This document shows, one piece after another, positions 1-64,000 of a stretch of DNA of 64,000 nt. Both the position numbers and the translations under genes were made by a program. The DNA lies in NCBI GenBank assembly GCA_017403145.1, contig JAFQOO010000004.1, forward strand, positions 1 to 64,000, given 5' to 3'. Origin of the DNA: Clostridia bacterium (lineage in GTDB: Bacteria > Bacillota > Clostridia > Christensenellales > DTU072). Numbering within the stretch: the first letter of the stretch is position 1; every line of letters starts with the position of its first letter. The notes beneath the pieces are model-generated. The model was not told where the DNA came from. It was given only the letters and a program-made list of their open reading frames with translations, and did no database searches.

Positions 1-447
1 ACAGGGGATAGGACTTTTACTGCAAAGTGGGGGGAAGCAATCTCTTATAATATAAAATATAACCTTAATGGAGGAACTAATAATCCCAATAATCCAAGCA
101 GATATACGATAGAAAGCAGCAGTATTACGTTAAATGAACCAACAAGGACTGGATATACATTCAGTGGTTGGACTTATAGCGGTCAATCTACTCCCGTGAA
201 GAATGCCACTATTCCGCAAGGAACAACAGGGGATAGGACTTTTACTGCAAAGTGGGGGGAAGCAATCTCTTATAATATAAAATATAACCTTAATGGAGGA
301 ACTAATAATCCCAATAATCCAAGCAGATATACGATAGAAAGCAGTATTACGTTAAATGAACCAACAAGGACTGGATATACATTCAGTGGTTGGACTTATA
401 GCGGTCAATCTACTCCCGTGAAGAATGCCATTATTCCGCAAGGAACA
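1..447 (+). repeat. Tandem near-identical repeat (225 + 222 bp) encoding InlB-type units
   Basis: Bases 1-225 and 226-447 are almost identical in DNA sequence. The first copy has one extra AGC codon (AGCAGCAGT versus AGCAGT), plus a few point differences. A third, diverging start of the unit follows at 448. The near identity implies recent duplication or gene conversion. The array continues off the left edge. Confidence 0.9.
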
Positions 448-960
448 ACAGAGGATAGGACTTTTACTGCAAATTGGAAATTTAAAAGTATAACTATCAC
501 TGGGCAAAATAAAGAACAATTAAAAATAACAGATGAAGGTAGATGGGGGTTGACTCAAGAAAAATATGATGAAATAGATATATCATCATTATCATCTTAC
601 TTTAATGATGGATTTAAGTTCAAAATTAAAATTAAAATATCAGCGAAGGAAGAGAATCACGGGTACCAAGAAATCTTTATGTATAATAAATTAGAAATTG
701 TTAATAACAAAACCGCTGTGTCATTGAATGAAGATATAGTCAGAAGAGACTACGGGTTATTATACTATAAATCTTTTGAATGTGGCGGAACTGAGCTGGA
801 TACAACCTATGATGACTATACTTTTACATTTGAGGTCAATGGAAAAGACTGTAGAAACAAAATGTATGTAAGATATGATGCCTATGATGGGGGAAATCAA
901 TCAGAAGATACTTGGTATAAGGGTTCATTATATTATGAAATAGTCGTAGATGAGGTGTAA
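1..960 (+). CDS. Surface protein with InlB-type (Listeria-Bacteroides) repeats, 5' partial
   Basis: The reading frame is open from base 1, so this is the C-terminal 319 codons of a larger gene; the first ATG in frame (196) lies inside a repeat and is not the real start. The protein begins with tandem ~75-residue units of the InlB B-repeat type (YNLNGG, then TRTGYTFSGW, then TFTAKW), a fold common in secreted or wall-associated proteins of Firmicutes. After about residue 160 comes a unique ~155-residue beta-rich tail ending in VVDEV. No LPXTG sortase motif or C-terminal membrane helix is visible, so how it is held at the surface is unclear. Binding partner unknown. It runs convergently to the SGNH hydrolase gene 3 bases downstream. 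Confidence 0.75.
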   Translation, partial: TGDRTFTAKWGEAISYNIKYNLNGGTNNPNNPSRYTIESSSITLNEPTRTGYTFSGWTYSGQSTPVKNATIPQGTTGDRTFTAKWGEAISYNIKYNLNGGTNNPNNPSRYTIESSITLNEPTRTGYTFSGWTYSGQSTPVKNAIIPQGTTEDRTFTANWKFKSITITGQNKEQLKITDEGRWGLTQEKYDEIDISSLSSYFNDGFKFKIKIKISAKEENHGYQEIFMYNKLEIVNNKTAVSLNEDIVRRDYGLLYYKSFECGGTELDTTYDDYTFTFEVNGKDCRNKMYVRYDAYDGGNQSEDTWYKGSLYYEIVVDEV

Positions 961-963
961 ATA

Positions 964-1593
964 TTATTCTAAACACAGTAAAATAGCATCGGCTATTACC
1001 TTGTGCCCTAGGTTTGTGGGGTGGACGGAGTCGCGGGCAAGGAGAATGGGGGCGGTGGTTTCTTCGGCTTTATCAAATATGGGTTGAAGGGCAATTATTT
1101 CGTCCGCGTATCCTTTGGCGATATCGTGGATTTTTTCAATATACTTGTTAAGAATATCGTGGAAAGGTTGCTTTTCTTCTATTGTACTAATTAAAAAGGG
1201 GAGCAACGTTATAATTTTTGCGTTTGGGAGTTCTGTGCTTATTCTTCTATAAACCTCTCTTAGATGAGGTTCCATAGGGCGCAGAAGGGGTGGATATTGT
1301 TCCGGAACGTAATTTTCCCAAGCATCGTTTACGCCAATTAACATTATTATAATATCGGGTTTTAGATTGATACAATCCTTTGTTAGCCTATCGTAAACGT
1401 GATAGGTTCTATTGCTTGCAATACCTTTATAGAAAAATTTTAAACCTTTACGTTGTTTTTTCAATGCCTTCGCAACTTGTAAGCAGTATACTTTACTACC
1501 ACCAATGCTACGTGCAAATTTACGGTTAAACTTAACGTCGGTTATGCTATCGCCAATAAATAAAATTCGTTGGTTATCGTTTATTTGTATCAT
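964..1593 (-). CDS. SGNH/GDSL-family hydrolase
   Basis: This 209-residue protein has the SGNH esterase blocks. Block I is GDSIT near residue 15 with the nucleophile Ser. The GVND block near residue 88 supplies the Asn. DSVHPT near residue 188 carries the catalytic Asp-x-x-His. The family hydrolyses ester bonds in lipids, acetylated sugars or peptidoglycan; the substrate here cannot be told. There is no signal peptide, so it is probably cytoplasmic. It is the last gene of a minus-strand cluster after cysteine synthase (47-bp gap), and an AGGAG-type ribosome site precedes the ATG at 1593. Confidence 0.85.
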   Translation of the reverse strand: MIQINDNQRILFIGDSITDVKFNRKFARSIGGSKVYCLQVAKALKKQRKGLKFFYKGIASNRTYHVYDRLTKDCINLKPDIIIMLIGVNDAWENYVPEQYPPLLRPMEPHLREVYRRISTELPNAKIITLLPFLISTIEEKQPFHDILNKYIEKIHDIAKGYADEIIALQPIFDKAEETTAPILLARDSVHPTNLGHKVIADAILLCLE

Positions 1594-1639
1594 TTTAACT
1601 CCTAAAATAAGAGGTCGCCCAAAGCAACCCCTTAGTATT

Positions 1640-2533
1640 TTATATTTGGATTGAACTCAAATATCTTTCGCCGGTATCGGGAAATACGGTGATTATGATT
1701 GCATCCTTATGAGCCTCTGCAACGTCGAGGGAGGCTTTGAGAGCGGCGCCGGAAGAAATACCTATAAATGTACCGTAGTCGCGTGCGCCCTTGATTGCGT
1801 AGTCTATTGCGTCGTTACTGCTTACGGTTATCACTTCGTCGATAATGCTTGTATCTATAATATTAGGAATAAAGTTCGCGCCAATGCCTTGGATTTTGTG
1901 TGCCCCTGCATAGCCTTTGGAAAGTAGGGGACTTTCTTCGGGTTCAACACCAACGACTTTAAGGTTTGGATATATCTCTTTAAGAGCTTTGCCAAGCCCC
2001 ATAATGGTTCCACCGCTACCAAAGGTTACAACCAAATAATCGGGCACGATAGCACCTAAATCTGCTACTATTTCTTTAGAGGTTGTTTCTAGGTGCGCGC
2101 GAGGATTATCAAGGTTTTCAAATTGGTTGGGGATAAAGCTACCCGGGATTTGGCGATTTAGTTCTTGAGCTTTTCGTATTGCGCCTTTCATTCCTTCGTT
2201 TGCGGGAGTTAGGACGATTTCGGCACCCAAAATTTTCAATATGGATATCCTTTCCTTGCTCATATTATCGGGCATAACGAGGATGGCGTTTATACCGAGG
2301 CTTTTTGCAATATAGGCAAGTCCTACTCCTGTATTACCGCTAGTAGGCTCAATTACAGTGCCGTTAGCGCTTAGCTCTCCGCGTTCAATAGCGCCCTTTA
2401 ACATATATAAAGCGGCTCTATCCTTGATGGAATGCAAAGGGTTAAAGTACTCTAGTTTTGCATATATATTGTTGTTACCGAGCTTAAGAAGTGGAGTGCC
2501 ACCTATAAGCTCGGTTATGTTATTTTTTATCAT
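1640..2533 (-). CDS. cysK: Cysteine synthase (O-acetylserine sulfhydrylase)
   Basis: PLP enzyme that makes cysteine from O-acetylserine and sulfide. At 297 residues it is close to the usual length. Visible motifs are the lysine loop NPLHSIKDRA (Schiff-base Lys about 37), the substrate loop PTSGNTG (about 63-69), the phosphate-binding GSGGTIMG (about 172) and GISSGAA near the C terminus. The lysine loop reads NPLHS instead of the usual NPGGS, which leaves some room for a related beta-replacement activity. The start codon overlaps the stop of the upstream membrane-protein gene (TAATG), indicating translational coupling. Confidence 0.85.
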   Translation of the reverse strand: MIKNNITELIGGTPLLKLGNNNIYAKLEYFNPLHSIKDRAALYMLKGAIERGELSANGTVIEPTSGNTGVGLAYIAKSLGINAILVMPDNMSKERISILKILGAEIVLTPANEGMKGAIRKAQELNRQIPGSFIPNQFENLDNPRAHLETTSKEIVADLGAIVPDYLVVTFGSGGTIMGLGKALKEIYPNLKVVGVEPEESPLLSKGYAGAHKIQGIGANFIPNIIDTSIIDEVITVSSNDAIDYAIKGARDYGTFIGISSGAALKASLDVAEAHKDAIIITVFPDTGERYLSSIQI

Positions 2534-3228
2534 TATATTTTACCTAGTTTGTACATAATTATGGTTGATATTCCGCTTAGAACCATACCTACGATAATCA
2601 TAGTTGATTGACTCAAGCTTGAGCCTAGTCCGATTAGGTTTCCAACTACGCAAATGATAATACATAGTACGAAAGGAATAGCAACTGCTTTGAAGTATTT
2701 AGCGAGTAGTGCCATCGTTAATCCGCCGAAAATTGCAGGAACAACGTAGGGGGAGATGGGCTTTAGGACTTCTACGATTTCGCTTTGGAAGATGGCAAGG
2801 GGAATAAGACCAATAGCAATAATCAATGTGGTTACGATTGAGCTAACTGCGATAGAAATGGTGGATATGATTTCTTGCTCTTCGCTACCTTGTTCTACTT
2901 TTGCAACTGTTTGTGCGTTGAGAGAAGCGGGTAACTTTAGATTAGCTACGTTACCGGTTATAAACGATAGATATTGTCCACCGGTACCTAGTAGGGGTGC
3001 ATAGCTAAATGCTTCGATAAGACCTATTACCCAATATCCGGCGACAAAGCTCATACAGGCGCCAAGAGTTTTCCAGTCCGGCATAACGCCTGCCGCGATG
3101 CAATAAGCAACGGGAACTAAACAAATCATAATTAGAGCTGCCCAAGTGAAGCATCTGCCCAAAAAGTGCATTTGGTTGTTGTGTCCTTCACGGGTGGTTG
3201 CAGTAGTTAAAATATCAAATTTTTTCAT
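2533..3228 (-). CDS. Integral membrane protein, partner of the upstream DUF5058-like protein
   Basis: This 231-residue protein has about five or six hydrophobic segments. A short hydrophilic N terminus (about 25 residues) is followed by helices near 28-50, 55-75, 125-150, 160-180, 183-200 and 205-225. I do not recognise a named family with certainty. It lies 15 bp after the 3244-3978 gene and is coupled to cysK by a TAATG overlap, so the two membrane proteins and cysteine synthase are probably made together. A role in transport of a sulfur compound or amino acid is inference from context only. Confidence 0.6.
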   Translation of the reverse strand: MKKFDILTTATTREGHNNQMHFLGRCFTWAALIMICLVPVAYCIAAGVMPDWKTLGACMSFVAGYWVIGLIEAFSYAPLLGTGGQYLSFITGNVANLKLPASLNAQTVAKVEQGSEEQEIISTISIAVSSIVTTLIIAIGLIPLAIFQSEIVEVLKPISPYVVPAIFGGLTMALLAKYFKAVAIPFVLCIIICVVGNLIGLGSSLSQSTMIIVGMVLSGISTIIMYKLGKI

Positions 3229-3243
3229 AGCTACAATCTCCTT

Positions 3244-3978
3244 TTACGCAAAAACGGGTACGAATAGGAAAGCAACTGCAAGAGCGCCTAAAATACTGAT
3301 GGGAAGAGTATAAGACTCTATCCATTTTTGCTTTCCAACGAGTAGTATAACGCCACAAATACCTGTTAGAACCACGCTTGAAGCGAGTGTGATAAGGGTA
3401 ATTTCTCCGTAGGTTGTGATACCGCTTGCATCGGTAACGGGATTGCCGATACCAAAGAAACCGCCGACTATAAGGCTACTCATAATACCTGCAAGCATAC
3501 CGCCCAGAAGAGCACCGGTAATGGCATTCATCTTGCGTTCGTTCTTTTGTTGTAGCTCCAATAGTTTGGTTTGGTACTTTTTATAGAATATAGCATTGAA
3601 CAAAGGTCCGGAAATAATGCTGATGGTCATAACTACTACAGCGGTAGCGATAGTGGTTTCGGTTGCACCTATGACGGTACCGCCCGCTGCGTCGAGTGCA
3701 AGGATTTCGTATTGTAATGCACCGATAACGGTAAGACGTATCCACGGTATAGCAAGACCAACGAATTGCATCATAATACCTACGCCTATAATAATAGGAA
3801 TAGAAGGAACAATGGAGAAAATGGCGCTATTTTTTATTGCCTCGGTAACCACTTTTTTATCCATACCTATAGCTTTTGCTCTCTTTAGTGCTTTGAATAG
3901 GAAAGCAAGGCTCATAAGAATGATGGTTAGAGCAATAATTGCGCCAAGAACGTAAATTATCGCAAAACTTTGAACCAT
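3244..3978 (-). CDS. Multi-pass membrane protein, DUF5058-like
   Basis: A 244-residue protein with about six hydrophobic helices and a central cytoplasmic stretch (about 135-150, KKYQTKLLELQQKNERK). The segment SIVPSIPIIIGVGIMM and the glycine-rich helix GALLGGMLAGIMSSLIVGGFFG look like transporter or channel helices. Overall pattern and length recall the DUF5058 family, an attribution from memory. It is the first gene of the minus-strand group that continues into the second membrane protein and cysK, and a promoter is seen at 4020-4048. Confidence 0.55.
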   Translation of the reverse strand: MVQSFAIIYVLGAIIALTIILMSLAFLFKALKRAKAIGMDKKVVTEAIKNSAIFSIVPSIPIIIGVGIMMQFVGLAIPWIRLTVIGALQYEILALDAAGGTVIGATETTIATAVVVMTISIISGPLFNAIFYKKYQTKLLELQQKNERKMNAITGALLGGMLAGIMSSLIVGGFFGIGNPVTDASGITTYGEITLITLASSVVLTGICGVILLVGKQKWIESYTLPISILGALAVAFLFVPVFA

Positions 3979-4019
3979 ACTAATATCTCCTTTAAGATAT
4001 CTTTTATTTATATAGATAC

Positions 4020-4048
4020 ATAATATTACAAAAGTATAATTTAGTCAA
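4020..4048 (-). promoter_or_regulatory. Sigma-A-type promoter for the membrane pair-cysK-SGNH group
   Basis: Read on the minus strand: TTGACT (4048-4043), 17-nt spacer, TATTAT (4025-4020), about 40 bp before the ATG at 3978. Confidence 0.6.
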
Positions 4049-4083
4049 GGCGCATAAATAAAAAATAAAAAGCAAAAAAACAC

Positions 4084-4112
4084 TTGATTAAGGCATTTTC
4101 TTATGATATAAT
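4084..4112 (+). promoter_or_regulatory. Sigma-A-type promoter for secG
   Basis: TTGATT (4084-4089), 17-nt spacer, TATAAT (4107-4112), about 58 bp before the secG ATG. It is divergent from the minus-strand promoter at 4020-4048. Confidence 0.7.
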
Positions 4113-4169
4113 GACAAAGCATATCCTTAGGGAGTGCATTTTCGGTATGTAATTAAGGAGAAATAATAT

Positions 4170-4445
4170 ATGGCATATGATATTTATAGTGGCTTATTAA
4201 TCGCACTTATGGTAGTTATGGTACTACTTGCTATTGGTATGGTAGTTGTCGTAATGATGCAAAGCGGAAACCAAAACAATCTTGGAGCCATTACCGGCGC
4301 AGCAGAATCTTTCTTTGGCAAGAATAAAGCAAAGACTATGGAAGCAAAGTTTAAGAGATTAACCGTTATCATTGCAATAGCAATGTTGGTATGCTCAATT
4401 CTATTCTTCGTCTTCTATCTATTACGTAGTGCTTTGAAGTTGTAA
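4170..4445 (+). CDS. secG: Preprotein translocase subunit SecG
   Basis: Small two-helix membrane subunit of the SecYEG protein-export channel, 91 residues. Helix 1 is about 8-32. It is followed by the family signature LGAITGAAESFFGKNKAKT (about 40-58) and helix 2 at about 66-86. AAGGAG precedes the ATG. In Firmicutes secG often sits just before rnr and smpB; here rnr is absent and smpB follows directly after a terminator. Confidence 0.92.
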   Translation: MAYDIYSGLLIALMVVMVLLAIGMVVVVMMQSGNQNNLGAITGAAESFFGKNKAKTMEAKFKRLTVIIAIAMLVCSILFFVFYLLRSALKL

Positions 4446-4471
4446 GAGAAAAATAAGGCTTGTAAATTGGG

Positions 4472-4504
4472 AAATGGCTATAAATATTATAGCCATTTTT
4501 TTTT
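4472..4504 (+). terminator. Rho-independent terminator after secG
   Basis: Inverted repeat AAATGGCTATA / TATAGCCATTT with a 5-nt loop, followed by a T-run. Confidence 0.85.
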
Positions 4505-4533
4505 ACTTATGTTATACTATATTATGGTGAATT

Positions 4534-4989
4534 ATGATAAAAGTTATTGCAACAAATAAAAAAGCCTATCACGATTATTTTATAGAGGATACTTTCGAAG
4601 CGGGTATTCAACTTGCTGGTAGCGAAGTAAAAAGTATTCGTGGTGGCAATATCAACCTAAAGGACAGTTACGCCATCGTAAAAAATGGCGAGATTTTTCT
4701 TGCCGGTTGTCATATTTCTCCCTACGAGAAAGGCTCTCACTTTAACCCCGATGCAAAACGAATGCGTAGGCTCCTTCTTCATAAGAAAGAGATTTTGAAG
4801 CTAAAGCAAAAGGTTGCGGAAAAGGGATATACGCTCGTGGTAACAAAAGTTTACTTCAAAGAATCTCTCGTGAAGGCGGAGCTAGGACTTGCAAAAGGTA
4901 AAGAAGGACACGACAAACGTCAGGTTTTAAAGGAAAAAGAGCAAAAACGTCAAATAGAACGTGCTCTAAAAGAAATCAATTATAAATAG
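4534..4989 (+). CDS. smpB: SsrA-binding protein SmpB
   Basis: RNA-binding partner of tmRNA in trans-translation, which frees stalled ribosomes and tags the incomplete protein for degradation. At 151 residues it has normal length. Recognisable stretches are the N-terminal NKKAYHDYFIEDTFEAGI, GSEVKSIRGGNINLKDSY, and the basic C-terminal tail GKEGHDKRQVLKEKE, which occupies the mRNA channel. Its RNA partner ssrA lies about 6 kb downstream at 10910. The next gene, metY, follows after 22 bp, so smpB may be read into the methionine genes. Confidence 0.95.
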   Translation: MIKVIATNKKAYHDYFIEDTFEAGIQLAGSEVKSIRGGNINLKDSYAIVKNGEIFLAGCHISPYEKGSHFNPDAKRMRRLLLHKKEILKLKQKVAEKGYTLVVTKVYFKESLVKAELGLAKGKEGHDKRQVLKEKEQKRQIERALKEINYK

Positions 4990-5011
4990 CAATTATTTAG
5001 GAGGCATACCT

Positions 5012-6292
5012 ATGAAATCAATAGATACCAAATGTGTACAAGCAGGATACGAACCAAAGAATGGTGAACCCCGCGTACTTCCCATAGTACAAAGCACCAC
5101 CTACGTATATGAAACTCCGGAAGCAATGGGCGATTTGTTCGACCTCAAAGCATCGGGATATTTTTACACTCGTATAGGTAATCCCACCAATGCGGGACTA
5201 GAAGATAAAGTCAATGCACTCGAAGGCGGTGTAGGCGCGCTTGCAACTGCAAGTGGTATGAGTGCTACAATGCTAGCAGTATTGAATCTTGCAAGTAGTG
5301 GAGACAACTTTATTGCATCTTCCAACATTTATGGAGGAACCTATAATTTATTTAACGTAACTTTGCGTAGAATGGGTATCGATTGCAGATTTGTCGAAAA
5401 CGATACCATAGCTGAAGATATCGAAGCGTTAATCGATGATAAAACCAAGTTTATATTTATTGAAACCATCGCTAATCCCGCAGGCAAGGTTGCTGATTTT
5501 GATAAATTTAGTGCCATCGCTAAAAAATATGGCTTGGTACTAGTGTGTGATAATACCATTTCTACCCCTTATATTTGTCGTCCTTTTGAGTATGGTGTAA
5601 ACGTTATCGTTCACGCATCTACCAAATATTTGGATGGACACGCAACTAGCGTAGGCGGTATTATCGTTGACGGTGGTAACTTTGATTACCTTGGCAATCC
5701 TCGTTATCCCTTGTTCAACAATCCTGATGATAGCTATCACGGAATGGTATTTGCTAAAGATTTCGGCTCAGCTTGCTTTATTACTCGTGCAAGAGTAGTA
5801 GGTATGCGCGACCTCGGTGCCATTATGGCTCCTATGAACGCATTCTTAACCGTACTAGGAATAGATACCCTACATTTGAGAATGCCTCGTCATAGCGAAA
5901 ATGCTTTGGCGCTTGCAAAAGCACTTAAGAATAGCGATGCAGTAGAATGGGTTAAATATGCAGGTCTAGAAGACGATGCCGACTATGAACGCGCACAAAA
6001 ATACTTTACTAAAGGCTATTGTGCAGGTATGGTAAGCTTTGGTATCAAGGGCGGAAAAGAAGCCGCTATGAAGTTCCAAAAGGCTCTTGGATTATTCAAG
6101 ATAGTAACGCATATTGCCGATTCTCGCAGTTGCGTATTGCATCCTGCAACCACTACTCATCGTCAATTATCCGACAAGGATTTAGAGGCGGCGGGCGTAC
6201 CTGCTAACCTAATACGTTTATCAGTTGGTACCGAAGGCATCGAAGATATCCTTGCCGACGTATTGGGCGCATTGGAAGTTTCACAAAAATAG
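5012..6292 (+). CDS. metY: O-acetylhomoserine sulfhydrylase (MetY-type, Cys/Met-metabolism PLP enzyme)
   Basis: Converts O-acetylhomoserine plus sulfide to homocysteine. At 426 residues it has the length of O-acetylhomoserine sulfhydrylases and is longer than cystathionine synthases (about 380). Landmarks are the tyrosine/arginine pair YTRIGNPTN (about 52-60), SGMSA (81-85), and the PLP lysine in HASTKYLDGH (Lys205). TAGGAGG precedes the ATG. It lies 9 bp from metA, whose product makes its substrate. No SAM riboswitch or T-box fits in the 22-bp gap upstream. Confidence 0.9.
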   Translation: MKSIDTKCVQAGYEPKNGEPRVLPIVQSTTYVYETPEAMGDLFDLKASGYFYTRIGNPTNAGLEDKVNALEGGVGALATASGMSATMLAVLNLASSGDNFIASSNIYGGTYNLFNVTLRRMGIDCRFVENDTIAEDIEALIDDKTKFIFIETIANPAGKVADFDKFSAIAKKYGLVLVCDNTISTPYICRPFEYGVNVIVHASTKYLDGHATSVGGIIVDGGNFDYLGNPRYPLFNNPDDSYHGMVFAKDFGSACFITRARVVGMRDLGAIMAPMNAFLTVLGIDTLHLRMPRHSENALALAKALKNSDAVEWVKYAGLEDDADYERAQKYFTKGYCAGMVSFGIKGGKEAAMKFQKALGLFKIVTHIADSRSCVLHPATTTHRQLSDKDLEAAGVPANLIRLSVGTEGIEDILADVLGALEVSQK

Positions 6293-6301
6293 GGGGATAG
6301 T

Positions 6302-7210
6302 ATGCCTATAGTAATTCCAAAGGATATTCCTGCATTCCCCGTGCTTAAAAAGGAAAACGTTTTCGTTATGGCGAAAAAGCGCGCGGAAGCACAAGATATC
6401 CGTCCTATAGAAATAGCCATAGTTAACTTGATGCCCACCAAGGTCGAGACGGAAACGCAACTTATGAGATTGCTTGCAAACACTCCTTTGCAAGTTAACC
6501 TAACTCTTATAAAAACCGCTACCTATAAGTCCACTAACGTATCCGTCGACCATATGGATAGGTTTTATAAGACCTTCGAAGAGATAAAGGACGTCAAGTT
6601 TGATGGTATGATAGTAACGGGAGCACCCGTTGAAACAATGTCCTTTGACGAGGTCATTTATTGGGAAGAGCTCAAGAAGATAATGGACTTTGCAGATAAA
6701 AACGTTACTAGTACCATTTATATTTGTTGGGGTGCTCAAGCGGCGATGTTCCATTATTATGGTATAGGAAAAAAGCCATTGCCCAAGAAATTATTTGGTA
6801 TTTTTGCCAACAAAGCAAAGGTTCAATACGACCCTTTACTTAAAGGGCTAAACGATACCTTCAACATTCCTCACTCTCGCCATACCGAAATTGATGCAGA
6901 TGGCGTTAGAGCGGAAAAGAAGCTCCGTATACTAGCAGAGGGCGAAGATTGTGGTATAAGTATAGTCAAGAGTCGCGACGACAAAAAATTCTTCTTCTTT
7001 GGTCATTCCGAGTACGATAGGGAAACACTAAAGAACGAGTATTTGCGCGATAAGGCAAAGGGACTATCAATCGAACAACCCAAGAACTATTTTATAGGTG
7101 GAAATATCAACGAAATAGATTTTAGTTGGAAAGCAACTGCCAACCTTTTGTTCTACAATTGGTTAAACCACTACGTATATCAAGTAACGCCTTTTAATTT
7201 GGAGGACTAA
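6302..7210 (+). CDS. metA: Homoserine O-acetyltransferase, MetA family
   Basis: Acylates homoserine for methionine synthesis. At 302 residues it is typical of MetA. The catalytic residues are Cys142 (ICWGAQA), His235 and Glu237 (FFGHSEYD). The residue that sets acyl-CoA choice in this family is Glu111 (TGAPVE): from published MetA work, Glu here goes with acetyl-CoA and Gly (as in E. coli GAPLG) with succinyl-CoA. The enzyme is therefore best called an acetyltransferase even though family annotation often says succinyltransferase. That matches the neighbouring O-acetylhomoserine-using MetY. The stop overlaps the recF start (TAATG). Confidence 0.9.
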   Translation: MPIVIPKDIPAFPVLKKENVFVMAKKRAEAQDIRPIEIAIVNLMPTKVETETQLMRLLANTPLQVNLTLIKTATYKSTNVSVDHMDRFYKTFEEIKDVKFDGMIVTGAPVETMSFDEVIYWEELKKIMDFADKNVTSTIYICWGAQAAMFHYYGIGKKPLPKKLFGIFANKAKVQYDPLLKGLNDTFNIPHSRHTEIDADGVRAEKKLRILAEGEDCGISIVKSRDDKKFFFFGHSEYDRETLKNEYLRDKAKGLSIEQPKNYFIGGNINEIDFSWKATANLLFYNWLNHYVYQVTPFNLED

Positions 7211-8295
7211 TGTTCGTCAATTCCGTAGAACTTAAAAACTTTTTAAGTTACGACGTTGCTACCGTCGATTTCGGTAGCGGTTTAAACGTTGTTTACGGAG
7301 AGAACGCCGGCGGTAAAACCAACTTGATAGATAGCATATATCTTTGCTCTGTAGGTAGGTCTTCAAGGCATAATAGAGATAAGGATTTAATCAAATGGGA
7401 AACTACTCTTGGCGCAAAAGTAACCCTAAAGGTTAAAAAAAGATTTTCCCGCCATACGATAGAAATATATATAGACCCGCAAGGGAAAAAGCATATCTTG
7501 ATAGATAAGCTACCTATTGCTAAGATAGGCGAGCTTATGGGGATACTTAACGTAGTATTCTTTTCACCCCAAGAAATGCGCCTTGTTAAGGAGTCGCCTG
7601 CAGATAGACGTAGGTTTATGGATATAGGAATATCGCAACAAAGCAAGACCTATTTTTATACCTTGCAAAAGTACAATGCACTCCTTGTGCAACGAAATAA
7701 AATTCTAAAAACCTATAAAGGCAGACCTTCGCTTGATAGTATGCTAAAGATAGTGGATGCCGAGTTTATAAGAAATGCGTCCTATATTATCAAAGAGCGT
7801 AAAAAGTTTATCGACGAGGTAGCACCCGTTGCTAAGGCAAGGCACGAAACGCTAACTTCGGGTAAGGAAAGCTTGGCTTTACTATACGAAACGGAGAACG
7901 TAGACTTCGATAACGTAGAAGCAACTCTCAAAATACTATTGGATGGAGCAAGAGAGAACGACGAACGCTTGGAGTATACCACTATAGGACCTCACCGCGA
8001 CGACGTTAAGATTTCGGCAAATGGTATTGATTTGAGAAGGTTCGGTTCGCAAGGACAACAACGTTCTGCGGTTCTTTCGTTAAAACTTGCCGAGATAGCA
8101 ACCTTTGAAAAGCGTACGGGAGAAATGCCCGTCTTACTACTCGACGACGTTATGAGTGAACTTGACGTTAATAGAAGAGAGGCTCTTTTTGATGCAATCA
8201 AAGGCATTCAAACAATTATAACTACTACCGATAGAATCGACTTTCCTAAGGCAGATTACTATTTGGTTAAGGATAAAAAGGTAACTAAAAATTAG
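7210..8295 (+). CDS. recF: DNA replication/repair protein RecF
   Basis: ATP-binding SMC-like protein that loads RecA at single-strand gaps, 361 residues. It has Walker A GENAGGKT (30-37), the ABC signature region FGSQGQQRSA (near 280) and Walker B LLLDDVMSELD (near 312). Its N terminus VELKNFLSYD is the canonical RecF start. The usual neighbours dnaA, dnaN and gyrB are absent; it is translationally coupled to metA and lies 8 bp before argS, so it is expressed from a metabolic operon. Confidence 0.93.
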   Translation: MFVNSVELKNFLSYDVATVDFGSGLNVVYGENAGGKTNLIDSIYLCSVGRSSRHNRDKDLIKWETTLGAKVTLKVKKRFSRHTIEIYIDPQGKKHILIDKLPIAKIGELMGILNVVFFSPQEMRLVKESPADRRRFMDIGISQQSKTYFYTLQKYNALLVQRNKILKTYKGRPSLDSMLKIVDAEFIRNASYIIKERKKFIDEVAPVAKARHETLTSGKESLALLYETENVDFDNVEATLKILLDGARENDERLEYTTIGPHRDDVKISANGIDLRRFGSQGQQRSAVLSLKLAEIATFEKRTGEMPVLLLDDVMSELDVNRREALFDAIKGIQTIITTTDRIDFPKADYYLVKDKKVTKN

Positions 8296-8303
8296 GAGTA
8301 AAT

Positions 8304-10025
8304 ATGGATATCAATCAAGTAAAACAAGCAATAGCATCTCTAATAAATATTGATGGCATAGATTCCGCCGAAGCAGCGTCGTACGTTGTAGTTCCCCAAG
8401 ATACCACTCTTGGCGATTATGCGCTTCCTTGTTTTAGATTTGCAAAAGCACTTCGCAAGCCTCCTGTGGCTATTTCAAACGAGCTTGCTCAAAGTATGAG
8501 TGCAATGGAACATCCTTTCAAAAAGATAGAAGCTGTTAACGGATATCTCAATTTTACTCTTGATAGAAATGCCGAGGCAGGTAAGATTTTAAGCGAGGTT
8601 ATCAAAAAGGGTGCTAGTTATGGTGAATCTAAGGAAGGCGAGGGTAAAACCGTATGTATCGACTATAGCTCCATAAATATTGCTAAGCCTTTCCATATTG
8701 GACATTTGTCTTCTACCGTTATAGGCGGAGCGCTGTATAAGATGTATAAGAAGCTTGGATACAATACAGTGGGAATAAATCACCTTGGGGATTGGGGCAC
8801 TCAGTTTGGTAAACTTATAGTTGCTTACAAGCTTTGGGGCGACACTATCGACCTAGAAAAAGACGGGTTAGTTGCACTAACTAGCATATACGTCAAGTTC
8901 CACGAAGAAGCCGAAAAAGATAGTACTCTGGACGACCAAGCAAGATATTGGTTCAAGCAAATAGAGGATGGTAACGAGGAAGCTCTAAAGCTATTCTATA
9001 TGTTCAAAGAACTCACTCTTAAAGAGGTTAAAAAGGTTTACGAACGTTTGGGAATAGAGTTTGATAGCTATAATGGTGAAGCGTTCTATAACGATAAAAT
9101 GGCTCCTGTTTTAGAGGAATTAGGTACCCAAAATCTCATTACTATGTCAGAGGGCGCACAAGTAGTAGACTTGAGCGAATATAATATGCCCCCTTGCTTG
9201 TTGGTTAGAACTGATGGTGCAACACTCTATGCAACTCGTGATTTAGCAGCCGCATTCTATAGGAAGAACACCTATGATTTCTATAAGTGTCTATACGTTG
9301 TTGCATATCAACAAAACCTACACTTCAAACAAGTGTTTAAGGTTGTTGAGCTAATGGGAAAAGAGTGGCATAAAGATTTGGTACACGTTCCCTTTGGTAT
9401 GGTTTCTCTAGAAGACGGTACTATGTCCACTCGTAAGGGCAAGGTAGTATGGCTCAAAGACGTTCTAAATAAAGCGGTAGAAAAGAGCTATACGATTATC
9501 AACGAAAAGAATTCCGCACTCAAGAATAAGGAAGAGGTTGCAGAAAAGGTTGGCGTAGGCGCAGTAATATTCTTTGCACTTTCCAACAATCGTATCAAGG
9601 ATATCACCTTTAGTTACGACAAGGTTCTTACCTTTGATGGGGAAACAGGACCATACGTTCAATACACCAATGCTAGAGCAAGGAGTATATTGAGAAAGGC
9701 AGGGGAACTTCAAAATGAACTCGATAAGCCTTTCACCGCGGAAGAACTAGAGTATTTGAGTGGCAAAGAGGGTGAAGAACTAATTTCACTTATCGGTAGA
9801 TTTACTTCAACCATAAGTGATGCGGTAGCAAAGTATGAACCTAGCATTTTGACTCGATACATCATCGACGTTGCAAAGTCATTCAACAGATACTATCTAA
9901 ACAATCGTATACTCAATGCGGAAAAAGATGCAATTCGTCCTCGTTTGGCACTCGTTTATGCTACTCATACCGTTATTGAGGAAGGTCTAAGATTGCTCGG
10001 CATCAAGGCACCCGAAGAAATGTAA
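8304..10025 (+). CDS. argS: Arginyl-tRNA synthetase
   Basis: Class I synthetase charging tRNA-Arg, 573 residues. HIGH motif at 131-134 (KPFHIGHLSS). The KMSKS equivalent is degenerate, MSTRKG, near residue 376, as is common in ArgRS. The N-terminal Arg-tRNA synthetase domain (LGDYALPCFRFAKALRKPP) and the C-terminal DALR anticodon-binding domain (ending LRLLGIKAPEEM) are both present. AGGAG lies before the ATG. The next gene starts one base after the stop. Confidence 0.95.
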   Translation: MDINQVKQAIASLINIDGIDSAEAASYVVVPQDTTLGDYALPCFRFAKALRKPPVAISNELAQSMSAMEHPFKKIEAVNGYLNFTLDRNAEAGKILSEVIKKGASYGESKEGEGKTVCIDYSSINIAKPFHIGHLSSTVIGGALYKMYKKLGYNTVGINHLGDWGTQFGKLIVAYKLWGDTIDLEKDGLVALTSIYVKFHEEAEKDSTLDDQARYWFKQIEDGNEEALKLFYMFKELTLKEVKKVYERLGIEFDSYNGEAFYNDKMAPVLEELGTQNLITMSEGAQVVDLSEYNMPPCLLVRTDGATLYATRDLAAAFYRKNTYDFYKCLYVVAYQQNLHFKQVFKVVELMGKEWHKDLVHVPFGMVSLEDGTMSTRKGKVVWLKDVLNKAVEKSYTIINEKNSALKNKEEVAEKVGVGAVIFFALSNNRIKDITFSYDKVLTFDGETGPYVQYTNARARSILRKAGELQNELDKPFTAEELEYLSGKEGEELISLIGRFTSTISDAVAKYEPSILTRYIIDVAKSFNRYYLNNRILNAEKDAIRPRLALVYATHTVIEEGLRLLGIKAPEEM

Positions 10026-10026
10026 T

Positions 10027-10845
10027 ATGAGAATACCAAGCGATAGTCATAGTCATTCTAATTTTTCTCACGATGGGAAGGAGAGGGCGGTAACCCTAAT
10101 CGAAAGGGCTAAGTCTTTGGGCTTGGAGTACTATGCTATAACTGAACATCTTGATAGAGACTATAAATATTGTCGTTCAGAAAGATTTATACCCCAACTT
10201 CGTCTTCCTGCTTACTATAGGTCGGTGGAAAAGTTGCGCGAAAAATATGCCGAGAGTGATACCTACGTTGCTTTTGGCGTAGAAGCAGGCTTTTGTCCGG
10301 AGGTTGTCGATTGGTATCTTAAAATGTTGCCGAGATATAGATTTGACGTTATAATCAATTCTATACATACAATGGATGGGGGCGACGCATATTTTGGCAA
10401 AATATTTGCAGGCAAGACCCAAAGCGAGGTATATAATAGATATCTTGACCTTTTGCTCGAATCGGTAAAAGTGCCGTATGACTATGATATTGTGGGACAT
10501 ATAGGCTACGTTACTAGATACGTCAGTTTTGAGAATTATACGCTATGCCAAGAGGAATATGCCGATAAAATCGATGCCCTTCTTAAAGAAATTATTGCGC
10601 GTGATAAAACTATCGAAATCAACACGCATATAAGACACAAGGAAATGATGTTTTTGCCCGAAAGAAAAATTCTCGAAAGATATTATGAGCTTGGTGGTAG
10701 AAACGTTACCTTTTCCTCTGACGCACATTTAGCGGAAAGCATAGGACACCGTTATGAAATGGTAAGAAATCTTGCAAAAGAGATAGGATTTACCCATTGG
10801 ACGGTTTATAAAATGAGAAAACCGCATAAAATAGAAATAGAATAA
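10027..10845 (+). CDS. PHP-domain phosphatase, histidinol-phosphatase-like
   Basis: 272-residue polymerase-and-histidinol-phosphatase (PHP) family metalloenzyme. Metal-binding motifs are DSHSHSNFSHDG (residues about 6-17), ITEHLD (about 39), VEAGF (about 88), SIHTMD, GHIGYV, EINTH and a C-terminal FSSDAHL. The HxHxxxS-x-DG start and the length fit HisK-type histidinol phosphatase, the dephosphorylation step of histidine synthesis. No other his gene is in the window, so another sugar or nucleotide phosphate is possible. It begins one base after argS and appears to be the end of the smpB-argS transcription unit. Confidence 0.75.
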   Translation: MRIPSDSHSHSNFSHDGKERAVTLIERAKSLGLEYYAITEHLDRDYKYCRSERFIPQLRLPAYYRSVEKLREKYAESDTYVAFGVEAGFCPEVVDWYLKMLPRYRFDVIINSIHTMDGGDAYFGKIFAGKTQSEVYNRYLDLLLESVKVPYDYDIVGHIGYVTRYVSFENYTLCQEEYADKIDALLKEIIARDKTIEINTHIRHKEMMFLPERKILERYYELGGRNVTFSSDAHLAESIGHRYEMVRNLAKEIGFTHWTVYKMRKPHKIEIE

Positions 10846-10859
10846 CCACTAAATGGTTG

Positions 10860-10888
10860 TTGCAAAAAGCAAAATAAAGTAGTAAAAT
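10860..10888 (+). promoter_or_regulatory. Promoter of ssrA
   Basis: TTGCAA (10860-10865), 17-nt spacer, TAAAAT (10883-10888), about 21 nt before the mature 5' end of tmRNA. Confidence 0.55.
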
Positions 10889-10909
10889 AAAATAACTTAA
10901 CGCGAATAC

Positions 10910-11252
10910 GGGGGTGTACCGGATTCGACTTATGACGTTAAGGGACTGTAAGCATACCGAAGGCTCGGCTTCGTAAAAACGGAAACTTAAAATTAACTGA
11001 CGAATCAAATCTTCAGTACGCTGCCGCTTAGTTGCAGCCGTCGGACCTACTTCCTGCGGGTAGCAATCCGGCGTGGTTTAGCAGGGAACCGAGTTTAGTA
11101 ACGCCTTGGACTAAAAACGGAACTTAAAGGCTTGGTTGAAGTGGGGTTTGCCTATTGACCTAACGGATACGACAATTAACAACAGGCTAAGTATGTAGAA
11201 AGCGGTTCGGTAGCCCGTAAGAACAGGGGTTCGACTCCCCTCACCTCCACCA
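10910..11252 (+). ncRNA. ssrA: Transfer-messenger RNA (tmRNA)
   Basis: 343-nt one-piece tmRNA. The 5' end GGGGGTG pairs with CACCTCC just before the 3' ACCA, giving the tRNA-like acceptor stem. The 5' part continues with GGATTCGAC, and the T-arm is AGGGG-TTCGACT-CCCCT at the 3' end (11225-11241). The tag reading frame ends ...DESNLQYAAA at a TAG stop (11029-11031). Reading back in that frame the tag could extend to about 10972 (R-K-N-G-N-L-K-L-T-D-E-S-N-L-Q-Y-A-A-A), but I cannot fix the resume codon. CCA is encoded. With SmpB it rescues stalled ribosomes. Confidence 0.93.
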
Positions 11253-11308
11253 ATACCAAACAAATTCGAACCCTCAGGGGTTCGTTTTTTTTGTTTGTAT
11301 TGGTGGAG
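11245..11308 (+). terminator. ssrA terminator inside a larger palindrome that includes the tmRNA 3' end
   Basis: Core hairpin CGAACCC / GGGTTCG (11267-11284) followed by eight T. Around it, 11245-11256 (CTCCACCAATAC, including the tmRNA 3' end) is the exact reverse complement of 11297-11308. Confidence 0.8.
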
Positions 11309-11346
11309 ACGGGGAGAACGCACCCTCGCGCAAGGCGCGAGGGTGC
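11259..11346 (+). repeat. Two-hairpin module, copy 1
   Basis: Contains the terminator hairpin, then TTTTTTTTGTTTGTATTG, then a strong second hairpin CACCCTCGCGC-AAG-GCGCGAGGGTG (11321-11345). The same order of parts recurs at 11506-11592. Confidence 0.7.
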
Positions 11347-11505
11347 GCAAGTTGCGTTAGCAACCTGGCGAAAGAAAATGCTCTGCATTTTTGATGAGTT
11401 AATTAGATAGACAAATTATGTGTGATGAATTTTAGTGCAATGATAGTTTGTGCAAGACAGTCTTTCGCGCTACCCTCAAATAATACGATAATAAAGATGT
11501 TCAAA

Positions 11506-11592
11506 AACAAATTCGAACCCGCACGGGTTCGTTTTTTTTGTTTGTATTGATGGAGGTGTGGAGGGCTCACCCCTCACGCAAAGCGTGGGGGT
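11506..11592 (+). repeat. Two-hairpin module, copy 2
   Basis: CGAACCC / GGGTTCG hairpin (11514-11531) with eight T, the same TTTGTATTG linker, then hairpin ACCCCTCACGC / GCGTGGGGGT (11569-11592). Stem bases differ from copy 1 while pairing is kept. The 160 bp between the copies (11347-11505) hold no gene that I can see. Confidence 0.7.
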
Positions 11593-11697
11593 AAGAATTT
11601 TTTATACTATGTTTTGAAAATAACTATTTAGAAATCCATATATAATACTAAGATTGTCCCTAAATGGTTACATCTTTTCGGATTAAAAAATTTCATA

Positions 11698-11726
11698 TTG
11701 CAATTACGCGCGCGTGATTGTATAAT
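11698..11726 (+). promoter_or_regulatory. Promoter of the cas operon with an ACGCGCGCGT operator in the spacer
   Basis: TTGCAA (11698-11703), 17-nt spacer, TATAAT (11721-11726). The spacer contains the palindrome ACGCGCGCGT (11706-11715). Transcription would run antisense through the tracrRNA gene and reach the cas9 ATG about 135 nt after the start site. The same palindrome sits in the PFOR promoter. Confidence 0.65.
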
Positions 11727-11758
11727 TGTAGTTAAGGAAAGGACCGTTTAAATCAAAT

Positions 11759-11833
11759 AAAAAAGCCCGTCTATACGGGCAGCCAACAAGTTGGCGATTA
11801 AGCTTACGCTTATTTGAACGAATGTTGTTCTAT
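11759..11833 (-). ncRNA. tracrRNA of the type II CRISPR system
   Basis: Read on the minus strand, the RNA starts near 11833 with an anti-repeat (TAGAACAACATTCGTTCAAA). This pairs with the first ~22 nt of the CRISPR repeat: GTTTGA, then a bulge, then AATGTTGTTCTA. Next come AATAAGC, a short nexus-like stem AAGC-GTAA-GCTT, a hairpin GCCAA-CTTG-TTGGC (11782-11795) and a terminator hairpin GCCCGT-ATAG-ACGGGC (11765-11780) with TTTTTT. Mature length about 75 nt. The AAAUAAG after the anti-repeat resembles the SpCas9 tracrRNA. Confidence 0.9.
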
Positions 11834-11839
11834 ATCTTG

Positions 11840-11868
11840 AATATATCATACGATGAGAGGTTTGTCAA
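11840..11868 (-). promoter_or_regulatory. tracrRNA promoter overlapping the cas9 start codon
   Basis: On the minus strand: consensus TTGACA (11868-11863), 17-nt spacer, TATATT (11845-11840). The -35 box shares base 11868 with the cas9 ATG, and the cas9 ribosome site lies in the spacer. Confidence 0.8.
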
Positions 11869-14800
11869 TGGAAAATCGAAAAATTTATTTAGGAATTGAT
11901 TTAGGTACCGACAATTTGGGGTATGCTGTTACTGATGAGAATTATAAAGTATTACGAAAGGGTGATAAAAATGGGCTAGGCGTAGTACAGTTTTCTAATG
12001 CGGAGACAGCGGCGAGTAGACGAATAAATAGGACTACCTCTCGTAGGATAGCAAGAAGAAGGTATAGGGTTTCTTTATTAAACGATATATTTGCTCCTGA
12101 AATTATGAAAGTGGACAAAAACTTTTTGCAACGTTTAAAGGAGAGCGACCTTAAACATGAGGATAGGAAAGTAGATTTCAAACATACGTTATTTAATGAT
12201 GCTGGATTTACAGATAGTGAGTTTTATAATAAATATCCTACTATATATCATTTGCGTAAAGCCCTTATGGAAAAAGCTTCTGATGACGTAAGATTATTGT
12301 ATCTAGCAGTTCATCATATTGTGAAATATAGAGGAAACTTTTTGCGTTCTGAAGATAGTATTGGCGGAGAGAGCGACAACTTTAGTTTGATAATAAATAT
12401 AATAGACGAACTTAATGCAAGGATAGAGAATCGTAACCAAGATTTGATTGCTGAAAATAGCGAGTATATAGCATATAACATTTCTAAATATACAGTCGAC
12501 GTAGATGAAGTAGTGGCTATTTTATCTGGTAAGAAACTGGATGAAAATGGAAAGCCAATTCGTGGCAAGGATAGAAAAGAGGCGTTAAACGTAGCCTTCA
12601 ATGCAACAAAGGGTGGTAATCAGATTGGATTGTTGGATGCCTCTATTAAAGGGAAAGGTAAGATAAGGACTATATTTGGTGAATACTATGATAAAGAAAG
12701 CAATCTAGAAATTGATTTTTCGCAGTTTGATGAAAAATCGGGAGAATATAGTATGGTCGTGAACGAGCAAGATTTTGCCATACTAGAAAAGATGAAGGAA
12801 CTATATGATTGGTGTGTGCTTACTTCACTGCTTGCTGGGTATAACCTTTTGTCGGATGCAATGATAGCGCTATATAATCGTCATAAGAGTGAGCTTGCCG
12901 AACTGAAATCACTTATAAAAACCTATGGTGATAAGGATATGTTCAAGCGTGTTTTCCATTTAAGCGCAGACAACAATTATTCTACTTACGTAGGCGGTGG
13001 TACGTACGTTAAAGAAAACAAAGAGATACAAAGTAAGGAGCAATATACTAACAAGTGTTCCGACGTTGATTTTTATAAATTTTTAAAGAAAGAATTGGCA
13101 AAAATAAAAAATCCAGTAGTCCAAAGCAAAATTAAAGAAATCGAAACAAAGATGGATATTGGCGGATATTTGCCTAAGCCGGTATCAAAAAACAATTCAA
13201 CGTTACCATATCAGCTTAATAAGAAGGAACTAGAAATTATACTTGATAATGCTATAGCTTCTGGTAAATATGATTTTCTAACCAAAGTATCTGATGGAAT
13301 GAGTAATCGTGATAAGATTATTAGTCTATTAACGTTTAGAGTTCCGTATTACGTAGGTCCTATAAAGCAATATACAAAAGAAGAAGATAGATATAAAAAT
13401 AAGCACGGATGGGCTGTTCATAATATGGGAACTTCGGGTAGGATAACGCCGTGGAACTTTGAGGATAGGATAAATCTTGTTGAGAGTGAAAAAGCTTTTA
13501 TTAAAAAGATGACTTCATCTTGTACATATCTTAAAGATTGTGATGCTCTTCCAAAAAATTCTTTGATATATGAAAGATACCTTGCATTGAATGAATTGAA
13601 TACTTTAAAAATCGATGGATGTCCAATGAGTGTCGAAGTCAAGAAGGGTATTTTTGATAACGTATATTTAAATAAAAAGGTTACAATCAAGAATATTAAA
13701 GAGTATCTCTTTAGTATTGGATATTCTCGAGAAGTACGTATAAGCGGATATGACAAAGAACTCAAAGGTGATATGAAAGTTTATCGTGCTTTCAAAGAGA
13801 TTTTTAAGGATAAAGTCGACCTTTATCCGAAACTTATGGAGGAGATAATCTTTATTCTTACCATTCATGAAGATGCAAAGTTAATAGAAAAAGCTCTTAG
13901 AAAGTATTCTAGTATATTGTCCAACGATGAAATAAAAAAGATTAAAGGATATAAATATAGTGGATGGGGAAGGCTTTCTGGAGAATTACTTAGAGGAAGT
14001 ATATATGAAAAGGGTATTCAGCTTACTGTTCGTGGCTGTGAACTTTATGATTTGATAGACCTATTATATGAAACAAACCTAAACTTTATGCAACTTATAA
14101 ATGCAAAAGAATATGGTTTTGAGAAAAAGGTTCTTGAATATTTGGAAGAAAACGAACTGATTGATAATACCAACGTAGTATATAAGGACGTTGAAGAACA
14201 ATATTGTTCGCCCACGGTAAAACGAAGCGTGTGGCAGACAATCAAAGTCGTTAAAGAACTGCAAAAGGAATTTGGAGCAATTCCACAAAAGATTTTCTTA
14301 GAGGTAACACGTACCAATAGTGATAAGGATAAAGGAAAGCGAACCAGAAGCAGAAAAGAGCAAATAGATGCTATTTATCGTGAAGCGGAAAGCAAGGTCA
14401 AAGAGTTTGCTAATATGAAAGAGGCTTTGCAAAAACGCAGAAACGAATTATCCGTTTATGACAAAGACAAGGATTCATCCGAACTCAAAAGCAAAAAATT
14501 GTTCCTATACTTTATGCAACTAGGACAAGACGTTTATACAGGACAAGAAATAGAGATTGATGAATTATACAACTATGATATAGACCACATTATTCCACAA
14601 TCTAAGGTAAAAGACGATAGCTTGGATAATAAAGTTTTGGTCCATAAAGTTGTAAATAATGCAATAAAGAAAGACCTCTATCCCCTTCCTAAAGAGTGCA
14701 GACAGCCTACGTTATGGAAGACGTTGCTTAAAATGGATTTGATGTCCAAAGAAAAATACGATAGACTTACACGAACAACGCCTATCAGCGAAGAGGAAGA

Positions 14801-16265
14801 AAAGAAGTTTATAAATCGTCAACTTGTCGAGACTGCTCAAACTGCATTGATAGTAAGAGACCTTTTGGCAAAATGGGCGAGAAGTCAAGGCGTTGATATA
14901 GAAATAAATTTAAATAGAGGCGGAAACGTCGCGGAATTCCGCAAGATGTTCCACCTTACAAAGTCAAGGGATATTAACGATTTCCACCACGCATACGATG
15001 CATATATGAACGTGGTTGTTGGTAACGTGCTTTTCGAAAACTTTAACCATAGTCGAGATTATAATCGTCGCATTGATGAAAAGGAAGAATACCAAGATGT
15101 AGTTGCTCAGGATGGCAAAAAGATTGATAAAAAGTCCAATAACTTTAAACGTTGCTTTTATCGTAACGTTTATTCGGATAGAGAACAAAGAGTTATTTGG
15201 TACCCGGAAAATAGCAAAAAAGCCACGCCGACTATTGATATAGTAAAAAAATCACTTCGCCTTATTCCAAACGTAACTAGCAAAGTAGAAACAGGTAAAG
15301 GACAGTTCTATAAAGAAACAATTTTTAAAGCAGGCGACGGACTAATACCTTTAAAAGACAAAGGCCCCAAGAGTGGCGTAGAAGGGCTAAAGAAATATGG
15401 TGGATATAAATCATCGGGTACGGCGTATTTTGTAGTTATAGAAGCCGATGGTAATAAAGGTGAAACCAAAAGATATCTTGAAGGGGTTTCTATCTATGAA
15501 GATATGCTTATGAGAAAGGGATTAAAAACAAAAGAAGAGTTTTTAAAAGGTTTCTATAGATATGAGAATGCTCGTTTCGCTAATATCCCCGAGCTTAAAG
15601 AAGGCAAAATTAAGGTTGGGTCATTGCTTCGTTTTGATGATGAATACGAGTTGTATTTAACAGGACAAAATGAAAGAGTAGTTCTATTCCACAACGCAAA
15701 TCAATTGCATACGTCGGATTATATAAATAGTTATATCAAAGAAATGAGGACTATTGTTGATAAGGTTGTTAAAGAGTTGGTTTCATTAAAGAAAGAAAAT
15801 GAAGAAGAACAAGAAGAAATTTGTGTAGAGCTTGTAAAACGAAATCTTGAGCGCATCGAAATAGCCAAGAATAATAACAACGTATATGACCATATTATCG
15901 TTTTATCGAAAGAAAATAATTTGGCAATATACGACTACGTTATGGAAAAACTTTCTAAGAAACCATATTTAAATATACCGGGATATAAAAACGTGTTGAC
16001 TTTCCTAAAGTCAGCAAGGGAATTGTTCCAAACCTATGCGCTGTTTAAACAAATAAAACTGTTATTAAGTATGTTCGGGATATTTGGTAGAAATAAAGCT
16101 GGTGCAGATTTAAGCATTTTGACAGAAGATGATTTGGGAATAAAAGGAAGCTCTGCTGCAGGAAAGATACAACCGTCAAAAGAACTAAAATCCAAAGTTT
16201 GTTTGGTAACAAAATCTATAACGGGCTTAAAAGAAAAAGTGATTATTATCAATCAAACTAAATAA
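11868..16265 (+). CDS. cas9: CRISPR-associated endonuclease Cas9 (type II-A)
   Basis: RNA-guided DNA endonuclease, 1465 residues, longer than SpCas9 (1368). I chose the ATG at 11868 because GAGAGG lies 6 bp upstream; an earlier in-frame ATG at 11853 has no ribosome site. Landmarks (numbering from 11868): RuvC-I YLGIDLGTDN with Asp11; arginine-rich bridge helix about 52-68; RuvC-II IFLEVTRTN with Glu812; HNH YDIDHIIPQS with His907; RuvC-III FHHAYDAY with His1041 and Asp1044. The C-terminal PAM-interacting domain has LKKYGGYKSSGTAYFVV and ends near KSITGLKEK, as in SpCas9. The SpCas9 PAM arginines are not conserved: the aligned segment reads AGKIQPS. cas1 starts two bases after the stop. Confidence 0.97.
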   Translation: MENRKIYLGIDLGTDNLGYAVTDENYKVLRKGDKNGLGVVQFSNAETAASRRINRTTSRRIARRRYRVSLLNDIFAPEIMKVDKNFLQRLKESDLKHEDRKVDFKHTLFNDAGFTDSEFYNKYPTIYHLRKALMEKASDDVRLLYLAVHHIVKYRGNFLRSEDSIGGESDNFSLIINIIDELNARIENRNQDLIAENSEYIAYNISKYTVDVDEVVAILSGKKLDENGKPIRGKDRKEALNVAFNATKGGNQIGLLDASIKGKGKIRTIFGEYYDKESNLEIDFSQFDEKSGEYSMVVNEQDFAILEKMKELYDWCVLTSLLAGYNLLSDAMIALYNRHKSELAELKSLIKTYGDKDMFKRVFHLSADNNYSTYVGGGTYVKENKEIQSKEQYTNKCSDVDFYKFLKKELAKIKNPVVQSKIKEIETKMDIGGYLPKPVSKNNSTLPYQLNKKELEIILDNAIASGKYDFLTKVSDGMSNRDKIISLLTFRVPYYVGPIKQYTKEEDRYKNKHGWAVHNMGTSGRITPWNFEDRINLVESEKAFIKKMTSSCTYLKDCDALPKNSLIYERYLALNELNTLKIDGCPMSVEVKKGIFDNVYLNKKVTIKNIKEYLFSIGYSREVRISGYDKELKGDMKVYRAFKEIFKDKVDLYPKLMEEIIFILTIHEDAKLIEKALRKYSSILSNDEIKKIKGYKYSGWGRLSGELLRGSIYEKGIQLTVRGCELYDLIDLLYETNLNFMQLINAKEYGFEKKVLEYLEENELIDNTNVVYKDVEEQYCSPTVKRSVWQTIKVVKELQKEFGAIPQKIFLEVTRTNSDKDKGKRTRSRKEQIDAIYREAESKVKEFANMKEALQKRRNELSVYDKDKDSSELKSKKLFLYFMQLGQDVYTGQEIEIDELYNYDIDHIIPQSKVKDDSLDNKVLVHKVVNNAIKKDLYPLPKECRQPTLWKTLLKMDLMSKEKYDRLTRTTPISEEEEKKFINRQLVETAQTALIVRDLLAKWARSQGVDIEINLNRGGNVAEFRKMFHLTKSRDINDFHHAYDAYMNVVVGNVLFENFNHSRDYNRRIDEKEEYQDVVAQDGKKIDKKSNNFKRCFYRNVYSDREQRVIWYPENSKKATPTIDIVKKSLRLIPNVTSKVETGKGQFYKETIFKAGDGLIPLKDKGPKSGVEGLKKYGGYKSSGTAYFVVIEADGNKGETKRYLEGVSIYEDMLMRKGLKTKEEFLKGFYRYENARFANIPELKEGKIKVGSLLRFDDEYELYLTGQNERVVLFHNANQLHTSDYINSYIKEMRTIVDKVVKELVSLKKENEEEQEEICVELVKRNLERIEIAKNNNNVYDHIIVLSKENNLAIYDYVMEKLSKKPYLNIPGYKNVLTFLKSARELFQTYALFKQIKLLLSMFGIFGRNKAGADLSILTEDDLGIKGSSAAGKIQPSKELKSKVCLVTKSITGLKEKVIIINQTK

Positions 16266-16267
16266 TT

Positions 16268-17161
16268 ATGGGTTTTAGAACGGTGGTTGTTAAAAATAGA
16301 GCTAAGCTTGACTACAAACTAAATTATTTGGTTTGCAGAGCAGATAAGGAAACTCGCGTTTTTATTCCCGAAATATCCGTTCTAATAGTAGAGTCAACAG
16401 GAGTGTCGATAACATCGGCACTCCTATCGGAGTTAATTAAAAATAAGGTAAAAGTAATATTTTGCGACGAAAAACATATTCCACATTCACAGCTGATAGG
16501 CTTATACGATAACTTCCATTCATCCAAAAACGTTTTAAAACAAATCGAGTGGGAAAACAAGGCTAAGCAAAGCGTATGGCAAAATATAGTGTACCATAAA
16601 ATACTAAATCAAAGTAAGGTACTATTCAAGTATGGATTTATAGAAGAAGTTCAAATGCTTTTAGAGTACCTTTCCAATATCACCCTTAATGATAGTACCA
16701 ATCGTGAGGGACATGCCGCAAAGGTTTATTTCAATGCATTGTTTAATAACGCAGGTAGGCGAATACCCTCGTTTTATAATTCAGCATTGAATTATGGATA
16801 TGCTATATTGCTTTCGGCATTTTGTAGAGAAATTACTGCTAGCGGATATATTACTCAACTTGGTATTTGGCATAGTAATGAATTTAACCATTATAACCTT
16901 GCGAGTGATTTGATGGAATCGTTTCGTGTAATCGTGGATGAAATGGTACTTGACCTTGATGATAAATGCAACTTTAAGATTCCAATGGCAAATATTTTGA
17001 ATGCTAAAGTTCGTATTTGCGGTAAAACTATGTTCCTTGATAATGCTATAGAGGTTTATACCAAAGGAATATTTAATGCGCTGGAAACTGGGGATATATC
17101 TAGTATCAAAAATTTTGAAAGCTATGAGTTACCGATATATGAGAACGATTGTGATGTTTGA
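16268..17161 (+). CDS. cas1: CRISPR-associated endonuclease Cas1 (type II)
   Basis: Metal-dependent integrase that, with Cas2, inserts new spacers at the leader end of the array. 297 residues, usual for type II. Likely metal ligands are Glu in NREGHAAKVYFNALF (about 149), His in GIWHSNEFN (about 205) and Glu in LASDLMESFR (about 220). It follows cas9 by two bases and overlaps cas2 by 38 bp. Confidence 0.95.
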   Translation: MGFRTVVVKNRAKLDYKLNYLVCRADKETRVFIPEISVLIVESTGVSITSALLSELIKNKVKVIFCDEKHIPHSQLIGLYDNFHSSKNVLKQIEWENKAKQSVWQNIVYHKILNQSKVLFKYGFIEEVQMLLEYLSNITLNDSTNREGHAAKVYFNALFNNAGRRIPSFYNSALNYGYAILLSAFCREITASGYITQLGIWHSNEFNHYNLASDLMESFRVIVDEMVLDLDDKCNFKIPMANILNAKVRICGKTMFLDNAIEVYTKGIFNALETGDISSIKNFESYELPIYENDCDV

Positions 17162-17444
17162 TTTACCTACGCTTACGCTCGGAGACCTCAGAGAGTATAG
17201 AGCTTTTAGAAGGTTTCTTATAAAAAATGGCTTCATAATGCTACAAGAGTCCATTTATACCAAGCTTTCGTTGAATGCAGTAGGAGCTGAACAAGTCAAA
17301 AAGCTAGTAAAAAAGCATTTGCCAAAAGATGGATTGGTGCAAATGTTAACGATAACGGAAAAACAATTTGCTTCTATGGAACTTCTATTAGGTAAATCAA
17401 AAGATACGTATTGCGATAGTGATAAAAGAATACTGATGTTATGA
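17124..17444 (+). CDS. cas2: CRISPR-associated protein Cas2
   Basis: Small partner of Cas1 in spacer integration, 106 residues. The start at 17124 gives MSYRYMR, as I recall for Streptococcus Cas2; a longer frame from 17076 would lie deep inside cas1. Ferredoxin-like core: RTIVMFDLPT with the conserved Asp, REYRAFRRFLIKNGF and SIYTKL. It overlaps cas1 upstream (17124-17161) and csn2 downstream (ATGA at 17441), so the adaptation genes are tightly coupled. Confidence 0.93.
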   Translation: MSYRYMRTIVMFDLPTLTLGDLREYRAFRRFLIKNGFIMLQESIYTKLSLNAVGAEQVKKLVKKHLPKDGLVQMLTITEKQFASMELLLGKSKDTYCDSDKRILML

Positions 17445-18115
17445 TTAAGATTATTCATATTGACTTTGATACCGAGTTTACTTTTGATAGGCGTGCCAAT
17501 AGTCTATGCTTTGAGTCGCCAACTCATTTTGCTAAGGCGGTATACGATTTAAAAAAGAGTATGGAAGAAGATGGCGAAAGGTTTAGGTTTTCTGAAGGAG
17601 CCACAATGTTAAAGCCTTCCAAGATTGCAGTTGCGTTGACGGATTACTATTCTCTAGATGGTTGGCTAAAAAAGATAAATTCTCTTTTATCCAAAAGATT
17701 GTTGTCAGAAATTTTAAACGAGCAATATGAAATCACAAAGATATATGGGCAATTGTATAATTTAATCGATAATGTAGCACAAGAATACGATGCACCTATT
17801 ATGCTAAATGAAGATTGTGATTATTCAACGTTAATCAAGCTGTTGAACCCAATGGTAAACGTAGAGTCGGAAACGTTGCTTGAAAGATTAGTAGATTTTA
17901 TTAATCTTTGCGTCGAATTTTTAAAAATAAAGGTACTTATTCTCGTAGACGTAAAGCATTATTTAGAAGAAAATGAATTACTTAGTCTTGCAAAGCATTG
18001 TGCACTAAAAGAAGTTGGATTGTTTATGCTTGGTTCAAGCTGTCCATATTGTATTGATGGCGAAAGAGCAGTTGTGATAGACAAGGACTATTGTGAAATT
18101 CTTGTAAAAGAATAA
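17441..18115 (+). CDS. csn2: CRISPR-associated protein Csn2
   Basis: Type II-A hallmark adaptation protein. In known systems it forms a DNA-encircling tetramer ring that works with Cas1-Cas2 and Cas9 in spacer capture. At 224 residues it is the short form (about 220 in Streptococcus). The fold is inferred from position and from segments such as KIAVALTDYYSLDG (about 61-74), the long helices around SEILNEQYEITKIYGQLYNL, and the beta strand KVLILVDVKHYLEENEL (about 165-181). The start overlaps the cas2 stop by 4 bp. The CRISPR promoter lies in its last codons. Confidence 0.88.
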   Translation: MIKIIHIDFDTEFTFDRRANSLCFESPTHFAKAVYDLKKSMEEDGERFRFSEGATMLKPSKIAVALTDYYSLDGWLKKINSLLSKRLLSEILNEQYEITKIYGQLYNLIDNVAQEYDAPIMLNEDCDYSTLIKLLNPMVNVESETLLERLVDFINLCVEFLKIKVLILVDVKHYLEENELLSLAKHCALKEVGLFMLGSSCPYCIDGERAVVIDKDYCEILVKE

Positions 18116-18130
18116 TCAATATGTTATAAT
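18102..18130 (+). promoter_or_regulatory. CRISPR array promoter in the csn2 end/leader
   Basis: TTGTAA (18102-18107), 17-nt spacer, TATAAT (18125-18130), start site near 18137, about 70 nt before the first repeat. Confidence 0.65.
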
Positions 18131-18207
18131 ATAAATATACAATTTTTACTGAAAAACGTTACTTTCACCTACCGTTTAAAAGAAAACTTAAACATTTGAG
18201 GTTTGAG
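18116..18207 (+). promoter_or_regulatory. CRISPR leader with a duplicated anchoring heptamer
   Basis: 92 bp AT-rich leader ending ATTTGAG-GTTTGAG immediately before the first repeat, which itself starts GTTTGAGAG. ATTTGAG matches the leader-anchoring sequence I recall for streptococcal II-A arrays. Confidence 0.7.
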
Positions 18208-20025
18208 GTTTGAGAGTAATGTTGTTCTAGAAGGTAATCAAACGTGGGAGAAAGTGAAATGAAAAACATATTTGTTTGAGAGTAATGTTGTTCTAGAAGG
18301 TAATCAAACTACGCAGATGTCTTCTACCTTTCGCATAGGGTTTGAGAGTAATGTTGTTCTAGAAGGTAATCAAACTAAGTTCTAGGTTACTACTCGAAGA
18401 ATTAGGTTTGAGAGTAATGTTGTTCTAGAAGGTAATCAAACCGAAGAAGAAGCTATTAAAATGTACGTTAGGTTTGAGAGTAATGTTGTTCTAGAAGGTA
18501 ATCAAACCCTACGCTAAGAAACTAAGCGTATCGTCAAGTTTGAGAGTAATGTTGTTCTAGAAGGTAATCAAACAGTGCTATGCACGATTTCGTGGAATGC
18601 GGTGTTTGAGAGTAATGTTGTTCTAGAAGGTAATCAAACTAATTGTCAATAGGTTTTTACAACTTTTTTGTTTGAGAGTAATGTTGTTCTAGAAGGTAAT
18701 CAAACCCTAAAAAATGCTTGTTTCAATACTGCGGGGTTTGAGAGTAATGTTGTTCTAGAAGGTAATCAAACAGACTTAATAGCATAAGCAATACGGATAG
18801 TGTTTGAGAGTAATGTTGTTCTAGAAGGTAATCAAACTGATAGGAGATTCTTCTATTATCGCAATAGGTTTGAGAGTAATGTTGTTCTAGAAGGTAATCA
18901 AACGCGGATGCTTCTACCTTCCAAAATGAGGGGGTTTGAGAGTAATGTTGTTCTAGAAGGTAATCAAACCGCACTTCAATGGTATTTTTGTTATTATTGG
19001 TTTGAGAGTAATGTTGTTCTAGAAGGTAATCAAACAAGTAGTAGCACGCACCACCCCAAAAAAGTGTTTGAGAGTAATGTTGTTCTAGAAGGTAATCAAA
19101 CACTATTTAAAAGTGCTTGAGAGGGACGGAGGTTTGAGAGTAATGTTGTTCTAGAAGGTAATCAAACAAACTGCTAAATTTTATCAAAGCTCTATTGGTT
19201 TGAGAGTAATGTTGTTCTAGAAGGTAATCAAACGACCATTACAGCCAACTAGACCTATTATTGGTTTGAGAGTAATGTTGTTCTAGAAGGTAATCAAACT
19301 TTAATATAATAAATGGAAGGTGCAATATGGTTTGAGAGTAATGTTGTTCTAGAAGGTAATCAAACGTATAGAAGTTGGTATTACACTACTTGTAGGTTTG
19401 AGAGTAATGTTGTTCTAGAAGGTAATCAAACCTTGGAGTTCCGGTTAGTCCGACTAGGCGCGTTTGAGAGTAATGTTGTTCTAGAAGGTAATCAAACAAA
19501 GTACCGTGTTCGTGTGCTTTTCTATCGGTTTGAGAGTAATGTTGTTCTAGAAGGTAATCAAACAAATTTGTGACGAATATATTGTTTATACCTGTTTGAG
19601 AGTAATGTTGTTCTAGAAGGTAATCAAACCAACGAAGCGATTATAGCGGACCAGTCCGCGTTTGAGAGTAATGTTGTTCTAGAAGGTAATCAAACGGCTT
19701 TGGTGGGATGTATGGCGATTGGATTGTTTGAGAGTAATGTTGTTCTAGAAGGTAATCAAACATCTTGCCAAGTGTTGCGGTATCTTTCTTTGTTTGAGAG
19801 TAATGTTGTTCTAGAAGGTAATCAAACTAATGAGTATAGGTATACTATCTATGAGGGGTTTGAGAGTAATGTTGTTCTAGAAGGTAATCAAACAAATTCT
19901 TATAAGGAGGTGTTGGAGGATATGTTTGAGAGTAATGTTGTTCTAGAAGGTAATCAAACATTGGCACATATAGATATATGGGTTGAACAGTTTGAGAGTA
20001 ATGTTGTTCTAGCAAGTATGACTCA
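18208..20025 (+). CRISPR. Type II-A CRISPR array, 28 repeats and 27 spacers
   Basis: 36-bp repeat starting GTTTGAGAGTAATGTTG and ending GGTAATCAAAC, in strict 66-bp register: repeat starts run from 18208 to 19990 in steps of 66, so every spacer is exactly 30 nt. All repeats look identical except the last (19990-20025), whose final ~13 bases are degenerate, as expected at the leader-distal end. The first 22 nt pair with the tracrRNA anti-repeat, which fixes plus-strand transcription. Because 66 is divisible by 3, the array is open in several frames, but these are not genes. Confidence 0.98.
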
Positions 20026-20036
20026 CTACCTTAATT

Positions 20037-20070
20037 AAAAATACGAGACGCTTTCGTCTCGTATTTTTTT
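20037..20070. terminator. Bidirectional terminator between the CRISPR array and a convergent gene
   Basis: ATACGAGACG-CTTT-CGTCTCGTAT flanked by an A-run and a T-run. Confidence 0.85.
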
Positions 20071-20079
20071 GTGGTGGGA

Positions 20080-20550
20080 TTATTGATTGGTTACTTTTTT
20101 TAGCATTTCTTTGAATCTGGGTCTGTTGTAGCGTTGGATTATAATAGGGGGAATATGGGTGAGCGCCCATAAGAGGCTAAGAACCGCACTTGCTACACCG
20201 GGCCATATTGCTATGGGAATGAAACCCAATACAAAACATATCGTGTGAGTGGTTTCGGCAACACAACTTTCTTTTATTAGAATGGGGAGTTTTTGTACTG
20301 CACCAACGTCAAGACGTTTTTTTGGCATAAATTTGGGGAAGATTTTTGTAATTATGTTACTAAAATCGGGCCACTTGGTTTTCCACTTCTTGATTTTTAT
20401 TTTTTCGTAGATTTTACCATCTTTTTCCCATTTCCAAGCCTTGAAATAGAAGTTGTATGGATTTATCCAACTTCTAGGGAATATTCTACCTAATATGAAA
20501 ACGAGTAAACCGCTTCCAAGTATAATTATTGCACTATATAACCAATCCAT
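20080..20550 (-). CDS. Membrane protein resembling glycosyl-4,4'-diaponeurosporenoate acyltransferase (CrtO-like)
   Basis: 156-residue protein with an N-terminal helix (about 4-22), NPYNFYFKAWKWEKDGKIYEK (about 31-50), the basic KIKKWKTKWPD, a conserved-looking ESCVAETTHTICF (about 94-106) and a C-terminal IIIQRYNRPRFKEML. The W-x-W-E-x-x-G-x-x-Y plus WK-x-x-x-PD plus E-x-x-x-A-E-x-x-H layout is that of the CrtO acyltransferase family. The assignment is from memory of that pattern. No carotenoid genes are nearby, so the substrate may be another lipid. Confidence 0.6.
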   Translation of the reverse strand: MDWLYSAIIILGSGLLVFILGRIFPRSWINPYNFYFKAWKWEKDGKIYEKIKIKKWKTKWPDFSNIITKIFPKFMPKKRLDVGAVQKLPILIKESCVAETTHTICFVLGFIPIAIWPGVASAVLSLLWALTHIPPIIIQRYNRPRFKEMLKKVTNQ

Positions 20551-20649
20551 TCGTACTATCCTTTGTTTAGTAATAGTATTGTACTATATTTTTATTATTT
20601 AATCAATAAGGTAGGTGTCATTTTGATAGTTTAACAGTTTTGTCGCCTA

Positions 20650-20678
20650 TTGCACAAGAGCGCGGAAAATGGTATAAT
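20650..20678 (+). promoter_or_regulatory. Sigma-A-type promoter for the 20699 gene
   Basis: TTGCAC (20650-20655), 17-nt spacer, TATAAT (20673-20678), 20 nt before the ATG. Confidence 0.7.
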
Positions 20679-20698
20679 TATTATAATTTGGAGAAAAT

Positions 20699-21142
20699 AT
20701 GGACTGGTTTAATTGGATAGGTTTAATTATCGTTGTTATAATTATGTTTCCAAACATAATCTATGCGATAAAAAAGAAGGAAGATTTTTCTAACGATATC
20801 GGCAAAACGATATTACTTTTTGAGCAAATTGGCAGATATGGTTGTATGGCTTTTATGATTTTTAACATTCCTTATACCTATTTTAATTTTTGGTTTGGCA
20901 ATGCTTTAATATTGTACGTAGTTATCAATGCGATTTTAGTTTTAATATACGTAATACTATTTTTCGCTACGTGGAATGCAAAAAACTTATTTAAAGTGCT
21001 GTCGCTTTCTATTTTGCCATCATTGATATTTATCTTTTCGGGAATAACGTTATTAAATATTCCGCTTATGGTTTTTGGCATTACGTTTGCAGTATGCCAT
21101 ATTACGGTATCGGTTAAAAATTACGAAAGAAAAAGTAATTAG
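20699..21142 (+). CDS. Four-helix membrane protein of unknown function
   Basis: 147 residues with hydrophobic segments near 5-22, 40-65, 70-92 and 95-130, and a short basic tail (VKNYERKSN). I do not recognise a family. It has its own promoter and a GGAG ribosome site 8 bp before the ATG. The next gene has a separate promoter. Confidence 0.6.
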   Translation: MDWFNWIGLIIVVIIMFPNIIYAIKKKEDFSNDIGKTILLFEQIGRYGCMAFMIFNIPYTYFNFWFGNALILYVVINAILVLIYVILFFATWNAKNLFKVLSLSILPSLIFIFSGITLLNIPLMVFGITFAVCHITVSVKNYERKSN

Positions 21143-21149
21143 ACCCATA

Positions 21150-21178
21150 TTGATAACTTTTGTTTCTAGTAGTATAAT
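21150..21178 (+). promoter_or_regulatory. Promoter for the glycerophosphodiesterase gene
   Basis: TTGATA (21150-21155), 17-nt spacer, TATAAT (21173-21178), 29 nt before the ATG. Confidence 0.7.
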
Positions 21179-21207
21179 AACTTTGTTATTACTTTCGAGG
21201 TATTATT

Positions 21208-21996
21208 ATGAAAAAGTTAGTCGCTTGTCTATTGTTATTGATTGTGTTGGTTTTTGCTTGTGCGTGCAATAAAGAAACGCCAACGGATACTGTTGCTTTT
21301 GAAAATGGTAACGTAAAAATGATTGCACATAGAGGTCTTTCCGGGTTAGAAGTGGAAAACACGGATTCGGCGTTTATCTCTGCGGGTGAGCGTTCATACT
21401 ATGGTATCGAAACTGATATTAGGCGCACCGCTGATGGCAATTTCGTAATTTGCCACGACGATACGGTAAAAAGATTATCCGGGCAAGATATAGCGGTTGA
21501 AAGCTCCACTTTCGCGGAGTTATTAAGCATACCTCTCCTTCCCAAAAGAGAGGGTGGCGAGGTTGAGCATCTTACTACGCTTGAAAGTTATATTACTATT
21601 TGTAAGAGATATGATAAACAAGCCATTCTTGAATTTAAATCTAACTTTACCCAAGAGGAAATCGCTAGGATAATAGCTATAATTCAAGCTGAAAACTATA
21701 TTCATAAAGTAACCTTTATATCGTTTGGCTACGATAATTTGACATACGTAAGGAATATTCTTCCCGCTCAATCGGCTATGTTTTTGTTTTCCGAGCTTAG
21801 CGACGATATAATGGAAAAGTTAATCCGTGATAAAATTGACATTGCAATTTATTATAAAGCACTAACCAAAAAAGCGGTTGAAGAGTTTCATAATGCAGGA
21901 CTAGAGGTTAATTGCTGGACTGTTGACGATAAAGCAAGGGCAGAAAAACTTGCTAGTTGGGGCGTGGACTATATAACCACTAATATCTTGGAGTAA
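21208..21996 (+). CDS. Glycerophosphodiester phosphodiesterase lipoprotein
   Basis: Hydrolyses glycerophosphodiesters to glycerol-3-phosphate and an alcohol. 262 residues. N-terminal lipoprotein signal (LLLLIVLVFACAC, with two possible lipidated cysteines, 18 and 20), then a GDPD TIM barrel: MIAHRGLSG (about 35) with the catalytic His-Arg, GIETDIR (Glu and Asp metal ligands), VICHDDTV with the second catalytic His, LEFKS, and the C-terminal VNCWTVDD. It acts outside the membrane and could feed glycerol-3-phosphate into the glycerol metabolism encoded at 49-52 kb. Confidence 0.88.
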   Translation: MKKLVACLLLLIVLVFACACNKETPTDTVAFENGNVKMIAHRGLSGLEVENTDSAFISAGERSYYGIETDIRRTADGNFVICHDDTVKRLSGQDIAVESSTFAELLSIPLLPKREGGEVEHLTTLESYITICKRYDKQAILEFKSNFTQEEIARIIAIIQAENYIHKVTFISFGYDNLTYVRNILPAQSAMFLFSELSDDIMEKLIRDKIDIAIYYKALTKKAVEEFHNAGLEVNCWTVDDKARAEKLASWGVDYITTNILE

Positions 21997-22061
21997 TATA
22001 GATAAAATAGTGGCGGTTAAGCCATCTTTTACGCAAAGGACTTATACGATTTATACCATTA

Positions 22062-22090
22062 TTGACACGATTTGCTCATTATGGTAACAT
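22062..22090 (+). promoter_or_regulatory. Promoter for the 22131 lipoprotein/RNA-repair operon
   Basis: TTGACA (22062-22067), 17-nt spacer, TAACAT (22085-22090). The TTG of the -35 box opens a spurious longer frame for the lipoprotein gene. Confidence 0.7.
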
Positions 22091-22130
22091 ATTAATATAC
22101 TTTAATAAATATAACGTTAAGGAGGTTATT

Positions 22131-22694
22131 ATGAAAAATTTATATAAAATCGTTGTTTTCATACTGCTAATGGCGTTATCCCTCTCTTTGTGCGGTTGTA
22201 TTTTTAATAAAGGTACGGTCAGTGAACTAGAGGGTATATATGCTCTGGAGGAATATTTTTACAAGTCATATTCGGGTACGGAATATGAATTCGAAGAAAA
22301 TTATGAGTACTTTATCTTGGTTGTTCGTAACGATGCCAAAGTCGAGGTTATATATAAATTAGTGGGCGGAACCGAACAAAAATCTATACATTCCTATACC
22401 ATATATTTTAACGAAGACGATAATAAAGTGGTTAATAGGATTATGATACAAAACTTCCCGCAAAGCGAATATTCCGTTGAGGATGGTAAGCTTATTGCTA
22501 GCGACGTAACTGCTGATATAAACTTTAATTTTTATCCTAAACGCGAAGATTTGGTTTCTAACGAGTTCACACTTAACCTAAAGCAAGGCTCCGAAAGAAT
22601 AAAGTATCAGTTTAACCGCGTTAAGGATAGGGTAAACGATAAGAATATCGAAAAAGCTAAAAAAATAAGTAGAGAAATGATTATTGACGATTAG
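22131..22694 (+). CDS. Small lipoprotein of unknown function
   Basis: 187 residues starting at the ATG at 22131, which has AAGGAGG 6 bp upstream. Signal peptide with lipobox LSLCGC (Cys about 23). The rest is hydrophilic and rich in Glu, Tyr and Lys, with beta-type segments (NYEYFILVVRNDAKVEVIYKL) suggesting a calycin or lipocalin-like exported domain; this is inference. Its stop is one base before the methyltransferase ATG, so it is the first gene of the RNA-repair operon, an odd partner for cytoplasmic enzymes. Confidence 0.7.
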   Translation: MKNLYKIVVFILLMALSLSLCGCIFNKGTVSELEGIYALEEYFYKSYSGTEYEFEENYEYFILVVRNDAKVEVIYKLVGGTEQKSIHSYTIYFNEDDNKVVNRIMIQNFPQSEYSVEDGKLIASDVTADINFNFYPKREDLVSNEFTLNLKQGSERIKYQFNRVKDRVNDKNIEKAKKISREMIIDD

Positions 22695-22695
22695 T

Positions 22696-23376
22696 ATGCT
22701 AGAAGAACGTTATTACGTTAAATTATTGCTAAGCGTTATTCGAGGTAGCATTCTTAGGCGTGGAGGAACGCCCGATGCTATCCTCAATAAGGATTGCTTT
22801 TTAGACGAAGAGAAGGCGGAATTGCTAGCTATTGCCGAACGCGAGGGTGTCAAGACGCACTATTTTAAAAGGACCAACGTGTTGCCTCGCGTACGCAAGG
22901 TGTTGGGTTTTTTGGCTTCTGTTTATCCAACCAATATGCTAGACGTTGGTAGCGGTAGAGGTGCTTTTTTATTCCCTTTTATAGACGAATTTCCCTTTTG
23001 TGAGGTTACTAGTTTAGAGTTGCTTGAATCTAGAGCACAAATGCTTGCCGATATCGAGAGAGGGGGTGAGGTTAATCTAAAAGTAGTCGAGGGCGATTTA
23101 TGCCTTTACAACGCACCCGATAAATTCTTTGACGTAGTAACGATTTTAGAGGTGCTAGAGCATATACCAAACGTCAAAAAAGCTATCGCCAATGCGGTAA
23201 GGCTAGCTAAAAATTACGTCGTAGTAACCGTTCCATCGGAAGAAGACGACAACCCCGAGCATATACATTTGCTCACCAGAGAAAAACTAACGGAGTATTT
23301 TAACGAGTGTGGAGTATATTCTTTAACCTTTGATGGCGTAGTAGGGCACACCATTATGATAGCAAGGATAGGATAA
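22696..23376 (+). CDS. SAM-dependent methyltransferase in the RNA-repair operon, possibly Hen1-like
   Basis: 226-residue Rossmann methyltransferase with SAM motif I MLDVGSGRGAF (81-91). EVLEHIP follows (Glu152, Glu155, His156), with a downstream NPEHIHLLT (His189/His191). Bacterial Hen1, which 2'-O-methylates repaired RNA 3' ends, uses an E-x-x-E-H...H metal site, and this pattern could be that. Ordinary small-molecule methyltransferases also carry EVLEH, so the reading is open. The ATG at 22696 follows the lipoprotein stop by one base. The stop overlaps the RNA ligase ATG (TAATG), which argues for an RNA-end substrate. Confidence 0.7.
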   Translation: MLEERYYVKLLLSVIRGSILRRGGTPDAILNKDCFLDEEKAELLAIAEREGVKTHYFKRTNVLPRVRKVLGFLASVYPTNMLDVGSGRGAFLFPFIDEFPFCEVTSLELLESRAQMLADIERGGEVNLKVVEGDLCLYNAPDKFFDVVTILEVLEHIPNVKKAIANAVRLAKNYVVVTVPSEEDDNPEHIHLLTREKLTEYFNECGVYSLTFDGVVGHTIMIARIG

Positions 23377-24164
23377 TGAGTTACGATTATAAAATAATTA
23401 AATACCCTAGAACACAGCATTTGCAGGGCTCTAGGCTACAAGAGGGCGACGAGGACTTAAGCCAAATAGAATTCGATTACGTGCTTGGCAAAAATATCGT
23501 AATAGAAGAAAAGATAGATGGAGCTAATACCGCAATATCCTTTGACGGAGAGGGTAATTTATTGCTCCAAAGTCGTGGGCACTACCTAATAGGTGGATAT
23601 CGCGAAAGACACTATAACCTATTTAAGCAATGGGCAAACCTAAACGTCGATACCCTGTTCGATGCGCTTTCCAATCGTTACATTATGTATGGAGAATGGA
23701 TGTATGCAAAGCACGCAGTCTTTTATGATGCACTCCCGGACTATTTTATGGAGTTTGATATTTTTGATAGAGAACGCGGAGTATTTTTGGATACACCCTC
23801 AAGAAGAGCCATTACGAACAAAATGGGAATAATATCATCCGTTCCCGTATTAGCAAGTGGTATCTTTAATAGTAAAGAAAGCGTTTTGGGCTATTTGGGT
23901 AACTCAAATTATATAACCGAGGACCATATCGAGGTTTTACGTACTATTGCTACTAGGCAAGGAATAGACGTTGAAAGGGCTATAAAAGAAACTGACCCCA
24001 GTCTAAAAATGGAAGGACTATACATAAAAATAGAAGAAAACGGAATTGTTACCGATAGAGTAAAATACGTTAGAGCTTCCTTTATTCAAAGCATAATGCA
24101 AGCAGAGGGACATTGGCTTAACAAACCTATAATTCCTAATCAACTAAAGAATGGCAAGTTTTGA
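23376..24164 (+). CDS. ATP-dependent RNA ligase (Rnl family)
   Basis: 262-residue nucleotidyltransferase that would seal RNA 5'-phosphate/3'-OH ends through a lysyl-AMP intermediate. Motif I EEKIDGAN (Lys46), motif III YGEWMYAKH (105-113), IIIa FMEFDIFDR (124-132), motif IV KMEGLYIKIE (211-220) and motif V DRVKYVRASF (227-236) are all in place. It is the size of a minimal ligase with a short C-terminal extension. It is coupled to the methyltransferase (TAATG) and overlaps the HD-Pnk gene by 14 bp. Confidence 0.9.
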   Translation: MSYDYKIIKYPRTQHLQGSRLQEGDEDLSQIEFDYVLGKNIVIEEKIDGANTAISFDGEGNLLLQSRGHYLIGGYRERHYNLFKQWANLNVDTLFDALSNRYIMYGEWMYAKHAVFYDALPDYFMEFDIFDRERGVFLDTPSRRAITNKMGIISSVPVLASGIFNSKESVLGYLGNSNYITEDHIEVLRTIATRQGIDVERAIKETDPSLKMEGLYIKIEENGIVTDRVKYVRASFIQSIMQAEGHWLNKPIIPNQLKNGKF

Positions 24165-25332
24165 GTGTGATTATCTAAATAAGCTTTTAGAAGTCATATC
24201 CCTTTATGATGGGGATAAACTTTGGTGTGCTATAGAAGAACTTGGTTTCAAATCACTCCTTGATAAAATGCAAAAAGTTCCTCAACAAGAGGAATATCAC
24301 GGAGAGGGTAACGTGCTAAACCACGTCAAGCTTGTTTGCCAAAGCTTGGTTTCTTTTGACGAATTCAAAAGGGCAAACGATGAGGATAAAATAATATTAT
24401 TTCTTTCCGCGCTACTTCACGACGTTGGTAAAATTAAGCGTACGAGAATAGAAGATGGAAAAATTATTTCTCCCGGACATTCAGCTCGTGGTGCTATTAT
24501 GGCTAGAGAGTTTATGTGGAAGGACTTGGAGTTATCGGGAACGATGGAAACCCAGAGAATTCGAGAGGCAGTTTGCACTCTTGTAAAATATCATTCCTTT
24601 CCCCCTTATGCCATAAAAGACGACGATGCGCTGGTTAGATTGTTGCAAATTACTGCGTTAGGAGAATTAACCCCTGCTTTTTCCGCATATAAACTATACC
24701 TACTCGCAAAAGCCGACGTTTTGGGCAGAGTGTGCGCCGACCAAGATGAACAATTAGAAAAAGTAGAACTCTTTAGCATTCTTGCCGAGGAATACGATTG
24801 CCTCCATAAACACTATGCTTTTAAAGATAGCTACACAAAACACGCATATTTTTTGGGTAAAACAAATTGGCCGAGCGATAGTTTATATAATTCCACTTGG
24901 GGAGAAGTTATACTTCTATCCGGGCTTCCGGGAACGGGCAAGGATACTTTTATTGCAAAGCATTTTCCTCATATGCCGGTGGTTTCACTCGATACAATAA
25001 GGAAAAAACTTGACGTTGCACCTACTGAACCTCAAGGCGCGGTCGTTGCGGTTGCTATGCAAGAGTCAAAAGAGTACCTAAGGAACAAACAGCCCTTCGT
25101 ATGGAACGCAACAAACATTACCGCACAAACTCGCCATAAACTGATATCACTATTCGAAAAGTATAACGCGAGTGTAAAAACCATTTTTTTAGAAACCGAG
25201 TGGAGCGAAGAACTTGATAGAAATCTTTCTCGCGAAGACGTAGTACCGCAAGCGGAAATAGAAAGAATGTTGTCAAAGCTTGAAATCCCCGAACCATTCG
25301 AATGTGAAAAGGTAGAATGGGTGATAACTTGA
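24151..25332 (+). CDS. HD-Pnk RNA/DNA end-healing enzyme (HD phosphoesterase + 5'-OH polynucleotide kinase)
   Basis: 393 residues, two domains. The N-terminal HD domain has NHVKLV (His58), LLHDVGK (His90-Asp91) and SPGHSARG (His110); in the characterised Runella HD-Pnk this domain removes 2',3'-cyclic or 3' phosphates. The C-terminal P-loop kinase has GLPGTGKDT (258-266), SLDTIRKK (Asp281) and an arginine-containing lid near 357-365; it would phosphorylate 5'-OH ends. Together they turn nuclease-cleaved RNA ends into substrates for the adjacent ligase. The start overlaps the ligase end by 14 bp. A terminator follows. Confidence 0.88.
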   Translation: MASFECDYLNKLLEVISLYDGDKLWCAIEELGFKSLLDKMQKVPQQEEYHGEGNVLNHVKLVCQSLVSFDEFKRANDEDKIILFLSALLHDVGKIKRTRIEDGKIISPGHSARGAIMAREFMWKDLELSGTMETQRIREAVCTLVKYHSFPPYAIKDDDALVRLLQITALGELTPAFSAYKLYLLAKADVLGRVCADQDEQLEKVELFSILAEEYDCLHKHYAFKDSYTKHAYFLGKTNWPSDSLYNSTWGEVILLSGLPGTGKDTFIAKHFPHMPVVSLDTIRKKLDVAPTEPQGAVVAVAMQESKEYLRNKQPFVWNATNITAQTRHKLISLFEKYNASVKTIFLETEWSEELDRNLSREDVVPQAEIERMLSKLEIPEPFECEKVEWVIT

Positions 25333-25361
25333 TAAATACGTGAATATAGCTAAAAAATAGT

Positions 25362-25390
25362 CCCGATATTAGGTAATATCGGGATTTTTT
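25362..25390 (+). terminator. Terminator of the RNA-repair operon
   Basis: CCCGATATT-AGGT-AATATCGGG followed by A and six T. Confidence 0.88.
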
Positions 25391-25401
25391 AATATTGGCT
25401 A

Positions 25402-25430
25402 TTGTAATTAAAGTGGGTATATGATATTAT
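25402..25430 (+). promoter_or_regulatory. Promoter for the TIR-methyltransferase gene
   Basis: TTGTAA (25402-25407), 17-nt spacer, TATTAT (25425-25430). Confidence 0.6.
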
Positions 25431-25464
25431 TTTATATGTCGAAATTTGTCGAAGGAAGGAAAAA

Positions 25465-26868
25465 ATGGATAAAGAATATAACGTTTTTATTTGCTACCGT
25501 GGGGAAAGCGGTGGAGAAATCGGTTCTAGTATTTATTCCGATTTATGTACTTATTCTAAAAATAAGCTAAAATTATTTTTTGCTCCCAAGTGTCTAAAAT
25601 ATGGCGAAAACTTTATGTCGGACTGTAGAGATATAGCGGGTAAGGTATCACTTATGATACTTATTTTAACACCCAATTTCTTTGAAGGCTGTACTCATAA
25701 AGACGACGTTGTTTTGCAAGAGCTTAAATCGGCTTTAGCAAATCCTACAACTGCATTTTTACCTATCAAAAAGGCGGGCTTTGAGTTTAACGACGAAGTT
25801 TTGGAAAGCCTATTTAACGAAAGCGAAATTGATAGAATAAAGCATATTAGTGCCATAACTTATACCGACGTATATTCGTTCAAGTCTATGGAACTGCTAC
25901 TTCCCATTCTTGAAGACAAGGTTGGCGTAACCGATTATGACGAAATAATCCAAAAAGATTTGGTTGCAAAACAAGCTCGCACCAAAAAGCGCGTACATAT
26001 CCAATCGGATGGTAAAACCGGTTTCTTTAGCCAAGATAACAAGGTGGAAGCAAAACGTCTTGAAACCCAACAAAGAATGCTTCTAGAGTACGATATGCCC
26101 GTATACGAAAAGTATTTGGAGGGTAAGAGCAATCTTAACGTTTTGGATATCGGTTGCGGTAATGGTCGCGCTCTAATGACAAGACTTGGCAAGCGCGAAG
26201 AGGTTGATAAAATCATCGGCGTAGAGTTTGACGAGAGCTTTGTTAATAAGGCAAAAGCCGATTATGAAAGCGACAAAGTAAAGTTTTATAAGGCGGACGT
26301 TGAAAGCGAGGACTTTGACGAGATTTTAGAAGAAATTATGGAAGAAAACGATATCGAGAAATTCGATTGGATAAATATTCTTGCTGTAATGTCCCATCTA
26401 AAATCCCCATATCAATTACTCAAAACCCTACGAAAATTCTGCAAAAAAGGTGCGGTTGTTTTTATCAGAAATATCGATGACGGACTCAATATGGCGCATC
26501 CTGATGAAAACTTTATGTTCGAGCGTGCATTTAATATGATTGCAAAGTGCGATACTACGGGATATCGTCATTCGGGTAGAGAGCTATTTACCTTGCTACA
26601 ACGCTCGGGATATAAAAATATATCGGTAGAAAAAATGGGACTAAATTCGGCGGGAATGGATTATGACGAAAAAGAAGCATTCTTCAGTACGATATTTATG
26701 TTCCTCAAAAATGGTATACGCGCCACCTATAATAATAACCCGCGCGACAAAGAAATCAAGACCGAGTACGAGTGGTTAAACGAGCATTTTGAAGAGTTGG
26801 AAGAAAGATTTCTTTCACCCGAAACCTTTATCAATTTTGGTTTCTTGATAGTATGTGCAACGGTATAA
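25465..26868 (+). CDS. TIR domain-SAM methyltransferase fusion protein
   Basis: 467 residues. Residues 1-150 look like a bacterial TIR domain: YNVFICYRGESGGEIGSSIY at the start, LFFAPKCLKYGENF (BB-loop region), MILILTPNFFEGC, and a possible catalytic Glu86 in VVLQELKSAL. TIR domains in defence systems cleave NAD+ or make cyclic ADP-ribose variants. A linker (about 150-220) leads to a class I methyltransferase with motif I LNVLDIGCGNGRAL (224-237), acidic motif II IIGVEFD and INILAVMSHL. No membrane segment. AAGGAAGG precedes the ATG. A GNAT gene follows after 10 bp. Function unknown; a defence or nucleotide-signalling role is inference from the TIR domain and the neighbours. Confidence 0.78.
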   Translation: MDKEYNVFICYRGESGGEIGSSIYSDLCTYSKNKLKLFFAPKCLKYGENFMSDCRDIAGKVSLMILILTPNFFEGCTHKDDVVLQELKSALANPTTAFLPIKKAGFEFNDEVLESLFNESEIDRIKHISAITYTDVYSFKSMELLLPILEDKVGVTDYDEIIQKDLVAKQARTKKRVHIQSDGKTGFFSQDNKVEAKRLETQQRMLLEYDMPVYEKYLEGKSNLNVLDIGCGNGRALMTRLGKREEVDKIIGVEFDESFVNKAKADYESDKVKFYKADVESEDFDEILEEIMEENDIEKFDWINILAVMSHLKSPYQLLKTLRKFCKKGAVVFIRNIDDGLNMAHPDENFMFERAFNMIAKCDTTGYRHSGRELFTLLQRSGYKNISVEKMGLNSAGMDYDEKEAFFSTIFMFLKNGIRATYNNNPRDKEIKTEYEWLNEHFEELEERFLSPETFINFGFLIVCATV

Positions 26869-26878
26869 GGAGAGAGAT

Positions 26879-27400
26879 ATGAAGAAAGATATAAATACCT
26901 TTGAGTTTAAAAAGTTGACGATAGATAGCGTTCCTTTACTCCTAGAAGTACAAGAGGAAGCCTTTGAATATGCTAAAGGCAATACCGATTTTCTAAGAAG
27001 AAACACCTATGAAACTTTGGCTGTTTGCTTCGAGGGACAAAGTGAAGTGTTAGGTGCTTACGATGGAGATAGGCTAGTTGCATTCGGTATATTGTTCGTA
27101 GCGGGAGAGGGAAAGGAAAATCTTGCCTACGACGTGGACGAAATTGAGGATATAAATACGTCCGCTAACGTCAAATTGATTATCGTTCGTCCCACTTATC
27201 GTGGCAATGGCTTGCAAAGAGAGTTGGTAAGCAGACTAGAAAAAACTGCAAAAGAGTTGGGATACAAGTGGCTTTGCGCCACGGTAGCGCCTAGCAATAA
27301 TTGGAGCTATGATAACTTTATAAAAAGCGGTTTTGAGCAAAATAAAATACTTGTTAAATATGGTGGCCTAACTAGAGCACTATTAGTAAAGAAAATATAA
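26879..27400 (+). CDS. GNAT-family N-acetyltransferase
   Basis: 173 residues from the ATG at 26879 (AAGGAGAGAG just upstream; an earlier in-frame ATG at 26855 lies inside the TIR gene). Acetyl-CoA motif A is IIVRPTYRGNGLQRELVSRLEKTAKELGY without exact numbering, followed by APSNNWSYDNFIKSGF (motif B). Acetyl acceptor unknown. It is probably co-transcribed with the TIR-methyltransferase gene and ends before a terminator at 27422, so the two form a two-gene unit. Confidence 0.82.
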   Translation: MKKDINTFEFKKLTIDSVPLLLEVQEEAFEYAKGNTDFLRRNTYETLAVCFEGQSEVLGAYDGDRLVAFGILFVAGEGKENLAYDVDEIEDINTSANVKLIIVRPTYRGNGLQRELVSRLEKTAKELGYKWLCATVAPSNNWSYDNFIKSGFEQNKILVKYGGLTRALLVKKI

Positions 27401-27421
27401 ATACGTTTAAATTCAATATTC

Positions 27422-27450
27422 AAAAAAGCAATTATTTATAATTGCTTTTT
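27422..27450 (+). terminator. Terminator after the TIR-GNAT unit
   Basis: AAAGCAATTA-TTTA-TAATTGCTTT with flanking A and T runs. Confidence 0.85.
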
Positions 27451-27470
27451 ATTATAAAATAAGGGAACCT

Positions 27471-30400
27471 ATGATAAAAACCAAAACGACTTTCAAGTAC
27501 CTTTTCATCATTTTTATTTGTTTATTAGCGTTTGCATTTGGCACTTTCAATTTTGGGGTAACTGCAGAAGCAAGAACGGTTACAGTCAATAATGCAAGTA
27601 CTCTTAACTCGGTGCTTAATAATTTGAAAAATTACGATGGCGCCGAAATTCATATTGGCGGTAATGGGGATATCGACTACTCAGATTACGACCATATACC
27701 CATAAATTTAGCTAGCTACGTATACGAGGAATTGGAAATCAGCATATATTTTGATGCCTCGGTTAAAAACGTTTGGCATAGAACGAGTGGCTCTTTGCTA
27801 GACGCTACCGAGAACTATGGCTTGTTTACTTACGCTACCAATGGCTACGTACCGGTATATTATAAGGTGAATTTCGATGCAGGAGAGGGTACTATAGTTA
27901 AAGGATATAACTATTATAGATTTGGAAGCGATAACGTATTGCCTTCCGTAACCGCACCGGAAGGAAGCACCTTTAAACATTGGGTATTAAAGGACGACCC
28001 AAGCCAAGCTGAGGTTAGTAAAATTAGTGCCACCACTTGGGGTGTTCTAGATTTTGTAGCGGTATATGAAACTATTGCCGAGCCCACTCCAACGACCTAT
28101 CCTATAGTGTATAGCGATACTATGCTTGGTACTAGTATCGAAAGTGAAAACGACCTATATACGCTAGGCACGTCGTTAAGTTTAGAAAGCCTTGTTAAAA
28201 ATGGCTTTAGCTTTGTCGGCTGGGAAGTCGCTGGAGGTCAGGCTACTATAAAAGAGTTGCCGGAAGAATTACCTGCGGAATATCTAAGCAACGACGGTAA
28301 AATATATTTAGATGCAGTTTGGGAGCTTGAAAGTCCTACTTTGGCTTCTTTAAGTGGAATTAGTAAAATATATGACGGAAATGAAAGCACGCTTGAAATA
28401 GAGGTTTCACATTCCGCGATAGAGGAATTGGAACTAGCCTACGCTTGGTATAAGGCGGGTAGTGAGGAAGATAAAAATACGCCAACCGCTTGTGGAATGA
28501 AAGAAAAGCTTACTTTCCTTATGCCCGAAGAAAACTATTATATGGTTGACGTTAAAGTAACGCATAGGTCGAGTGGTTTAGAAAGTGCAGTTGTATCGAG
28601 CGATTGGGTAAAGGTTAAAATTGATAGGGCGACAATCGAAATTGAACTTGCTAACAACGTTATAGTTACTAAGCCCTATGATGGTAATAAAGAGGCTAGC
28701 GGTTTAATAGAGCTGGGAACACATTATTTTGTAAATGGAATAGTTGGTAGCGACCTTGTTGAGGTAACGCTGTCAAGCGCTGAGTTTGCAAGTGCGAACG
28801 TTGGCGATAGTATGGTTACCGTTTATTTTTCGTCCCTCAGTTTTGGTGATAGCTCGTTGGAAAAATGCTACGAGTTTACTCCCGTAAGTTATCAGTTGCA
28901 AGGTAGGATAGGGCAAATAGAATTGAGCCTTAACAAATTGAGTGCCCCCACTATTACTAAGGATTACGACGGAACAACGTTGGTAGATTATAATTTTACC
29001 GAAGGAGTGGACTATTCGTTTAACGGAGGACTAGGTGCTGTTGAGCATACGATAAGTGCTAGCTACGATAATAAAAACGCGGGCGAAAGAGTGGTAACTT
29101 TAACCATTAGTTTTGAAAATGATAATTATTGTTTAGCCGACAACAAGCTTGAGTTTGATGCAAGCATTAACGCTAAGACGATTACCCCTATAAAATTATC
29201 GGTACCGACTATATCGAAAGACTATGATGGAACAAGGGCGGTTGAATACACCTTTGAGCGGGGAGTGGATTACGAGCTTGAAGGAGCACTCGAAAATGAA
29301 ATAATAGGGGTAAGCCTATTCTCAAGTTACGATAGAAAGGACGTTACCGCCTCTTTGGTTTGCTTGCTCTTTGGCGAACTGGAATTTGCCGAGGGAGTAA
29401 GGAGTGAAAACTACGACTACGTGAAGAACTATCACGAAATAAACTATCTTGCAGCTATTACCCCTTGCGTGCTTAGTCTATCGCCCCAAAATGCAAAGAA
29501 AATCTATGGTGAAAAAGACGAGCTTTCGTGCGTTATTTCCACGGGCATTATGGATGAAGAAATCACCATAAAGTATTTGCGCGAGGAGGGCGAAAGAGCA
29601 GGTGAATACGAGTACAATGGTGTAGAAATGGTAATATCAAATGCCAACTACCTTTTGAGCTTTGTAGCTACCGATAGCAAGTTTACAATAGAACCCAAGA
29701 TTCCGACTCTTATCTTCCCCTCTTTCAAGGCTATGGATTATAGCGCGAGTGCCACCTTGAATAATGCTGTGCTTGATAGTGAAGGTTACGAATTTATAGA
29801 TGGTAAATATATTACAGAGCTTGGTGAGTTTTATTGGCTTGATAGCGATATTGTGCCCTCTGTTGAAAACAGCGGTTACATTATGGTATTCCTTCCAAAC
29901 GATAGGCATAATTACGATTATACTTTTTTGGAAGGCTATAGCGAAATGGGCGAAATCGTTATAAGAAATATCCCTCTAACTATTTTACCAATAGACCCCG
30001 TGCCTGCTTTGATAGACGAAAGCTTTACTCTTGCAATTGGTATGCTATGGTCGAATTTGACTCTACCGCAAGGATGGAAGCTGGTTGATACTATAGGGCT
30101 GGATACTACTTCGGTGGTGCGTGGGAAGGTCGGCGAAAATATAACCTATCCCAATGCACTCTCTTACTCCTTTGACGATACCAAGAACTATAACGTTATT
30201 TATAAGGACTTGGTTGTTAACCTTTCTTCTACCGTTATAGCTTATACTTATAAAGGCGAAAAGATATATTCAGGTAACCAAACAAACATAAGTAGTGGTC
30301 TAAACAATGAAATATACGTTAGCTTTAATTTGGAAAATCCATTTGAAAAAGTGGGATACAAAACAACAAAATGGAGCTTTGATGGTATCGAGCTGATACC

Positions 30401-31742
30401 GAGCAATGAAAATGGCATTTGCATTGGATACACCTATTTAATCACAGATGCGAATCTTATACAAAACGAAATCGTAATAGCAGTAGAGATAGCGCCGAGG
30501 AGCGACGTCAAAGTTACCTACCGCCATTTTTATGAAAATCTAGAAGGCTCCTATAACGATACTTGTGATGAAGAAATAATCTTTAACGATGGTGTCGCCG
30601 ACGCTTTACGCTCGTTGCTAGAAAGTGATATCAAGAATAAAACGGGCTTCAATTATATAGGTTCTACGTCGGAAGGCAACGACTTTATAACCGAGTTCGT
30701 TGTATCGGCAAGCGGTGATAGTATTATAGATTTTTATTATGCGCGCAAGCAAATTTTAATTAGTTACGTCGACGACAAATATCTAGCATTAAATCCGATA
30801 GGAAGCCTTCCCCAAGACGATTACGTTAAATTCGGCGTGCCTTTCGAGCTCAAGGCTCCTACCGACTACGTTATATATGGTTATAACTTTAGCGGTTATA
30901 CCGATGGTGTAACGACGGATGGAGATAAACTCAAATTATTTAACGGAAGCTACGTGGTTATGCAAGATGTTACTAGCATTACCTTTACAGTAAATATGAA
31001 TGCCGACACTAACGTGGGTTATCTTGTAAAAAAATATTTTGACAACGTACTAACTGAGGAAATGCGTTATGGTACTACCGGCGAGCTAGTAGATATATCG
31101 GGAGAAACCTACGTTGGATACGAAAGGGTAACAAACGCGCAAGAAGTACTTAGTGGTACTATTAGCGGATATGCTTTAGATGAAGATGGAACGATTATCG
31201 GTGGCAGTAGGCTAGAGCTAGCAATTTATTTTGTAACGAAAAAGTATCAAATTGAAATTGACGATAGCTTGGGGCTAGATGGATTTGAAGCTGTTGAGGG
31301 CGAAAATATAATTTTACCGAGCGCGCCTACAAAGGTTCCCGATGGTATGCAGTTCGTTGGTTGGGAAATAAACGGTGTTCTATATATGGCGGGAGAAAAC
31401 TTCCTAATGCCATCAGGCAACGTAACTCTTTATCCTAGGTGGGAAAAGGTAGGAGCGGAATCACCCGAAGACGAAATACCCGATGAAGAAATCCCCGACG
31501 ACAATAATACGCCTAGTGAACCAAGCGAGGGCGAAAACGAAAATGGCAACGAAACCAATACCATAGAAGGTGATAAAGGTGGTATTGGAGTAGGTGGAAT
31601 AGTGGGAATAGTACTAGGTTCCGTAGCGGTGCTTAGTGCTGTTCTAGGTGTTGCTCTTAGTGTCGCTAAAAAGAACAAAGATAGGGCTATGATAATAGAT
31701 AGATTGGAAGCTAAAAAGCATCGTAGAGGTCGTAAAAGCTAG
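27471..31742 (+). CDS. Giant surface protein with InlB-type and YDG repeats, C-terminal membrane anchor
   Basis: 1423 residues. Signal peptide (about 1-34, helix FKYLFIIFICLLAFAFGTF). InlB-type segments occur at about 125-215 and again near the C terminus (GMQFVGWEINGV...NVTLYPRWE). Four YDG-type repeats carry the motif K-x-YDG: SKIYDGNES (~298), TKPYDGNKE (~401), TKDYDGTT (~501) and SKDYDGTR (~583). A further segment YRHFYENLEG recalls MucBP domains. An acidic Pro/Glu-rich linker (EIPDEEIPDDNNTPSEP) leads to a glycine-rich transmembrane helix (GGIVGIVLGSVAVLSAVLGVALS) and a basic tail ending HRRGRKS, so it is membrane-anchored instead of sortase-anchored. An adhesin role is inference. Confidence 0.85.
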   Translation: MIKTKTTFKYLFIIFICLLAFAFGTFNFGVTAEARTVTVNNASTLNSVLNNLKNYDGAEIHIGGNGDIDYSDYDHIPINLASYVYEELEISIYFDASVKNVWHRTSGSLLDATENYGLFTYATNGYVPVYYKVNFDAGEGTIVKGYNYYRFGSDNVLPSVTAPEGSTFKHWVLKDDPSQAEVSKISATTWGVLDFVAVYETIAEPTPTTYPIVYSDTMLGTSIESENDLYTLGTSLSLESLVKNGFSFVGWEVAGGQATIKELPEELPAEYLSNDGKIYLDAVWELESPTLASLSGISKIYDGNESTLEIEVSHSAIEELELAYAWYKAGSEEDKNTPTACGMKEKLTFLMPEENYYMVDVKVTHRSSGLESAVVSSDWVKVKIDRATIEIELANNVIVTKPYDGNKEASGLIELGTHYFVNGIVGSDLVEVTLSSAEFASANVGDSMVTVYFSSLSFGDSSLEKCYEFTPVSYQLQGRIGQIELSLNKLSAPTITKDYDGTTLVDYNFTEGVDYSFNGGLGAVEHTISASYDNKNAGERVVTLTISFENDNYCLADNKLEFDASINAKTITPIKLSVPTISKDYDGTRAVEYTFERGVDYELEGALENEIIGVSLFSSYDRKDVTASLVCLLFGELEFAEGVRSENYDYVKNYHEINYLAAITPCVLSLSPQNAKKIYGEKDELSCVISTGIMDEEITIKYLREEGERAGEYEYNGVEMVISNANYLLSFVATDSKFTIEPKIPTLIFPSFKAMDYSASATLNNAVLDSEGYEFIDGKYITELGEFYWLDSDIVPSVENSGYIMVFLPNDRHNYDYTFLEGYSEMGEIVIRNIPLTILPIDPVPALIDESFTLAIGMLWSNLTLPQGWKLVDTIGLDTTSVVRGKVGENITYPNALSYSFDDTKNYNVIYKDLVVNLSSTVIAYTYKGEKIYSGNQTNISSGLNNEIYVSFNLENPFEKVGYKTTKWSFDGIELIPSNENGICIGYTYLITDANLIQNEIVIAVEIAPRSDVKVTYRHFYENLEGSYNDTCDEEIIFNDGVADALRSLLESDIKNKTGFNYIGSTSEGNDFITEFVVSASGDSIIDFYYARKQILISYVDDKYLALNPIGSLPQDDYVKFGVPFELKAPTDYVIYGYNFSGYTDGVTTDGDKLKLFNGSYVVMQDVTSITFTVNMNADTNVGYLVKKYFDNVLTEEMRYGTTGELVDISGETYVGYERVTNAQEVLSGTISGYALDEDGTIIGGSRLELAIYFVTKKYQIEIDDSLGLDGFEAVEGENIILPSAPTKVPDGMQFVGWEINGVLYMAGENFLMPSGNVTLYPRWEKVGAESPEDEIPDEEIPDDNNTPSEPSEGENENGNETNTIEGDKGGIGVGGIVGIVLGSVAVLSAVLGVALSVAKKNKDRAMIIDRLEAKKHRRGRKS

Positions 31743-31759
31743 TTTAGGCTTCCGTTAGT

Positions 31760-32263
31760 CTATTTACGTACACCCAATATATGTAAACCTTTTGCATAAT
31801 TATAATCGTAAGCGTTTATCGGTTTTGCATAAACGTCGTAGGAGTGCGAAGCAACAAGGGGTATCGTACCATCAAATCCCACTACTACGACAGCGTGATA
31901 ATATAGGTTTGGTGTTCTCCCTAAAAAGATAACGTCGCCAATAGAAAGCTCGCGTAACTCTTTCACCTCGGCGAAGGGTCCATACCCTTCGCCGATTTTA
32001 TTTATCACAATATTGTTGGTCAAGAAAGCATATAATTGGTTTACTCCACTCCAAGCGGGTGCGCGGTCGTTTGCCGAGTTATAATACCAACCTATCTCTT
32101 TTGTATAGTTCATTTGGTTGCTCCCTGCATATATACATTGGGAGCAAAAGTTTGTACAATCTCCGCCAAGAGAGGAAAAGTCATAGTAGGCCGGGTTTCT
32201 TTTTAGGGCGTATTCACGTGCATAACTAAGTGCGCTTGCTCTATCATATTTTTCAATTTTCAT
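31760..32263 (-). CDS. Putative amidase-domain protein (Amidase_6 type)
   Basis: 167 residues with YDRASALSYAREYALKRNPAYYDF followed by GGDCTNFCSQCIYAG (catalytic-type Cys in DCTNF), a later GDVIFLG and HAVVVVGFDG with the likely His. This NlpC/CHAP-like cysteine-hydrolase layout matches the putative amidase domain found in many Firmicutes wall proteins. There is no signal peptide, so it may be cytoplasmic or exported another way. It is convergent with the giant surface protein. Confidence 0.75.
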   Translation of the reverse strand: MKIEKYDRASALSYAREYALKRNPAYYDFSSLGGDCTNFCSQCIYAGSNQMNYTKEIGWYYNSANDRAPAWSGVNQLYAFLTNNIVINKIGEGYGPFAEVKELRELSIGDVIFLGRTPNLYYHAVVVVGFDGTIPLVASHSYDVYAKPINAYDYNYAKGLHILGVRK

Positions 32264-32329
32264 ACTGCATTATATTCAACTTTTGCACGCATTGTGTTAT
32301 AATTGGAATAATTTATATTAGGAGTCAAT

Positions 32330-32863
32330 ATGGATACTTTAAATACTTTATATTCTAGAAAATCTATTCGTGATTTTAATGGTCAAGGTCTAACGGAAGG
32401 CGAATTGAACGAGATTATAAAATCTGCTTATGCTTCTCCTATTGGTCTAAAAAGATACGACCGCTTAAAACTTATAGTTATAACGAACAAGGACCTTATC
32501 AATAAATGGGAAGAAGAAACCGCTAGGGTTATGGATAGAGAGGGCTACAAAGCCTTTTATGGCGCACCTGTAGTAATTTTAGTTTGCTCCGAGGTCGACG
32601 AAGAGCCTTACTCAAACGTCAATTATTCCAACTCTGCAATCGTTGTACATAATATGGCTATTTGTGCTACAGCGCTTGGTATCGGCGCTTGCCATATATG
32701 GAGTGCGCCAAGAGCCTTACGCTCTCTACCCAATCTGCAAAAAGAAATGGGTATCGAAGAAAATATGATACCCTGTTGTGCTATTGCTCTTGGAAGATGC
32801 AATGAGGAATACGCTTTGCGCGAAATAGAAGATAATAAGATTGCAACCTCGTATATAAAATAA
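32330..32863 (+). CDS. Nitroreductase-family FMN oxidoreductase
   Basis: 177 residues. Starts LYSRKSIRDFNGQGLTEGELNEIIKSA, the family's FMN-phosphate-binding Arg-x-x-Arg-like N terminus; continues with the mid-region NYSNSAIVVHNMAICATALGIGACHI and the C-terminal CCAIALGRCNEEY. It reduces nitro, quinone or related substrates with NAD(P)H; the true substrate is unknown. GGAG before the ATG. The transporter gene follows after 27 bp. Confidence 0.85.
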   Translation: MDTLNTLYSRKSIRDFNGQGLTEGELNEIIKSAYASPIGLKRYDRLKLIVITNKDLINKWEEETARVMDREGYKAFYGAPVVILVCSEVDEEPYSNVNYSNSAIVVHNMAICATALGIGACHIWSAPRALRSLPNLQKEMGIEENMIPCCAIALGRCNEEYALREIEDNKIATSYIK

Positions 32864-32890
32864 GTCTTTTGCCGAATAGTAAGAATTGAT

Positions 32891-33811
32891 ATGCTATACG
32901 AGAAGAAAAAATCGTTGATTGCAAAGTTGCTACTTTTGTTTACTACAATAGTATGGGGTAGTACCTTTGTAATACTCAAAGATACTTTGGCAAGTTTGCC
33001 GATGTACTTTATTCTTACTATCAGATTTTTACTAGGCGGAATACTAATAGCAATTGCCTTTTCTAAAAGGTGGAAGAACTTTAGTTGGGATATCGTTTGG
33101 CGGGGAGGTATCACAGGAGTGATACTAACGGGCGCGTACGTAACCCAAACGATAGGGTTAAACCATACAACGCCGGGAACCAATGCTTTCTTGACTGCGA
33201 CCTATGCGGTGATGGTGCCTTTTATGATGTGGGGTATAACCAAGAAAGCTCCAACGATATTTAACGTTCTTGCGGCATTGCTCGGTTTTGTCGGGATAGG
33301 ACTTGTATCGTTTGATGGTGGACTAAAAGGCTTTAATATTATGGGCGAAGGAATGACGCTCGTGTGTGGAGTGTTTTTCGCTTTACAAATAGTATTTATT
33401 GCGATTTTGGGTAAAGGTAAGGATAGCATACTATTTACAGTATTTGAACTGATAGGTTGCGGACTATGTATGCTGGTGCTGTACCTAATGACGGAGTTGG
33501 ACCAAGAGATAACGTTAAACTTTAGTGCCAGCTGGAAGCTTGTATATCTAACCGTTATGGGAACTGCCTTTGCTTTGCTCGCAATGACCTGGGGAATGGA
33601 GCATACCGATACAAGTAGTGCCTCGCTTATTATGAGCTTGGAGGCTGTTTTTGGAGTAATATTTTCCATCATTTTATACAAAGAAAAAGTTACGTTACAA
33701 GTGGGCTTAGGTTTTGCGGTTATCTTTATAGCACTGGTTGTAAGCGAGTACGTCAACAGCAAATATCTAGAGAAAAAAGAAAAACAATCGAGCAGTTGTA
33801 AAAGTCAATAA
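32891..33811 (+). CDS. EamA/DMT-superfamily transporter
   Basis: 306 residues with ten hydrophobic helices in two repeats. The EamA signature WGSTFVILKD (about 22-31) begins repeat one, and a second set of helices ends at about 290 before a charged tail (KYLEKKEKQSSSCKSQ). The family exports metabolites or amino acids; the cargo is not evident. No strong ribosome site is seen before the ATG at 32891. Confidence 0.87.
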   Translation: MLYEKKKSLIAKLLLLFTTIVWGSTFVILKDTLASLPMYFILTIRFLLGGILIAIAFSKRWKNFSWDIVWRGGITGVILTGAYVTQTIGLNHTTPGTNAFLTATYAVMVPFMMWGITKKAPTIFNVLAALLGFVGIGLVSFDGGLKGFNIMGEGMTLVCGVFFALQIVFIAILGKGKDSILFTVFELIGCGLCMLVLYLMTELDQEITLNFSASWKLVYLTVMGTAFALLAMTWGMEHTDTSSASLIMSLEAVFGVIFSIILYKEKVTLQVGLGFAVIFIALVVSEYVNSKYLEKKEKQSSSCKSQ

Positions 33812-33879
33812 ATAATAGCGTATTTGTATCCATAGATACCAAATAAGCTACAAAATTAAAACCAACACTATTTTGTTTG

Positions 33880-33905
33880 GAGGAGCAAGTCGTGCTCCTC
33901 TTTTT
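33880..33905 (+). terminator. Terminator after the DMT transporter
   Basis: GAGGAGCA-AGTCG-TGCTCCTC followed by five T. The remainder of the 33812-34178 gap holds only the arg control region. Confidence 0.88.
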
Positions 33906-34052
33906 AATTAGTAGTCCGGCTTTAAAAAGGCGTTGCCTTTTTACCATATAATAATATAGGGTGAGTGGAAAATGTATTTTTTATTTTGTTTTATGCAAAA
34001 GCTCTATCGCGCACTCCGAGCCACGTTCTTATAAAAATTTTAGCGCGTAATA

Positions 34053-34138
34053 TATGCAAAAATTTCGCATAAAAAATTTTATTTTATTCATTTTAACCCG
34101 CATTTTTGCTTGCTTTATGCATTTTAAAGGGATATAAT
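34053..34138 (+). promoter_or_regulatory. arg operon promoter and candidate ArgR-type operator region
   Basis: Promoter TTGCTT (34110-34115), 17-nt spacer, TATAAT (34133-34138). Upstream are an inverted repeat TATGC/GCATA (34053-34071), the stretch TTTATTCATTTTAA that resembles half an ARG box, and TTTATGCATTTTAAA (34114-34128) overlapping the promoter. ArgR binding is inference from the arg genes downstream. Confidence 0.5.
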
Positions 34139-34178
34139 CGTTGCATAATCTAAAAAATCACTCGAAGGAGACCTATAT

Positions 34179-35411
34179 ATGTCTAAACAAATCAAAAAAA
34201 TAGTTCTTGCCTACTCAGGCGGTCTTGATACTTCTATCATCATTCCGTGGTTAAAAGAAAACTACGACAATCCCGAAATTATTGCCGTATCCGGCGACGT
34301 TGGTCAAGGAACCGAACTTGAAGGACTAGAAGAAAAGGCTATTGCAACCGGCGCATCCAAGCTTTACGTATGCGACCTTAAAGAAGAGTTTATAAAGAAC
34401 TACGTTTATCCCACCGTTCAAGCCGGTGCTAAATATGAAGGCGACTATCTACTAGGAACTGCTTTTGCTCGTCCTATTATTGCTAAAGCAATCGTTGACA
34501 TCGCTCTTAAAGAGGGTGCAGACGCTATCTGCCACGGTTGTACCGGCAAGGGTAACGACCAAGTTCGTTTCGAGCTTGCTATCAAGGCATTCGCTCCCGG
34601 TATGAAGATTATTGCTCCTTGGAGAATATGGAATATCAAATCTCGTGAAGAAGAAATTGCTTATGCCGAAGCTCACAATATCCCTCTAAAGATAAATCGT
34701 GAAACCAACTATTCTAAGGATAAGAACCTATGGCACCTTTCACACGAAGGTCTAGATTTGGAAGACCCCGCAAACGAACCTCAATATGATAAAGAAGGTT
34801 TCTTAGAAATGGGCGTATCTCCCTTTATGGCTCCCGATAAACCCACCTACGTTACTATCAGCTTCGAAAAGGGTATTCCCGTTGCAATCGATGGCGAAAA
34901 GCTTTCACCCGTTGCTCTTGTTGAAAAGCTCAACAAGCTTGGTGGCGAAAATGGTATAGGTCTTGCTGATATTTGCGAGAACCGTTTGGTTGGTATGAAG
35001 TCCCGTGGCGTATACGAAACTCCCGGCGGTACCATTCTATATAGAGCACACGAAGTACTCGAAACTCTTTGCCTTGATAGAGATACCTCTCACTATAAGG
35101 CACTCGTTGCACAACAATTTGGCGAACTAGTATACTTTGGTAAATGGTTTACTCCTTTGCGCGAAGCACTTTCCGCATTTGTAGAAAAGACCCAAGAGAA
35201 CGTTACCGGCGACGTTAAGCTAAAGCTTTACAAAGGCAACATTATCAATGCTGGTACTACTTCCAAGTATTCACTATACAACCCCGAATTTGCAACCTTC
35301 GACGAAGACGACGTATACGACCAAAAGGATAGTGAAGGCTTCATTAACCTATTTGGGCTACCTCTAACCGTTAAGGCACTAATGGATAAAAAGAACGGAG
35401 AAAACAAATAA
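34179..35411 (+). CDS. argG: Argininosuccinate synthase
   Basis: Joins citrulline and aspartate with ATP in the seventh step of arginine synthesis. 410 residues, normal length. N-terminal PP-loop [10 protein letters not shown] (11-20), [16 protein letters not shown] (citrulline/aspartate site, about 113-128), [10 protein letters not shown] and GLDLEDP are all recognisable. GAAGGAG before the ATG. First gene of argGHCJBF and separated from argH by 3 bp. Confidence 0.97.
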
Positions 35412-35414
35412 TTT

Positions 35415-36794
35415 ATGGCTCAAAACCTATGGGGTGCAAGGTTCCAAAAAGAACTCGATGCACTTGTAAACGAATTTAATTCATCTATTAAAACGGACTC
35501 CCTTATGTACTCGCAAGACATACAAGGGAGTCTTGCGCACGCAGAGATGCTTTGTAAGCAAGGCATAATTGAAGAAAGTGATTATAACGATATCGTTTGT
35601 GGCTTGACCCAAATTAAAAATGAAATCGACAATGGTGCTTTGGTAATAGATATGAATGCCGAAGATATACATATGTTTATCGAGGGTGAGTTAACCAAGC
35701 GTTATCCCAAAGCCGGTAAAAAGCTACATACTTCAAGGAGTCGTAACGACCAAGTAGCGCTTGACGTAAGATTGTATCTAAGGGACAAAATAGTATCCCT
35801 AAACGAAAGCCTCAAGAACCTAATTAGTGCAATTTACGAAGTTGCAAAGGAAAACGTAGATACCGTTATGCCGGGATATACCCACCTCCAACGCGCGCAA
35901 CCCGTAACCTTTGCTCATCATTTGATAGCATATTCGGCAATGTTTATGCGCGATTACGATAGGCTTAACGACACTAAAAAGAGGTTGAATTTTAGCCCTC
36001 TTGGAAGTTGTGCTCTAGCAGGAACCACCTATGATATTGACCGTGATTTTACTGCTTCAAAGTTAGGCTTTACAGCACCCGTATTTAATAGTATGGACGG
36101 CGTTTCCGACCGTGATTTCTGTGTTGAACTTGCATCGGATATCGCTCTTATTATGATGCATCTATCTAGGTTCTCGGAAGAAATAATTCTTTGGAGTTCT
36201 TGGGAGTTCAAGTTTATAGAGTTAGACGACGCCTATTCGACGGGCTCATCCATTATGCCCCAAAAGAAAAATCCCGATATAGCCGAACTCGTAAGAGGCA
36301 AGACGGGTAGGGCGTATGGAAATCTTATCACCTTATTAACCTTACTAAAGGGGTTACCTCTTGCTTACAATAAGGATATGCAAGAAGACAAGGAAGCTAT
36401 ATTCGATAGCGTAGAAACTGCACTAAAATGTCTAAACGTTTTTGCTCCTATGCTAAGGACGATGGTTGTACTAAAAGAGAATATGGCAAAGGCTGGCGAA
36501 AAGGGCTTTATAAATGCAACCGACTGTGCCGACTATCTAGCCAAAAAAGGTATGCCGTTTAGAGAGGCATATAAGGTAAGCGGAAGTCTTGTTGCTCTAT
36601 GTATCCAAAAGGGAAAGACTTTGAACGAGCTTTCACTTGACGATTATAAAGCATTTAGTCAATTGTTCGAATGTGATATTTACGAAGCAATCGATATGAC
36701 TACCTGCCTTAACAAACGTACTTCTAAAGGAGCACCTAGTAGGGTGGCTGTAGAAGAACAACTAAAAATCGTGGAGAATTTTTTGAATGACTAA
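35415..36794 (+). CDS. argH: Argininosuccinate lyase
   Basis: Splits argininosuccinate to arginine and fumarate. 459 residues, standard for the fumarase/lyase superfamily. HTSRSRNDQVALD (about 105-117), TVMPGYTHLQRAQPV (about 152) and the flexible-loop signature GSSIMPQKKNPD with the catalytic Ser (about 278) are visible. The end overlaps argC by 8 bp. Confidence 0.97.
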   Translation: MAQNLWGARFQKELDALVNEFNSSIKTDSLMYSQDIQGSLAHAEMLCKQGIIEESDYNDIVCGLTQIKNEIDNGALVIDMNAEDIHMFIEGELTKRYPKAGKKLHTSRSRNDQVALDVRLYLRDKIVSLNESLKNLISAIYEVAKENVDTVMPGYTHLQRAQPVTFAHHLIAYSAMFMRDYDRLNDTKKRLNFSPLGSCALAGTTYDIDRDFTASKLGFTAPVFNSMDGVSDRDFCVELASDIALIMMHLSRFSEEIILWSSWEFKFIELDDAYSTGSSIMPQKKNPDIAELVRGKTGRAYGNLITLLTLLKGLPLAYNKDMQEDKEAIFDSVETALKCLNVFAPMLRTMVVLKENMAKAGEKGFINATDCADYLAKKGMPFREAYKVSGSLVALCIQKGKTLNELSLDDYKAFSQLFECDIYEAIDMTTCLNKRTSKGAPSRVAVEEQLKIVENFLND

Positions 36795-37713
36795 AGTGTA
36801 TATAGATGGTGCGGTAGGCACTACGGGGTTAAGAATACGCGAAAGATTGCTTTCCCGTTCCGACGTGGAGCTTTTAACTATACCCGAGGAGTATCGCAAA
36901 GATATAGACTATAGAAGGGAGTATATCAATCGTTCGGACGTAACCTTTTTGTGTTTACCGGACGTCGCGAGCATCGAAGCGGTAGCACTTGCGGAAGATA
37001 AGGTCAAAATTATAGATGCGTCGACAGCCCATCGCGTTAACCCCGATTGGGCATACGGATTTCCCGAACTAGGTGATGATTTCTATAACAAAATCAAAAA
37101 TGGCAATCGTATTGCTAACCCCGGTTGCCACGCGAGTGGGTTTATAGCACTAGTATATCCTTTAATAAAGAGTGGAGTGCTATCAAAAGAGGCCTATCTA
37201 ACTTGCACCTCTCTTACAGGTTATAGTGGTGGCGGAAAGAAGATGATTGCCGACTACGAGGACGACAATCGCGACTATCAACTTGGTGCTCCACGCATTT
37301 ATGGACTTAACCAAAGCCACAAGCACCTACCCGAAATGAGTTACGTAACCGGACTCAACAAATTGCCCTCGTTTATGCCCATAGTAGGAGATTTTTATAG
37401 TGGAATGGAAGTAATCGTTCCCATCGAACTAAATATGCTAAAGGGTATAGACAGCCTAAAACAACTGCAAGAACTCTATAAAGATTTTTATAGCGGAAAG
37501 AAGCTAGTCAAAGCGGTCGATTTTACCGAAAGCTTCATATCGGCGAATGCTTTGAGAGGCAAGGACGTTATGGAAATTGGAGTAAGTGGTAACGATGAAC
37601 GTGCAACGCTCATATCACTTTTTGATAACTTGGGTAAGGGCGCTAGTGGCGCCGCTATACAAAACTTTAATATCATTAGCGGAGTAGACGAAACTGAAGG
37701 ATTGGAATTATGA
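36787..37713 (+). CDS. argC: N-acetyl-gamma-glutamyl-phosphate reductase (short form)
   Basis: NADPH-dependent third step of ornithine synthesis. 308 residues, the shorter AGPR type 2 class (type 1 is about 345). N-terminal VYIDGAVGTTGLRIRERL replaces the usual GASGYTG nucleotide-binding start, and the catalytic Cys lies in IANPGCHASG (about 112). LPFMPIVGDFYSGM-type segments follow. It overlaps argH by 8 bp and argJ by 4 bp. Confidence 0.93.
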   Translation: MTKVYIDGAVGTTGLRIRERLLSRSDVELLTIPEEYRKDIDYRREYINRSDVTFLCLPDVASIEAVALAEDKVKIIDASTAHRVNPDWAYGFPELGDDFYNKIKNGNRIANPGCHASGFIALVYPLIKSGVLSKEAYLTCTSLTGYSGGGKKMIADYEDDNRDYQLGAPRIYGLNQSHKHLPEMSYVTGLNKLPSFMPIVGDFYSGMEVIVPIELNMLKGIDSLKQLQELYKDFYSGKKLVKAVDFTESFISANALRGKDVMEIGVSGNDERATLISLFDNLGKGASGAAIQNFNIISGVDETEGLEL

Positions 37714-38930
37714 TAAAATATCAATTTATACAAGGCGGAATAACCGCGCCAAGCGGATTTAAAGCTAACGGAATACATTGTGGCATACGCAAGAACAAAC
37801 TAAAAAAAGATTTGGCGCTTATTGTTGCAGAGAATAGATGTACTTCGGCGGCGGTATATACTCAAAATCTAGTTAAGGGAGCTCCTTTAGCGGTTACCAA
37901 AAAGAATTTGAGTGATGGATATGCCCAAGCAGTAATATGTAACTCCGGCAATGCTAACACTTGCAATGCCGACGGCGTGGAAATAGCGGAGAAAATGTGC
38001 GCCCTAGTAGAAAAGCAAACGGGCATTTCTGCAAGCGACGTTATAGTAGCATCGACAGGTGTTATAGGACAACCGCTAGACGTAACTCCCATTTCTAACG
38101 GAATGGAAAGTTTAGTAAAGGGACTAGGGGATAATTCCCACGATTGCGCACAAGCAATAATGACGACCGATACCGTAAAAAAAGAGGTAGCAATTTCCTT
38201 TATGCTTGGCGGAAAGGAGTGCAAGATAGCGGGTATCGCTAAGGGTTCCGGAATGATACATCCCAATATGGCGACTATGCTAGTATTTATGACTACCGAC
38301 GTTAATATCAGCAGTGCTATGCTACAAAAGGTGGTTAGTGCGGACGTTAAGGATACCTTCAATATGATATCGGTTGACGGTGATACTTCTACTAACGATA
38401 TGCTAACCATAATGGCTTCGGGAAAGGCAGGTAATAAAGAAATAGTAAGCGAAGGCGCCGATTATAAACTATTCAAAAAGATGTTTAACGTTGTGTCCGG
38501 CGAGTTGTGTAAAAAAATAGCAGGCGACGGAGAAGGAGCAACTAAGCTACTTGAATGTACCGTTATAGGAGCCCAAAGTAAGAAAATTGCACGAACAGTT
38601 GCAAAGAGTGTAATAACTTCTTCGCTCTTTAAATCGGCAATGTTCGGCTCCGATGCTAATTGGGGAAGAGTGCTTTGTGCAATTGGATATAGCGGTGCTA
38701 ATCTAGACGTCGATAAGATAGACGTATCCTTTAGCTCCTCGAAAGGCAATATCCCCGTTTGCGTAGGCGGTAGGGGAATAGAATTTTCCGAAGAAAAGGC
38801 AAAAGAGATTTTGCTCGAAAACAAAATAGTTATAGATATCAACTTGAATTCAGGTAGGAATAAGGCAACTGCTTGGGGTTGCGACCTAACCTATGAATAC
38901 GTAAAAATCAATGGTGATTATCGCACCTAA
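37710..38930 (+). CDS. argJ: Ornithine acetyltransferase / glutamate N-acetyltransferase
   Basis: Recycles the acetyl group from N-acetylornithine to glutamate. 406 residues. The precursor cleaves itself before the nucleophilic Thr in HPNMATML (Thr189), giving alpha and beta chains. Other landmarks are CNSGNANTC (about 77-85), VASTGVIGQPL, SVDGDTSTND and the C-terminal KATAWGCDLTYEYVKING. Its presence makes the acetyl cycle possible without argA. It overlaps argC by 4 bp. Confidence 0.95.
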   Translation: MIKYQFIQGGITAPSGFKANGIHCGIRKNKLKKDLALIVAENRCTSAAVYTQNLVKGAPLAVTKKNLSDGYAQAVICNSGNANTCNADGVEIAEKMCALVEKQTGISASDVIVASTGVIGQPLDVTPISNGMESLVKGLGDNSHDCAQAIMTTDTVKKEVAISFMLGGKECKIAGIAKGSGMIHPNMATMLVFMTTDVNISSAMLQKVVSADVKDTFNMISVDGDTSTNDMLTIMASGKAGNKEIVSEGADYKLFKKMFNVVSGELCKKIAGDGEGATKLLECTVIGAQSKKIARTVAKSVITSSLFKSAMFGSDANWGRVLCAIGYSGANLDVDKIDVSFSSSKGNIPVCVGGRGIEFSEEKAKEILLENKIVIDINLNSGRNKATAWGCDLTYEYVKINGDYRT

Positions 38931-38943
38931 TATAGGAGATAAA

Positions 38944-39798
38944 ATGAATATAAGCAATCAAGAAAAAGCCGATATTTTAGTACAAGCTTTACCATATATA
39001 CAACGTTATAATGGTAAAATACTCGTTGTAAAATTCGGTGGGAACGCAATGACTTCCGTCGAACAAAAGATATCCACTATGCGCGACTTGGTACTACTTG
39101 CACAAGTAGGTATCAAGGTTGTATTGGTGCACGGTGGTGGTCCCGAAATAGATAGCGTACTAGAAAAGATGCACGTTGAAACAAAACGTATCAACGGACT
39201 TCGCGTAACCGACGACGAGCAAATGAGTGTAGTACAAATGGTACTTGCGGGCAAGGTAAACAAGGACCTTGTTGCAAGCGTAGAAACTGCGGGTGGAATG
39301 GCGCTAGGTCTATGCGGTGTAGACGGAGGAATGATAAAAGCAAAGGTCAAAGACCCCGAGCTTGGCTACGTAGGTGATATAGTTTCCGTCAATACAAAGC
39401 CCATTCTAGATGCTTTGAACGCAGGATATATCCCCGTTATATCTACCATTGGTTACGACCAAAGCGGAAAGGTCTATAACATAAACGCAGATACCGCTGC
39501 AAGTAGAATAGCGGGTGAGCTAAAAGCACATTCACTAATAAATATGACTGCTACCAAAGGTGTACTTCGCGATGCGAAGGACGAAAGCACTCTAATAACC
39601 AAAATAAAGGTTGAAGAAGTTCCCGCTCTTCGTGAAAGTGGGATAATATCGGGAGGTATGATTCCAAAAGTCGAGTGTTGTGTAGAGGCGGTTGAGCTTG
39701 GAGTAGAAAACGTGTTTATCATTGATGGTAGAGTACCGCACGCAATACTCATCGAAGTACTATCAGACGAAGGAATAGGAACGTTGTTTTGTAAATAA
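38944..39798 (+). CDS. argB: Acetylglutamate kinase
   Basis: Phosphorylates N-acetylglutamate, the usual point of arginine feedback. 284 residues from the ATG at 38944, chosen because TAGGAG lies 7 bp upstream; a longer frame from 38911 overlaps argJ. Amino-acid-kinase motifs are VVKFGGNAM (about 31-39), LVHGGGPEID, NADTAASRIAGEL and the C-terminal IIDGRVPHAILIEVL. N-terminal ALPYIQRYNGK is typical of arginine-sensitive forms, though I cannot confirm sensitivity. Confidence 0.95.
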   Translation: MNISNQEKADILVQALPYIQRYNGKILVVKFGGNAMTSVEQKISTMRDLVLLAQVGIKVVLVHGGGPEIDSVLEKMHVETKRINGLRVTDDEQMSVVQMVLAGKVNKDLVASVETAGGMALGLCGVDGGMIKAKVKDPELGYVGDIVSVNTKPILDALNAGYIPVISTIGYDQSGKVYNINADTAASRIAGELKAHSLINMTATKGVLRDAKDESTLITKIKVEEVPALRESGIISGGMIPKVECCVEAVELGVENVFIIDGRVPHAILIEVLSDEGIGTLFCK

Positions 39799-39807
39799 GG
39801 AGAGGAT

Positions 39808-40710
39808 ATGAAGCATTTACTAAAATTAGGTGATTTAACCAGTGAACAAATAATAGATATTTTGAACCTTGCCGACCAATTGAAGGATGAAAATAAAAAG
39901 GGTATAGTACACCATCATTTGAAGGGCAAAACCTTGGGTATGATATTTACCAAAGCTAGTACGCGTACTAGAGTATCGTTTGAGGTAGGTATGTATCAGC
40001 TAGGCGGAAACGCATTGTTCCTTTCCGGCAACGATTTGCAAATAGGACGTGGAGAACCTATAGAGGATACTGCAAGGGTACTAAGTCGTTTTCTTGATGG
40101 CATTATGATTAGAACCTTCAAACAAGACGACGTAGAAAAGCTAGCAGAATATGGCTCAATACCGATTATCAACGGACTAACGGATTATTGTCATCCCTGC
40201 CAAGTTCTTGCAGACCTTCAAACCATTCGTGAGTATAAAGGAAAGTTAGAGGGACTAAAGCTTGCATTTATAGGTGATGGTAATAATATGGCCAACAGCC
40301 TTATAGTAGGATGTATAAAAGTAGGTATGAGCGTTAGCATTGCTTGTCCCGTTGGATACGAACCTGATGCAGAAATAGTAAAGTGGGGAATGGAACAAGG
40401 CAAGCTAACTATCACCAATAATCCTAAAGAAGCGATAGTTGGTGCTGACATAGTATATACCGATGTTTGGGCATCTATGGGACAAGAAGGAGAAGCCCAA
40501 ATTCGTATGAAAGCCTTTAATGGTTTCCAAGTAAACGCAGAGCTTATGGCACTTGCGAACAAAGGCGCAATGGTACAACATTGTTTACCCGCACATCGCG
40601 GAGAAGAAATCACTGCAGAGGTACTTGAGGCCCACGCAAACGAAATCTTTGAAGAGGCGGAAAACAGACTCCACGCACAAAAAGCAGTTATGGTAAAACT
40701 TCTTAAATAG
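39808..40710 (+). CDS. argF: Ornithine carbamoyltransferase
   Basis: Makes citrulline from ornithine and carbamoyl phosphate. 300 residues. Carbamoyl-phosphate loop STRTR (51-55), DYCHPCQVLADL (about 130) and HCLPAHRGEE (about 267) with the ornithine-site Cys. AAGGAGAGG lies before the ATG. It closes the arg cluster: argG, H, C, J, B and F are present, but argD (acetylornithine aminotransferase) is not in the window. Confidence 0.95.
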   Translation: MKHLLKLGDLTSEQIIDILNLADQLKDENKKGIVHHHLKGKTLGMIFTKASTRTRVSFEVGMYQLGGNALFLSGNDLQIGRGEPIEDTARVLSRFLDGIMIRTFKQDDVEKLAEYGSIPIINGLTDYCHPCQVLADLQTIREYKGKLEGLKLAFIGDGNNMANSLIVGCIKVGMSVSIACPVGYEPDAEIVKWGMEQGKLTITNNPKEAIVGADIVYTDVWASMGQEGEAQIRMKAFNGFQVNAELMALANKGAMVQHCLPAHRGEEITAEVLEAHANEIFEEAENRLHAQKAVMVKLLK

Positions 40711-40789
40711 TTAAAACCGCTTGCAAAATTAGTTAAAAAGTAATATAACTTTTTTGAGAATAAAACATAATATAGTAAAGGAGCAAAAT

Positions 40790-41254
40790 ATGGCAAAGAA
40801 AAAATTAAATAATCAAGCAGTAATCAATGCTATTGCACTTATCGTATTAGGTATACTATTTTGTATCTTCCGTGCTGGTATGATGAACGTTCTTTTAACC
40901 ATCGTTGGCGTAGTTCTAATCGGACTAGGTATTTACGATATAGTTAGAAAAAATTATATCCCCGCAGTTATCGAAATTATACTTGGTATAGCTGTTATAG
41001 TATGCGGATGGACCATTCTTGATATCGCACTATTAGTACTTGGCATCGGTCTTGTAGTATACTCCGTTTACGAAATCGTAATGATAGCAAAAGATTTCAA
41101 GAAAAAGGGTTGGATGGCTCTTATCAAGCCCGTTATCACTCTAATCGTAGGTATTTTCCTAATCGTTGCAAAGTGGGTTCTCGTTGATTGGATATTTATC
41201 GTAATCGGTGTAATACTAATCATAAACGGAATACTTGCACTACTTGGCAAATAA
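40790..41254 (+). CDS. DUF308/HdeD-like membrane protein
   Basis: 154 residues starting at the ATG at 40790 (AAAGGAG just upstream; an earlier in-frame ATG at 40754 has none). Six hydrophobic segments occur in pairs separated by short charged turns (IVRKNY, MIAKDFKKKGW), each with glycine-rich GIVLIGLGIYDIV-like repeats, the pattern of DUF308 proteins. Function unknown. A terminator follows at 41280. Confidence 0.7.
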   Translation: MAKKKLNNQAVINAIALIVLGILFCIFRAGMMNVLLTIVGVVLIGLGIYDIVRKNYIPAVIEIILGIAVIVCGWTILDIALLVLGIGLVVYSVYEIVMIAKDFKKKGWMALIKPVITLIVGIFLIVAKWVLVDWIFIVIGVILIINGILALLGK

Positions 41255-41279
41255 TTTAACCCAAAGCTTTAACAATCAA

Positions 41280-41306
41280 ATACTCCCCAAATTGGGGAGT
41301 ATTTTT
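41280..41306 (+). terminator. Terminator after the DUF308 gene
   Basis: ATACTCCCC-AAATT-GGGGAGTAT followed by T-rich sequence. Confidence 0.85.
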
Positions 41307-41335
41307 ATATTTTCTTATAAGTAAGTGTTCTTAAC

Positions 41336-41364
41336 TTGAAAAGTTAACAATTTAGTGTTATCAT
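41336..41364 (+). promoter_or_regulatory. Promoter for the M20 peptidase group
   Basis: TTGAAA (41336-41341), 17-nt spacer, TATCAT (41359-41364). Confidence 0.6.
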
Positions 41365-41381
41365 ATCTCAAGAGGTGAGAT

Positions 41382-42782
41382 ATGCTAACTTTAATTTTAC
41401 TTTTAAGAGCTCTTATGTTTAAGCCCGAAGCTAAAGAGGAAAAGGTTGTTGAACCTGTTTCTTTTGATAAGGAAAAGGCTGTACACGACCTTCGTGAAAT
41501 GGTGCTTTGCAAGACCGTTTCTAACGCCGATTACTCTCTAGAAGACGATGCGGAATTCAAAAAGTTCGAGGATAAACTCGTCGAGCTATTCCCCGTAGTA
41601 CACGCTACTTGCGTTAAAGAAAATATAGGTAGACGTGGTATCGTATTTCATTGGAAGGGAATGAGCGACGAAAAAGCCACCGTTTTAATGTCCCACTTTG
41701 ACGTTGTTGAGGTAGACGAAAGCGGTTGGGAAAAAGAACCTTTTGCAGGTATCATAGAGGGTGAAACCCTTTGGGGCAGAGGAACCCTTGATACCAAGTC
41801 CACTTTGAACGGATGTCTTCAAGCAGTGGAAACGCTAATTAAGGAAGGCTTTACACCTAAAAACGATATATATCTATGCTTTTCGGGTGATGAAGAAATA
41901 TCCGGTCCCACTTGTCCCGCTATCGTTGATGAGTTTGCTCGTCGTGGCGTAAACGTTCAGCTAGTTGTTGACGAGGGTGGCGCGGTAGTACAAAACGTAT
42001 TCCCCGGAGTAAAAGATAGAGTTGCTGTTATTGGTATAGCCGAAAAGGGTATGTTAAACCTTTCTTATACCGTAAAATCAAAAGGCGGACACGCATCAAG
42101 CCCGCCCGCTAAAACTCCCATAGGTATTCTTTCCAAGGCTTGTTGCAAAGTGGAAGCAAAGCCCTTCAAGGCAAACTTTACTGCGCCCACTCTAGCATTA
42201 TTCGATACTCTAGGTAGACGTTCTACTTTCCTTTATAGATTGATATTTGCAAATATGTGGCTCTTCAAACCCGTACTTTCCTTGATAGGTAAAATGGGTG
42301 GAGGAGAAATCAACGCACTTATGCGTACCACTTGCGCCTTTACCCAAATGAAAGGCTCTAACGGACGTAACGTACTCCCTGCTCAAGCCGAAATGCTTTC
42401 CAATTTCCGCATAATGACCGGTGAAACTATGGAAAGTACCGTTGAGTACGTAAAGAAGGTTATCAACGACGATAGAGTGGAACTAAATATCGTTAATGGT
42501 AACAACCCCTCGGTTGTATCACGTACCGATTGTGAAGAATTCGAAATCGTAAAAGAAGCAGTTGGCGAAACCTTCCCCGATGCAGTTGTAACTCCTTACC
42601 TAATGTTTGCTTGCTCCGACTCTCAACATTATGGTAGAATTTCCGATAAAGTATATCGTTTTAGTGCCCAATCTATGAGTGCGGAAGAAAGAAGAACCAT
42701 ACACGGACACAACGAACGCATCACCTTTAAAGGAATATGGGAAGCTGTTGAGTTCTACCTACGCTTGATTAAAAAGTGCTAA
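41382..42782 (+). CDS. M20-family metallopeptidase
   Basis: 466 residues. Zinc-site motifs are VLMSHFDVVEV (His, about 100), WGRGTLDTKSTL (bridging Asp, about 131) and FSGDEEISGP (catalytic Glu followed by a ligand Glu, about 167). A C-terminal CSDSQHYGRIS and IHGHNERI (last ligand His) follow. The family removes amino acids from dipeptides or acyl-amino acids. The first helix-like stretch LTLILLLRALMF may be a weak membrane anchor. It overlaps no gene; the ABM gene starts 11 bp later. Confidence 0.88.
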   Translation: MLTLILLLRALMFKPEAKEEKVVEPVSFDKEKAVHDLREMVLCKTVSNADYSLEDDAEFKKFEDKLVELFPVVHATCVKENIGRRGIVFHWKGMSDEKATVLMSHFDVVEVDESGWEKEPFAGIIEGETLWGRGTLDTKSTLNGCLQAVETLIKEGFTPKNDIYLCFSGDEEISGPTCPAIVDEFARRGVNVQLVVDEGGAVVQNVFPGVKDRVAVIGIAEKGMLNLSYTVKSKGGHASSPPAKTPIGILSKACCKVEAKPFKANFTAPTLALFDTLGRRSTFLYRLIFANMWLFKPVLSLIGKMGGGEINALMRTTCAFTQMKGSNGRNVLPAQAEMLSNFRIMTGETMESTVEYVKKVINDDRVELNIVNGNNPSVVSRTDCEEFEIVKEAVGETFPDAVVTPYLMFACSDSQHYGRISDKVYRFSAQSMSAEERRTIHGHNERITFKGIWEAVEFYLRLIKKC

Positions 42783-42793
42783 AAGAGGATAAT

Positions 42794-43093
42794 ATGTATC
42801 TATTAAAAATAAAAAGTTTATGTCTTAACAAAGACGAAGAAATAAGAAAAGAATTCTTGAGTGCTTGCAAAGCTCACGCGGAAGCTAGCAAACTAGACGA
42901 GGGCAATCTATATTTCAATTGTGTATCCTATAAATATAAGGGTGCCACCAAGATTGTTTTCGAAGAACTATGGGAAAGTAAGGCAGATTGTGATAAACAT
43001 ATCATATCCGCTAAAGCGCGTCCCCATATAGCAATAATCAACAAGTATCGCGATTATAAAGAAGTGCTCAAAGAGTTCGAAATAGAGGAGTAA
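42794..43093 (+). CDS. Antibiotic-biosynthesis-monooxygenase (ABM) fold protein
   Basis: 99 residues from the ATG at 42794 (AGAGGA upstream). The pattern of a leading beta strand, a helix (EIRKEFLSACKAHAEASKLDEGNLYFNC) and IVFEELWESKADCDKHIISAKARPHI is that of the dimeric ferredoxin-like ABM domain, found in small oxygenases and quinol-interacting proteins. Substrate unknown. YhbY follows 3 bp after the stop. Confidence 0.75.
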   Translation: MYLLKIKSLCLNKDEEIRKEFLSACKAHAEASKLDEGNLYFNCVSYKYKGATKIVFEELWESKADCDKHIISAKARPHIAIINKYRDYKEVLKEFEIEE

Positions 43094-43096
43094 TAT

Positions 43097-43390
43097 ATGT
43101 TAACAAGTAAACAACGTAGCTATTTAAAAGCCATTGGTAGCAACCTTGACCCCATTTTTCAAGTAGGAAAGGGTGGCGTTACCGACGTTATGGCAAGCGA
43201 AATCAATAAAGCATTGGAAGCAAGAGAAATCATAAAAGTTACCGTACTACGTAATTCCGATTACGACGCTAAGCTCGCTCTTCAAGAGTTAGCTGAGCTT
43301 ACCGGTGCCGAGCCCGTATGCGCCATAGGTAGCAAATGTATTCTTTACAAACGCAACCACAAAGAGCCCAAAATCATTTTGCCCCGATAA
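43097..43390 (+). CDS. yhbY: YhbY/CRS1-domain RNA-binding protein
   Basis: 97 residues covering a single CRM domain: LTSKQRSYLKAIGSNLDPIFQVGKGG (GxxG loop is GKGG), ALEAREIIKVTVL, and the C-terminal VCAIGSKCILYKRN. It associates with ribosome assembly intermediates in bacteria where studied. The next small gene begins 2 bp downstream. Confidence 0.92.
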   Translation: MLTSKQRSYLKAIGSNLDPIFQVGKGGVTDVMASEINKALEAREIIKVTVLRNSDYDAKLALQELAELTGAEPVCAIGSKCILYKRNHKEPKIILPR

Positions 43391-43392
43391 TT

Positions 43393-43563
43393 ATGGAAGA
43401 AAAGAAAGAAGTCCTTCAACCCGCCATTACACCCGTCAAAAAGACTCTCACCAAAGAAGAGCTTGCCAAAAAGCGTGCAAGAGAAAGGGCGCTTGCAGAG
43501 CAGAAACGCAAGTATTTTGAGTTTTATGATGATGTGAAGCATGATGGGGCTAAAGAATGGTAA
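43393..43563 (+). CDS. Small basic protein of unknown function
   Basis: 56 residues from the ATG at 43393. Strongly charged: a Pro-containing N terminus, then KEELAKKRARERALAEQKRK, which should form one long basic helix, then an aromatic end (YFEFYDDVKHDGAKEW). It follows yhbY by 2 bp and precedes tandem palindromes. I do not recognise a family; a nucleic-acid or ribosome-binding role is only a guess from charge and neighbour. Confidence 0.5.
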   Translation: MEEKKEVLQPAITPVKKTLTKEELAKKRARERALAEQKRKYFEFYDDVKHDGAKEW

Positions 43564-43567
43564 AAGT

Positions 43568-44050
43568 AAAAACACGTTATTTTGGCGAGTAACTTCATAA
43601 AACAAAAGCCACTTTCGGTCGTTTACCATTAGTAAAGTCCCGTCAAGTGGCTTTTTTGTTTTACTCGTTCTTCATCCAAACTAACGTGTTTTTAAGAGGC
43701 ACCACATATCCAAATAACAATTAACCACGCATTTGGGCGAATAACTTCACAAAACAAGAGCCTCCCTCGGTCGTTTACGAGTAGTAAAGTCCCGTCGGTA
43801 GGCTCTTTTGTTTTGCCTCGTTCTTCATCCCAACTAGCGTGTTTTTAAGAGGCACCACAATAACGATAGAACGAACTACCGCGCATTTTAGCGAATAACT
43901 TCACAAAATACAAAATCCCTCCTCGGTCATTTACGCTTAGTAAACTCCCGTCGGAGGGGTTTCTTTTTGCTCGTTCTTCATCTAAACTAACGTGTTTTTA
44001 AGAAGCATTATATATACAAATAACAATTAACCACGCATTTGGGCATTATA
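43568..44050. repeat. Tandem array A of a ~150-bp palindromic element (three copies plus a fragment)
   Basis: Copies at about 43568-43693, 43724-43847 and 43878-44000, with a truncated left end near 44031-44050. Each begins CACGTTATTTTGGCG or CGCGCATTTTAGCG. Each contains a long stem whose tip is a small hairpin (GTTTAC...GTAAA), has a T-rich right arm like a terminator, and ends CTAACGTGTTTTTAAG. Linkers share AAGAGGCACCACA, two with ATCCAAATAACAATTAACC or close variants. No coding potential seen. Related copies lie at 52317-52746. Confidence 0.85.
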
Positions 44051-44071
44051 TGTCACTAAAACAAGAGCTCA

Positions 44072-44100
44072 TTGACATAGTATGAATACTATGTTACAAT
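44072..44100 (+). promoter_or_regulatory. Promoter with a perfect palindromic operator in the spacer
   Basis: TTGACA (44072-44077), 17-nt spacer, TACAAT (44095-44100). ACATAGTAT-GA-ATACTATGT (44075-44094) is a perfect 9-bp-arm inverted repeat spanning the -35 end and the whole spacer, the usual position for a repressor site. Confidence 0.7.
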
Positions 44101-44226
44101 TTTTCGTAGGGATATTCCATATGTTGTAGTAACTCTAGCATATAGGAAAATTATGAAAAAATAATAAATATAAGTGTTATCATCGATTTGTTTTTGAAAT
44201 AATGGATTTTGCAGAAGGAGAAGATA

Positions 44227-45552
44227 ATGAAAAAAGCAAGAAATCTTTTATTGATTCTTTTAAGCATTATTACGTTAACGCTACTAATTTTCGGAGTGGC
44301 ATCAAGCCTGTATTCTCAAGAGGATTTGAATGATTCCACGATAGATAGCGATAACTCGGTCAGCACTCCGTCGACGCAAGGCCCAGATGAACAACTTAAA
44401 TATGAAAAGATTGAATTAACGTTGGGCGTATTAAAAGAATTTGACTTGGCGATAGGTTCTTCTGCATGTTTTGTTATGGATTGTATTGATTGTTATGCCG
44501 ATTATGAGATTACTATAACGGCAAGTGAAAATCTTAAACTAAAAATTAATGGCGAAGAAATTGCGGGCGACGAAAATAAGTTTATCTGTAAATTGCTAAA
44601 AGGGGCGTTCGACATAGAGGTTTTCGGTTCTCAAGTTGCACTTGAGAAAGCCCAAATAAAAGTTGATATTTCTGCGCAGGATAAAGATATAGAAATTCCA
44701 AATGGCTCTGCGAGAATGGTAGCAATAAAGTCTGATGATTATAACATTTTACCGCTTTATATAAATTGCGAAGAAATGGTATATGTAAAAGTATATAGCC
44801 TAGATGGGGAAAAGCTTGCTGAGGTTTCCGCTCCCGATACGTTCAGTGCGTGGCACCATAGCAATCAATATTCTTTGGCACTTCTTCCCGGCACGACCTA
44901 TCTACGTTTGTATGGTTCAAGCGGCAAAGCTTTGAGCTTGGATTTGATTATCGGAGAGCAACCGCTTTGTTTGGCAATGAATGAGATTAATGAAGCGGAG
45001 TTCGATTCTGTAATAAAATTTTACAAACTCGAATTGTGTGAATACACAAACGTAAAGGTTACAGTGTCACAGTTTGACGCTCAAGAAACGCAAAATTGTT
45101 ATATTGAGGTGTTGGATAGCGAATTCAATACTATATATTCGCTCGCGGGCAATAATGCGCGTGAGATTTATGGCGTGGAGAATTATTGTTGGATAGGGTT
45201 AAAGAAAACCCAATCAAGTGATAGCAGTCGTTTTCAAGTGGAGATAGAAAATATAGAAGCTCCTTGCAAGTGGTATGTCGACAGTCAGCCTGTTAGCAAC
45301 AGCATAACTCTTGAAACAGGCAAATCCTACGAATTGGAGCAGGTATTTACCGACAGCGAAGAGTGCGCGGTAAGCTTTAGAGTAATTGTGGCAAACTATA
45401 ATAATGACGATATCATTGTGTTAGAAAATAATCTTCTGACAATCAAACAAATTGAGCTTATTGACGAAGAACCGCTTTTAATTGTAAATGGATATTCGTC
45501 AAACGGTCAGACTTGTTCGTATGCTTTATATGTAAAAATATCCAACAGCTGA
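44227..45552 (+). CDS. Exported protein of unknown function
   Basis: 441 residues from the ATG at 44227 (GGAGAAG upstream). An N-terminal hydrophobic segment (ARNLLLILLSIITLTLLIFGVASSLYS) acts as signal or anchor, followed by a Ser/Thr/Asp-rich linker and then repeated beta-rich segments. Several ~100-residue stretches read like jelly-roll or pre-peptidase C-type domains (for example ITLETGKSYELEQVF). No catalytic motif seen. Codon pairs such as TAT-GTA are more frequent here than in neighbours, which may reflect transfer. Confidence 0.65.
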   Translation: MKKARNLLLILLSIITLTLLIFGVASSLYSQEDLNDSTIDSDNSVSTPSTQGPDEQLKYEKIELTLGVLKEFDLAIGSSACFVMDCIDCYADYEITITASENLKLKINGEEIAGDENKFICKLLKGAFDIEVFGSQVALEKAQIKVDISAQDKDIEIPNGSARMVAIKSDDYNILPLYINCEEMVYVKVYSLDGEKLAEVSAPDTFSAWHHSNQYSLALLPGTTYLRLYGSSGKALSLDLIIGEQPLCLAMNEINEAEFDSVIKFYKLELCEYTNVKVTVSQFDAQETQNCYIEVLDSEFNTIYSLAGNNAREIYGVENYCWIGLKKTQSSDSSRFQVEIENIEAPCKWYVDSQPVSNSITLETGKSYELEQVFTDSEECAVSFRVIVANYNNDDIIVLENNLLTIKQIELIDEEPLLIVNGYSSNGQTCSYALYVKISNS

Positions 45553-45585
45553 TTTTTCAGAATAAAGAATTATCATATATTAAAC

Positions 45586-45613
45586 AAAAAAGAGTCTTGC
45601 AAGACTCTTTTTT
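45586..45613. terminator. Bidirectional terminator
   Basis: AAAAAAGAGTCTT-GC-AAGACTCTTTTTT between two convergent genes. Confidence 0.88.
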
Positions 45614-45637
45614 AATGCTTTAATTTGAGTTTTGGGT

Positions 45638-46756
45638 TTAAGCAAACTCTCTATCTAACGCAAGAACGAAAAAGTATTGTGTTTCGTCGTTTTCGTATTC
45701 CTTATTGAGCGCTTCGTGTATCTCTTTAAGGGTTATCTTTTTTTCGTAGGGAACTACAACGTCGAATAGTATATTGGTATGTGTATCACCTTTTACTATT
45801 CTAAAATCGTGCAAGTGTAGGTCTTCGTCAATACTCGCTAATGCTTTTATTGCACGTATTTTGTGTTCTTCTACTTCGGGATTATCGGTTTCGATAGGGT
45901 CCATATGTATCGAAAGATGTACACCCTCAACCATAAATTCTCTTTCGATATTGTCGATAACGTCGTGGCAAGCGATAAAATCGTCTTTAGCATCGATTTC
46001 CGCGTGTACCGTTACGAATGCGGTCTTGCCATATTGGTGAATAACTAGGTCGTGGATACCAAGAATTTTTTCGTGGGCAAGTATCTTTTTTCTAACTGCC
46101 ATAGTAAATTCTTTATCGGCTTTTTCACCAAGCAAGGGGCTCATTATTTCTTTGAACATTATTATTGCCGATATTACTATGAATATCGAAACAGCTAGTC
46201 CCATATATCCGTCGATATTAACGCCCGTAGTTCCTATTACTATGGTGGAAATTAGTACAGCGGTAGTGGATATGCTATCGTTTCTCGCATCTGCAGAGCT
46301 GGCAATAAGGGAATCGGAGTCAATCTTTTTGCCATAAATACGCAAGAAGAACATCAGTCCTAGCTTGCCGACTATACCTAGAGCGAGCACAATATAGGTT
46401 GCGATGCTAACGGTAATTGGTTCGGGGGTGATTATCTTTTCAATAGAAGATTTACCAAGCAAAACACCCACTGCGAGAACGATAATGGCAATTAGTAGCG
46501 CGCAAATTTGCTCTATTCTTTCGTGTCCAAATGGATGTTCTTCGTCAGCAGGGCGGGCACTTAGCTTAAAACCGATAACGGTTACCACGCTACTTGAAGC
46601 ATCGGCAAGGTTGTTGATTGCATCGGCGACTATCGTAATGGAGCTTGATATCAATCCAACTGCGATTTTGCCCGCGAAAAGTAGGATATTAACTAAAATA
46701 CCTACTAAACCTGCACGAATACCGTGCTTTGTTTCCGTTTTTTTATCTCTAAACAT
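45638..46756 (-). CDS. Cation diffusion facilitator (CDF) metal transporter
   Basis: 372 residues. Six helices in the first ~210 residues, with the metal-site motif VADAINNLADASSS (H/D-x-x-x-D family, about 43-56). HPFGHERIEQI follows TM2 as in CDF proteins, and the second site DARNDSISTTAVL lies about 150-165. The cytoplasmic C-terminal domain (about 215-300, VTVHAEIDAKDDF) binds metal and dimerises. It exports Zn, Mn, Fe or similar ions; which one is not evident. AAAAGGA ribosome site. It is 1 bp from the phosphoesterase gene upstream of it. Confidence 0.9.
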   Translation of the reverse strand: MFRDKKTETKHGIRAGLVGILVNILLFAGKIAVGLISSSITIVADAINNLADASSSVVTVIGFKLSARPADEEHPFGHERIEQICALLIAIIVLAVGVLLGKSSIEKIITPEPITVSIATYIVLALGIVGKLGLMFFLRIYGKKIDSDSLIASSADARNDSISTTAVLISTIVIGTTGVNIDGYMGLAVSIFIVISAIIMFKEIMSPLLGEKADKEFTMAVRKKILAHEKILGIHDLVIHQYGKTAFVTVHAEIDAKDDFIACHDVIDNIEREFMVEGVHLSIHMDPIETDNPEVEEHKIRAIKALASIDEDLHLHDFRIVKGDTHTNILFDVVVPYEKKITLKEIHEALNKEYENDETQYFFVLALDREFA

Positions 46757-46757
46757 A

Positions 46758-47945
46758 TTAATCCTTTTTCAATTCGGGAGGTAGGGGTGTTCCGTTTGCG
46801 ATAAGCTCGTCTTCCAAGCCTTCGAAAACTTCGGGGTGTAGTTCGTTAAAGAAAGGAGTGTCGACGCAAGAACCATCGGCGCTAATAGTAAACTCGGTAT
46901 GACCATCGGTATATAGAATGCTTGGGTCTACTTGACGATATAATAGGAAGCCAAATTGATTACGTGAGTGATAGGAACCAAATGAGGAAGATTGACTATA
47001 CATCAATTTGATACCTTCGTACATAACCGCAAAATTGTTAACGTGGTCGTGTCCGCAAACTACGGTTTTGGTTGAGCCAAATTCCTTTATCAAATCGAAC
47101 ATACCGGAGTTGTAATCGGAGGGGCAACTAGGCTCGCCGAAGAAACCATATAATCTGCTTTCCAAATCGACGTAATGATATTCCACGAAAGGAATGTGCA
47201 TAAACATAGTGGATTCAGGGAGAACTCCGTTATTTTTTTCCTTTATATCGTTTAGGGTATCGACGTACCACTTTTGTTGGTCGGGTTTTATAAAGTCATA
47301 GCCGGTGGAATAGGGAATACCATATTTTTTACAAATATCAAGGTCTACGTGTCCTGCACCGCTATCCATAAATACTAGGGTATGACTAACGCCTGTTGAG
47401 TGCATAACGTTAATCATATAGTTGCCTTCGCTATCAAGGTCGGGGCCCTCTTTGGTGAGAGAGTAGGGTTTGTTTTCGTAGTATCTAATGAGCTCTTCGC
47501 GTGTAGGACCGTCCCAAGGTTCCGCGTCGTGGTTGCCGAGCACTACTGCCCAATAGGTCTTGTTGTCTTCAAATACCTTTGCAAGCGCATCTACGCCGGG
47601 GTAGGGAGTTGAGCCAAGACAAACGTCGCCGGTAATAACCACTAGGTCTGGATGTTTTTGCTTTATAATCCTATCTATAATAGTAAGCGAGATTATATCG
47701 CTGGGTTCACTACCATCGCCGAGGTGGGTATCACTAAACGAGATAACCGTTATAGGAGTATCCGCGATAGTGCCATCGTCGTATTTTTTTACAAAGTATG
47801 GTGTAGAGCCGTCTTCGGGTTCAACGTAGTAAAGGGTGGTTGTACGGTCGTCTTCACTTTTTACCAAGCCTAGTTCAAATGCACCTACGCTGATAGCGGT
47901 AGCGAGTACGACTGCAACGAGTAGTAAGACAATAAGTTTTTTCAT
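46758..47945 (-). CDS. Secreted calcineurin-like metallophosphoesterase
   Basis: 395 residues from the ATG whose complement ends at 47945, chosen because AAAAGGAAA lies just upstream and a signal peptide follows (KKLIVLLLVAVVLATAISVGAF). Metal motifs are FSDTHLG (about 75), ITGDVCLG (about 103), VLGNHDAEPW (about 133), MHIPFVEYHY and VCGHDHVN (about 282): the full D-x-H, GD, GNHD, H, GHDH set. Substrate unknown. It lies 2 bp after the RNA methyltransferase gene and 1 bp before the CDF gene, in one operon. Confidence 0.87.
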   Translation of the reverse strand: MKKLIVLLLVAVVLATAISVGAFELGLVKSEDDRTTTLYYVEPEDGSTPYFVKKYDDGTIADTPITVISFSDTHLGDGSEPSDIISLTIIDRIIKQKHPDLVVITGDVCLGSTPYPGVDALAKVFEDNKTYWAVVLGNHDAEPWDGPTREELIRYYENKPYSLTKEGPDLDSEGNYMINVMHSTGVSHTLVFMDSGAGHVDLDICKKYGIPYSTGYDFIKPDQQKWYVDTLNDIKEKNNGVLPESTMFMHIPFVEYHYVDLESRLYGFFGEPSCPSDYNSGMFDLIKEFGSTKTVVCGHDHVNNFAVMYEGIKLMYSQSSSFGSYHSRNQFGFLLYRQVDPSILYTDGHTEFTISADGSCVDTPFFNELHPEVFEGLEDELIANGTPLPPELKKD

Positions 47946-47947
47946 AA

Positions 47948-49075
47948 TTATTTCCTTTTGGGCGGAGCACCTAGATAGCGGTATAGTTTGCACTCCAGCT
48001 CCGAATTATATAGCTTTCTCGTTTTATCTGCGCGAGCGCCAAAGTAACGCTCGAAATTATCATAGGAGGTTATAACGTAGGCACTCCAATCGTCTAGAGA
48101 ACGATATGCTTTACCAAAGTCCCTATATAGCGTTTGTAGCTCCTTTTCGCCTAGCAATCTTTCGCCATAGGGAGGGTTGGTTACTATAACACCGTGGCTA
48201 AATCGGGAACTCAAAGTACGCATATCGGCTACCTGTAAATGAATTTTACTATCAACACCCGCGTTTCTTGCGTGCCTTAGTGCGAGGGATATTGCATCTT
48301 TATTTATATCAAATCCGCTTATTCTCAAATCACGGTCGAGCACGATATTATCCCTTGCTTCTTCTTTAACCGATGTTATAACTTCGGGGGCTTTTATAAA
48401 GTTTTCAAAAGCAAAGTTGCGGTTAAGTCCGGGAGCTGTATTGGTTGCAATAAGTGCGGCTTCTATTGGTAAAGTTCCGCTACCGCAAAAGGGGTCTACA
48501 AAGGGGCGGTCCCACTTCCATATAGAAAGAAGTATTATTGCGCTAGCAAGCGTTTCACGCAGGGGGGCTTCTCCCACGTAGGTACGATATCCGCGCTTAT
48601 GTAGTGCGGTGCCAGAGGTGTCGAGTGCTACTAATACGTCATCTTCGTTCACAACGACTTCTAGGGTATAGGTGCCACCGCTTTCAAACAAACTGCCCAT
48701 AGCGGTAACTATGGCTTTTTTGGTGATTTTTTGTATGCTGGAAAGGGCGTAAAGTTTACTCTTGAAAGATTTTGCGTTGACGATGACGCGTGCGTTTTTT
48801 GGAATTATGCTTTGCCAAGGGATATTCTTTATACCATCAAAAAGCTCGTCGAAGGTTTCCGCGTGAAAGCGAGCGATATTTATAAATACGCGATTGGCGG
48901 TACGAAGCATAACGTTAGCTCTAGCCATATCACGGTAGTCGCCCTCGAAAGATATGCGTCCGTAGGTAGCTCCACTGGGAGCATAGCCCAAGCTTTCTAG
49001 CTCGCGCTTGGTAACCGCCTCGATACCGCTAGCGGAAGTAACGGACAATTCTAGTTTTCCATCAAAAAATCCCAT
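47948..49075 (-). CDS. THUMP-domain class I RNA methyltransferase (RlmL/YpsC-like)
   Basis: 375 residues. N-terminal THUMP-type RNA-binding part (about 10-155: ASGIEAVTKRELESLGY) and a C-terminal Rossmann methyltransferase with DPFCGSGTLPIEAA (about 192) and the catalytic NPPYGERL (about 303), typical of guanine-N2 methylation of 23S rRNA. The gene leads a minus-strand operon with the phosphoesterase and the CDF transporter. Confidence 0.9.
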   Translation of the reverse strand: MGFFDGKLELSVTSASGIEAVTKRELESLGYAPSGATYGRISFEGDYRDMARANVMLRTANRVFINIARFHAETFDELFDGIKNIPWQSIIPKNARVIVNAKSFKSKLYALSSIQKITKKAIVTAMGSLFESGGTYTLEVVVNEDDVLVALDTSGTALHKRGYRTYVGEAPLRETLASAIILLSIWKWDRPFVDPFCGSGTLPIEAALIATNTAPGLNRNFAFENFIKAPEVITSVKEEARDNIVLDRDLRISGFDINKDAISLALRHARNAGVDSKIHLQVADMRTLSSRFSHGVIVTNPPYGERLLGEKELQTLYRDFGKAYRSLDDWSAYVITSYDNFERYFGARADKTRKLYNSELECKLYRYLGAPPKRK

Positions 49076-49175
49076 AAAAAGAGTATAACATAACCTATTT
49101 TTATTTTCAAGTTAACTAAGTTGTTTGGTAATACTCGATTAAAATGGGGATAAAAAGACTTATTATTATATGTTA

Positions 49176-49191
49176 CGTGCGTATGCGCACG
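49176..49191. promoter_or_regulatory. Inverted repeat upstream of the gldA promoter
   Basis: CGTGCG-TATG-CGCACG, about 32 bp upstream of the gldA -35 box. Its core TGCGTATGCGCA differs by one base from the perfect palindrome TGCGTATACGCA in the PFOR leader at 61146-61157. Confidence 0.55.
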
Positions 49192-49222
49192 ATTTTATGG
49201 CTATTTTTTGAAATTTGGGGTA

Positions 49223-49251
49223 TTGACGAACCCTTTAAATGGTATTATAAT
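49223..49251 (+). promoter_or_regulatory. Promoter for gldA-dhaKL
   Basis: TTGACG (49223-49228), 17-nt spacer, TATAAT (49246-49251). Confidence 0.75.
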
Positions 49252-49292
49252 TTTATTATAATAAAAAAATTCCAAAATAAGGAGAAATTATA

Positions 49293-50447
49293 ATGAGAAA
49301 AGCATTTATTTGCCCCACCAAGTACGTTCAAGGTGAAGACGAACTTCTAAACCTTGGTTATTTTGTAAAGACCTTTGGTAAAAAGGCTTTGCTAATCGCT
49401 GATAACTTTGCTAAAAAATTGGTAGCAGACAAGTTGGAAGCAACCCAAAAGAAATATGGCGTTGAATTAATAGCTGTTGATTTCGGTGGCGAATGTTCCC
49501 GTGAAGAAGTTGCAAGACTACAAGCAATCGCTAAAGAGAACAAATGTGCTTGCACTATCGGTCTAGGCGGCGGTAAAGCAATCGATACCTCCAAGTGTGT
49601 AGCAGCAGGCTCCAACCTTATTATCTGCCCCACCATTGCAGCAACCGATGCTCCTACCTCTCACAGTGCAGTTCTTTATACTCCTGACCATCACTTTGAT
49701 GATTATGCATATTTCCGTCAAAGCCCCAGCGTAGTACTTATCGATACCACCGTTATCGCTAATGCTCCCGCTCGTTTCCTAATCAGCGGTATGGGTGATG
49801 CTCTTGCAACCTACTTTGAAGCACGTGCAAACGTTCAAAGCTATGCAAACGTAAATGCAGGTCTACCTTGTGGTGCAAACCGTGCAAAGGGCACCTTGCT
49901 AGCAGGCGGAACTATGGCAGCATATGCAATGGCTCAACTTTGCTACAAGACTCTACTATCCGATGGCGCAAAAGCAGTAGCAGCTTGTGAAAACAACGTT
50001 GTAACCACCGCTCTTGAAAACATCATTGAAACCAACATTCTTCTTTCCGGTCTAGGATTTGAAAGTGCAGGTCTAGCAGCAGCACACGCTATCCACGATG
50101 GTTTGACTCTTCTACCCGCACACACCAAGTACTATCACGGTGAAATGGTAGCATTTGGTACTCTATGCCAATTGGTACTCGAAAACTCCCCCGAAGAAGA
50201 ACTATATGAAGTTCTTGATTTCTGCTTGACCGTAGGTCTACCCGTTTGCTTAAAGGATATCGGCACCGACTCTATCGATGACGAAATGCTAATGGCTATT
50301 GCAGAAAAGACCTGTATCCCCGATGAATCTGTTCACAATATGCCCTTCCCCGTAACCCCCGCTATGGTAGCAGCTGCTATCAAGACCGCTGATAAGATTG
50401 GTTACGACTACAAATACGGTGGCTGTGATTGCGATTGCGGATGCTAA
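49293..50447 (+). CDS. gldA: Glycerol dehydrogenase with a cysteine-rich tail
   Basis: NAD-dependent iron/zinc alcohol dehydrogenase that oxidises glycerol to dihydroxyacetone. 384 residues, slightly longer than usual (about 365). TIGLGGGKAIDTSK (NAD site, about 89-102), ATDAPTSH (about 123), SGMGDALATYFEA (metal Asp, about 169), AHAIHDGL and HTKYYHGEMVAFG (metal His residues, about 270) are all in place. The last eight residues are CDCDCGC-like (KYGGCDCDCGC), absent in the GldA proteins I know. AAGGAG before the ATG. The kinase gene that uses its product follows after 71 bp. Confidence 0.93.
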   Translation: MRKAFICPTKYVQGEDELLNLGYFVKTFGKKALLIADNFAKKLVADKLEATQKKYGVELIAVDFGGECSREEVARLQAIAKENKCACTIGLGGGKAIDTSKCVAAGSNLIICPTIAATDAPTSHSAVLYTPDHHFDDYAYFRQSPSVVLIDTTVIANAPARFLISGMGDALATYFEARANVQSYANVNAGLPCGANRAKGTLLAGGTMAAYAMAQLCYKTLLSDGAKAVAACENNVVTTALENIIETNILLSGLGFESAGLAAAHAIHDGLTLLPAHTKYYHGEMVAFGTLCQLVLENSPEEELYEVLDFCLTVGLPVCLKDIGTDSIDDEMLMAIAEKTCIPDESVHNMPFPVTPAMVAAAIKTADKIGYDYKYGGCDCDCGC

Positions 50448-50466
50448 TATCAAATAACTAAACCCG

Positions 50467-50497
50467 TTTATGCCGATAGGATAACTATCGGCATAAA
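50467..50497 (+). terminator. Weak hairpin between gldA and dhaKL
   Basis: TTTATGCCGATAG / CTATCGGCATAAA with a 5-nt loop and no strong T-run. It could attenuate read-through or stabilise the gldA mRNA 3' end. Confidence 0.55.
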
Positions 50498-50518
50498 TAT
50501 TCTTATGGAGGTAAAAAT

Positions 50519-52318
50519 ATGAAGAAAATAATGAACACTGCCGAAAGTTTCGTATACGATATGTGTCACGGCTTAGCAAAAGCACATCCGGAACTTGAAT
50601 TCGTTGAAAAATATAAAGTAGTTAAAAAGAAAGTTATCGACAAGAATAAGGTTACTCTTATTTCCGGTGGTGGCTCGGGCCACGAACCGGCACACGCAGG
50701 CTTCGTAGGCAAGGGTATGCTAGACTGTGCAGTATGTGGCGACGTATTTGCTTCCCCCAGCCAAATTCAAGTATACAATGCACTAAAGCTTACCGCATCC
50801 AAGAAGGGTACTCTTATGATTGTTAAGAACTACTCCGGCGACTGTATGAACTTTAACAATGCAGCAGCACTAGCAAAAGAAGATGGTGTAGAAGTTGATG
50901 CTGTATACGTTAACGATGATATCGCTGTTAAAGATTCTCTATATACCGTAGGTCGTCGTGGTGTAGCAGGAACCGTATTTGTGCACAAGATTGCTGGCGC
51001 AAAGGCAGAGCAAGGTGGCTCACTCCAAGAAGTCAAGGCAGTTGCACAAAAGGTTATCGATAACGTAAGAAGCTTTGGTTTTGCTCTTACCTCTTGTACC
51101 GTTCCCGCTGCAGGAAGCCCCACCTTCGAAATCGGTGAAGACGAAATGGAATTTGGTGTAGGTATCCACGGTGAACCCGGCAGAAAGAGAGAAAAGCTAC
51201 AATCTTCCAAAGCACTTGCAGAAAGAATTATCCCCGACCTTATCGAAGATTTGGGACTAAAAGCAGGCGAAGAAATAGCACTTCTTATTAACGGATTTGG
51301 TGGCTCACCTCTACAAGAGCTATATCTCTTTAACAACGACGTAACCAACAAACTTGAAGCAAGTGGCATAAAGGTATACAAGACTATGGTAGGCAACTAT
51401 ATGACCTCTATCGATATGGCTGGTGCATCTGTAACCCTACTTCGCGTTGATAGTGAACTAAAGGGACTTCTTGATTACGCAGTATCCACTCCCGCTATTA
51501 CTTGGGGCGCTGTTGATGCCGAAGCTCTTGCTTGCAAAGAAGCTGTTCAAGCACTAGCAAAAGCTCTTAACATTACTCCCGGTGCATTCACTCCTAAAGC
51601 AGTAGAAGAAGACGTAGCAGTAGCCGAAGAAGCCGAAGAAGAAAACGCAGTATGTGAATTCGTAGGCGAAGCAGTAATCGGAGAAAAAATCAATACCGCA
51701 GGTATGGGCAAAATAGTAGAAACTATGGCTGATATCATTATCGAAAACGAAGTTGCTTTCTGCAAGGCAGACCGTTGCGGTGATGGAGATTTCGGTATGA
51801 GTATTGCAAAGGGCTTCAAGCAACTAAAGGCAGATTGGGCTACCAGAAAGAAAGGTAACGTAGGCGAATTCCTAGTTTCTTGTTCCGAAATTATTATGGA
51901 ATACTGTGGTGGCGCAAGTGGTCCTATTTGGGGAAGTGCATTCCGTTGGGCAGGTAAGACCGCACTTGGTAAGGATGAAGTTGACCTACAAGGATTAGCT
52001 GATATTCTACAAGCAGCAGTTAAGGGCGTACAAGACACCGGCGAAAAGAGCTTTGGACACGGTGCAGTAGTAGGCGACAAGACTCTAATCGATGCTCTAG
52101 TACCCGCAGCAGATAGTCTCTCCGCAAGTGCATCAGCAGGCGAAGCACTCCTTGATGCAATGGTTAAAGCAGCAGCCGCAGCAGTAGAAGGTGCTGACAA
52201 GACCAAATACATCCAAGCAAAACTAGGACGTGCAGGCGTAACCGATAGTATCAACTATCCCGATGCAGGTGCTTATGGTTTGGGTGTTATATTTACTGAA
52301 CTCTGCAAAAGAATTTAA
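50519..52318 (+). CDS. Dihydroxyacetone kinase, DhaK-DhaL fusion
   Basis: 599 residues. The DhaK part (about 1-345) has GGGSGHEPAHAG (50-61) and the substrate-linking His217 in VGIHGEPG. A linker rich in Ala, Glu and Val (about 355-385) leads to the DhaL ATP-binding domain with CGDGDFGMS (the Mg-binding Asp residues) and GGASGPIWG. A single-chain DhaK-DhaL is the ATP-dependent kind and needs no PTS phosphoryl donor. It makes dihydroxyacetone phosphate for glycolysis. GGAGG before the ATG. Its stop codon overlaps the first element of palindromic array B. Confidence 0.92.
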   Translation: MKKIMNTAESFVYDMCHGLAKAHPELEFVEKYKVVKKKVIDKNKVTLISGGGSGHEPAHAGFVGKGMLDCAVCGDVFASPSQIQVYNALKLTASKKGTLMIVKNYSGDCMNFNNAAALAKEDGVEVDAVYVNDDIAVKDSLYTVGRRGVAGTVFVHKIAGAKAEQGGSLQEVKAVAQKVIDNVRSFGFALTSCTVPAAGSPTFEIGEDEMEFGVGIHGEPGRKREKLQSSKALAERIIPDLIEDLGLKAGEEIALLINGFGGSPLQELYLFNNDVTNKLEASGIKVYKTMVGNYMTSIDMAGASVTLLRVDSELKGLLDYAVSTPAITWGAVDAEALACKEAVQALAKALNITPGAFTPKAVEEDVAVAEEAEEENAVCEFVGEAVIGEKINTAGMGKIVETMADIIIENEVAFCKADRCGDGDFGMSIAKGFKQLKADWATRKKGNVGEFLVSCSEIIMEYCGGASGPIWGSAFRWAGKTALGKDEVDLQGLADILQAAVKGVQDTGEKSFGHGAVVGDKTLIDALVPAADSLSASASAGEALLDAMVKAAAAAVEGADKTKYIQAKLGRAGVTDSINYPDAGAYGLGVIFTELCKRI

Positions 52319-52746
52319 AACGCGTTATTTTAGCGCTATCCATTGAAAAAGTAAAAAGCCGTCGGGGCGCAGTACGAGTAGTACAGCAACCCCTCGGCTT
52401 TTTTCTTTTCCTTCGCCTAGCATCTAAACTAACGCGTTTTAAGAGGCACCACAATGCTTTTAGAACCAAACACCGCGCATTTTAGCGCTATCCTCACTAA
52501 AACAAGAACCCCTTCAGGGCGCAGTAGGTCAACTACAGCAACCCCTTGGGGTTCTTCTTTTATCTTGTCTAGCATCTAAACTAACGCATTTTAAGAGGCA
52601 CCACATATCCAAATAACAATTAACCGCGCATTTTAGCGCAATACTTCACAAAAGACAAAATCTCTTTTTGGTCATTTACGCTTAGTAAACTCCCGTCGGA
52701 GGGCTTTCTTTTTGCTCGTTCTTTATCTAAACTAACGCGTTTTAAG
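52317..52746. repeat. Tandem array B of the ~150-bp palindromic element (three copies)
   Basis: Copies at about 52317-52440, 52473-52597 and 52624-52746, with ends CGCGTTATTTTAGCG / CTAACGCGTTTTAAG. Copies 1 and 2 carry an inner tip CGCAGTA...TACAGCAACCCC; copy 3 carries the GGTCATTTACGCTTAGTAAA type also found in array A. The tip stem changes as a pair between copies (GTAC/GTAC, GTAG/CTAC, GTTTAC/GTAAA), so the hairpin is conserved. The first copy starts in the dhaKL stop codon. No gene in 52319-53007. Confidence 0.85.
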
Positions 52747-52822
52747 AAAAATATACTATACTCGCTCTTCATTATAAAATTATGGGTTGCTCACAACGTA
52801 GTTGTGGGTAATTTTTTGGGTG

Positions 52823-52851
52823 TTGACAATGGCTAGATAGGGTGATATTAT
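52823..52851 (+). promoter_or_regulatory. Promoter for the LRR protein
   Basis: TTGACA (52823-52828), 17-nt spacer, TATTAT (52846-52851), giving a ~150-nt 5' leader. Part of that leader (about 52837-52945) recurs before the 55136 gene. Confidence 0.65.
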
Positions 52852-53007
52852 GAATACGTAAGGGAATTATTGCAACAAACTAGGGGAAAATAGGCTGTTT
52901 TAATTGCTATCAGTGAAATAAAAGTAAAAAAATTCCAAAATTTGGTCATTTTGGGGTGGCTAAATTGTCTATATAAATAGATAAACAAATCTAAAGGAGT
53001 TTTAATT

Positions 53008-54234
53008 ATGAAAAGAGTTGGTATTCTAGCGGTAGTATTATTGCTTACAGCAGTTATTTCTTTAGGCATAGGCTTCGTTGCATTATGGAATAAAGATGAC
53101 GTAATGGAAACCACTGATTTCGTGCTTCGTAAATTAGAAGATGGTAATTACGAGATTACTAGTCTTGTGGATAGTTCTAAGGAAAAAGTTGAAATTCCCG
53201 ATACTTATAATAATAAAAAGATTGTAGGAATTGGCGAGAAAGCTTTTTATCAAAATAAAGCCTTAACCGAAATTAAACTGGGTGCAAACGTAAAATACAT
53301 TGGAAAGAATGCGTTTTCATGGAGTGAGAAATTGAGCGAAGTTTATTTAAACAATGGACTAGAAAGAATAGGGGGTAGTGCCTTCAGTGACTGTGATGAA
53401 CTAAAGAGCATAACTATTCCCGATAGCGTAATTGAATTGGGTGAATACGCATTTGCAAGTTGCTCTATAAAACATCTTGAGATAGGTAAGGGTCTTAAAG
53501 TAATAAATGAGTCAGCTTTTAGGAGTTCCACAATAGGAACGTTGGTTTTTGGCAATTCCGTTGAGGAAGTCAAAGACTTTGCATTCAGTTACGTAAAGTG
53601 TGATAGCATCATACTACCCGATAGTTTACAAAAGGTTGGTGTAATGGCTTTTGGCGGAGTTACTGCAAACAAGCTAGATTTAGGAAATGGTATAAAGGAA
53701 ATTGGCGAGTCCGCATTTGCAGGTTGGGTTGTTCCGCAAGGGTTGACTTTACCCGAAAGTGTGGAAATCATTGGAGAATACGCCTTTTACCACAGTTCTT
53801 TTGAAGGGGAGCTTGTAATCAACAGCAAAATATCTAAAATAGGCAATTCGGCGTTTGCGGAAAACAACTTTGAAAAAGTAACTTTTGAGGGCGCTCGTAC
53901 CGAAATTCCGATGGGTATATTGAAGAAAAATCCCATCACGGATATCGTATTCCCAACTGGGGTTCAACAAATTGGTGCAGAGGCATTCGCTGAAAGCGCA
54001 TTGACTACTATTACAATTCCGGACACGGTAAAAATCATCAGAACAAAAGCTTTTGAGAATAGTGCCCTTGAAGAAATCGTGATAGGTGAAGGGGTGGAGG
54101 AAATAGAAACGTCCGCATTCAATAAGTGTATAAAACTATCAACAGTACGCAACAAATCCGGTCTTAACGTTGTAGCGGGCGAACTTACACACGGATTAGT
54201 TGCAAAGTATGCTCAAACCGTAATAAACGAATAA
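53008..54234 (+). CDS. BspA-type leucine-rich repeat surface protein
   Basis: 408 residues. N-terminal hydrophobic segment (VGILAVVLLLTAVISLGIGFVALW, about 4-27) as signal or anchor, then about thirteen LRR_5 repeats of ~23 residues with the motif I-G-x-x-A-F-x-x-x-x-L-x-x-I-x-[IL]-P-x-[ST]-[VL]. The family mediates surface binding in Treponema, Bacteroides and many gut Firmicutes. AAAGGAG before the ATG. The terminator at 54247 ends its transcript. Confidence 0.88.
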   Translation: MKRVGILAVVLLLTAVISLGIGFVALWNKDDVMETTDFVLRKLEDGNYEITSLVDSSKEKVEIPDTYNNKKIVGIGEKAFYQNKALTEIKLGANVKYIGKNAFSWSEKLSEVYLNNGLERIGGSAFSDCDELKSITIPDSVIELGEYAFASCSIKHLEIGKGLKVINESAFRSSTIGTLVFGNSVEEVKDFAFSYVKCDSIILPDSLQKVGVMAFGGVTANKLDLGNGIKEIGESAFAGWVVPQGLTLPESVEIIGEYAFYHSSFEGELVINSKISKIGNSAFAENNFEKVTFEGARTEIPMGILKKNPITDIVFPTGVQQIGAEAFAESALTTITIPDTVKIIRTKAFENSALEEIVIGEGVEEIETSAFNKCIKLSTVRNKSGLNVVAGELTHGLVAKYAQTVINE

Positions 54235-54246
54235 GCTAGCATATAA

Positions 54247-54278
54247 GAAAAAAGCACTCCTTCGGGAGTGCTTTTTTT
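54247..54278 (+). terminator. Terminator after the LRR gene
   Basis: AAAAAAGCACTCC-TTC-GGGAGTGCTTTTTTT. Confidence 0.88.
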
Positions 54279-54376
54279 CTTATATAATGTAAAAATGTAA
54301 AATTATAGTAAAATTTTTCCAAAAATTGGTCATTTGGGGGTTGCTAAATTGTCTATATAGTAGGAGGTAAGAATAT

Positions 54377-54958
54377 ATGAAGAAAACATTTTTACTTGCA
54401 ATAAGTTGTTTGATACTATTGACTATATTTTTTTCTATAGTTGGTTGCGTTGATAGTAGTGGACAGAGCTCCGAAGACAAAGATGGTTTGCCATATTATT
54501 GGTTTTGTTATGCAATAAACGATGAGCACGTAACTTTTGGATTAGATGATGAGGTTACAATAGATTTGTATTATTGGCGTGATGCAACAAAATATATGAA
54601 TGACCCGGATTATGCAGAACTCTACGTCAGTTCTCACCCCGGGGGAATGGAAGATGCTGCTCAAATTATGCATACTTTACCGGTTGATGAAATGGAACTT
54701 TTGCTTAGGGTAGAGGAGTTTTATATAGAAAATTATCCACCAATTCAATGTGATTACAATGAACGAATAGTTTATGGTGAACCCACCAAGACTATAGTGA
54801 TACCCAAGCATTTATTTATGTATGAAACAGGTAAAATACTACTTAGCTTTAATTATAAGCTTAGAACAGCCAAGACATATTTGTTTTATGAAAAAACAGA
54901 CGAACAGATAATTTTAAAAAGCTCTATTTTCTCAATGAAGTCGTATGACAATAATTGA
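54377..54958 (+). CDS. Lipoprotein, paralogue of the 55136 gene
   Basis: 193 residues. Signal peptide with lipobox FSIVGC (Cys about 24). The body shares a pattern with the 55136 protein: C-Y-[AS]-[IV]-x-D-E-x-x-x-F-x-L-D-[DE]-x-V-x-I-x-LYY, and further on E-NYP-[PM], then V-[IL]-P-K-x-LF. This is a new or unrecognised family of small surface lipoproteins. AGGAGG before the ATG. Upstream sequence (54315-54358) repeats part of the leader of the LRR gene. Confidence 0.7.
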   Translation: MKKTFLLAISCLILLTIFFSIVGCVDSSGQSSEDKDGLPYYWFCYAINDEHVTFGLDDEVTIDLYYWRDATKYMNDPDYAELYVSSHPGGMEDAAQIMHTLPVDEMELLLRVEEFYIENYPPIQCDYNERIVYGEPTKTIVIPKHLFMYETGKILLSFNYKLRTAKTYLFYEKTDEQIILKSSIFSMKSYDNN

Positions 54959-55015
54959 CCAAGAAAGTGAGCAGTTAAGTATGTTCGACCCATAGGACCC
55001 ATTTATGGTTAGTAA

Positions 55016-55130
55016 GTAGGGTGATATGATGAATACGCAAGGGAATTATTGTAACATTCTAGGGGAAAATAGGCAGTTTTAATTGGTATAAGTATAATAA
55101 AAGCAAAAAGTTCCAAAATTAGGAGGTATT
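55016..55130 (+). repeat. Duplicated leader sequence (second copy of 52837-52945)
   Basis: Begins TAGGGTGATATGATGAATAC and continues through AAGGGAATTATTG, CTAGGGGAAAATAGGC and TTCCAAAATTAGG. It closely matches 52837-52945. A further partial copy (TTCCAAAA-TTGGTCATTT to GTCTATATA) is at 54315-54358. All three lie directly before genes for exported proteins. Confidence 0.75.
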
Positions 55131-55135
55131 ATTTT

Positions 55136-55780
55136 GTGAAAAAAGTATTATCAAAAATTATTTTTTTGTTGGTTACAATACCATTAGCTTTGCTGTTCGC
55201 TTGTACTCCTACTAAAGACGTTACGTCGACAGATGGGAATAATAAACCCAGCCGTGAAGATGCGGAAATAAGTTTGTGTTATTCGGTTTTGGACGAAGAC
55301 CGTGCCTTCTCTTTGGATGAGGACGTTGTTATAGGATTGTACTATGGAACAAACATATTATATGAAGAAATTATTAACAGTACTCAATCAGAGGCACATG
55401 TAATATATGGTAGTGAATATCTTTTAGATAATTCTATTTATGCTTTCCAAATGGAAAAAACAGCAACTTCTACGGATATGACACTAGCAATACAAAATAT
55501 TAAGACAGAACAGATGGTAAAAATACTAGATATAAATGATTTTTGTGTCGAGAATTATCCCATGGTAGATATAAATAATCTGAAAGAGCCACATATGGTT
55601 GTATTACCAAAAGAATTATTTAAGGGACAAGAAGGAGTAATAGTTATATGGCTATCTGTAAATAAACTAAAATCCGTTACAGTAAAAAATTATTTATATT
55701 ATACAATTGAGAATAACAAAATTATATTGGATGAAAAGAAAATATCCTATACAGGACATTCGATTACAGGAGAAATTTAG
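55136..55780 (+). CDS. Lipoprotein, paralogue of the 54377 gene
   Basis: 214 residues starting at GTG 55136, with AGGAGG about 10 bp upstream. Lipoprotein signal FLLVTIPLALLFACTP (Cys about 23), then a Thr/Asp/Asn-rich linker and the shared domain (ISLCYSVLDEDRAFSLDEDVVIGLYY, then FCVENYPM, then VVLPKELF). Tandem paralogy with 54377 suggests duplication together with the leader. Function unknown. Confidence 0.7.
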   Translation: MKKVLSKIIFLLVTIPLALLFACTPTKDVTSTDGNNKPSREDAEISLCYSVLDEDRAFSLDEDVVIGLYYGTNILYEEIINSTQSEAHVIYGSEYLLDNSIYAFQMEKTATSTDMTLAIQNIKTEQMVKILDINDFCVENYPMVDINNLKEPHMVVLPKELFKGQEGVIVIWLSVNKLKSVTVKNYLYYTIENNKIILDEKKISYTGHSITGEI

Positions 55781-55875
55781 TATGGAAAATAATAAGTTAT
55801 TCTTTATATAGGGAAACTAAATTTGATAGCAAGGAGCTCTTTGCTCCCTGCTGTTGGCAATAAAAAAGAAAGAAT

Positions 55876-56676
55876 ATGGATAGTAAAGTTGTTAAAGAGA
55901 TATTTATTATATTAAGACAAAATAGGAAATTGGGTATAGAGAGGTTATACGAAACTTACTATGCCCAATTATATGCTATTGCCTTTTCAATTCTCAAAAA
56001 CCATCACAAGAGCCAAGACGTGGTTCAAGACGTTATATTACGATTGTTACAAATGGACGAAGCCTTATTCCCAACTGATGGTGAATTAACTTGGCTTTCT
56101 ACAATTATAAAAAATTCTGCTTTAAACGAAATCAAAGCTTCGCAAAAATGTGATTATTTGAGGGATATACCAATAAAATTAGAAGCAAAGAACATAAACG
56201 AAACAGTAGACCTAGAAAAATTTAATGAAATGATAAAGGACTTGGATGATGAACGCAAACAAGTCCTTTCCTTAAAAATACTGGGTAATTATAAGTTTAG
56301 TGAAATTGCTCATATTATGCCTATAACAGCAAAAAAAGCACGTTATTTATATAATACTTCTATTAAATCTATAAAAAATACTATGAAGGTGCTTGGCTCT
56401 ATTGCGATAACATTCTTTTTAATTTTTGTGTTAAACGTAATTTTAGCTATAATAGAAGTTGTGCCGATTATTTTTGTAGATGGCAGTCTATCAATAGGAT
56501 TTACTGATATATTTGTTATATATAAAAGTGGTGAGAGGTACATTAGTGTTGGCGTGGAATATACCGGTTATATGTTTTTATTGTTTACTGCTATACTACT
56601 ATTCTTTTATTACAATGCACACGATTTACCTACAAAGGCAAAGATAAGGAAAAAGAAAAATGAAAAAAATAATTAG
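55876..56676 (+). CDS. ECF-type RNA polymerase sigma factor with a C-terminal membrane domain
   Basis: 266 residues. Residues 20-85 hold sigma region 2 (LYETYYAQLYAIAFSILKNHHKSQDVVQDVILRL, then WLSTIIKNSALNEIK). About 110-170 is region 4 (DDERKQVLSLKILGNYKFSEIAHIMPITAKKARYLYNTSIKSIK as separate motif pieces). Unlike ordinary ECF factors (about 190 residues), the chain continues into two membrane helices (about 174-200 and 230-247) and a lysine-rich tail. The factor thus appears tethered to the membrane, perhaps released by cleavage; this is inference. No anti-sigma gene is recognised. A weak AAAGAAAG site precedes the ATG. Confidence 0.78.
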   Translation: MDSKVVKEIFIILRQNRKLGIERLYETYYAQLYAIAFSILKNHHKSQDVVQDVILRLLQMDEALFPTDGELTWLSTIIKNSALNEIKASQKCDYLRDIPIKLEAKNINETVDLEKFNEMIKDLDDERKQVLSLKILGNYKFSEIAHIMPITAKKARYLYNTSIKSIKNTMKVLGSIAITFFLIFVLNVILAIIEVVPIIFVDGSLSIGFTDIFVIYKSGERYISVGVEYTGYMFLLFTAILLFFYYNAHDLPTKAKIRKKKNEKNN

Positions 56677-56779
56677 TTTTATTTCGATAGTTATATTTGT
56701 TATGGCATTGACTACTTTAACAAGTTTTGGTGTAGTTGGTTATGCCGATTTAACGTTAGCCCTTATAATGGGGAAATAG
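56660..56779 (+). CDS. 39-residue signal-peptide-like small protein
   Basis: ATG at 56660, stop TAG at 56777-56779. The sequence starts MKKIISFISIVIFVMALTTL, continues TSFGVVGYADLTLALIMGK and looks like a cleavable signal (VGYA/D) with a very short mature part, or a single-helix membrane peptide. It overlaps the sigma-factor stop by 17 bp, so it would be translated by coupling. AAGGAAAAAG may serve as ribosome site. It could be a secreted signal peptide, a regulator of the sigma factor or a decayed gene. Confidence 0.4.
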   Translation: MKKIISFISIVIFVMALTTLTSFGVVGYADLTLALIMGK

Positions 56780-56815
56780 GAAAGCTATATTATGGCGGTG
56801 TTTTTTTAGGATAAT

Positions 56816-57535
56816 ATGAGTAACTTTAAGAAACTAATAAAAATAATTATAACGATTTGCTTAATAATTGGAGTGTTAGTAGGTGCTTTTTATGGCGTTC
56901 TATTTATTGATGAAGCTTTAAAAAAAACCGAGAGAGGAGAATATCATTATAAAAATGATGAAACACACGAGCAATTTTCTTCGCGGCAAGGATATTTTTT
57001 GCCAACAAGTACAATAAAGCAAGGGTATGAAGATTCTATGTACTATGGCACTGCTTGGTACTTAAATGGTGGTAATAAAGTCAATATAACCAATAAAATA
57101 TATTATACATACTATACAGAAAATAAAAATGAAGATGGTCTTTATGAGTATAGCTATGACCAGTTAAATAATGGTATTTATAGTATTGATATTTATGTTA
57201 TTACCAATCCAATAATAATTTGGAAGAAAGAAATACATCGTGCAAGAGATATGGAAAGAAATAGCCCTCGCCACTTTGCTTTAAAGTATGATTTTATAAA
57301 ACAAAAAATAGGTGGCGTAGAGAGTATGGGCTATACATATTTGATGAAAGAAAGAATGTTTGATGAATACGCATTTTCAATGTATATGGAAAGTCGAATA
57401 AGCAAAGATTGCCATATGAATTTAGGTATCTCCTGGCTGATTGACATAAATAACTATAATTATGAGGAACTAAAACAAAATGCAATAGATTACGTGGCTT
57501 ATATTATTGGCAATATTCAGCCCCCGATTTATTGA
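56816..57535 (+). CDS. Membrane-anchored protein of unknown function
   Basis: 239 residues. One N-terminal helix (IIITICLIIGVLVGAFYGVLF, about 10-30), the rest probably outside, rich in Tyr, Asn and Glu (YHYKNDETHEQF; IYYTYYTENKNEDGLYEY). I recognise no family. It follows the sigma factor and the small peptide and ends before a strong terminator, so the three may form one unit. Confidence 0.6.
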   Translation: MSNFKKLIKIIITICLIIGVLVGAFYGVLFIDEALKKTERGEYHYKNDETHEQFSSRQGYFLPTSTIKQGYEDSMYYGTAWYLNGGNKVNITNKIYYTYYTENKNEDGLYEYSYDQLNNGIYSIDIYVITNPIIIWKKEIHRARDMERNSPRHFALKYDFIKQKIGGVESMGYTYLMKERMFDEYAFSMYMESRISKDCHMNLGISWLIDINNYNYEELKQNAIDYVAYIIGNIQPPIY

Positions 57536-57560
57536 GTTTTTTCTATTTGTTTTTAAACTA

Positions 57561-57587
57561 AAACGGGCTACCTTTCGGTAGCCCGTT
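57561..57587. terminator. Bidirectional terminator between convergent genes
   Basis: AACGGGCTACC-TTTC-GGTAGCCCGTT with T-rich sequence on one side and A-rich on the other. Confidence 0.88.
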
Positions 57588-57607
57588 CGTTTTATTTATA
57601 TAACGAA

Positions 57608-61199
<3,592 letters not shown>

Positions 61200-61221
61200 G
61201 TTATTTTATTATTCATAAAAT

Positions 61222-61250
61222 AAAAAAAGAGCATCTTCAAGATGCCCTTT
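61222..61250 (-). terminator. Terminator after the 61265 phosphoesterase gene
   Basis: On the minus strand, GGGCATCTTGAAGATGCTC followed by a run of T. Confidence 0.8.
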
Positions 61251-61264
61251 ATATACAATTTATA

Positions 61265-62920
61265 CTATTTTTTCTTTTTGTCTACTCTTGGCGGTAGCAC
61301 CTTTTTATAGTTCTTGTAGGGATTGAATACTCCGCGTAACACTATAAGCAGACTTAGAACAAGTGCGCTTGGAATAAGAATAGGGGAAGCTAAAATTATG
61401 CCTAGCACCAAACTTATGATTATTCCAACACCTTTATTCGATTTGAAAGAAGGGAGCGGAGGTTTCTTTATAGGTTCCTCGCTAGGATTGATTATCGCGT
61501 TATAGTCGTCGATACCATTGTTGTATGCAAGAGGCTCTACGATTTCCTTTACCGATTCGAAACCTATTAGTTTTTTGAGGTTTATTCCAAGAGTGCTAAT
61601 AAGGTCGTCTATGATTGCCACGGTACCCATTATGATGTTAAACTCGGCACGGTCGGGAGTAATATCGGCATTACCTGCATATAGCTTTTCTACCATCTCA
61701 AGAATTAACGGAACCACCTTTTCATCTTTGATAGGCGCTACTTCGTCGGGGGTGAGCCTGCTTTCCTTTTTGCACCACTTGTATACCTTGCCAATGGTAA
61801 GTTTATTTAGGAAAATGCCTACTGCTTTGAATATCCACCAGAACTGATATACCGTCCAAGGACGAATGGAAATGGAGTTGGCGTATATAGCAAAGTTAAC
61901 CATATCGCCACTCATTTCGTTAACCATATCTTCTATCATTCCAAAGAAGCCTTCCCTACAATATTCGGGCAACGTTTTGCCCTCGAGGTCAAATCTAGAA
62001 AGGTCGTTTATAACTATAGTTTTAACGTCTATGGTACCGTCTTCTAGATAATCGACCTTGCGCATAAGAGGAGGTGAACCGACCAATGCTCCCGTTGAAA
62101 TATCGTATAATAGGTTCCCATTTTCGCTTTTATAGTACTCTATATCGTGAATATGTGAGTGCCCGGTATATATAACGTTAATACCGTTATCTGCAAGAAC
62201 GTTGGCTAGCCTTATATTATCGGCAATTATATCGTGGCTACCTATAAGCTTGTAAATAGGGCTGGGAGTAAGAATGGGGTGATGGGTAAAGCAAACTATT
62301 TTTTTGCCCTCTTGGGTAGCAACGTTGGCTTGTTCTATTATCCAATTTAGTTGTTCCTCGTTAAGTCCGCGGTGGTTATTTTTTTCGTTGGCTATATAGT
62401 CGTCGTTTATTGCTATCAAGCGGTGCTTTTCGTCTAAATCATAGGTATACGACATACTGTCCACGTGTTCGCTTATAGCCTTATCTCTACCATATGGAGC
62501 ATACCAAGCACGCAAATCTTCACGTTTTGCGCAGGGGATAAAACGTTTGTATTCGTAGTTTTCATCGTATCCATAAGATAAACCTTTGTTTTGGTCTACC
62601 TTGCTATATTTGGTCTTTTTAAGCTCGCGATAATCGTGCGTTGAGGTCGTAACAAGTATCCTAAGTCCTTTTTGTGTGTACTCCTCAAAAATCTTGAGTA
62701 AATCTTCGTGTGAGCTTATTTCTCCGTTATCGGTAAGGTCGCCGGTGATTAAAACAGTGTCGGTTTCAGTGTCGTTAAGTATAATATCAAAGGCTTCGCG
62801 TATGATTTCTTCCGATTCACGCATTTGCATTTGGGTTGCTTTTCGCTCCCATTTATAAGGGTCGGCAAGCCAATTACGTTTGGAATACAAATGGATATCC
62901 GTCATTACGTATAGTTTCAT
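61265..62920 (-). CDS. Calcineurin-like metallophosphoesterase with a C-terminal membrane segment
   Basis: 551 residues. Motifs MTDIHLYSK (D-x-H, about 7-9), LITGDLTDNGE (about 58), a histidine at TSTHDYREL (where GNHD is usual, so the Asn is replaced), CFTHHPIL (about 213) and YTGHSHIHD (about 252). After about residue 470 comes a Pro/Lys linker, then a long hydrophobic stretch (GIIISLVLGIILASPILIPSALVLSLLIVL) that should anchor the protein, and a basic end. Substrate unknown. Its promoter region is shared with the divergent hydrolase gene. Confidence 0.83.
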   Translation of the reverse strand: MKLYVMTDIHLYSKRNWLADPYKWERKATQMQMRESEEIIREAFDIILNDTETDTVLITGDLTDNGEISSHEDLLKIFEEYTQKGLRILVTTSTHDYRELKKTKYSKVDQNKGLSYGYDENYEYKRFIPCAKREDLRAWYAPYGRDKAISEHVDSMSYTYDLDEKHRLIAINDDYIANEKNNHRGLNEEQLNWIIEQANVATQEGKKIVCFTHHPILTPSPIYKLIGSHDIIADNIRLANVLADNGINVIYTGHSHIHDIEYYKSENGNLLYDISTGALVGSPPLMRKVDYLEDGTIDVKTIVINDLSRFDLEGKTLPEYCREGFFGMIEDMVNEMSGDMVNFAIYANSISIRPWTVYQFWWIFKAVGIFLNKLTIGKVYKWCKKESRLTPDEVAPIKDEKVVPLILEMVEKLYAGNADITPDRAEFNIIMGTVAIIDDLISTLGINLKKLIGFESVKEIVEPLAYNNGIDDYNAIINPSEEPIKKPPLPSFKSNKGVGIIISLVLGIILASPILIPSALVLSLLIVLRGVFNPYKNYKKVLPPRVDKKKK

Positions 62921-62989
62921 ATCATCTCCTAAATTGGGTTAGTATATTCATTATAACATACCTAGGTATTTTCTTCAAGATAAAATTAC

Positions 62990-63018
62990 TTTACAAAAGT
63001 AGCCTTTGGGGTTATAAT
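62990..63018 (+). promoter_or_regulatory. Promoter for the alpha/beta hydrolase gene
   Basis: TTTACA (62990-62995), 17-nt spacer, TATAAT (63013-63018), about 34 nt before the ATG. Confidence 0.65.
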
Positions 63019-63051
63019 TAGGCTGATAAAACAAAGTTTTAGGAGTAATTT

Positions 63052-64000
63052 ATGACTATACCCGAAATAGTTGGTCTTGCAATATTCTGTTTGGTTATCG
63101 CTTGCGGTATTATAATAGCAGTGCTTTTCCTATGCGGATATTTGACCTACAAGGACCTTTGTCATAGAAAGGAAAGTGTTGATAAGCTAGAACAAAGTCC
63201 CTACGTTGGCGCGCTTGGTCCCAACCTTAGCGATTTTAACGATTTCCGCGATGATAGTTATAGCGCACTAAAAGGTACTTCGTTTACTTGGGAATCTATC
63301 ACAAGCAACGACGACGTTAGACTGTTCGCAAGATTTTATAAAGTAGAAAATGCTAAAAAGACCGTCATTTGCTTGCCCGGATATCTCACCTCTGCAGTCA
63401 AGTGCTTTTCAGCCTTTGTTCCATTCTATATGGAAAAGGGATTTAACGTACTACTTGTTACTGCTCGCGGACACGCTGAAAGCGGTGGCAAGCATATCAC
63501 TTTTGGCAAAAAGGAATCCCAAGACTTGCTTTTATGGATATCCAAAGTCAACGAATTGGTGAAAGATGGCGAAATTATAGTTCACGGTATCGATATTGGT
63601 GCAAACTCTGCACTATTGGTATCGGGCGAGTTTAATAACGAGGTTAAGGGTATCATTAGTGATAGTGCTTTTAGTAAGCCTTGGGACGTATTCGTTTATC
63701 AAATCAAGCAAATTTATCACCTTTCACCCTTCCCCATTTTGCATATAGCAGAGTACTTTTCCAAGAGATTTATTAAAGTTGGTTTTGGCGATAGCGCGGT
63801 AAAGGCAGTAGCGAATAGTGCTGTACCCGTACTATTCGTGCACGGAGCAAAGGATATGTTCGTTCCTTACTATATGTGCAATGCTTGTTACGAAAGTTGC
63901 TCGGCTCCCAAACAAAAATTTATAGTTGAAAATGCCGGACACGCCCAAGCAATCTTTAAGGATACCGAGGGCTACAAAGAAGCCATAAGCAATTTTATCG
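63052..64000 (+). CDS. Membrane-anchored alpha/beta hydrolase, 3' partial
   Basis: ATG at 63052 with AGGAG 8 bp upstream; the frame is open to the window end (316 codons). One N-terminal helix (GLAIFCLVIACGIIIAVLFLCGYL, about 8-31). The hydrolase core has VICLPGYLTSAVKC (oxyanion region, about 104), ARGHAESGGK, the nucleophile-elbow segment HGIDIGANSALL (about 181), the acid HGAKDMFVP (about 264) and a final histidine ENAGHAQAIF (about 293). The elbow reads G-x-D-x-G where this family usually has G-x-S-x-G, so Asp replaces the nucleophile Ser. It may be a pseudoenzyme or use an Asp nucleophile. Confidence 0.75.
   Translation, partial: MTIPEIVGLAIFCLVIACGIIIAVLFLCGYLTYKDLCHRKESVDKLEQSPYVGALGPNLSDFNDFRDDSYSALKGTSFTWESITSNDDVRLFARFYKVENAKKTVICLPGYLTSAVKCFSAFVPFYMEKGFNVLLVTARGHAESGGKHITFGKKESQDLLLWISKVNELVKDGEIIVHGIDIGANSALLVSGEFNNEVKGIISDSAFSKPWDVFVYQIKQIYHLSPFPILHIAEYFSKRFIKVGFGDSAVKAVANSAVPVLFVHGAKDMFVPYYMCNACYESCSAPKQKFIVENAGHAQAIFKDTEGYKEAISNFI

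What the first reader, a model, noticed from the sequence alone, without database searches (positions are those of the whole stretch)
11759..11868. tracrRNA divergent from cas9, with its -35 box on the cas9 start codon and a cas transcript antisense to it
The tracrRNA promoter (TTGACA 11868-11863, TATATT 11845-11840, minus strand) shares a base with the cas9 ATG and covers its ribosome site. The cas promoter at 11698 would transcribe straight through tracrRNA in antisense. The two units should therefore interfere by polymerase collision, RNA pairing, or blocking of the ribosome site. This arrangement could make tracrRNA level and Cas9 level mutually exclusive or self-limiting, in a different way from the published long-tracrRNA repression of Pcas9 in Streptococcus.
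Basis: partly seen in the sequence, partly recalled or inferred. Interest (0 to 1): 0.6.

Follow-up and report, generated by a model that had tools for sequence, protein, structure and literature searches.

The report
Face-to-face tracrRNA and cas9 promoters
In this Clostridia-type genome the small guide-RNA (tracrRNA) gene of a CRISPR-Cas9 system starts right on top of the cas9 start codon and runs backwards through the cas9 leader; the layout is real, but it is the usual one in related bacteria, and any mutual interference it causes is still unproven.

Summary
A type II-A locus carries a minus-strand tracrRNA (about 11833-11759). Its -35 box TTGACA (11868-11863) shares one base with the cas9 ATG, and its promoter covers the DNA of the ribosome site. 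A plus-strand promoter (TTGCAA 11698-11703, TATAAT 11721-11726) lies beyond the tracrRNA 3' end, so the predicted cas leader (about 11733-11867) is antisense to the whole tracrRNA.

It is not a quirk of this genome. In related loci a minus-strand promoter has its -35 within 40 nt of the cas9 ATG in 63 of 78 cases, against 3 of 323 other genes. Strong plus-strand promoters cluster upstream of the tracrRNA terminator (29/64), and none lies between it and cas9 (0/64). A cas promoter at the tracrRNA 3' end is already published and functional in group B Streptococcus (P2cas).

Two parts of the interpretation fail or weaken. The tracrRNA starts about 21 nt short of the Shine-Dalgarno, so it cannot mask the ribosome site. 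Mutual exclusion is unlikely, because P2cas-only strains are immune and raising P2cas raises immunity. Weak coupling (occlusion, RNase III cleavage of the duplex) stays plausible but untested. No tracr-L-like fold exists here.

The parts
11759..11833 (-). tracrRNA (predicted, 75 nt): anti-repeat about 11833-11804, two hairpins, terminator stem 11780-11765, T-run 11764-11759
   Evidence: anti-repeat pairs with array repeat, -21.7 kcal/mol; terminator scan
11840..11868 (-). tracrRNA promoter: -35 TTGACA 11868-11863, 17 nt, -10 TATATT 11845-11840
   Evidence: same position in 63 of 78 related cas9 loci against 3 of 323 other ORFs
11698..11726 (+). cas operon promoter: TTGCAA, 17-nt CG-rich spacer, TATAAT; predicted start about 11733
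   Evidence: same promoter subtype upstream of several other genes of the genus; promoters enriched at this place in relatives
11733..11867 (+). predicted cas9 mRNA leader, antisense to the entire tracrRNA; Shine-Dalgarno GAGAGG 11855-11860
   Evidence: sequence; inferred from promoter and ATG, no transcript data
11868..16265 (+). cas9 (1465 aa from ATG 11868)
   Evidence: TIGR01865, 760 bits
16268..17161 (+). cas1
   Evidence: TIGR03639
17076..17444 (+). cas2 (longest ORF; the Cas2 match begins at residue 22, so the true start is probably near 17139)
   Evidence: TIGR01573
17441..18115 (+). csn2
   Evidence: TIGR01866
18208..20025 (+). CRISPR array, 28 repeats of 36 nt, 27 spacers of 30 nt; last repeat degenerate at its 3' end

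Best explanation
This is the ordinary compact control region of a Bacillota type II-A CRISPR-Cas9 locus, made of two overlapping face-to-face transcription units. A strong sigma-A-type promoter packed against the cas9 start region transcribes a minimal tracrRNA backwards; it terminates about 25 bp before the cas start site. The cas operon starts beyond that terminator and is transcribed through the tracrRNA gene and its promoter, as from P2cas of group B Streptococcus. Both units are expressed together. The likely by-product is mild coupling: cas polymerases occasionally clear the tracrRNA promoter, and tracrRNA can pair with the cas leader to give an RNase III substrate. The ribosome site itself is not masked. 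Shown here: the anatomy, its conservation, and the lack of a promoter between tracrRNA and cas9. Inferred: start sites, joint expression, and the size and sign of any coupling.
For: Anatomy. Conservation: 83 of 90 loci with arrays have a minus-strand anti-repeat upstream of cas9 (a few of them with short, probably II-C, Cas9). In 67 a -35/-10 pair lies just before it, with the -35 5' base at 0 to -8 (34 loci) or -15 to -35 (29 loci), never beyond the A of the ATG. Control: 63/78 cas9 against 3/323 other ORFs, Fisher p = 6e-55. Cas promoter position: sites scoring 10.5 or more in 29/64 upstream of the tracrRNA terminator, 5/64 in the next 160 nt, 0/64 between terminator and Shine-Dalgarno. A separate phylum-wide draw shows the same layout in the long Cas9 loci L178-L185. 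Published precedent for a cas promoter at the tracrRNA 3' end: PMC12216829.
Against: No transcript data for this organism. Promoter calls rest on consensus matches, and start sites are predicted. The interval between tracrRNA and cas9 is shorter and more constrained than the control stretches, so 0/64 is partly expected. In several relatives no strong cas promoter was found (e.g. L050, L091, L134, and none at score 10 or more in L178-L185). tracrRNA level was not found measured in the passages of the P2cas paper that were read.
Confidence: 0.72

Rival explanations
1. One reading: the two units strongly interfere (polymerase collision, antisense pairing), so that tracrRNA and Cas9 levels are mutually exclusive or self-limiting.
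For: Predicted start sites are about 100 bp apart and converge; the leader is a perfect complement of the tracrRNA (duplex -138.6 kcal/mol), and the anti-repeat pairs better with the leader (-47.5) than with the repeat (-21.7). Long conservation of the layout.
Against: In group B Streptococcus with only the distal cas promoter, immunity works and rises when that promoter is derepressed, so tracrRNA is not shut off there. tracrRNA does not reach the Shine-Dalgarno. Collisions over a 75-nt unit should be brief (inference).
Confidence: 0.15
2. Pure compaction: the overlap has no regulatory effect. Selection or inertia keeps the tracrRNA promoter as near to cas9 as the coding start allows.
For: The -35 lies just on one side or the other of the Shine-Dalgarno and never beyond the A of ATG, as packing would give; position differs between clades.
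Against: Does not by itself explain why almost no relative here has an added promoter between tracrRNA and cas9, as streptococci have.
Confidence: 0.4
3. The leader acts as a built-in decoy pre-crRNA: free tracrRNA (or Cas9-tracrRNA) pairs with its repeat-like stretch and RNase III cuts it, linking free tracrRNA to cas mRNA stability.
For: The leader holds the exact complement of the anti-repeat; RNase III cleavage of tracrRNA:repeat duplexes is established for type II (own knowledge).
Against: No processing data. A cut in the leader would leave the Shine-Dalgarno and coding part intact.
Confidence: 0.2
4. The cas9 promoter is elsewhere: TTGCAA/TATAAT at 11698 is inactive and cas9 starts within the tracrRNA region or by read-through from upstream.
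For: Consensus scans alone find 6 sites in 961 bp against 3.1 expected.
Against: The same promoter subtype precedes known genes in the genus; no candidate lies within the tracrRNA region; two terminator-like hairpins stand upstream at 11267 and 11514.
Confidence: 0.08

Closest known systems
P2cas of Streptococcus agalactiae (PMC12216829)
   Same: A distal cas promoter at the tracrRNA 3' end; cas transcription runs through the tracrRNA in antisense; sole cas promoter in strains that lack P1cas.
   Different: There P1cas usually also exists, tracr-L is present and CovR controls P2cas; here only the distal promoter is seen and the tracrRNA -35 touches the cas9 ATG.
tracr-L repression of Pcas in Streptococcus pyogenes (discussed in PMC11417352)
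   Same: tracrRNA gene upstream of cas9 on the opposite strand; type II-A.
   Different: Needs a long tracrRNA with its own guide and a repeat-like arm targeting a cas promoter; no such arm here (-3.1 kcal/mol).
Convergent overlapping promoter pairs such as phage 186 pR/pL (own knowledge)
   Same: Face-to-face promoters about 60-100 bp apart, where transcriptional interference is documented.
   Different: Here one product is a 75-nt terminated RNA and no interference has been measured.

Membership tests
Type II-A CRISPR-Cas | cas9, cas1, cas2 and csn2 in one operon | tested here: met
   NCBIfam matches over cut-off, TIGR01865, TIGR03639, TIGR01573, TIGR01866
Type II-A CRISPR-Cas | array plus tracrRNA whose anti-repeat pairs with the repeat | tested here: met
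   28 repeats; duplex -21.7 kcal/mol
P2cas-type distal cas promoter | cas promoter beyond the tracrRNA 3' end, reading through it | tested here: met
   by sequence only: TTGCAA-17-TATAAT at 11698-11726; enrichment in relatives
P2cas-type distal cas promoter | measured promoter activity and control by CovR | not testable with these tools
   needs expression data
tracr-L autorepression | repeat-like arm upstream of the anti-repeat, with guide matching a cas promoter | tested here: not met
   best pairing of anti-repeat with the 125 nt upstream is -3.1 kcal/mol
tracr-L autorepression | cas promoter between tracrRNA and cas9 | tested here: not met
   best plus-strand site between terminator and Shine-Dalgarno scores 7.0, below the shuffled mean 7.9

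The most novel reading that the evidence does not exclude
The cas leader antisense to tracrRNA is a conserved control element of type II-A loci outside streptococci: free tracrRNA pairs with the repeat-like stretch of the cas9 leader, and RNase III cleavage matches cas expression to tracrRNA and crRNA supply.
Probability: 0.15. Interest if true: 0.65.

Novelty: new member of a known kind. Interest (0 to 1): 0.34.

Why it matters
If the coupling is real, most type II-A loci of Clostridia would carry a control circuit different from tracr-L, bearing on how bacteria balance Cas9 against its RNAs. If not, the layout is still a practical marker: a TTGAC-type minus-strand promoter at the cas9 start locates the tracrRNA in unannotated loci.

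Tried and rejected
A close-relative scan with Cas9 alone found nothing in genome or viral contigs; an alignment-based scan gave 80 loci. The palindromic CG-rich spacer of the cas promoter was considered as a regulator site; the same subtype precedes unrelated genes (GH38-type mannosidase, NuoE-like, pheS-like, oxidoreductase; names judged from sequence by eye), so it looks like a lineage promoter form. No convincing spacer match to the tracrRNA/cas9 control region was found within the window. A G-U test for the strand of the 5' hairpin in relatives was inconclusive. An added minus-strand site inside cas9 (11968-11941, 10/12) was considered as a long tracrRNA start and rejected for lack of a repeat-like arm. 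Two tracrRNA classification papers were not held, so novelty of the conserved overlap could not be checked against them.

Full report
What is there. The window holds a complete type II-A locus: tracrRNA on the minus strand, then cas9, cas1, cas2, csn2 and an array of 28 repeats on the plus strand. The tracrRNA anti-repeat pairs with the repeat at -21.7 kcal/mol, and a terminator hairpin with six T ends it at about 11759.

Is it chance? The tracrRNA promoter matches 11 of 12 positions with the best spacing. Eight such sites exist in 64 kb, and shuffled windows hold 0-3. More tellingly, the position repeats across relatives whose Cas9 shares only about 28-37% identity. I fetched 60 loci of the same order, 80 named loci, mostly Clostridia and other Bacillota, and ten from a phylum-wide draw.

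Conservation of the overlap. Of 126 distinct loci, 90 had a usable repeat and 83 of these a strong minus-strand anti-repeat upstream of cas9; in 67 a promoter was found just before it. Its -35 starts 0-8 nt before the A of the ATG in 34 loci (five of them, this one included, share that A) and 15-35 nt before in 29. It never enters the coding sequence further. As a control, 63 of 78 cas9 genes but 3 of 323 other genes with a Shine-Dalgarno in the same loci have a minus-strand promoter of score 10.5 or more in that place. The short Cas9 genes (L085-L087, L059) lack it.

Where the cas promoter is. In 64 loci with a recognisable terminator, plus-strand promoters of score 10.5 or more lie in the 160 nt upstream of the terminator in 29, in the next 160 nt in 5, and between terminator and Shine-Dalgarno in none (Wilcoxon against shuffles p = 3e-10, 0.017 and 0.06). 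So cas transcription in this group most likely starts beyond the tracrRNA, and its leader is antisense to it. In the window the promoter is of a subtype (TTGCA, CG-rich spacer, TATAAT) that precedes several other genes of the genus.

What it probably does. The two RNAs are perfect complements over the whole tracrRNA; the anti-repeat pairs with the leader at -47.5 against -21.7 for the repeat. RNase III cleavage and some promoter occlusion are therefore expected from general knowledge, but nothing here measures them. tracrRNA starts about 21 nt before the Shine-Dalgarno, so direct ribosome blocking by it is not expected; a promoter overlapping the ribosome site on DNA does not block it on RNA.

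Comparison. A cas promoter at the tracrRNA 3' end is known: P2cas of group B Streptococcus is the only cas promoter in the CC-17 lineage and is enough for immunity, and loss of its repressor raises cas transcription four-fold and raises immunity (PMC12216829). This argues against mutual exclusion. The tracr-L circuit (PMC11417352) needs a repeat-like arm, and in streptococci the regulated cas promoter stands between tracrRNA and cas9 (own knowledge, in line with PMC12216829); neither is present here.

Limits. Start sites are predicted. The conserved overlap itself may have been noted in tracrRNA surveys that I could not open.

Noticed in passing
related loci, e.g. L030, L033, L103, L122, L153 (first about 25 nt of the predicted tracrRNA): In about half of the relatives (30 of 62 by 2 kcal/mol or more) the first ten or so nucleotides of the tracrRNA pair with the middle of its own anti-repeat, more strongly than with anti-repeats of other loci (-4.85 against -2.78 kcal/mol, p = 2e-7). 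It looks like a tracr-L fold without a guide; the window tracrRNA lacks it.
   Followed up: partly
11698-11726 and loci L168-L177: A promoter subtype of the genus with a CG-rich spacer (TTGCA...CGCGCG...TATAAT), found upstream of several unrelated genes.
   Followed up: partly
10910-11252, 11258-11325, 11505-11572: A tmRNA gene just upstream of the locus, followed by two 87% identical 68-nt copies of its terminator region 247 bp apart, suggesting a local duplication or an insertion scar.
   Followed up: no
loci L108, L109, L120, L127, L156, L162, L167: In these type II-A relatives the best anti-repeat match upstream of cas9 is on the plus strand, so the tracrRNA may be placed or oriented differently.
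   Followed up: no

Follow-up and report, generated by a model that had tools for sequence, protein, structure and literature searches.

A protein of 467 residues that joins an N-terminal TIR domain to a class I SAM methyltransferase domain, encoded directly upstream of a GNAT acetyltransferase in a Clostridia bacterium, belongs to a sizeable and patchily distributed family, and sequence comparison indicates that the pair probably takes part in defence. The two genes lie in a stretch of 64,000 nucleotides (positions 1 to 64,000 of contig JAFQOO010000004.1), hereafter the window. The explanation that we favour, at a little below an even chance, is a two-gene stress or anti-phage module, made up of a TIR effector, a methyltransferase-fold sensor and a GNAT accessory enzyme.

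The fusion gene occupies positions 25465..26868 as a single open reading frame with an ATG start; it, the GNAT gene and the signals flanking the pair are all on the plus strand. Its product comprises the TIR domain (residues 1-153, 25465..25923), a linker (residues 154-192, 25924..26040) and the methyltransferase domain (residues 193-467, 26041..26865), an architecture proposed originally from the letters alone, on which the reading frame, the Pfam methyltransferase matches and the TIR fold model all agree. In a full-length AlphaFold model (pLDDT 86), two well-folded domains are connected by a linker of low confidence at about residues 156-184 (pLDDT<50 at residues 156-178 and 180-184), which is also the least conserved stretch of the fusion in the alignment of the window clade. 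The GNAT gene (26879..27400, 173 residues) follows 10 nt past the fusion-gene stop and was delimited by its Pfam match, start context and conservation in the clade. Its probable start is the ATG at 26879, preceded by the ribosome site AAGGAGAGAG, which was preferred to a GTG at 26855.

The original prediction gave the pair its own promoter and terminator. A terminator-like hairpin with a 12-bp stem and a T-run (25359..25386), which ends the upstream RNA-repair operon, and a promoter-like site, TTGTAA-17-TATTAT with a TG ahead of the second hexamer (25402..25430, 9/12), are indeed present, but as consensus matches only. Downstream, an A+T-rich hairpin followed by a T-run (27423..27449) is the probable terminator of the pair; it was read from the sequence and was not flagged by the terminator scan. 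Rfam gave no match across 20000-32000.

Analysed by itself, the TIR half of the window protein gave no Pfam TIR match at E<1, which is the one point in favour of residues 1-153 being some other Rossmann-like domain. Against this, homologous fusions exceed the curated cut-off of Pfam TIR_2, with E values as low as 5e-18, and a profile of 16 TIR halves from the family and its close kin matches the SARM1/TIR-1 NAD+ hydrolases in the PDB at E ~1e-24. In Foldseek, the TIR domains of SARM1/TIR-1 are likewise the top PDB matches (probability 1.00, TM ~0.7-0.8) of an AlphaFold2 structure computed for residues 1-161 (pLDDT 86, pTM 0.84). By these three lines of evidence the first 153 residues carry a TIR fold; the other Rossmann-like domain, refuted by the family profile and the Foldseek match, retains next to no probability. 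The TIR-like domain of the original prediction, which structure modelling could have overturned, was thus borne out by it.

The previously proposed candidate catalytic residue, Glu86 (codon 25720..25722), lies in the helix after strand C and aligns with the conserved TIR glutamate of SARM1 ('DWVHKE') and TIR-1. It is invariant in 69/69 non-identical fusions, which span several TIR subtypes and identities as low as ~20%, and it is retained here as the candidate TIR catalytic glutamate. This invariance, together with the NAD hydrolase fold, supports the reading of the TIR half as effector. The same reading is weakened by the many gut bacterial TIRs that were assayed and lacked NADase activity (PMC9092222).

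Residues 220-390 of the C-terminal half match Pfam Methyltransf_31 (E=3e-13) and Methyltransf_23 (E=5e-13), and Foldseek places the domain nearest to 3mgg (E=2.5e-16). Besides the Rossmann-like fold, the window protein has an intact glycine-rich motif I, LDIGCGNG, within residues 225-236 (NVLDIGCGNGRA, 26137..26172), and keeps the acidic Glu254 after strand 2 and Asp278. The domain is therefore a complete class I methyltransferase, as had been predicted, and with its SAM site intact the window member may well methylate. A weak match of this half to PADLOC mad2 was dismissed as a generic methyltransferase match.

Four residues of this half are each present in 69/69 of the non-identical fusions: Glu195; Asp338, in the Asp338-Asp339-Gly340 sequence after strand 5 (26476..26484); and Arg368 and Arg372 of RHSGR (26566..26580). 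Motif I Gly230 and the acidic residue at 254 are each found in 65/69. Five fusions, from one branch holding L037, L040, L041 and L054 and another holding L038, have a degenerate SAM motif but still keep Glu86, Glu195, Asp338, Arg368 and Arg372. This combination supports the effector and sensor reading, and the degeneracy argues that, at least in these relatives, the domain has a binding or sensing role instead of methylating. The invariant residues may be situated in a pocket, and the set is partly ordinary for the fold, because free-standing 3mgg has counterparts of Glu195, Arg198, Asp338 and Arg372, though not of Arg368 and Asp339. Within the clade, the presumed sensor half shows no sign of evolving faster, mean identity being 68% for the TIR and 66% for the methyltransferase.

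Phages that destroy SAM are known, and together with the intact SAM site of the window clade they count for a mechanism in which an active methyltransferase restrains the TIR while SAM is plentiful or a substrate is methylated, and SAM degradation by a phage or loss of the substrate frees it. We consider such a guard improbable, since at least five fusions with a degenerate SAM motif keep the TIR glutamate and the GNAT would be left unexplained. In the two-gene module that we favour, the methyltransferase fold would instead be the sensory or regulatory half, binding a ligand or a protein at a site that includes Glu195, Asp338, Arg368 and Arg372 (in the window member probably SAM as well) and controlling the TIR through the flexible linker. 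Once released or oligomerised, the TIR would consume NAD+ or make an ADP-ribose product by means of Glu86, and this activity would stall or kill the cell. The GNAT would be an accessory enzyme of the window subfamily and would modify either the ligand, the TIR protein itself or the target of the TIR. The intact SAM site of the window protein weighs against this module.

The GNAT gene matches Pfam Acetyltransf_1 (PF00583) at E=2e-8 and has the R-G-x-G acetyl-CoA motif, as YRGNGL. Its pairing with the fusion is conserved rather than accidental: a GNAT is found directly downstream in 13/13 full-length members of the window subfamily, a linkage that supports the two-gene reading, and the truncated member L107 also has one in this position. 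L068 carries a GNAT gene too. In the two next branches, L080 and L081, no GNAT was seen in the DNA examined, and most TIR-methyltransferase genes are without one.

Several methyltransferases that have no TIR (L102, L108, L109, L112 and L117) are likewise followed by a GNAT. In the methyltransferase tree, from which L117 was left out for its broken frame, L102, L108, L109 and L112 form one supported clade with the window subfamily, L080 and L081; in the GNAT tree, the GNATs of the TIR-less pairs are sisters of the window GNATs. Both placements fit loss of the TIR in these pairs. Their existence implies that the methyltransferase and GNAT have a role without the TIR, which weakens the two-gene TIR module.

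TIR proteins with a DUF6273 domain and no methyltransferase are also followed by a GNAT gene that overlaps or abuts theirs (L046:8429-9784, L048:641-1996, L049:8977-10314, L050:9871-11211). These GNATs form a lineage separate from the window GNATs, so the pairing of TIR and GNAT seems to have arisen at least two times. In two genomes, GNATs akin to the TIR-DUF6273 partner also neighbour an antiporter-like gene (L149:1899-2387, L152:6715-7203).

Twofold recruitment of a GNAT to TIR proteins, and the occurrence in one operon of a GNAT and an enzyme-like methyltransferase with its SAM motif intact, would also suit a pathway in which the TIR produces a messenger derived from ADP-ribose, and the methyltransferase and GNAT add methyl or acetyl groups to this messenger or to an amino acid conjugated to it, giving a specific or host-safe signal. 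No conserved receptor or effector gene of the kind that Thoeris needs is found nearby, most TIR-methyltransferase genes have no GNAT, and some fusions have lost the SAM motif, so we judge such tailoring of a signal unlikely.

Monophyly of the TIRs carried by TIR-methyltransferases is rejected (AU p=1e-4). The TIR of the window type clusters with those on proteins with DUF6273, BspA-type LRR, NACHT, NB-ARC-TPR, HAD, ATP-grasp/radical-SAM and IF-2B-like domains. Examples of this subtype are joined to HAD phosphatase-like (L157:6145-7320), ATP-grasp/radical-SAM (L156:5540-8770), IF-2B-like (L154:6117-8927), NB-ARC-TPR (L159:7243-9747) and BspA LRR (L057:9658-10883) domains, and the genome of the window encodes a TIR-NACHT protein of 764 aa with the same subtype (L047:8398-10692; G000:C8:28397-30691). 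Non-monophyly alone could also come from TIRs leaving TIR-methyltransferases for other proteins. Related methyltransferases with different TIR types (L101 and L106; L054 and L037) point to genuine exchange, although long branches are involved. Such exchange would be expected if effector and sensor were separable modules, and the position of the methyltransferase is taken elsewhere by NACHT, NB-ARC-TPR or LRR, which are sensor-type domains. A wider formulation, that of a TIR immune receptor family with a methyltransferase-fold ligand sensor, in which SAM chemistry is dispensable in some members and a GNAT was recruited more than one time, is possible but on the doubtful side.

Searches for TIR-methyltransferase fusions, proposed as a check of the original prediction, recovered a family of 69 non-identical members, mainly in gut Clostridia, rather than a single case. 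Among 297 genomes of the window's order, 43 gave matches; by our reading of these, a genuine fusion of TIR and methyltransferase is present in 22 genomes, some of which have several copies. The scan of the genome collection yielded 52 loci, of which 50 have family members; these 50 come from gut and rumen Clostridia and Bacilli, Acholeplasma granularum, Bacteroidota and Actinomycetota. No additional full-length fusion turned up in 397 sampled genomes from elsewhere in the phylum, where all five matches were confined to the TIR half. The alignment of the full family was too divergent for pattern scanning, for which the closer subset A4 could be used. One locus, L090, contains two different TIR-methyltransferase genes (5992-7299 and 9339-10616) on opposite strands ~2 kb apart, and L110 likewise holds two different ones.

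Within the genus, matches to the methyltransferase half occur in three of the 12 other species, at 57%, 56% (at a truncated contig end) and 32% identity, and one of the three is of a different subtype. This patchiness supports the two-gene module. The module is weakened by the lack of relatives in IMG/VR and the phage collection; the plasmid collection likewise gave none apart from two generic methyltransferases.

The 106 genes flanking the relatives, in a raw tally against PADLOC and Pfam, are mostly housekeeping genes with few defence matches, with one type II CRISPR neighbour and few other PADLOC matches, which further weakens the module and makes nearness to CRISPR and RNA-repair genes weak evidence for defence. 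The end of the CRISPR array does lie ~5.4 kb upstream of the fusion gene, as claimed, and at L087:2331-8270 a gap of 118 nt separates a TIR-methyltransferase gene from the cas9-cas1-cas2 locus downstream of it; two such instances are too few to establish an association. The CRISPR-Cas locus of the window (11853-20038) is type II-A-like, with cas9, cas1, cas2, a csn2-like gene and the array. Between it and the fusion gene is an RNA-repair-like cassette (22699-25332) of a methyltransferase, an RNA ligase and an HD plus polynucleotide-kinase-like protein, the gene for the last being absent from the 12 genus mates.

The housekeeping neighbourhoods, the TIR-less methyltransferase-GNAT pairs and the nearest folds, which are methyltransferases of small molecules or peptides (LahSB among them), would be expected if the methyltransferase and GNAT acted on a small molecule or peptide outside defence, with the TIR serving either as a scaffold or as an NAD-dependent regulator in housekeeping. 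The TIR glutamate is, however, invariant across all fusions, presence in the genus is patchy and metabolic neighbours are not conserved, and we give this possibility a low probability. The defence role originally suggested thus remains plausible through the SARM1-type glutamate, the patchiness and the occurrence of the TIR subtype on NACHT, NB-ARC and LRR proteins, but finds little backing in the flanking genes. Should the two-gene module hold, TIR immunity in gut bacteria would gain a new sensor fold, in a compact system with clear test residues (Glu86; Glu195, Asp338, Arg368 and Arg372). Comparison of SAM-competent with SAM-degenerate members makes the question of enzyme or sensor directly testable.

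No description of TIR-methyltransferase fusions was found in the literature, mainly open-access, and no PADLOC, Pfam or NCBIfam model covers the whole fusion; within this scope the pair can still be called undescribed. By the sequence features tested, the window protein is not a Thoeris, CBASS or TIR-NLR component. For Thoeris, no ThsA-type effector is present among the scanned neighbours, PADLOC gives no ThsB match for the protein, and the relatives have no conserved effector neighbour. For CBASS and Pycsar, the C-terminal half is a methyltransferase rather than a SAVED- or STING-like sensor, and no cyclase is among the scanned neighbours. The NACHT or NB-ARC NTPase of bNACHT-like TIR-NLR proteins is absent from the window protein and present in the separate TIR-NACHT gene.

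The nearest solved structures of the C-terminal half, 3mgg (a Methanosarcina mazei methyltransferase) and LahSB, are both free-standing proteins without a TIR; 3mgg has the E..RL..Q and GR.IY.LL motifs in common with the fusion family. On the TIR side, SARM1 and C. elegans TIR-1, the nearest solved folds and profile matches, have the position of the catalytic glutamate in common with the fusion. SARM1 is organised as ARM-SAM-TIR with its TIR at the C-terminus, whereas the window protein places the TIR at the N-terminus, followed by the methyltransferase, and has no ARM or SAM domain. Compared by sequence, the fusion takes its place among TIR effectors whose C-terminal partner can be exchanged, as a variant for which we found no earlier account. 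Like the bacterial TIR defence proteins (Thoeris ThsB, TIR-STING and TIR-SAVED CBASS, SPARTA TIR-APAZ, TIR-NLR and Cat1), it combines a TIR bearing the conserved glutamate with a second domain, in those proteins a sensing or regulating one; where they have a ThsA, cyclase, STING/SAVED, APAZ, NTPase or CARF partner, the window pair has a C-terminal class I methyltransferase and a GNAT.
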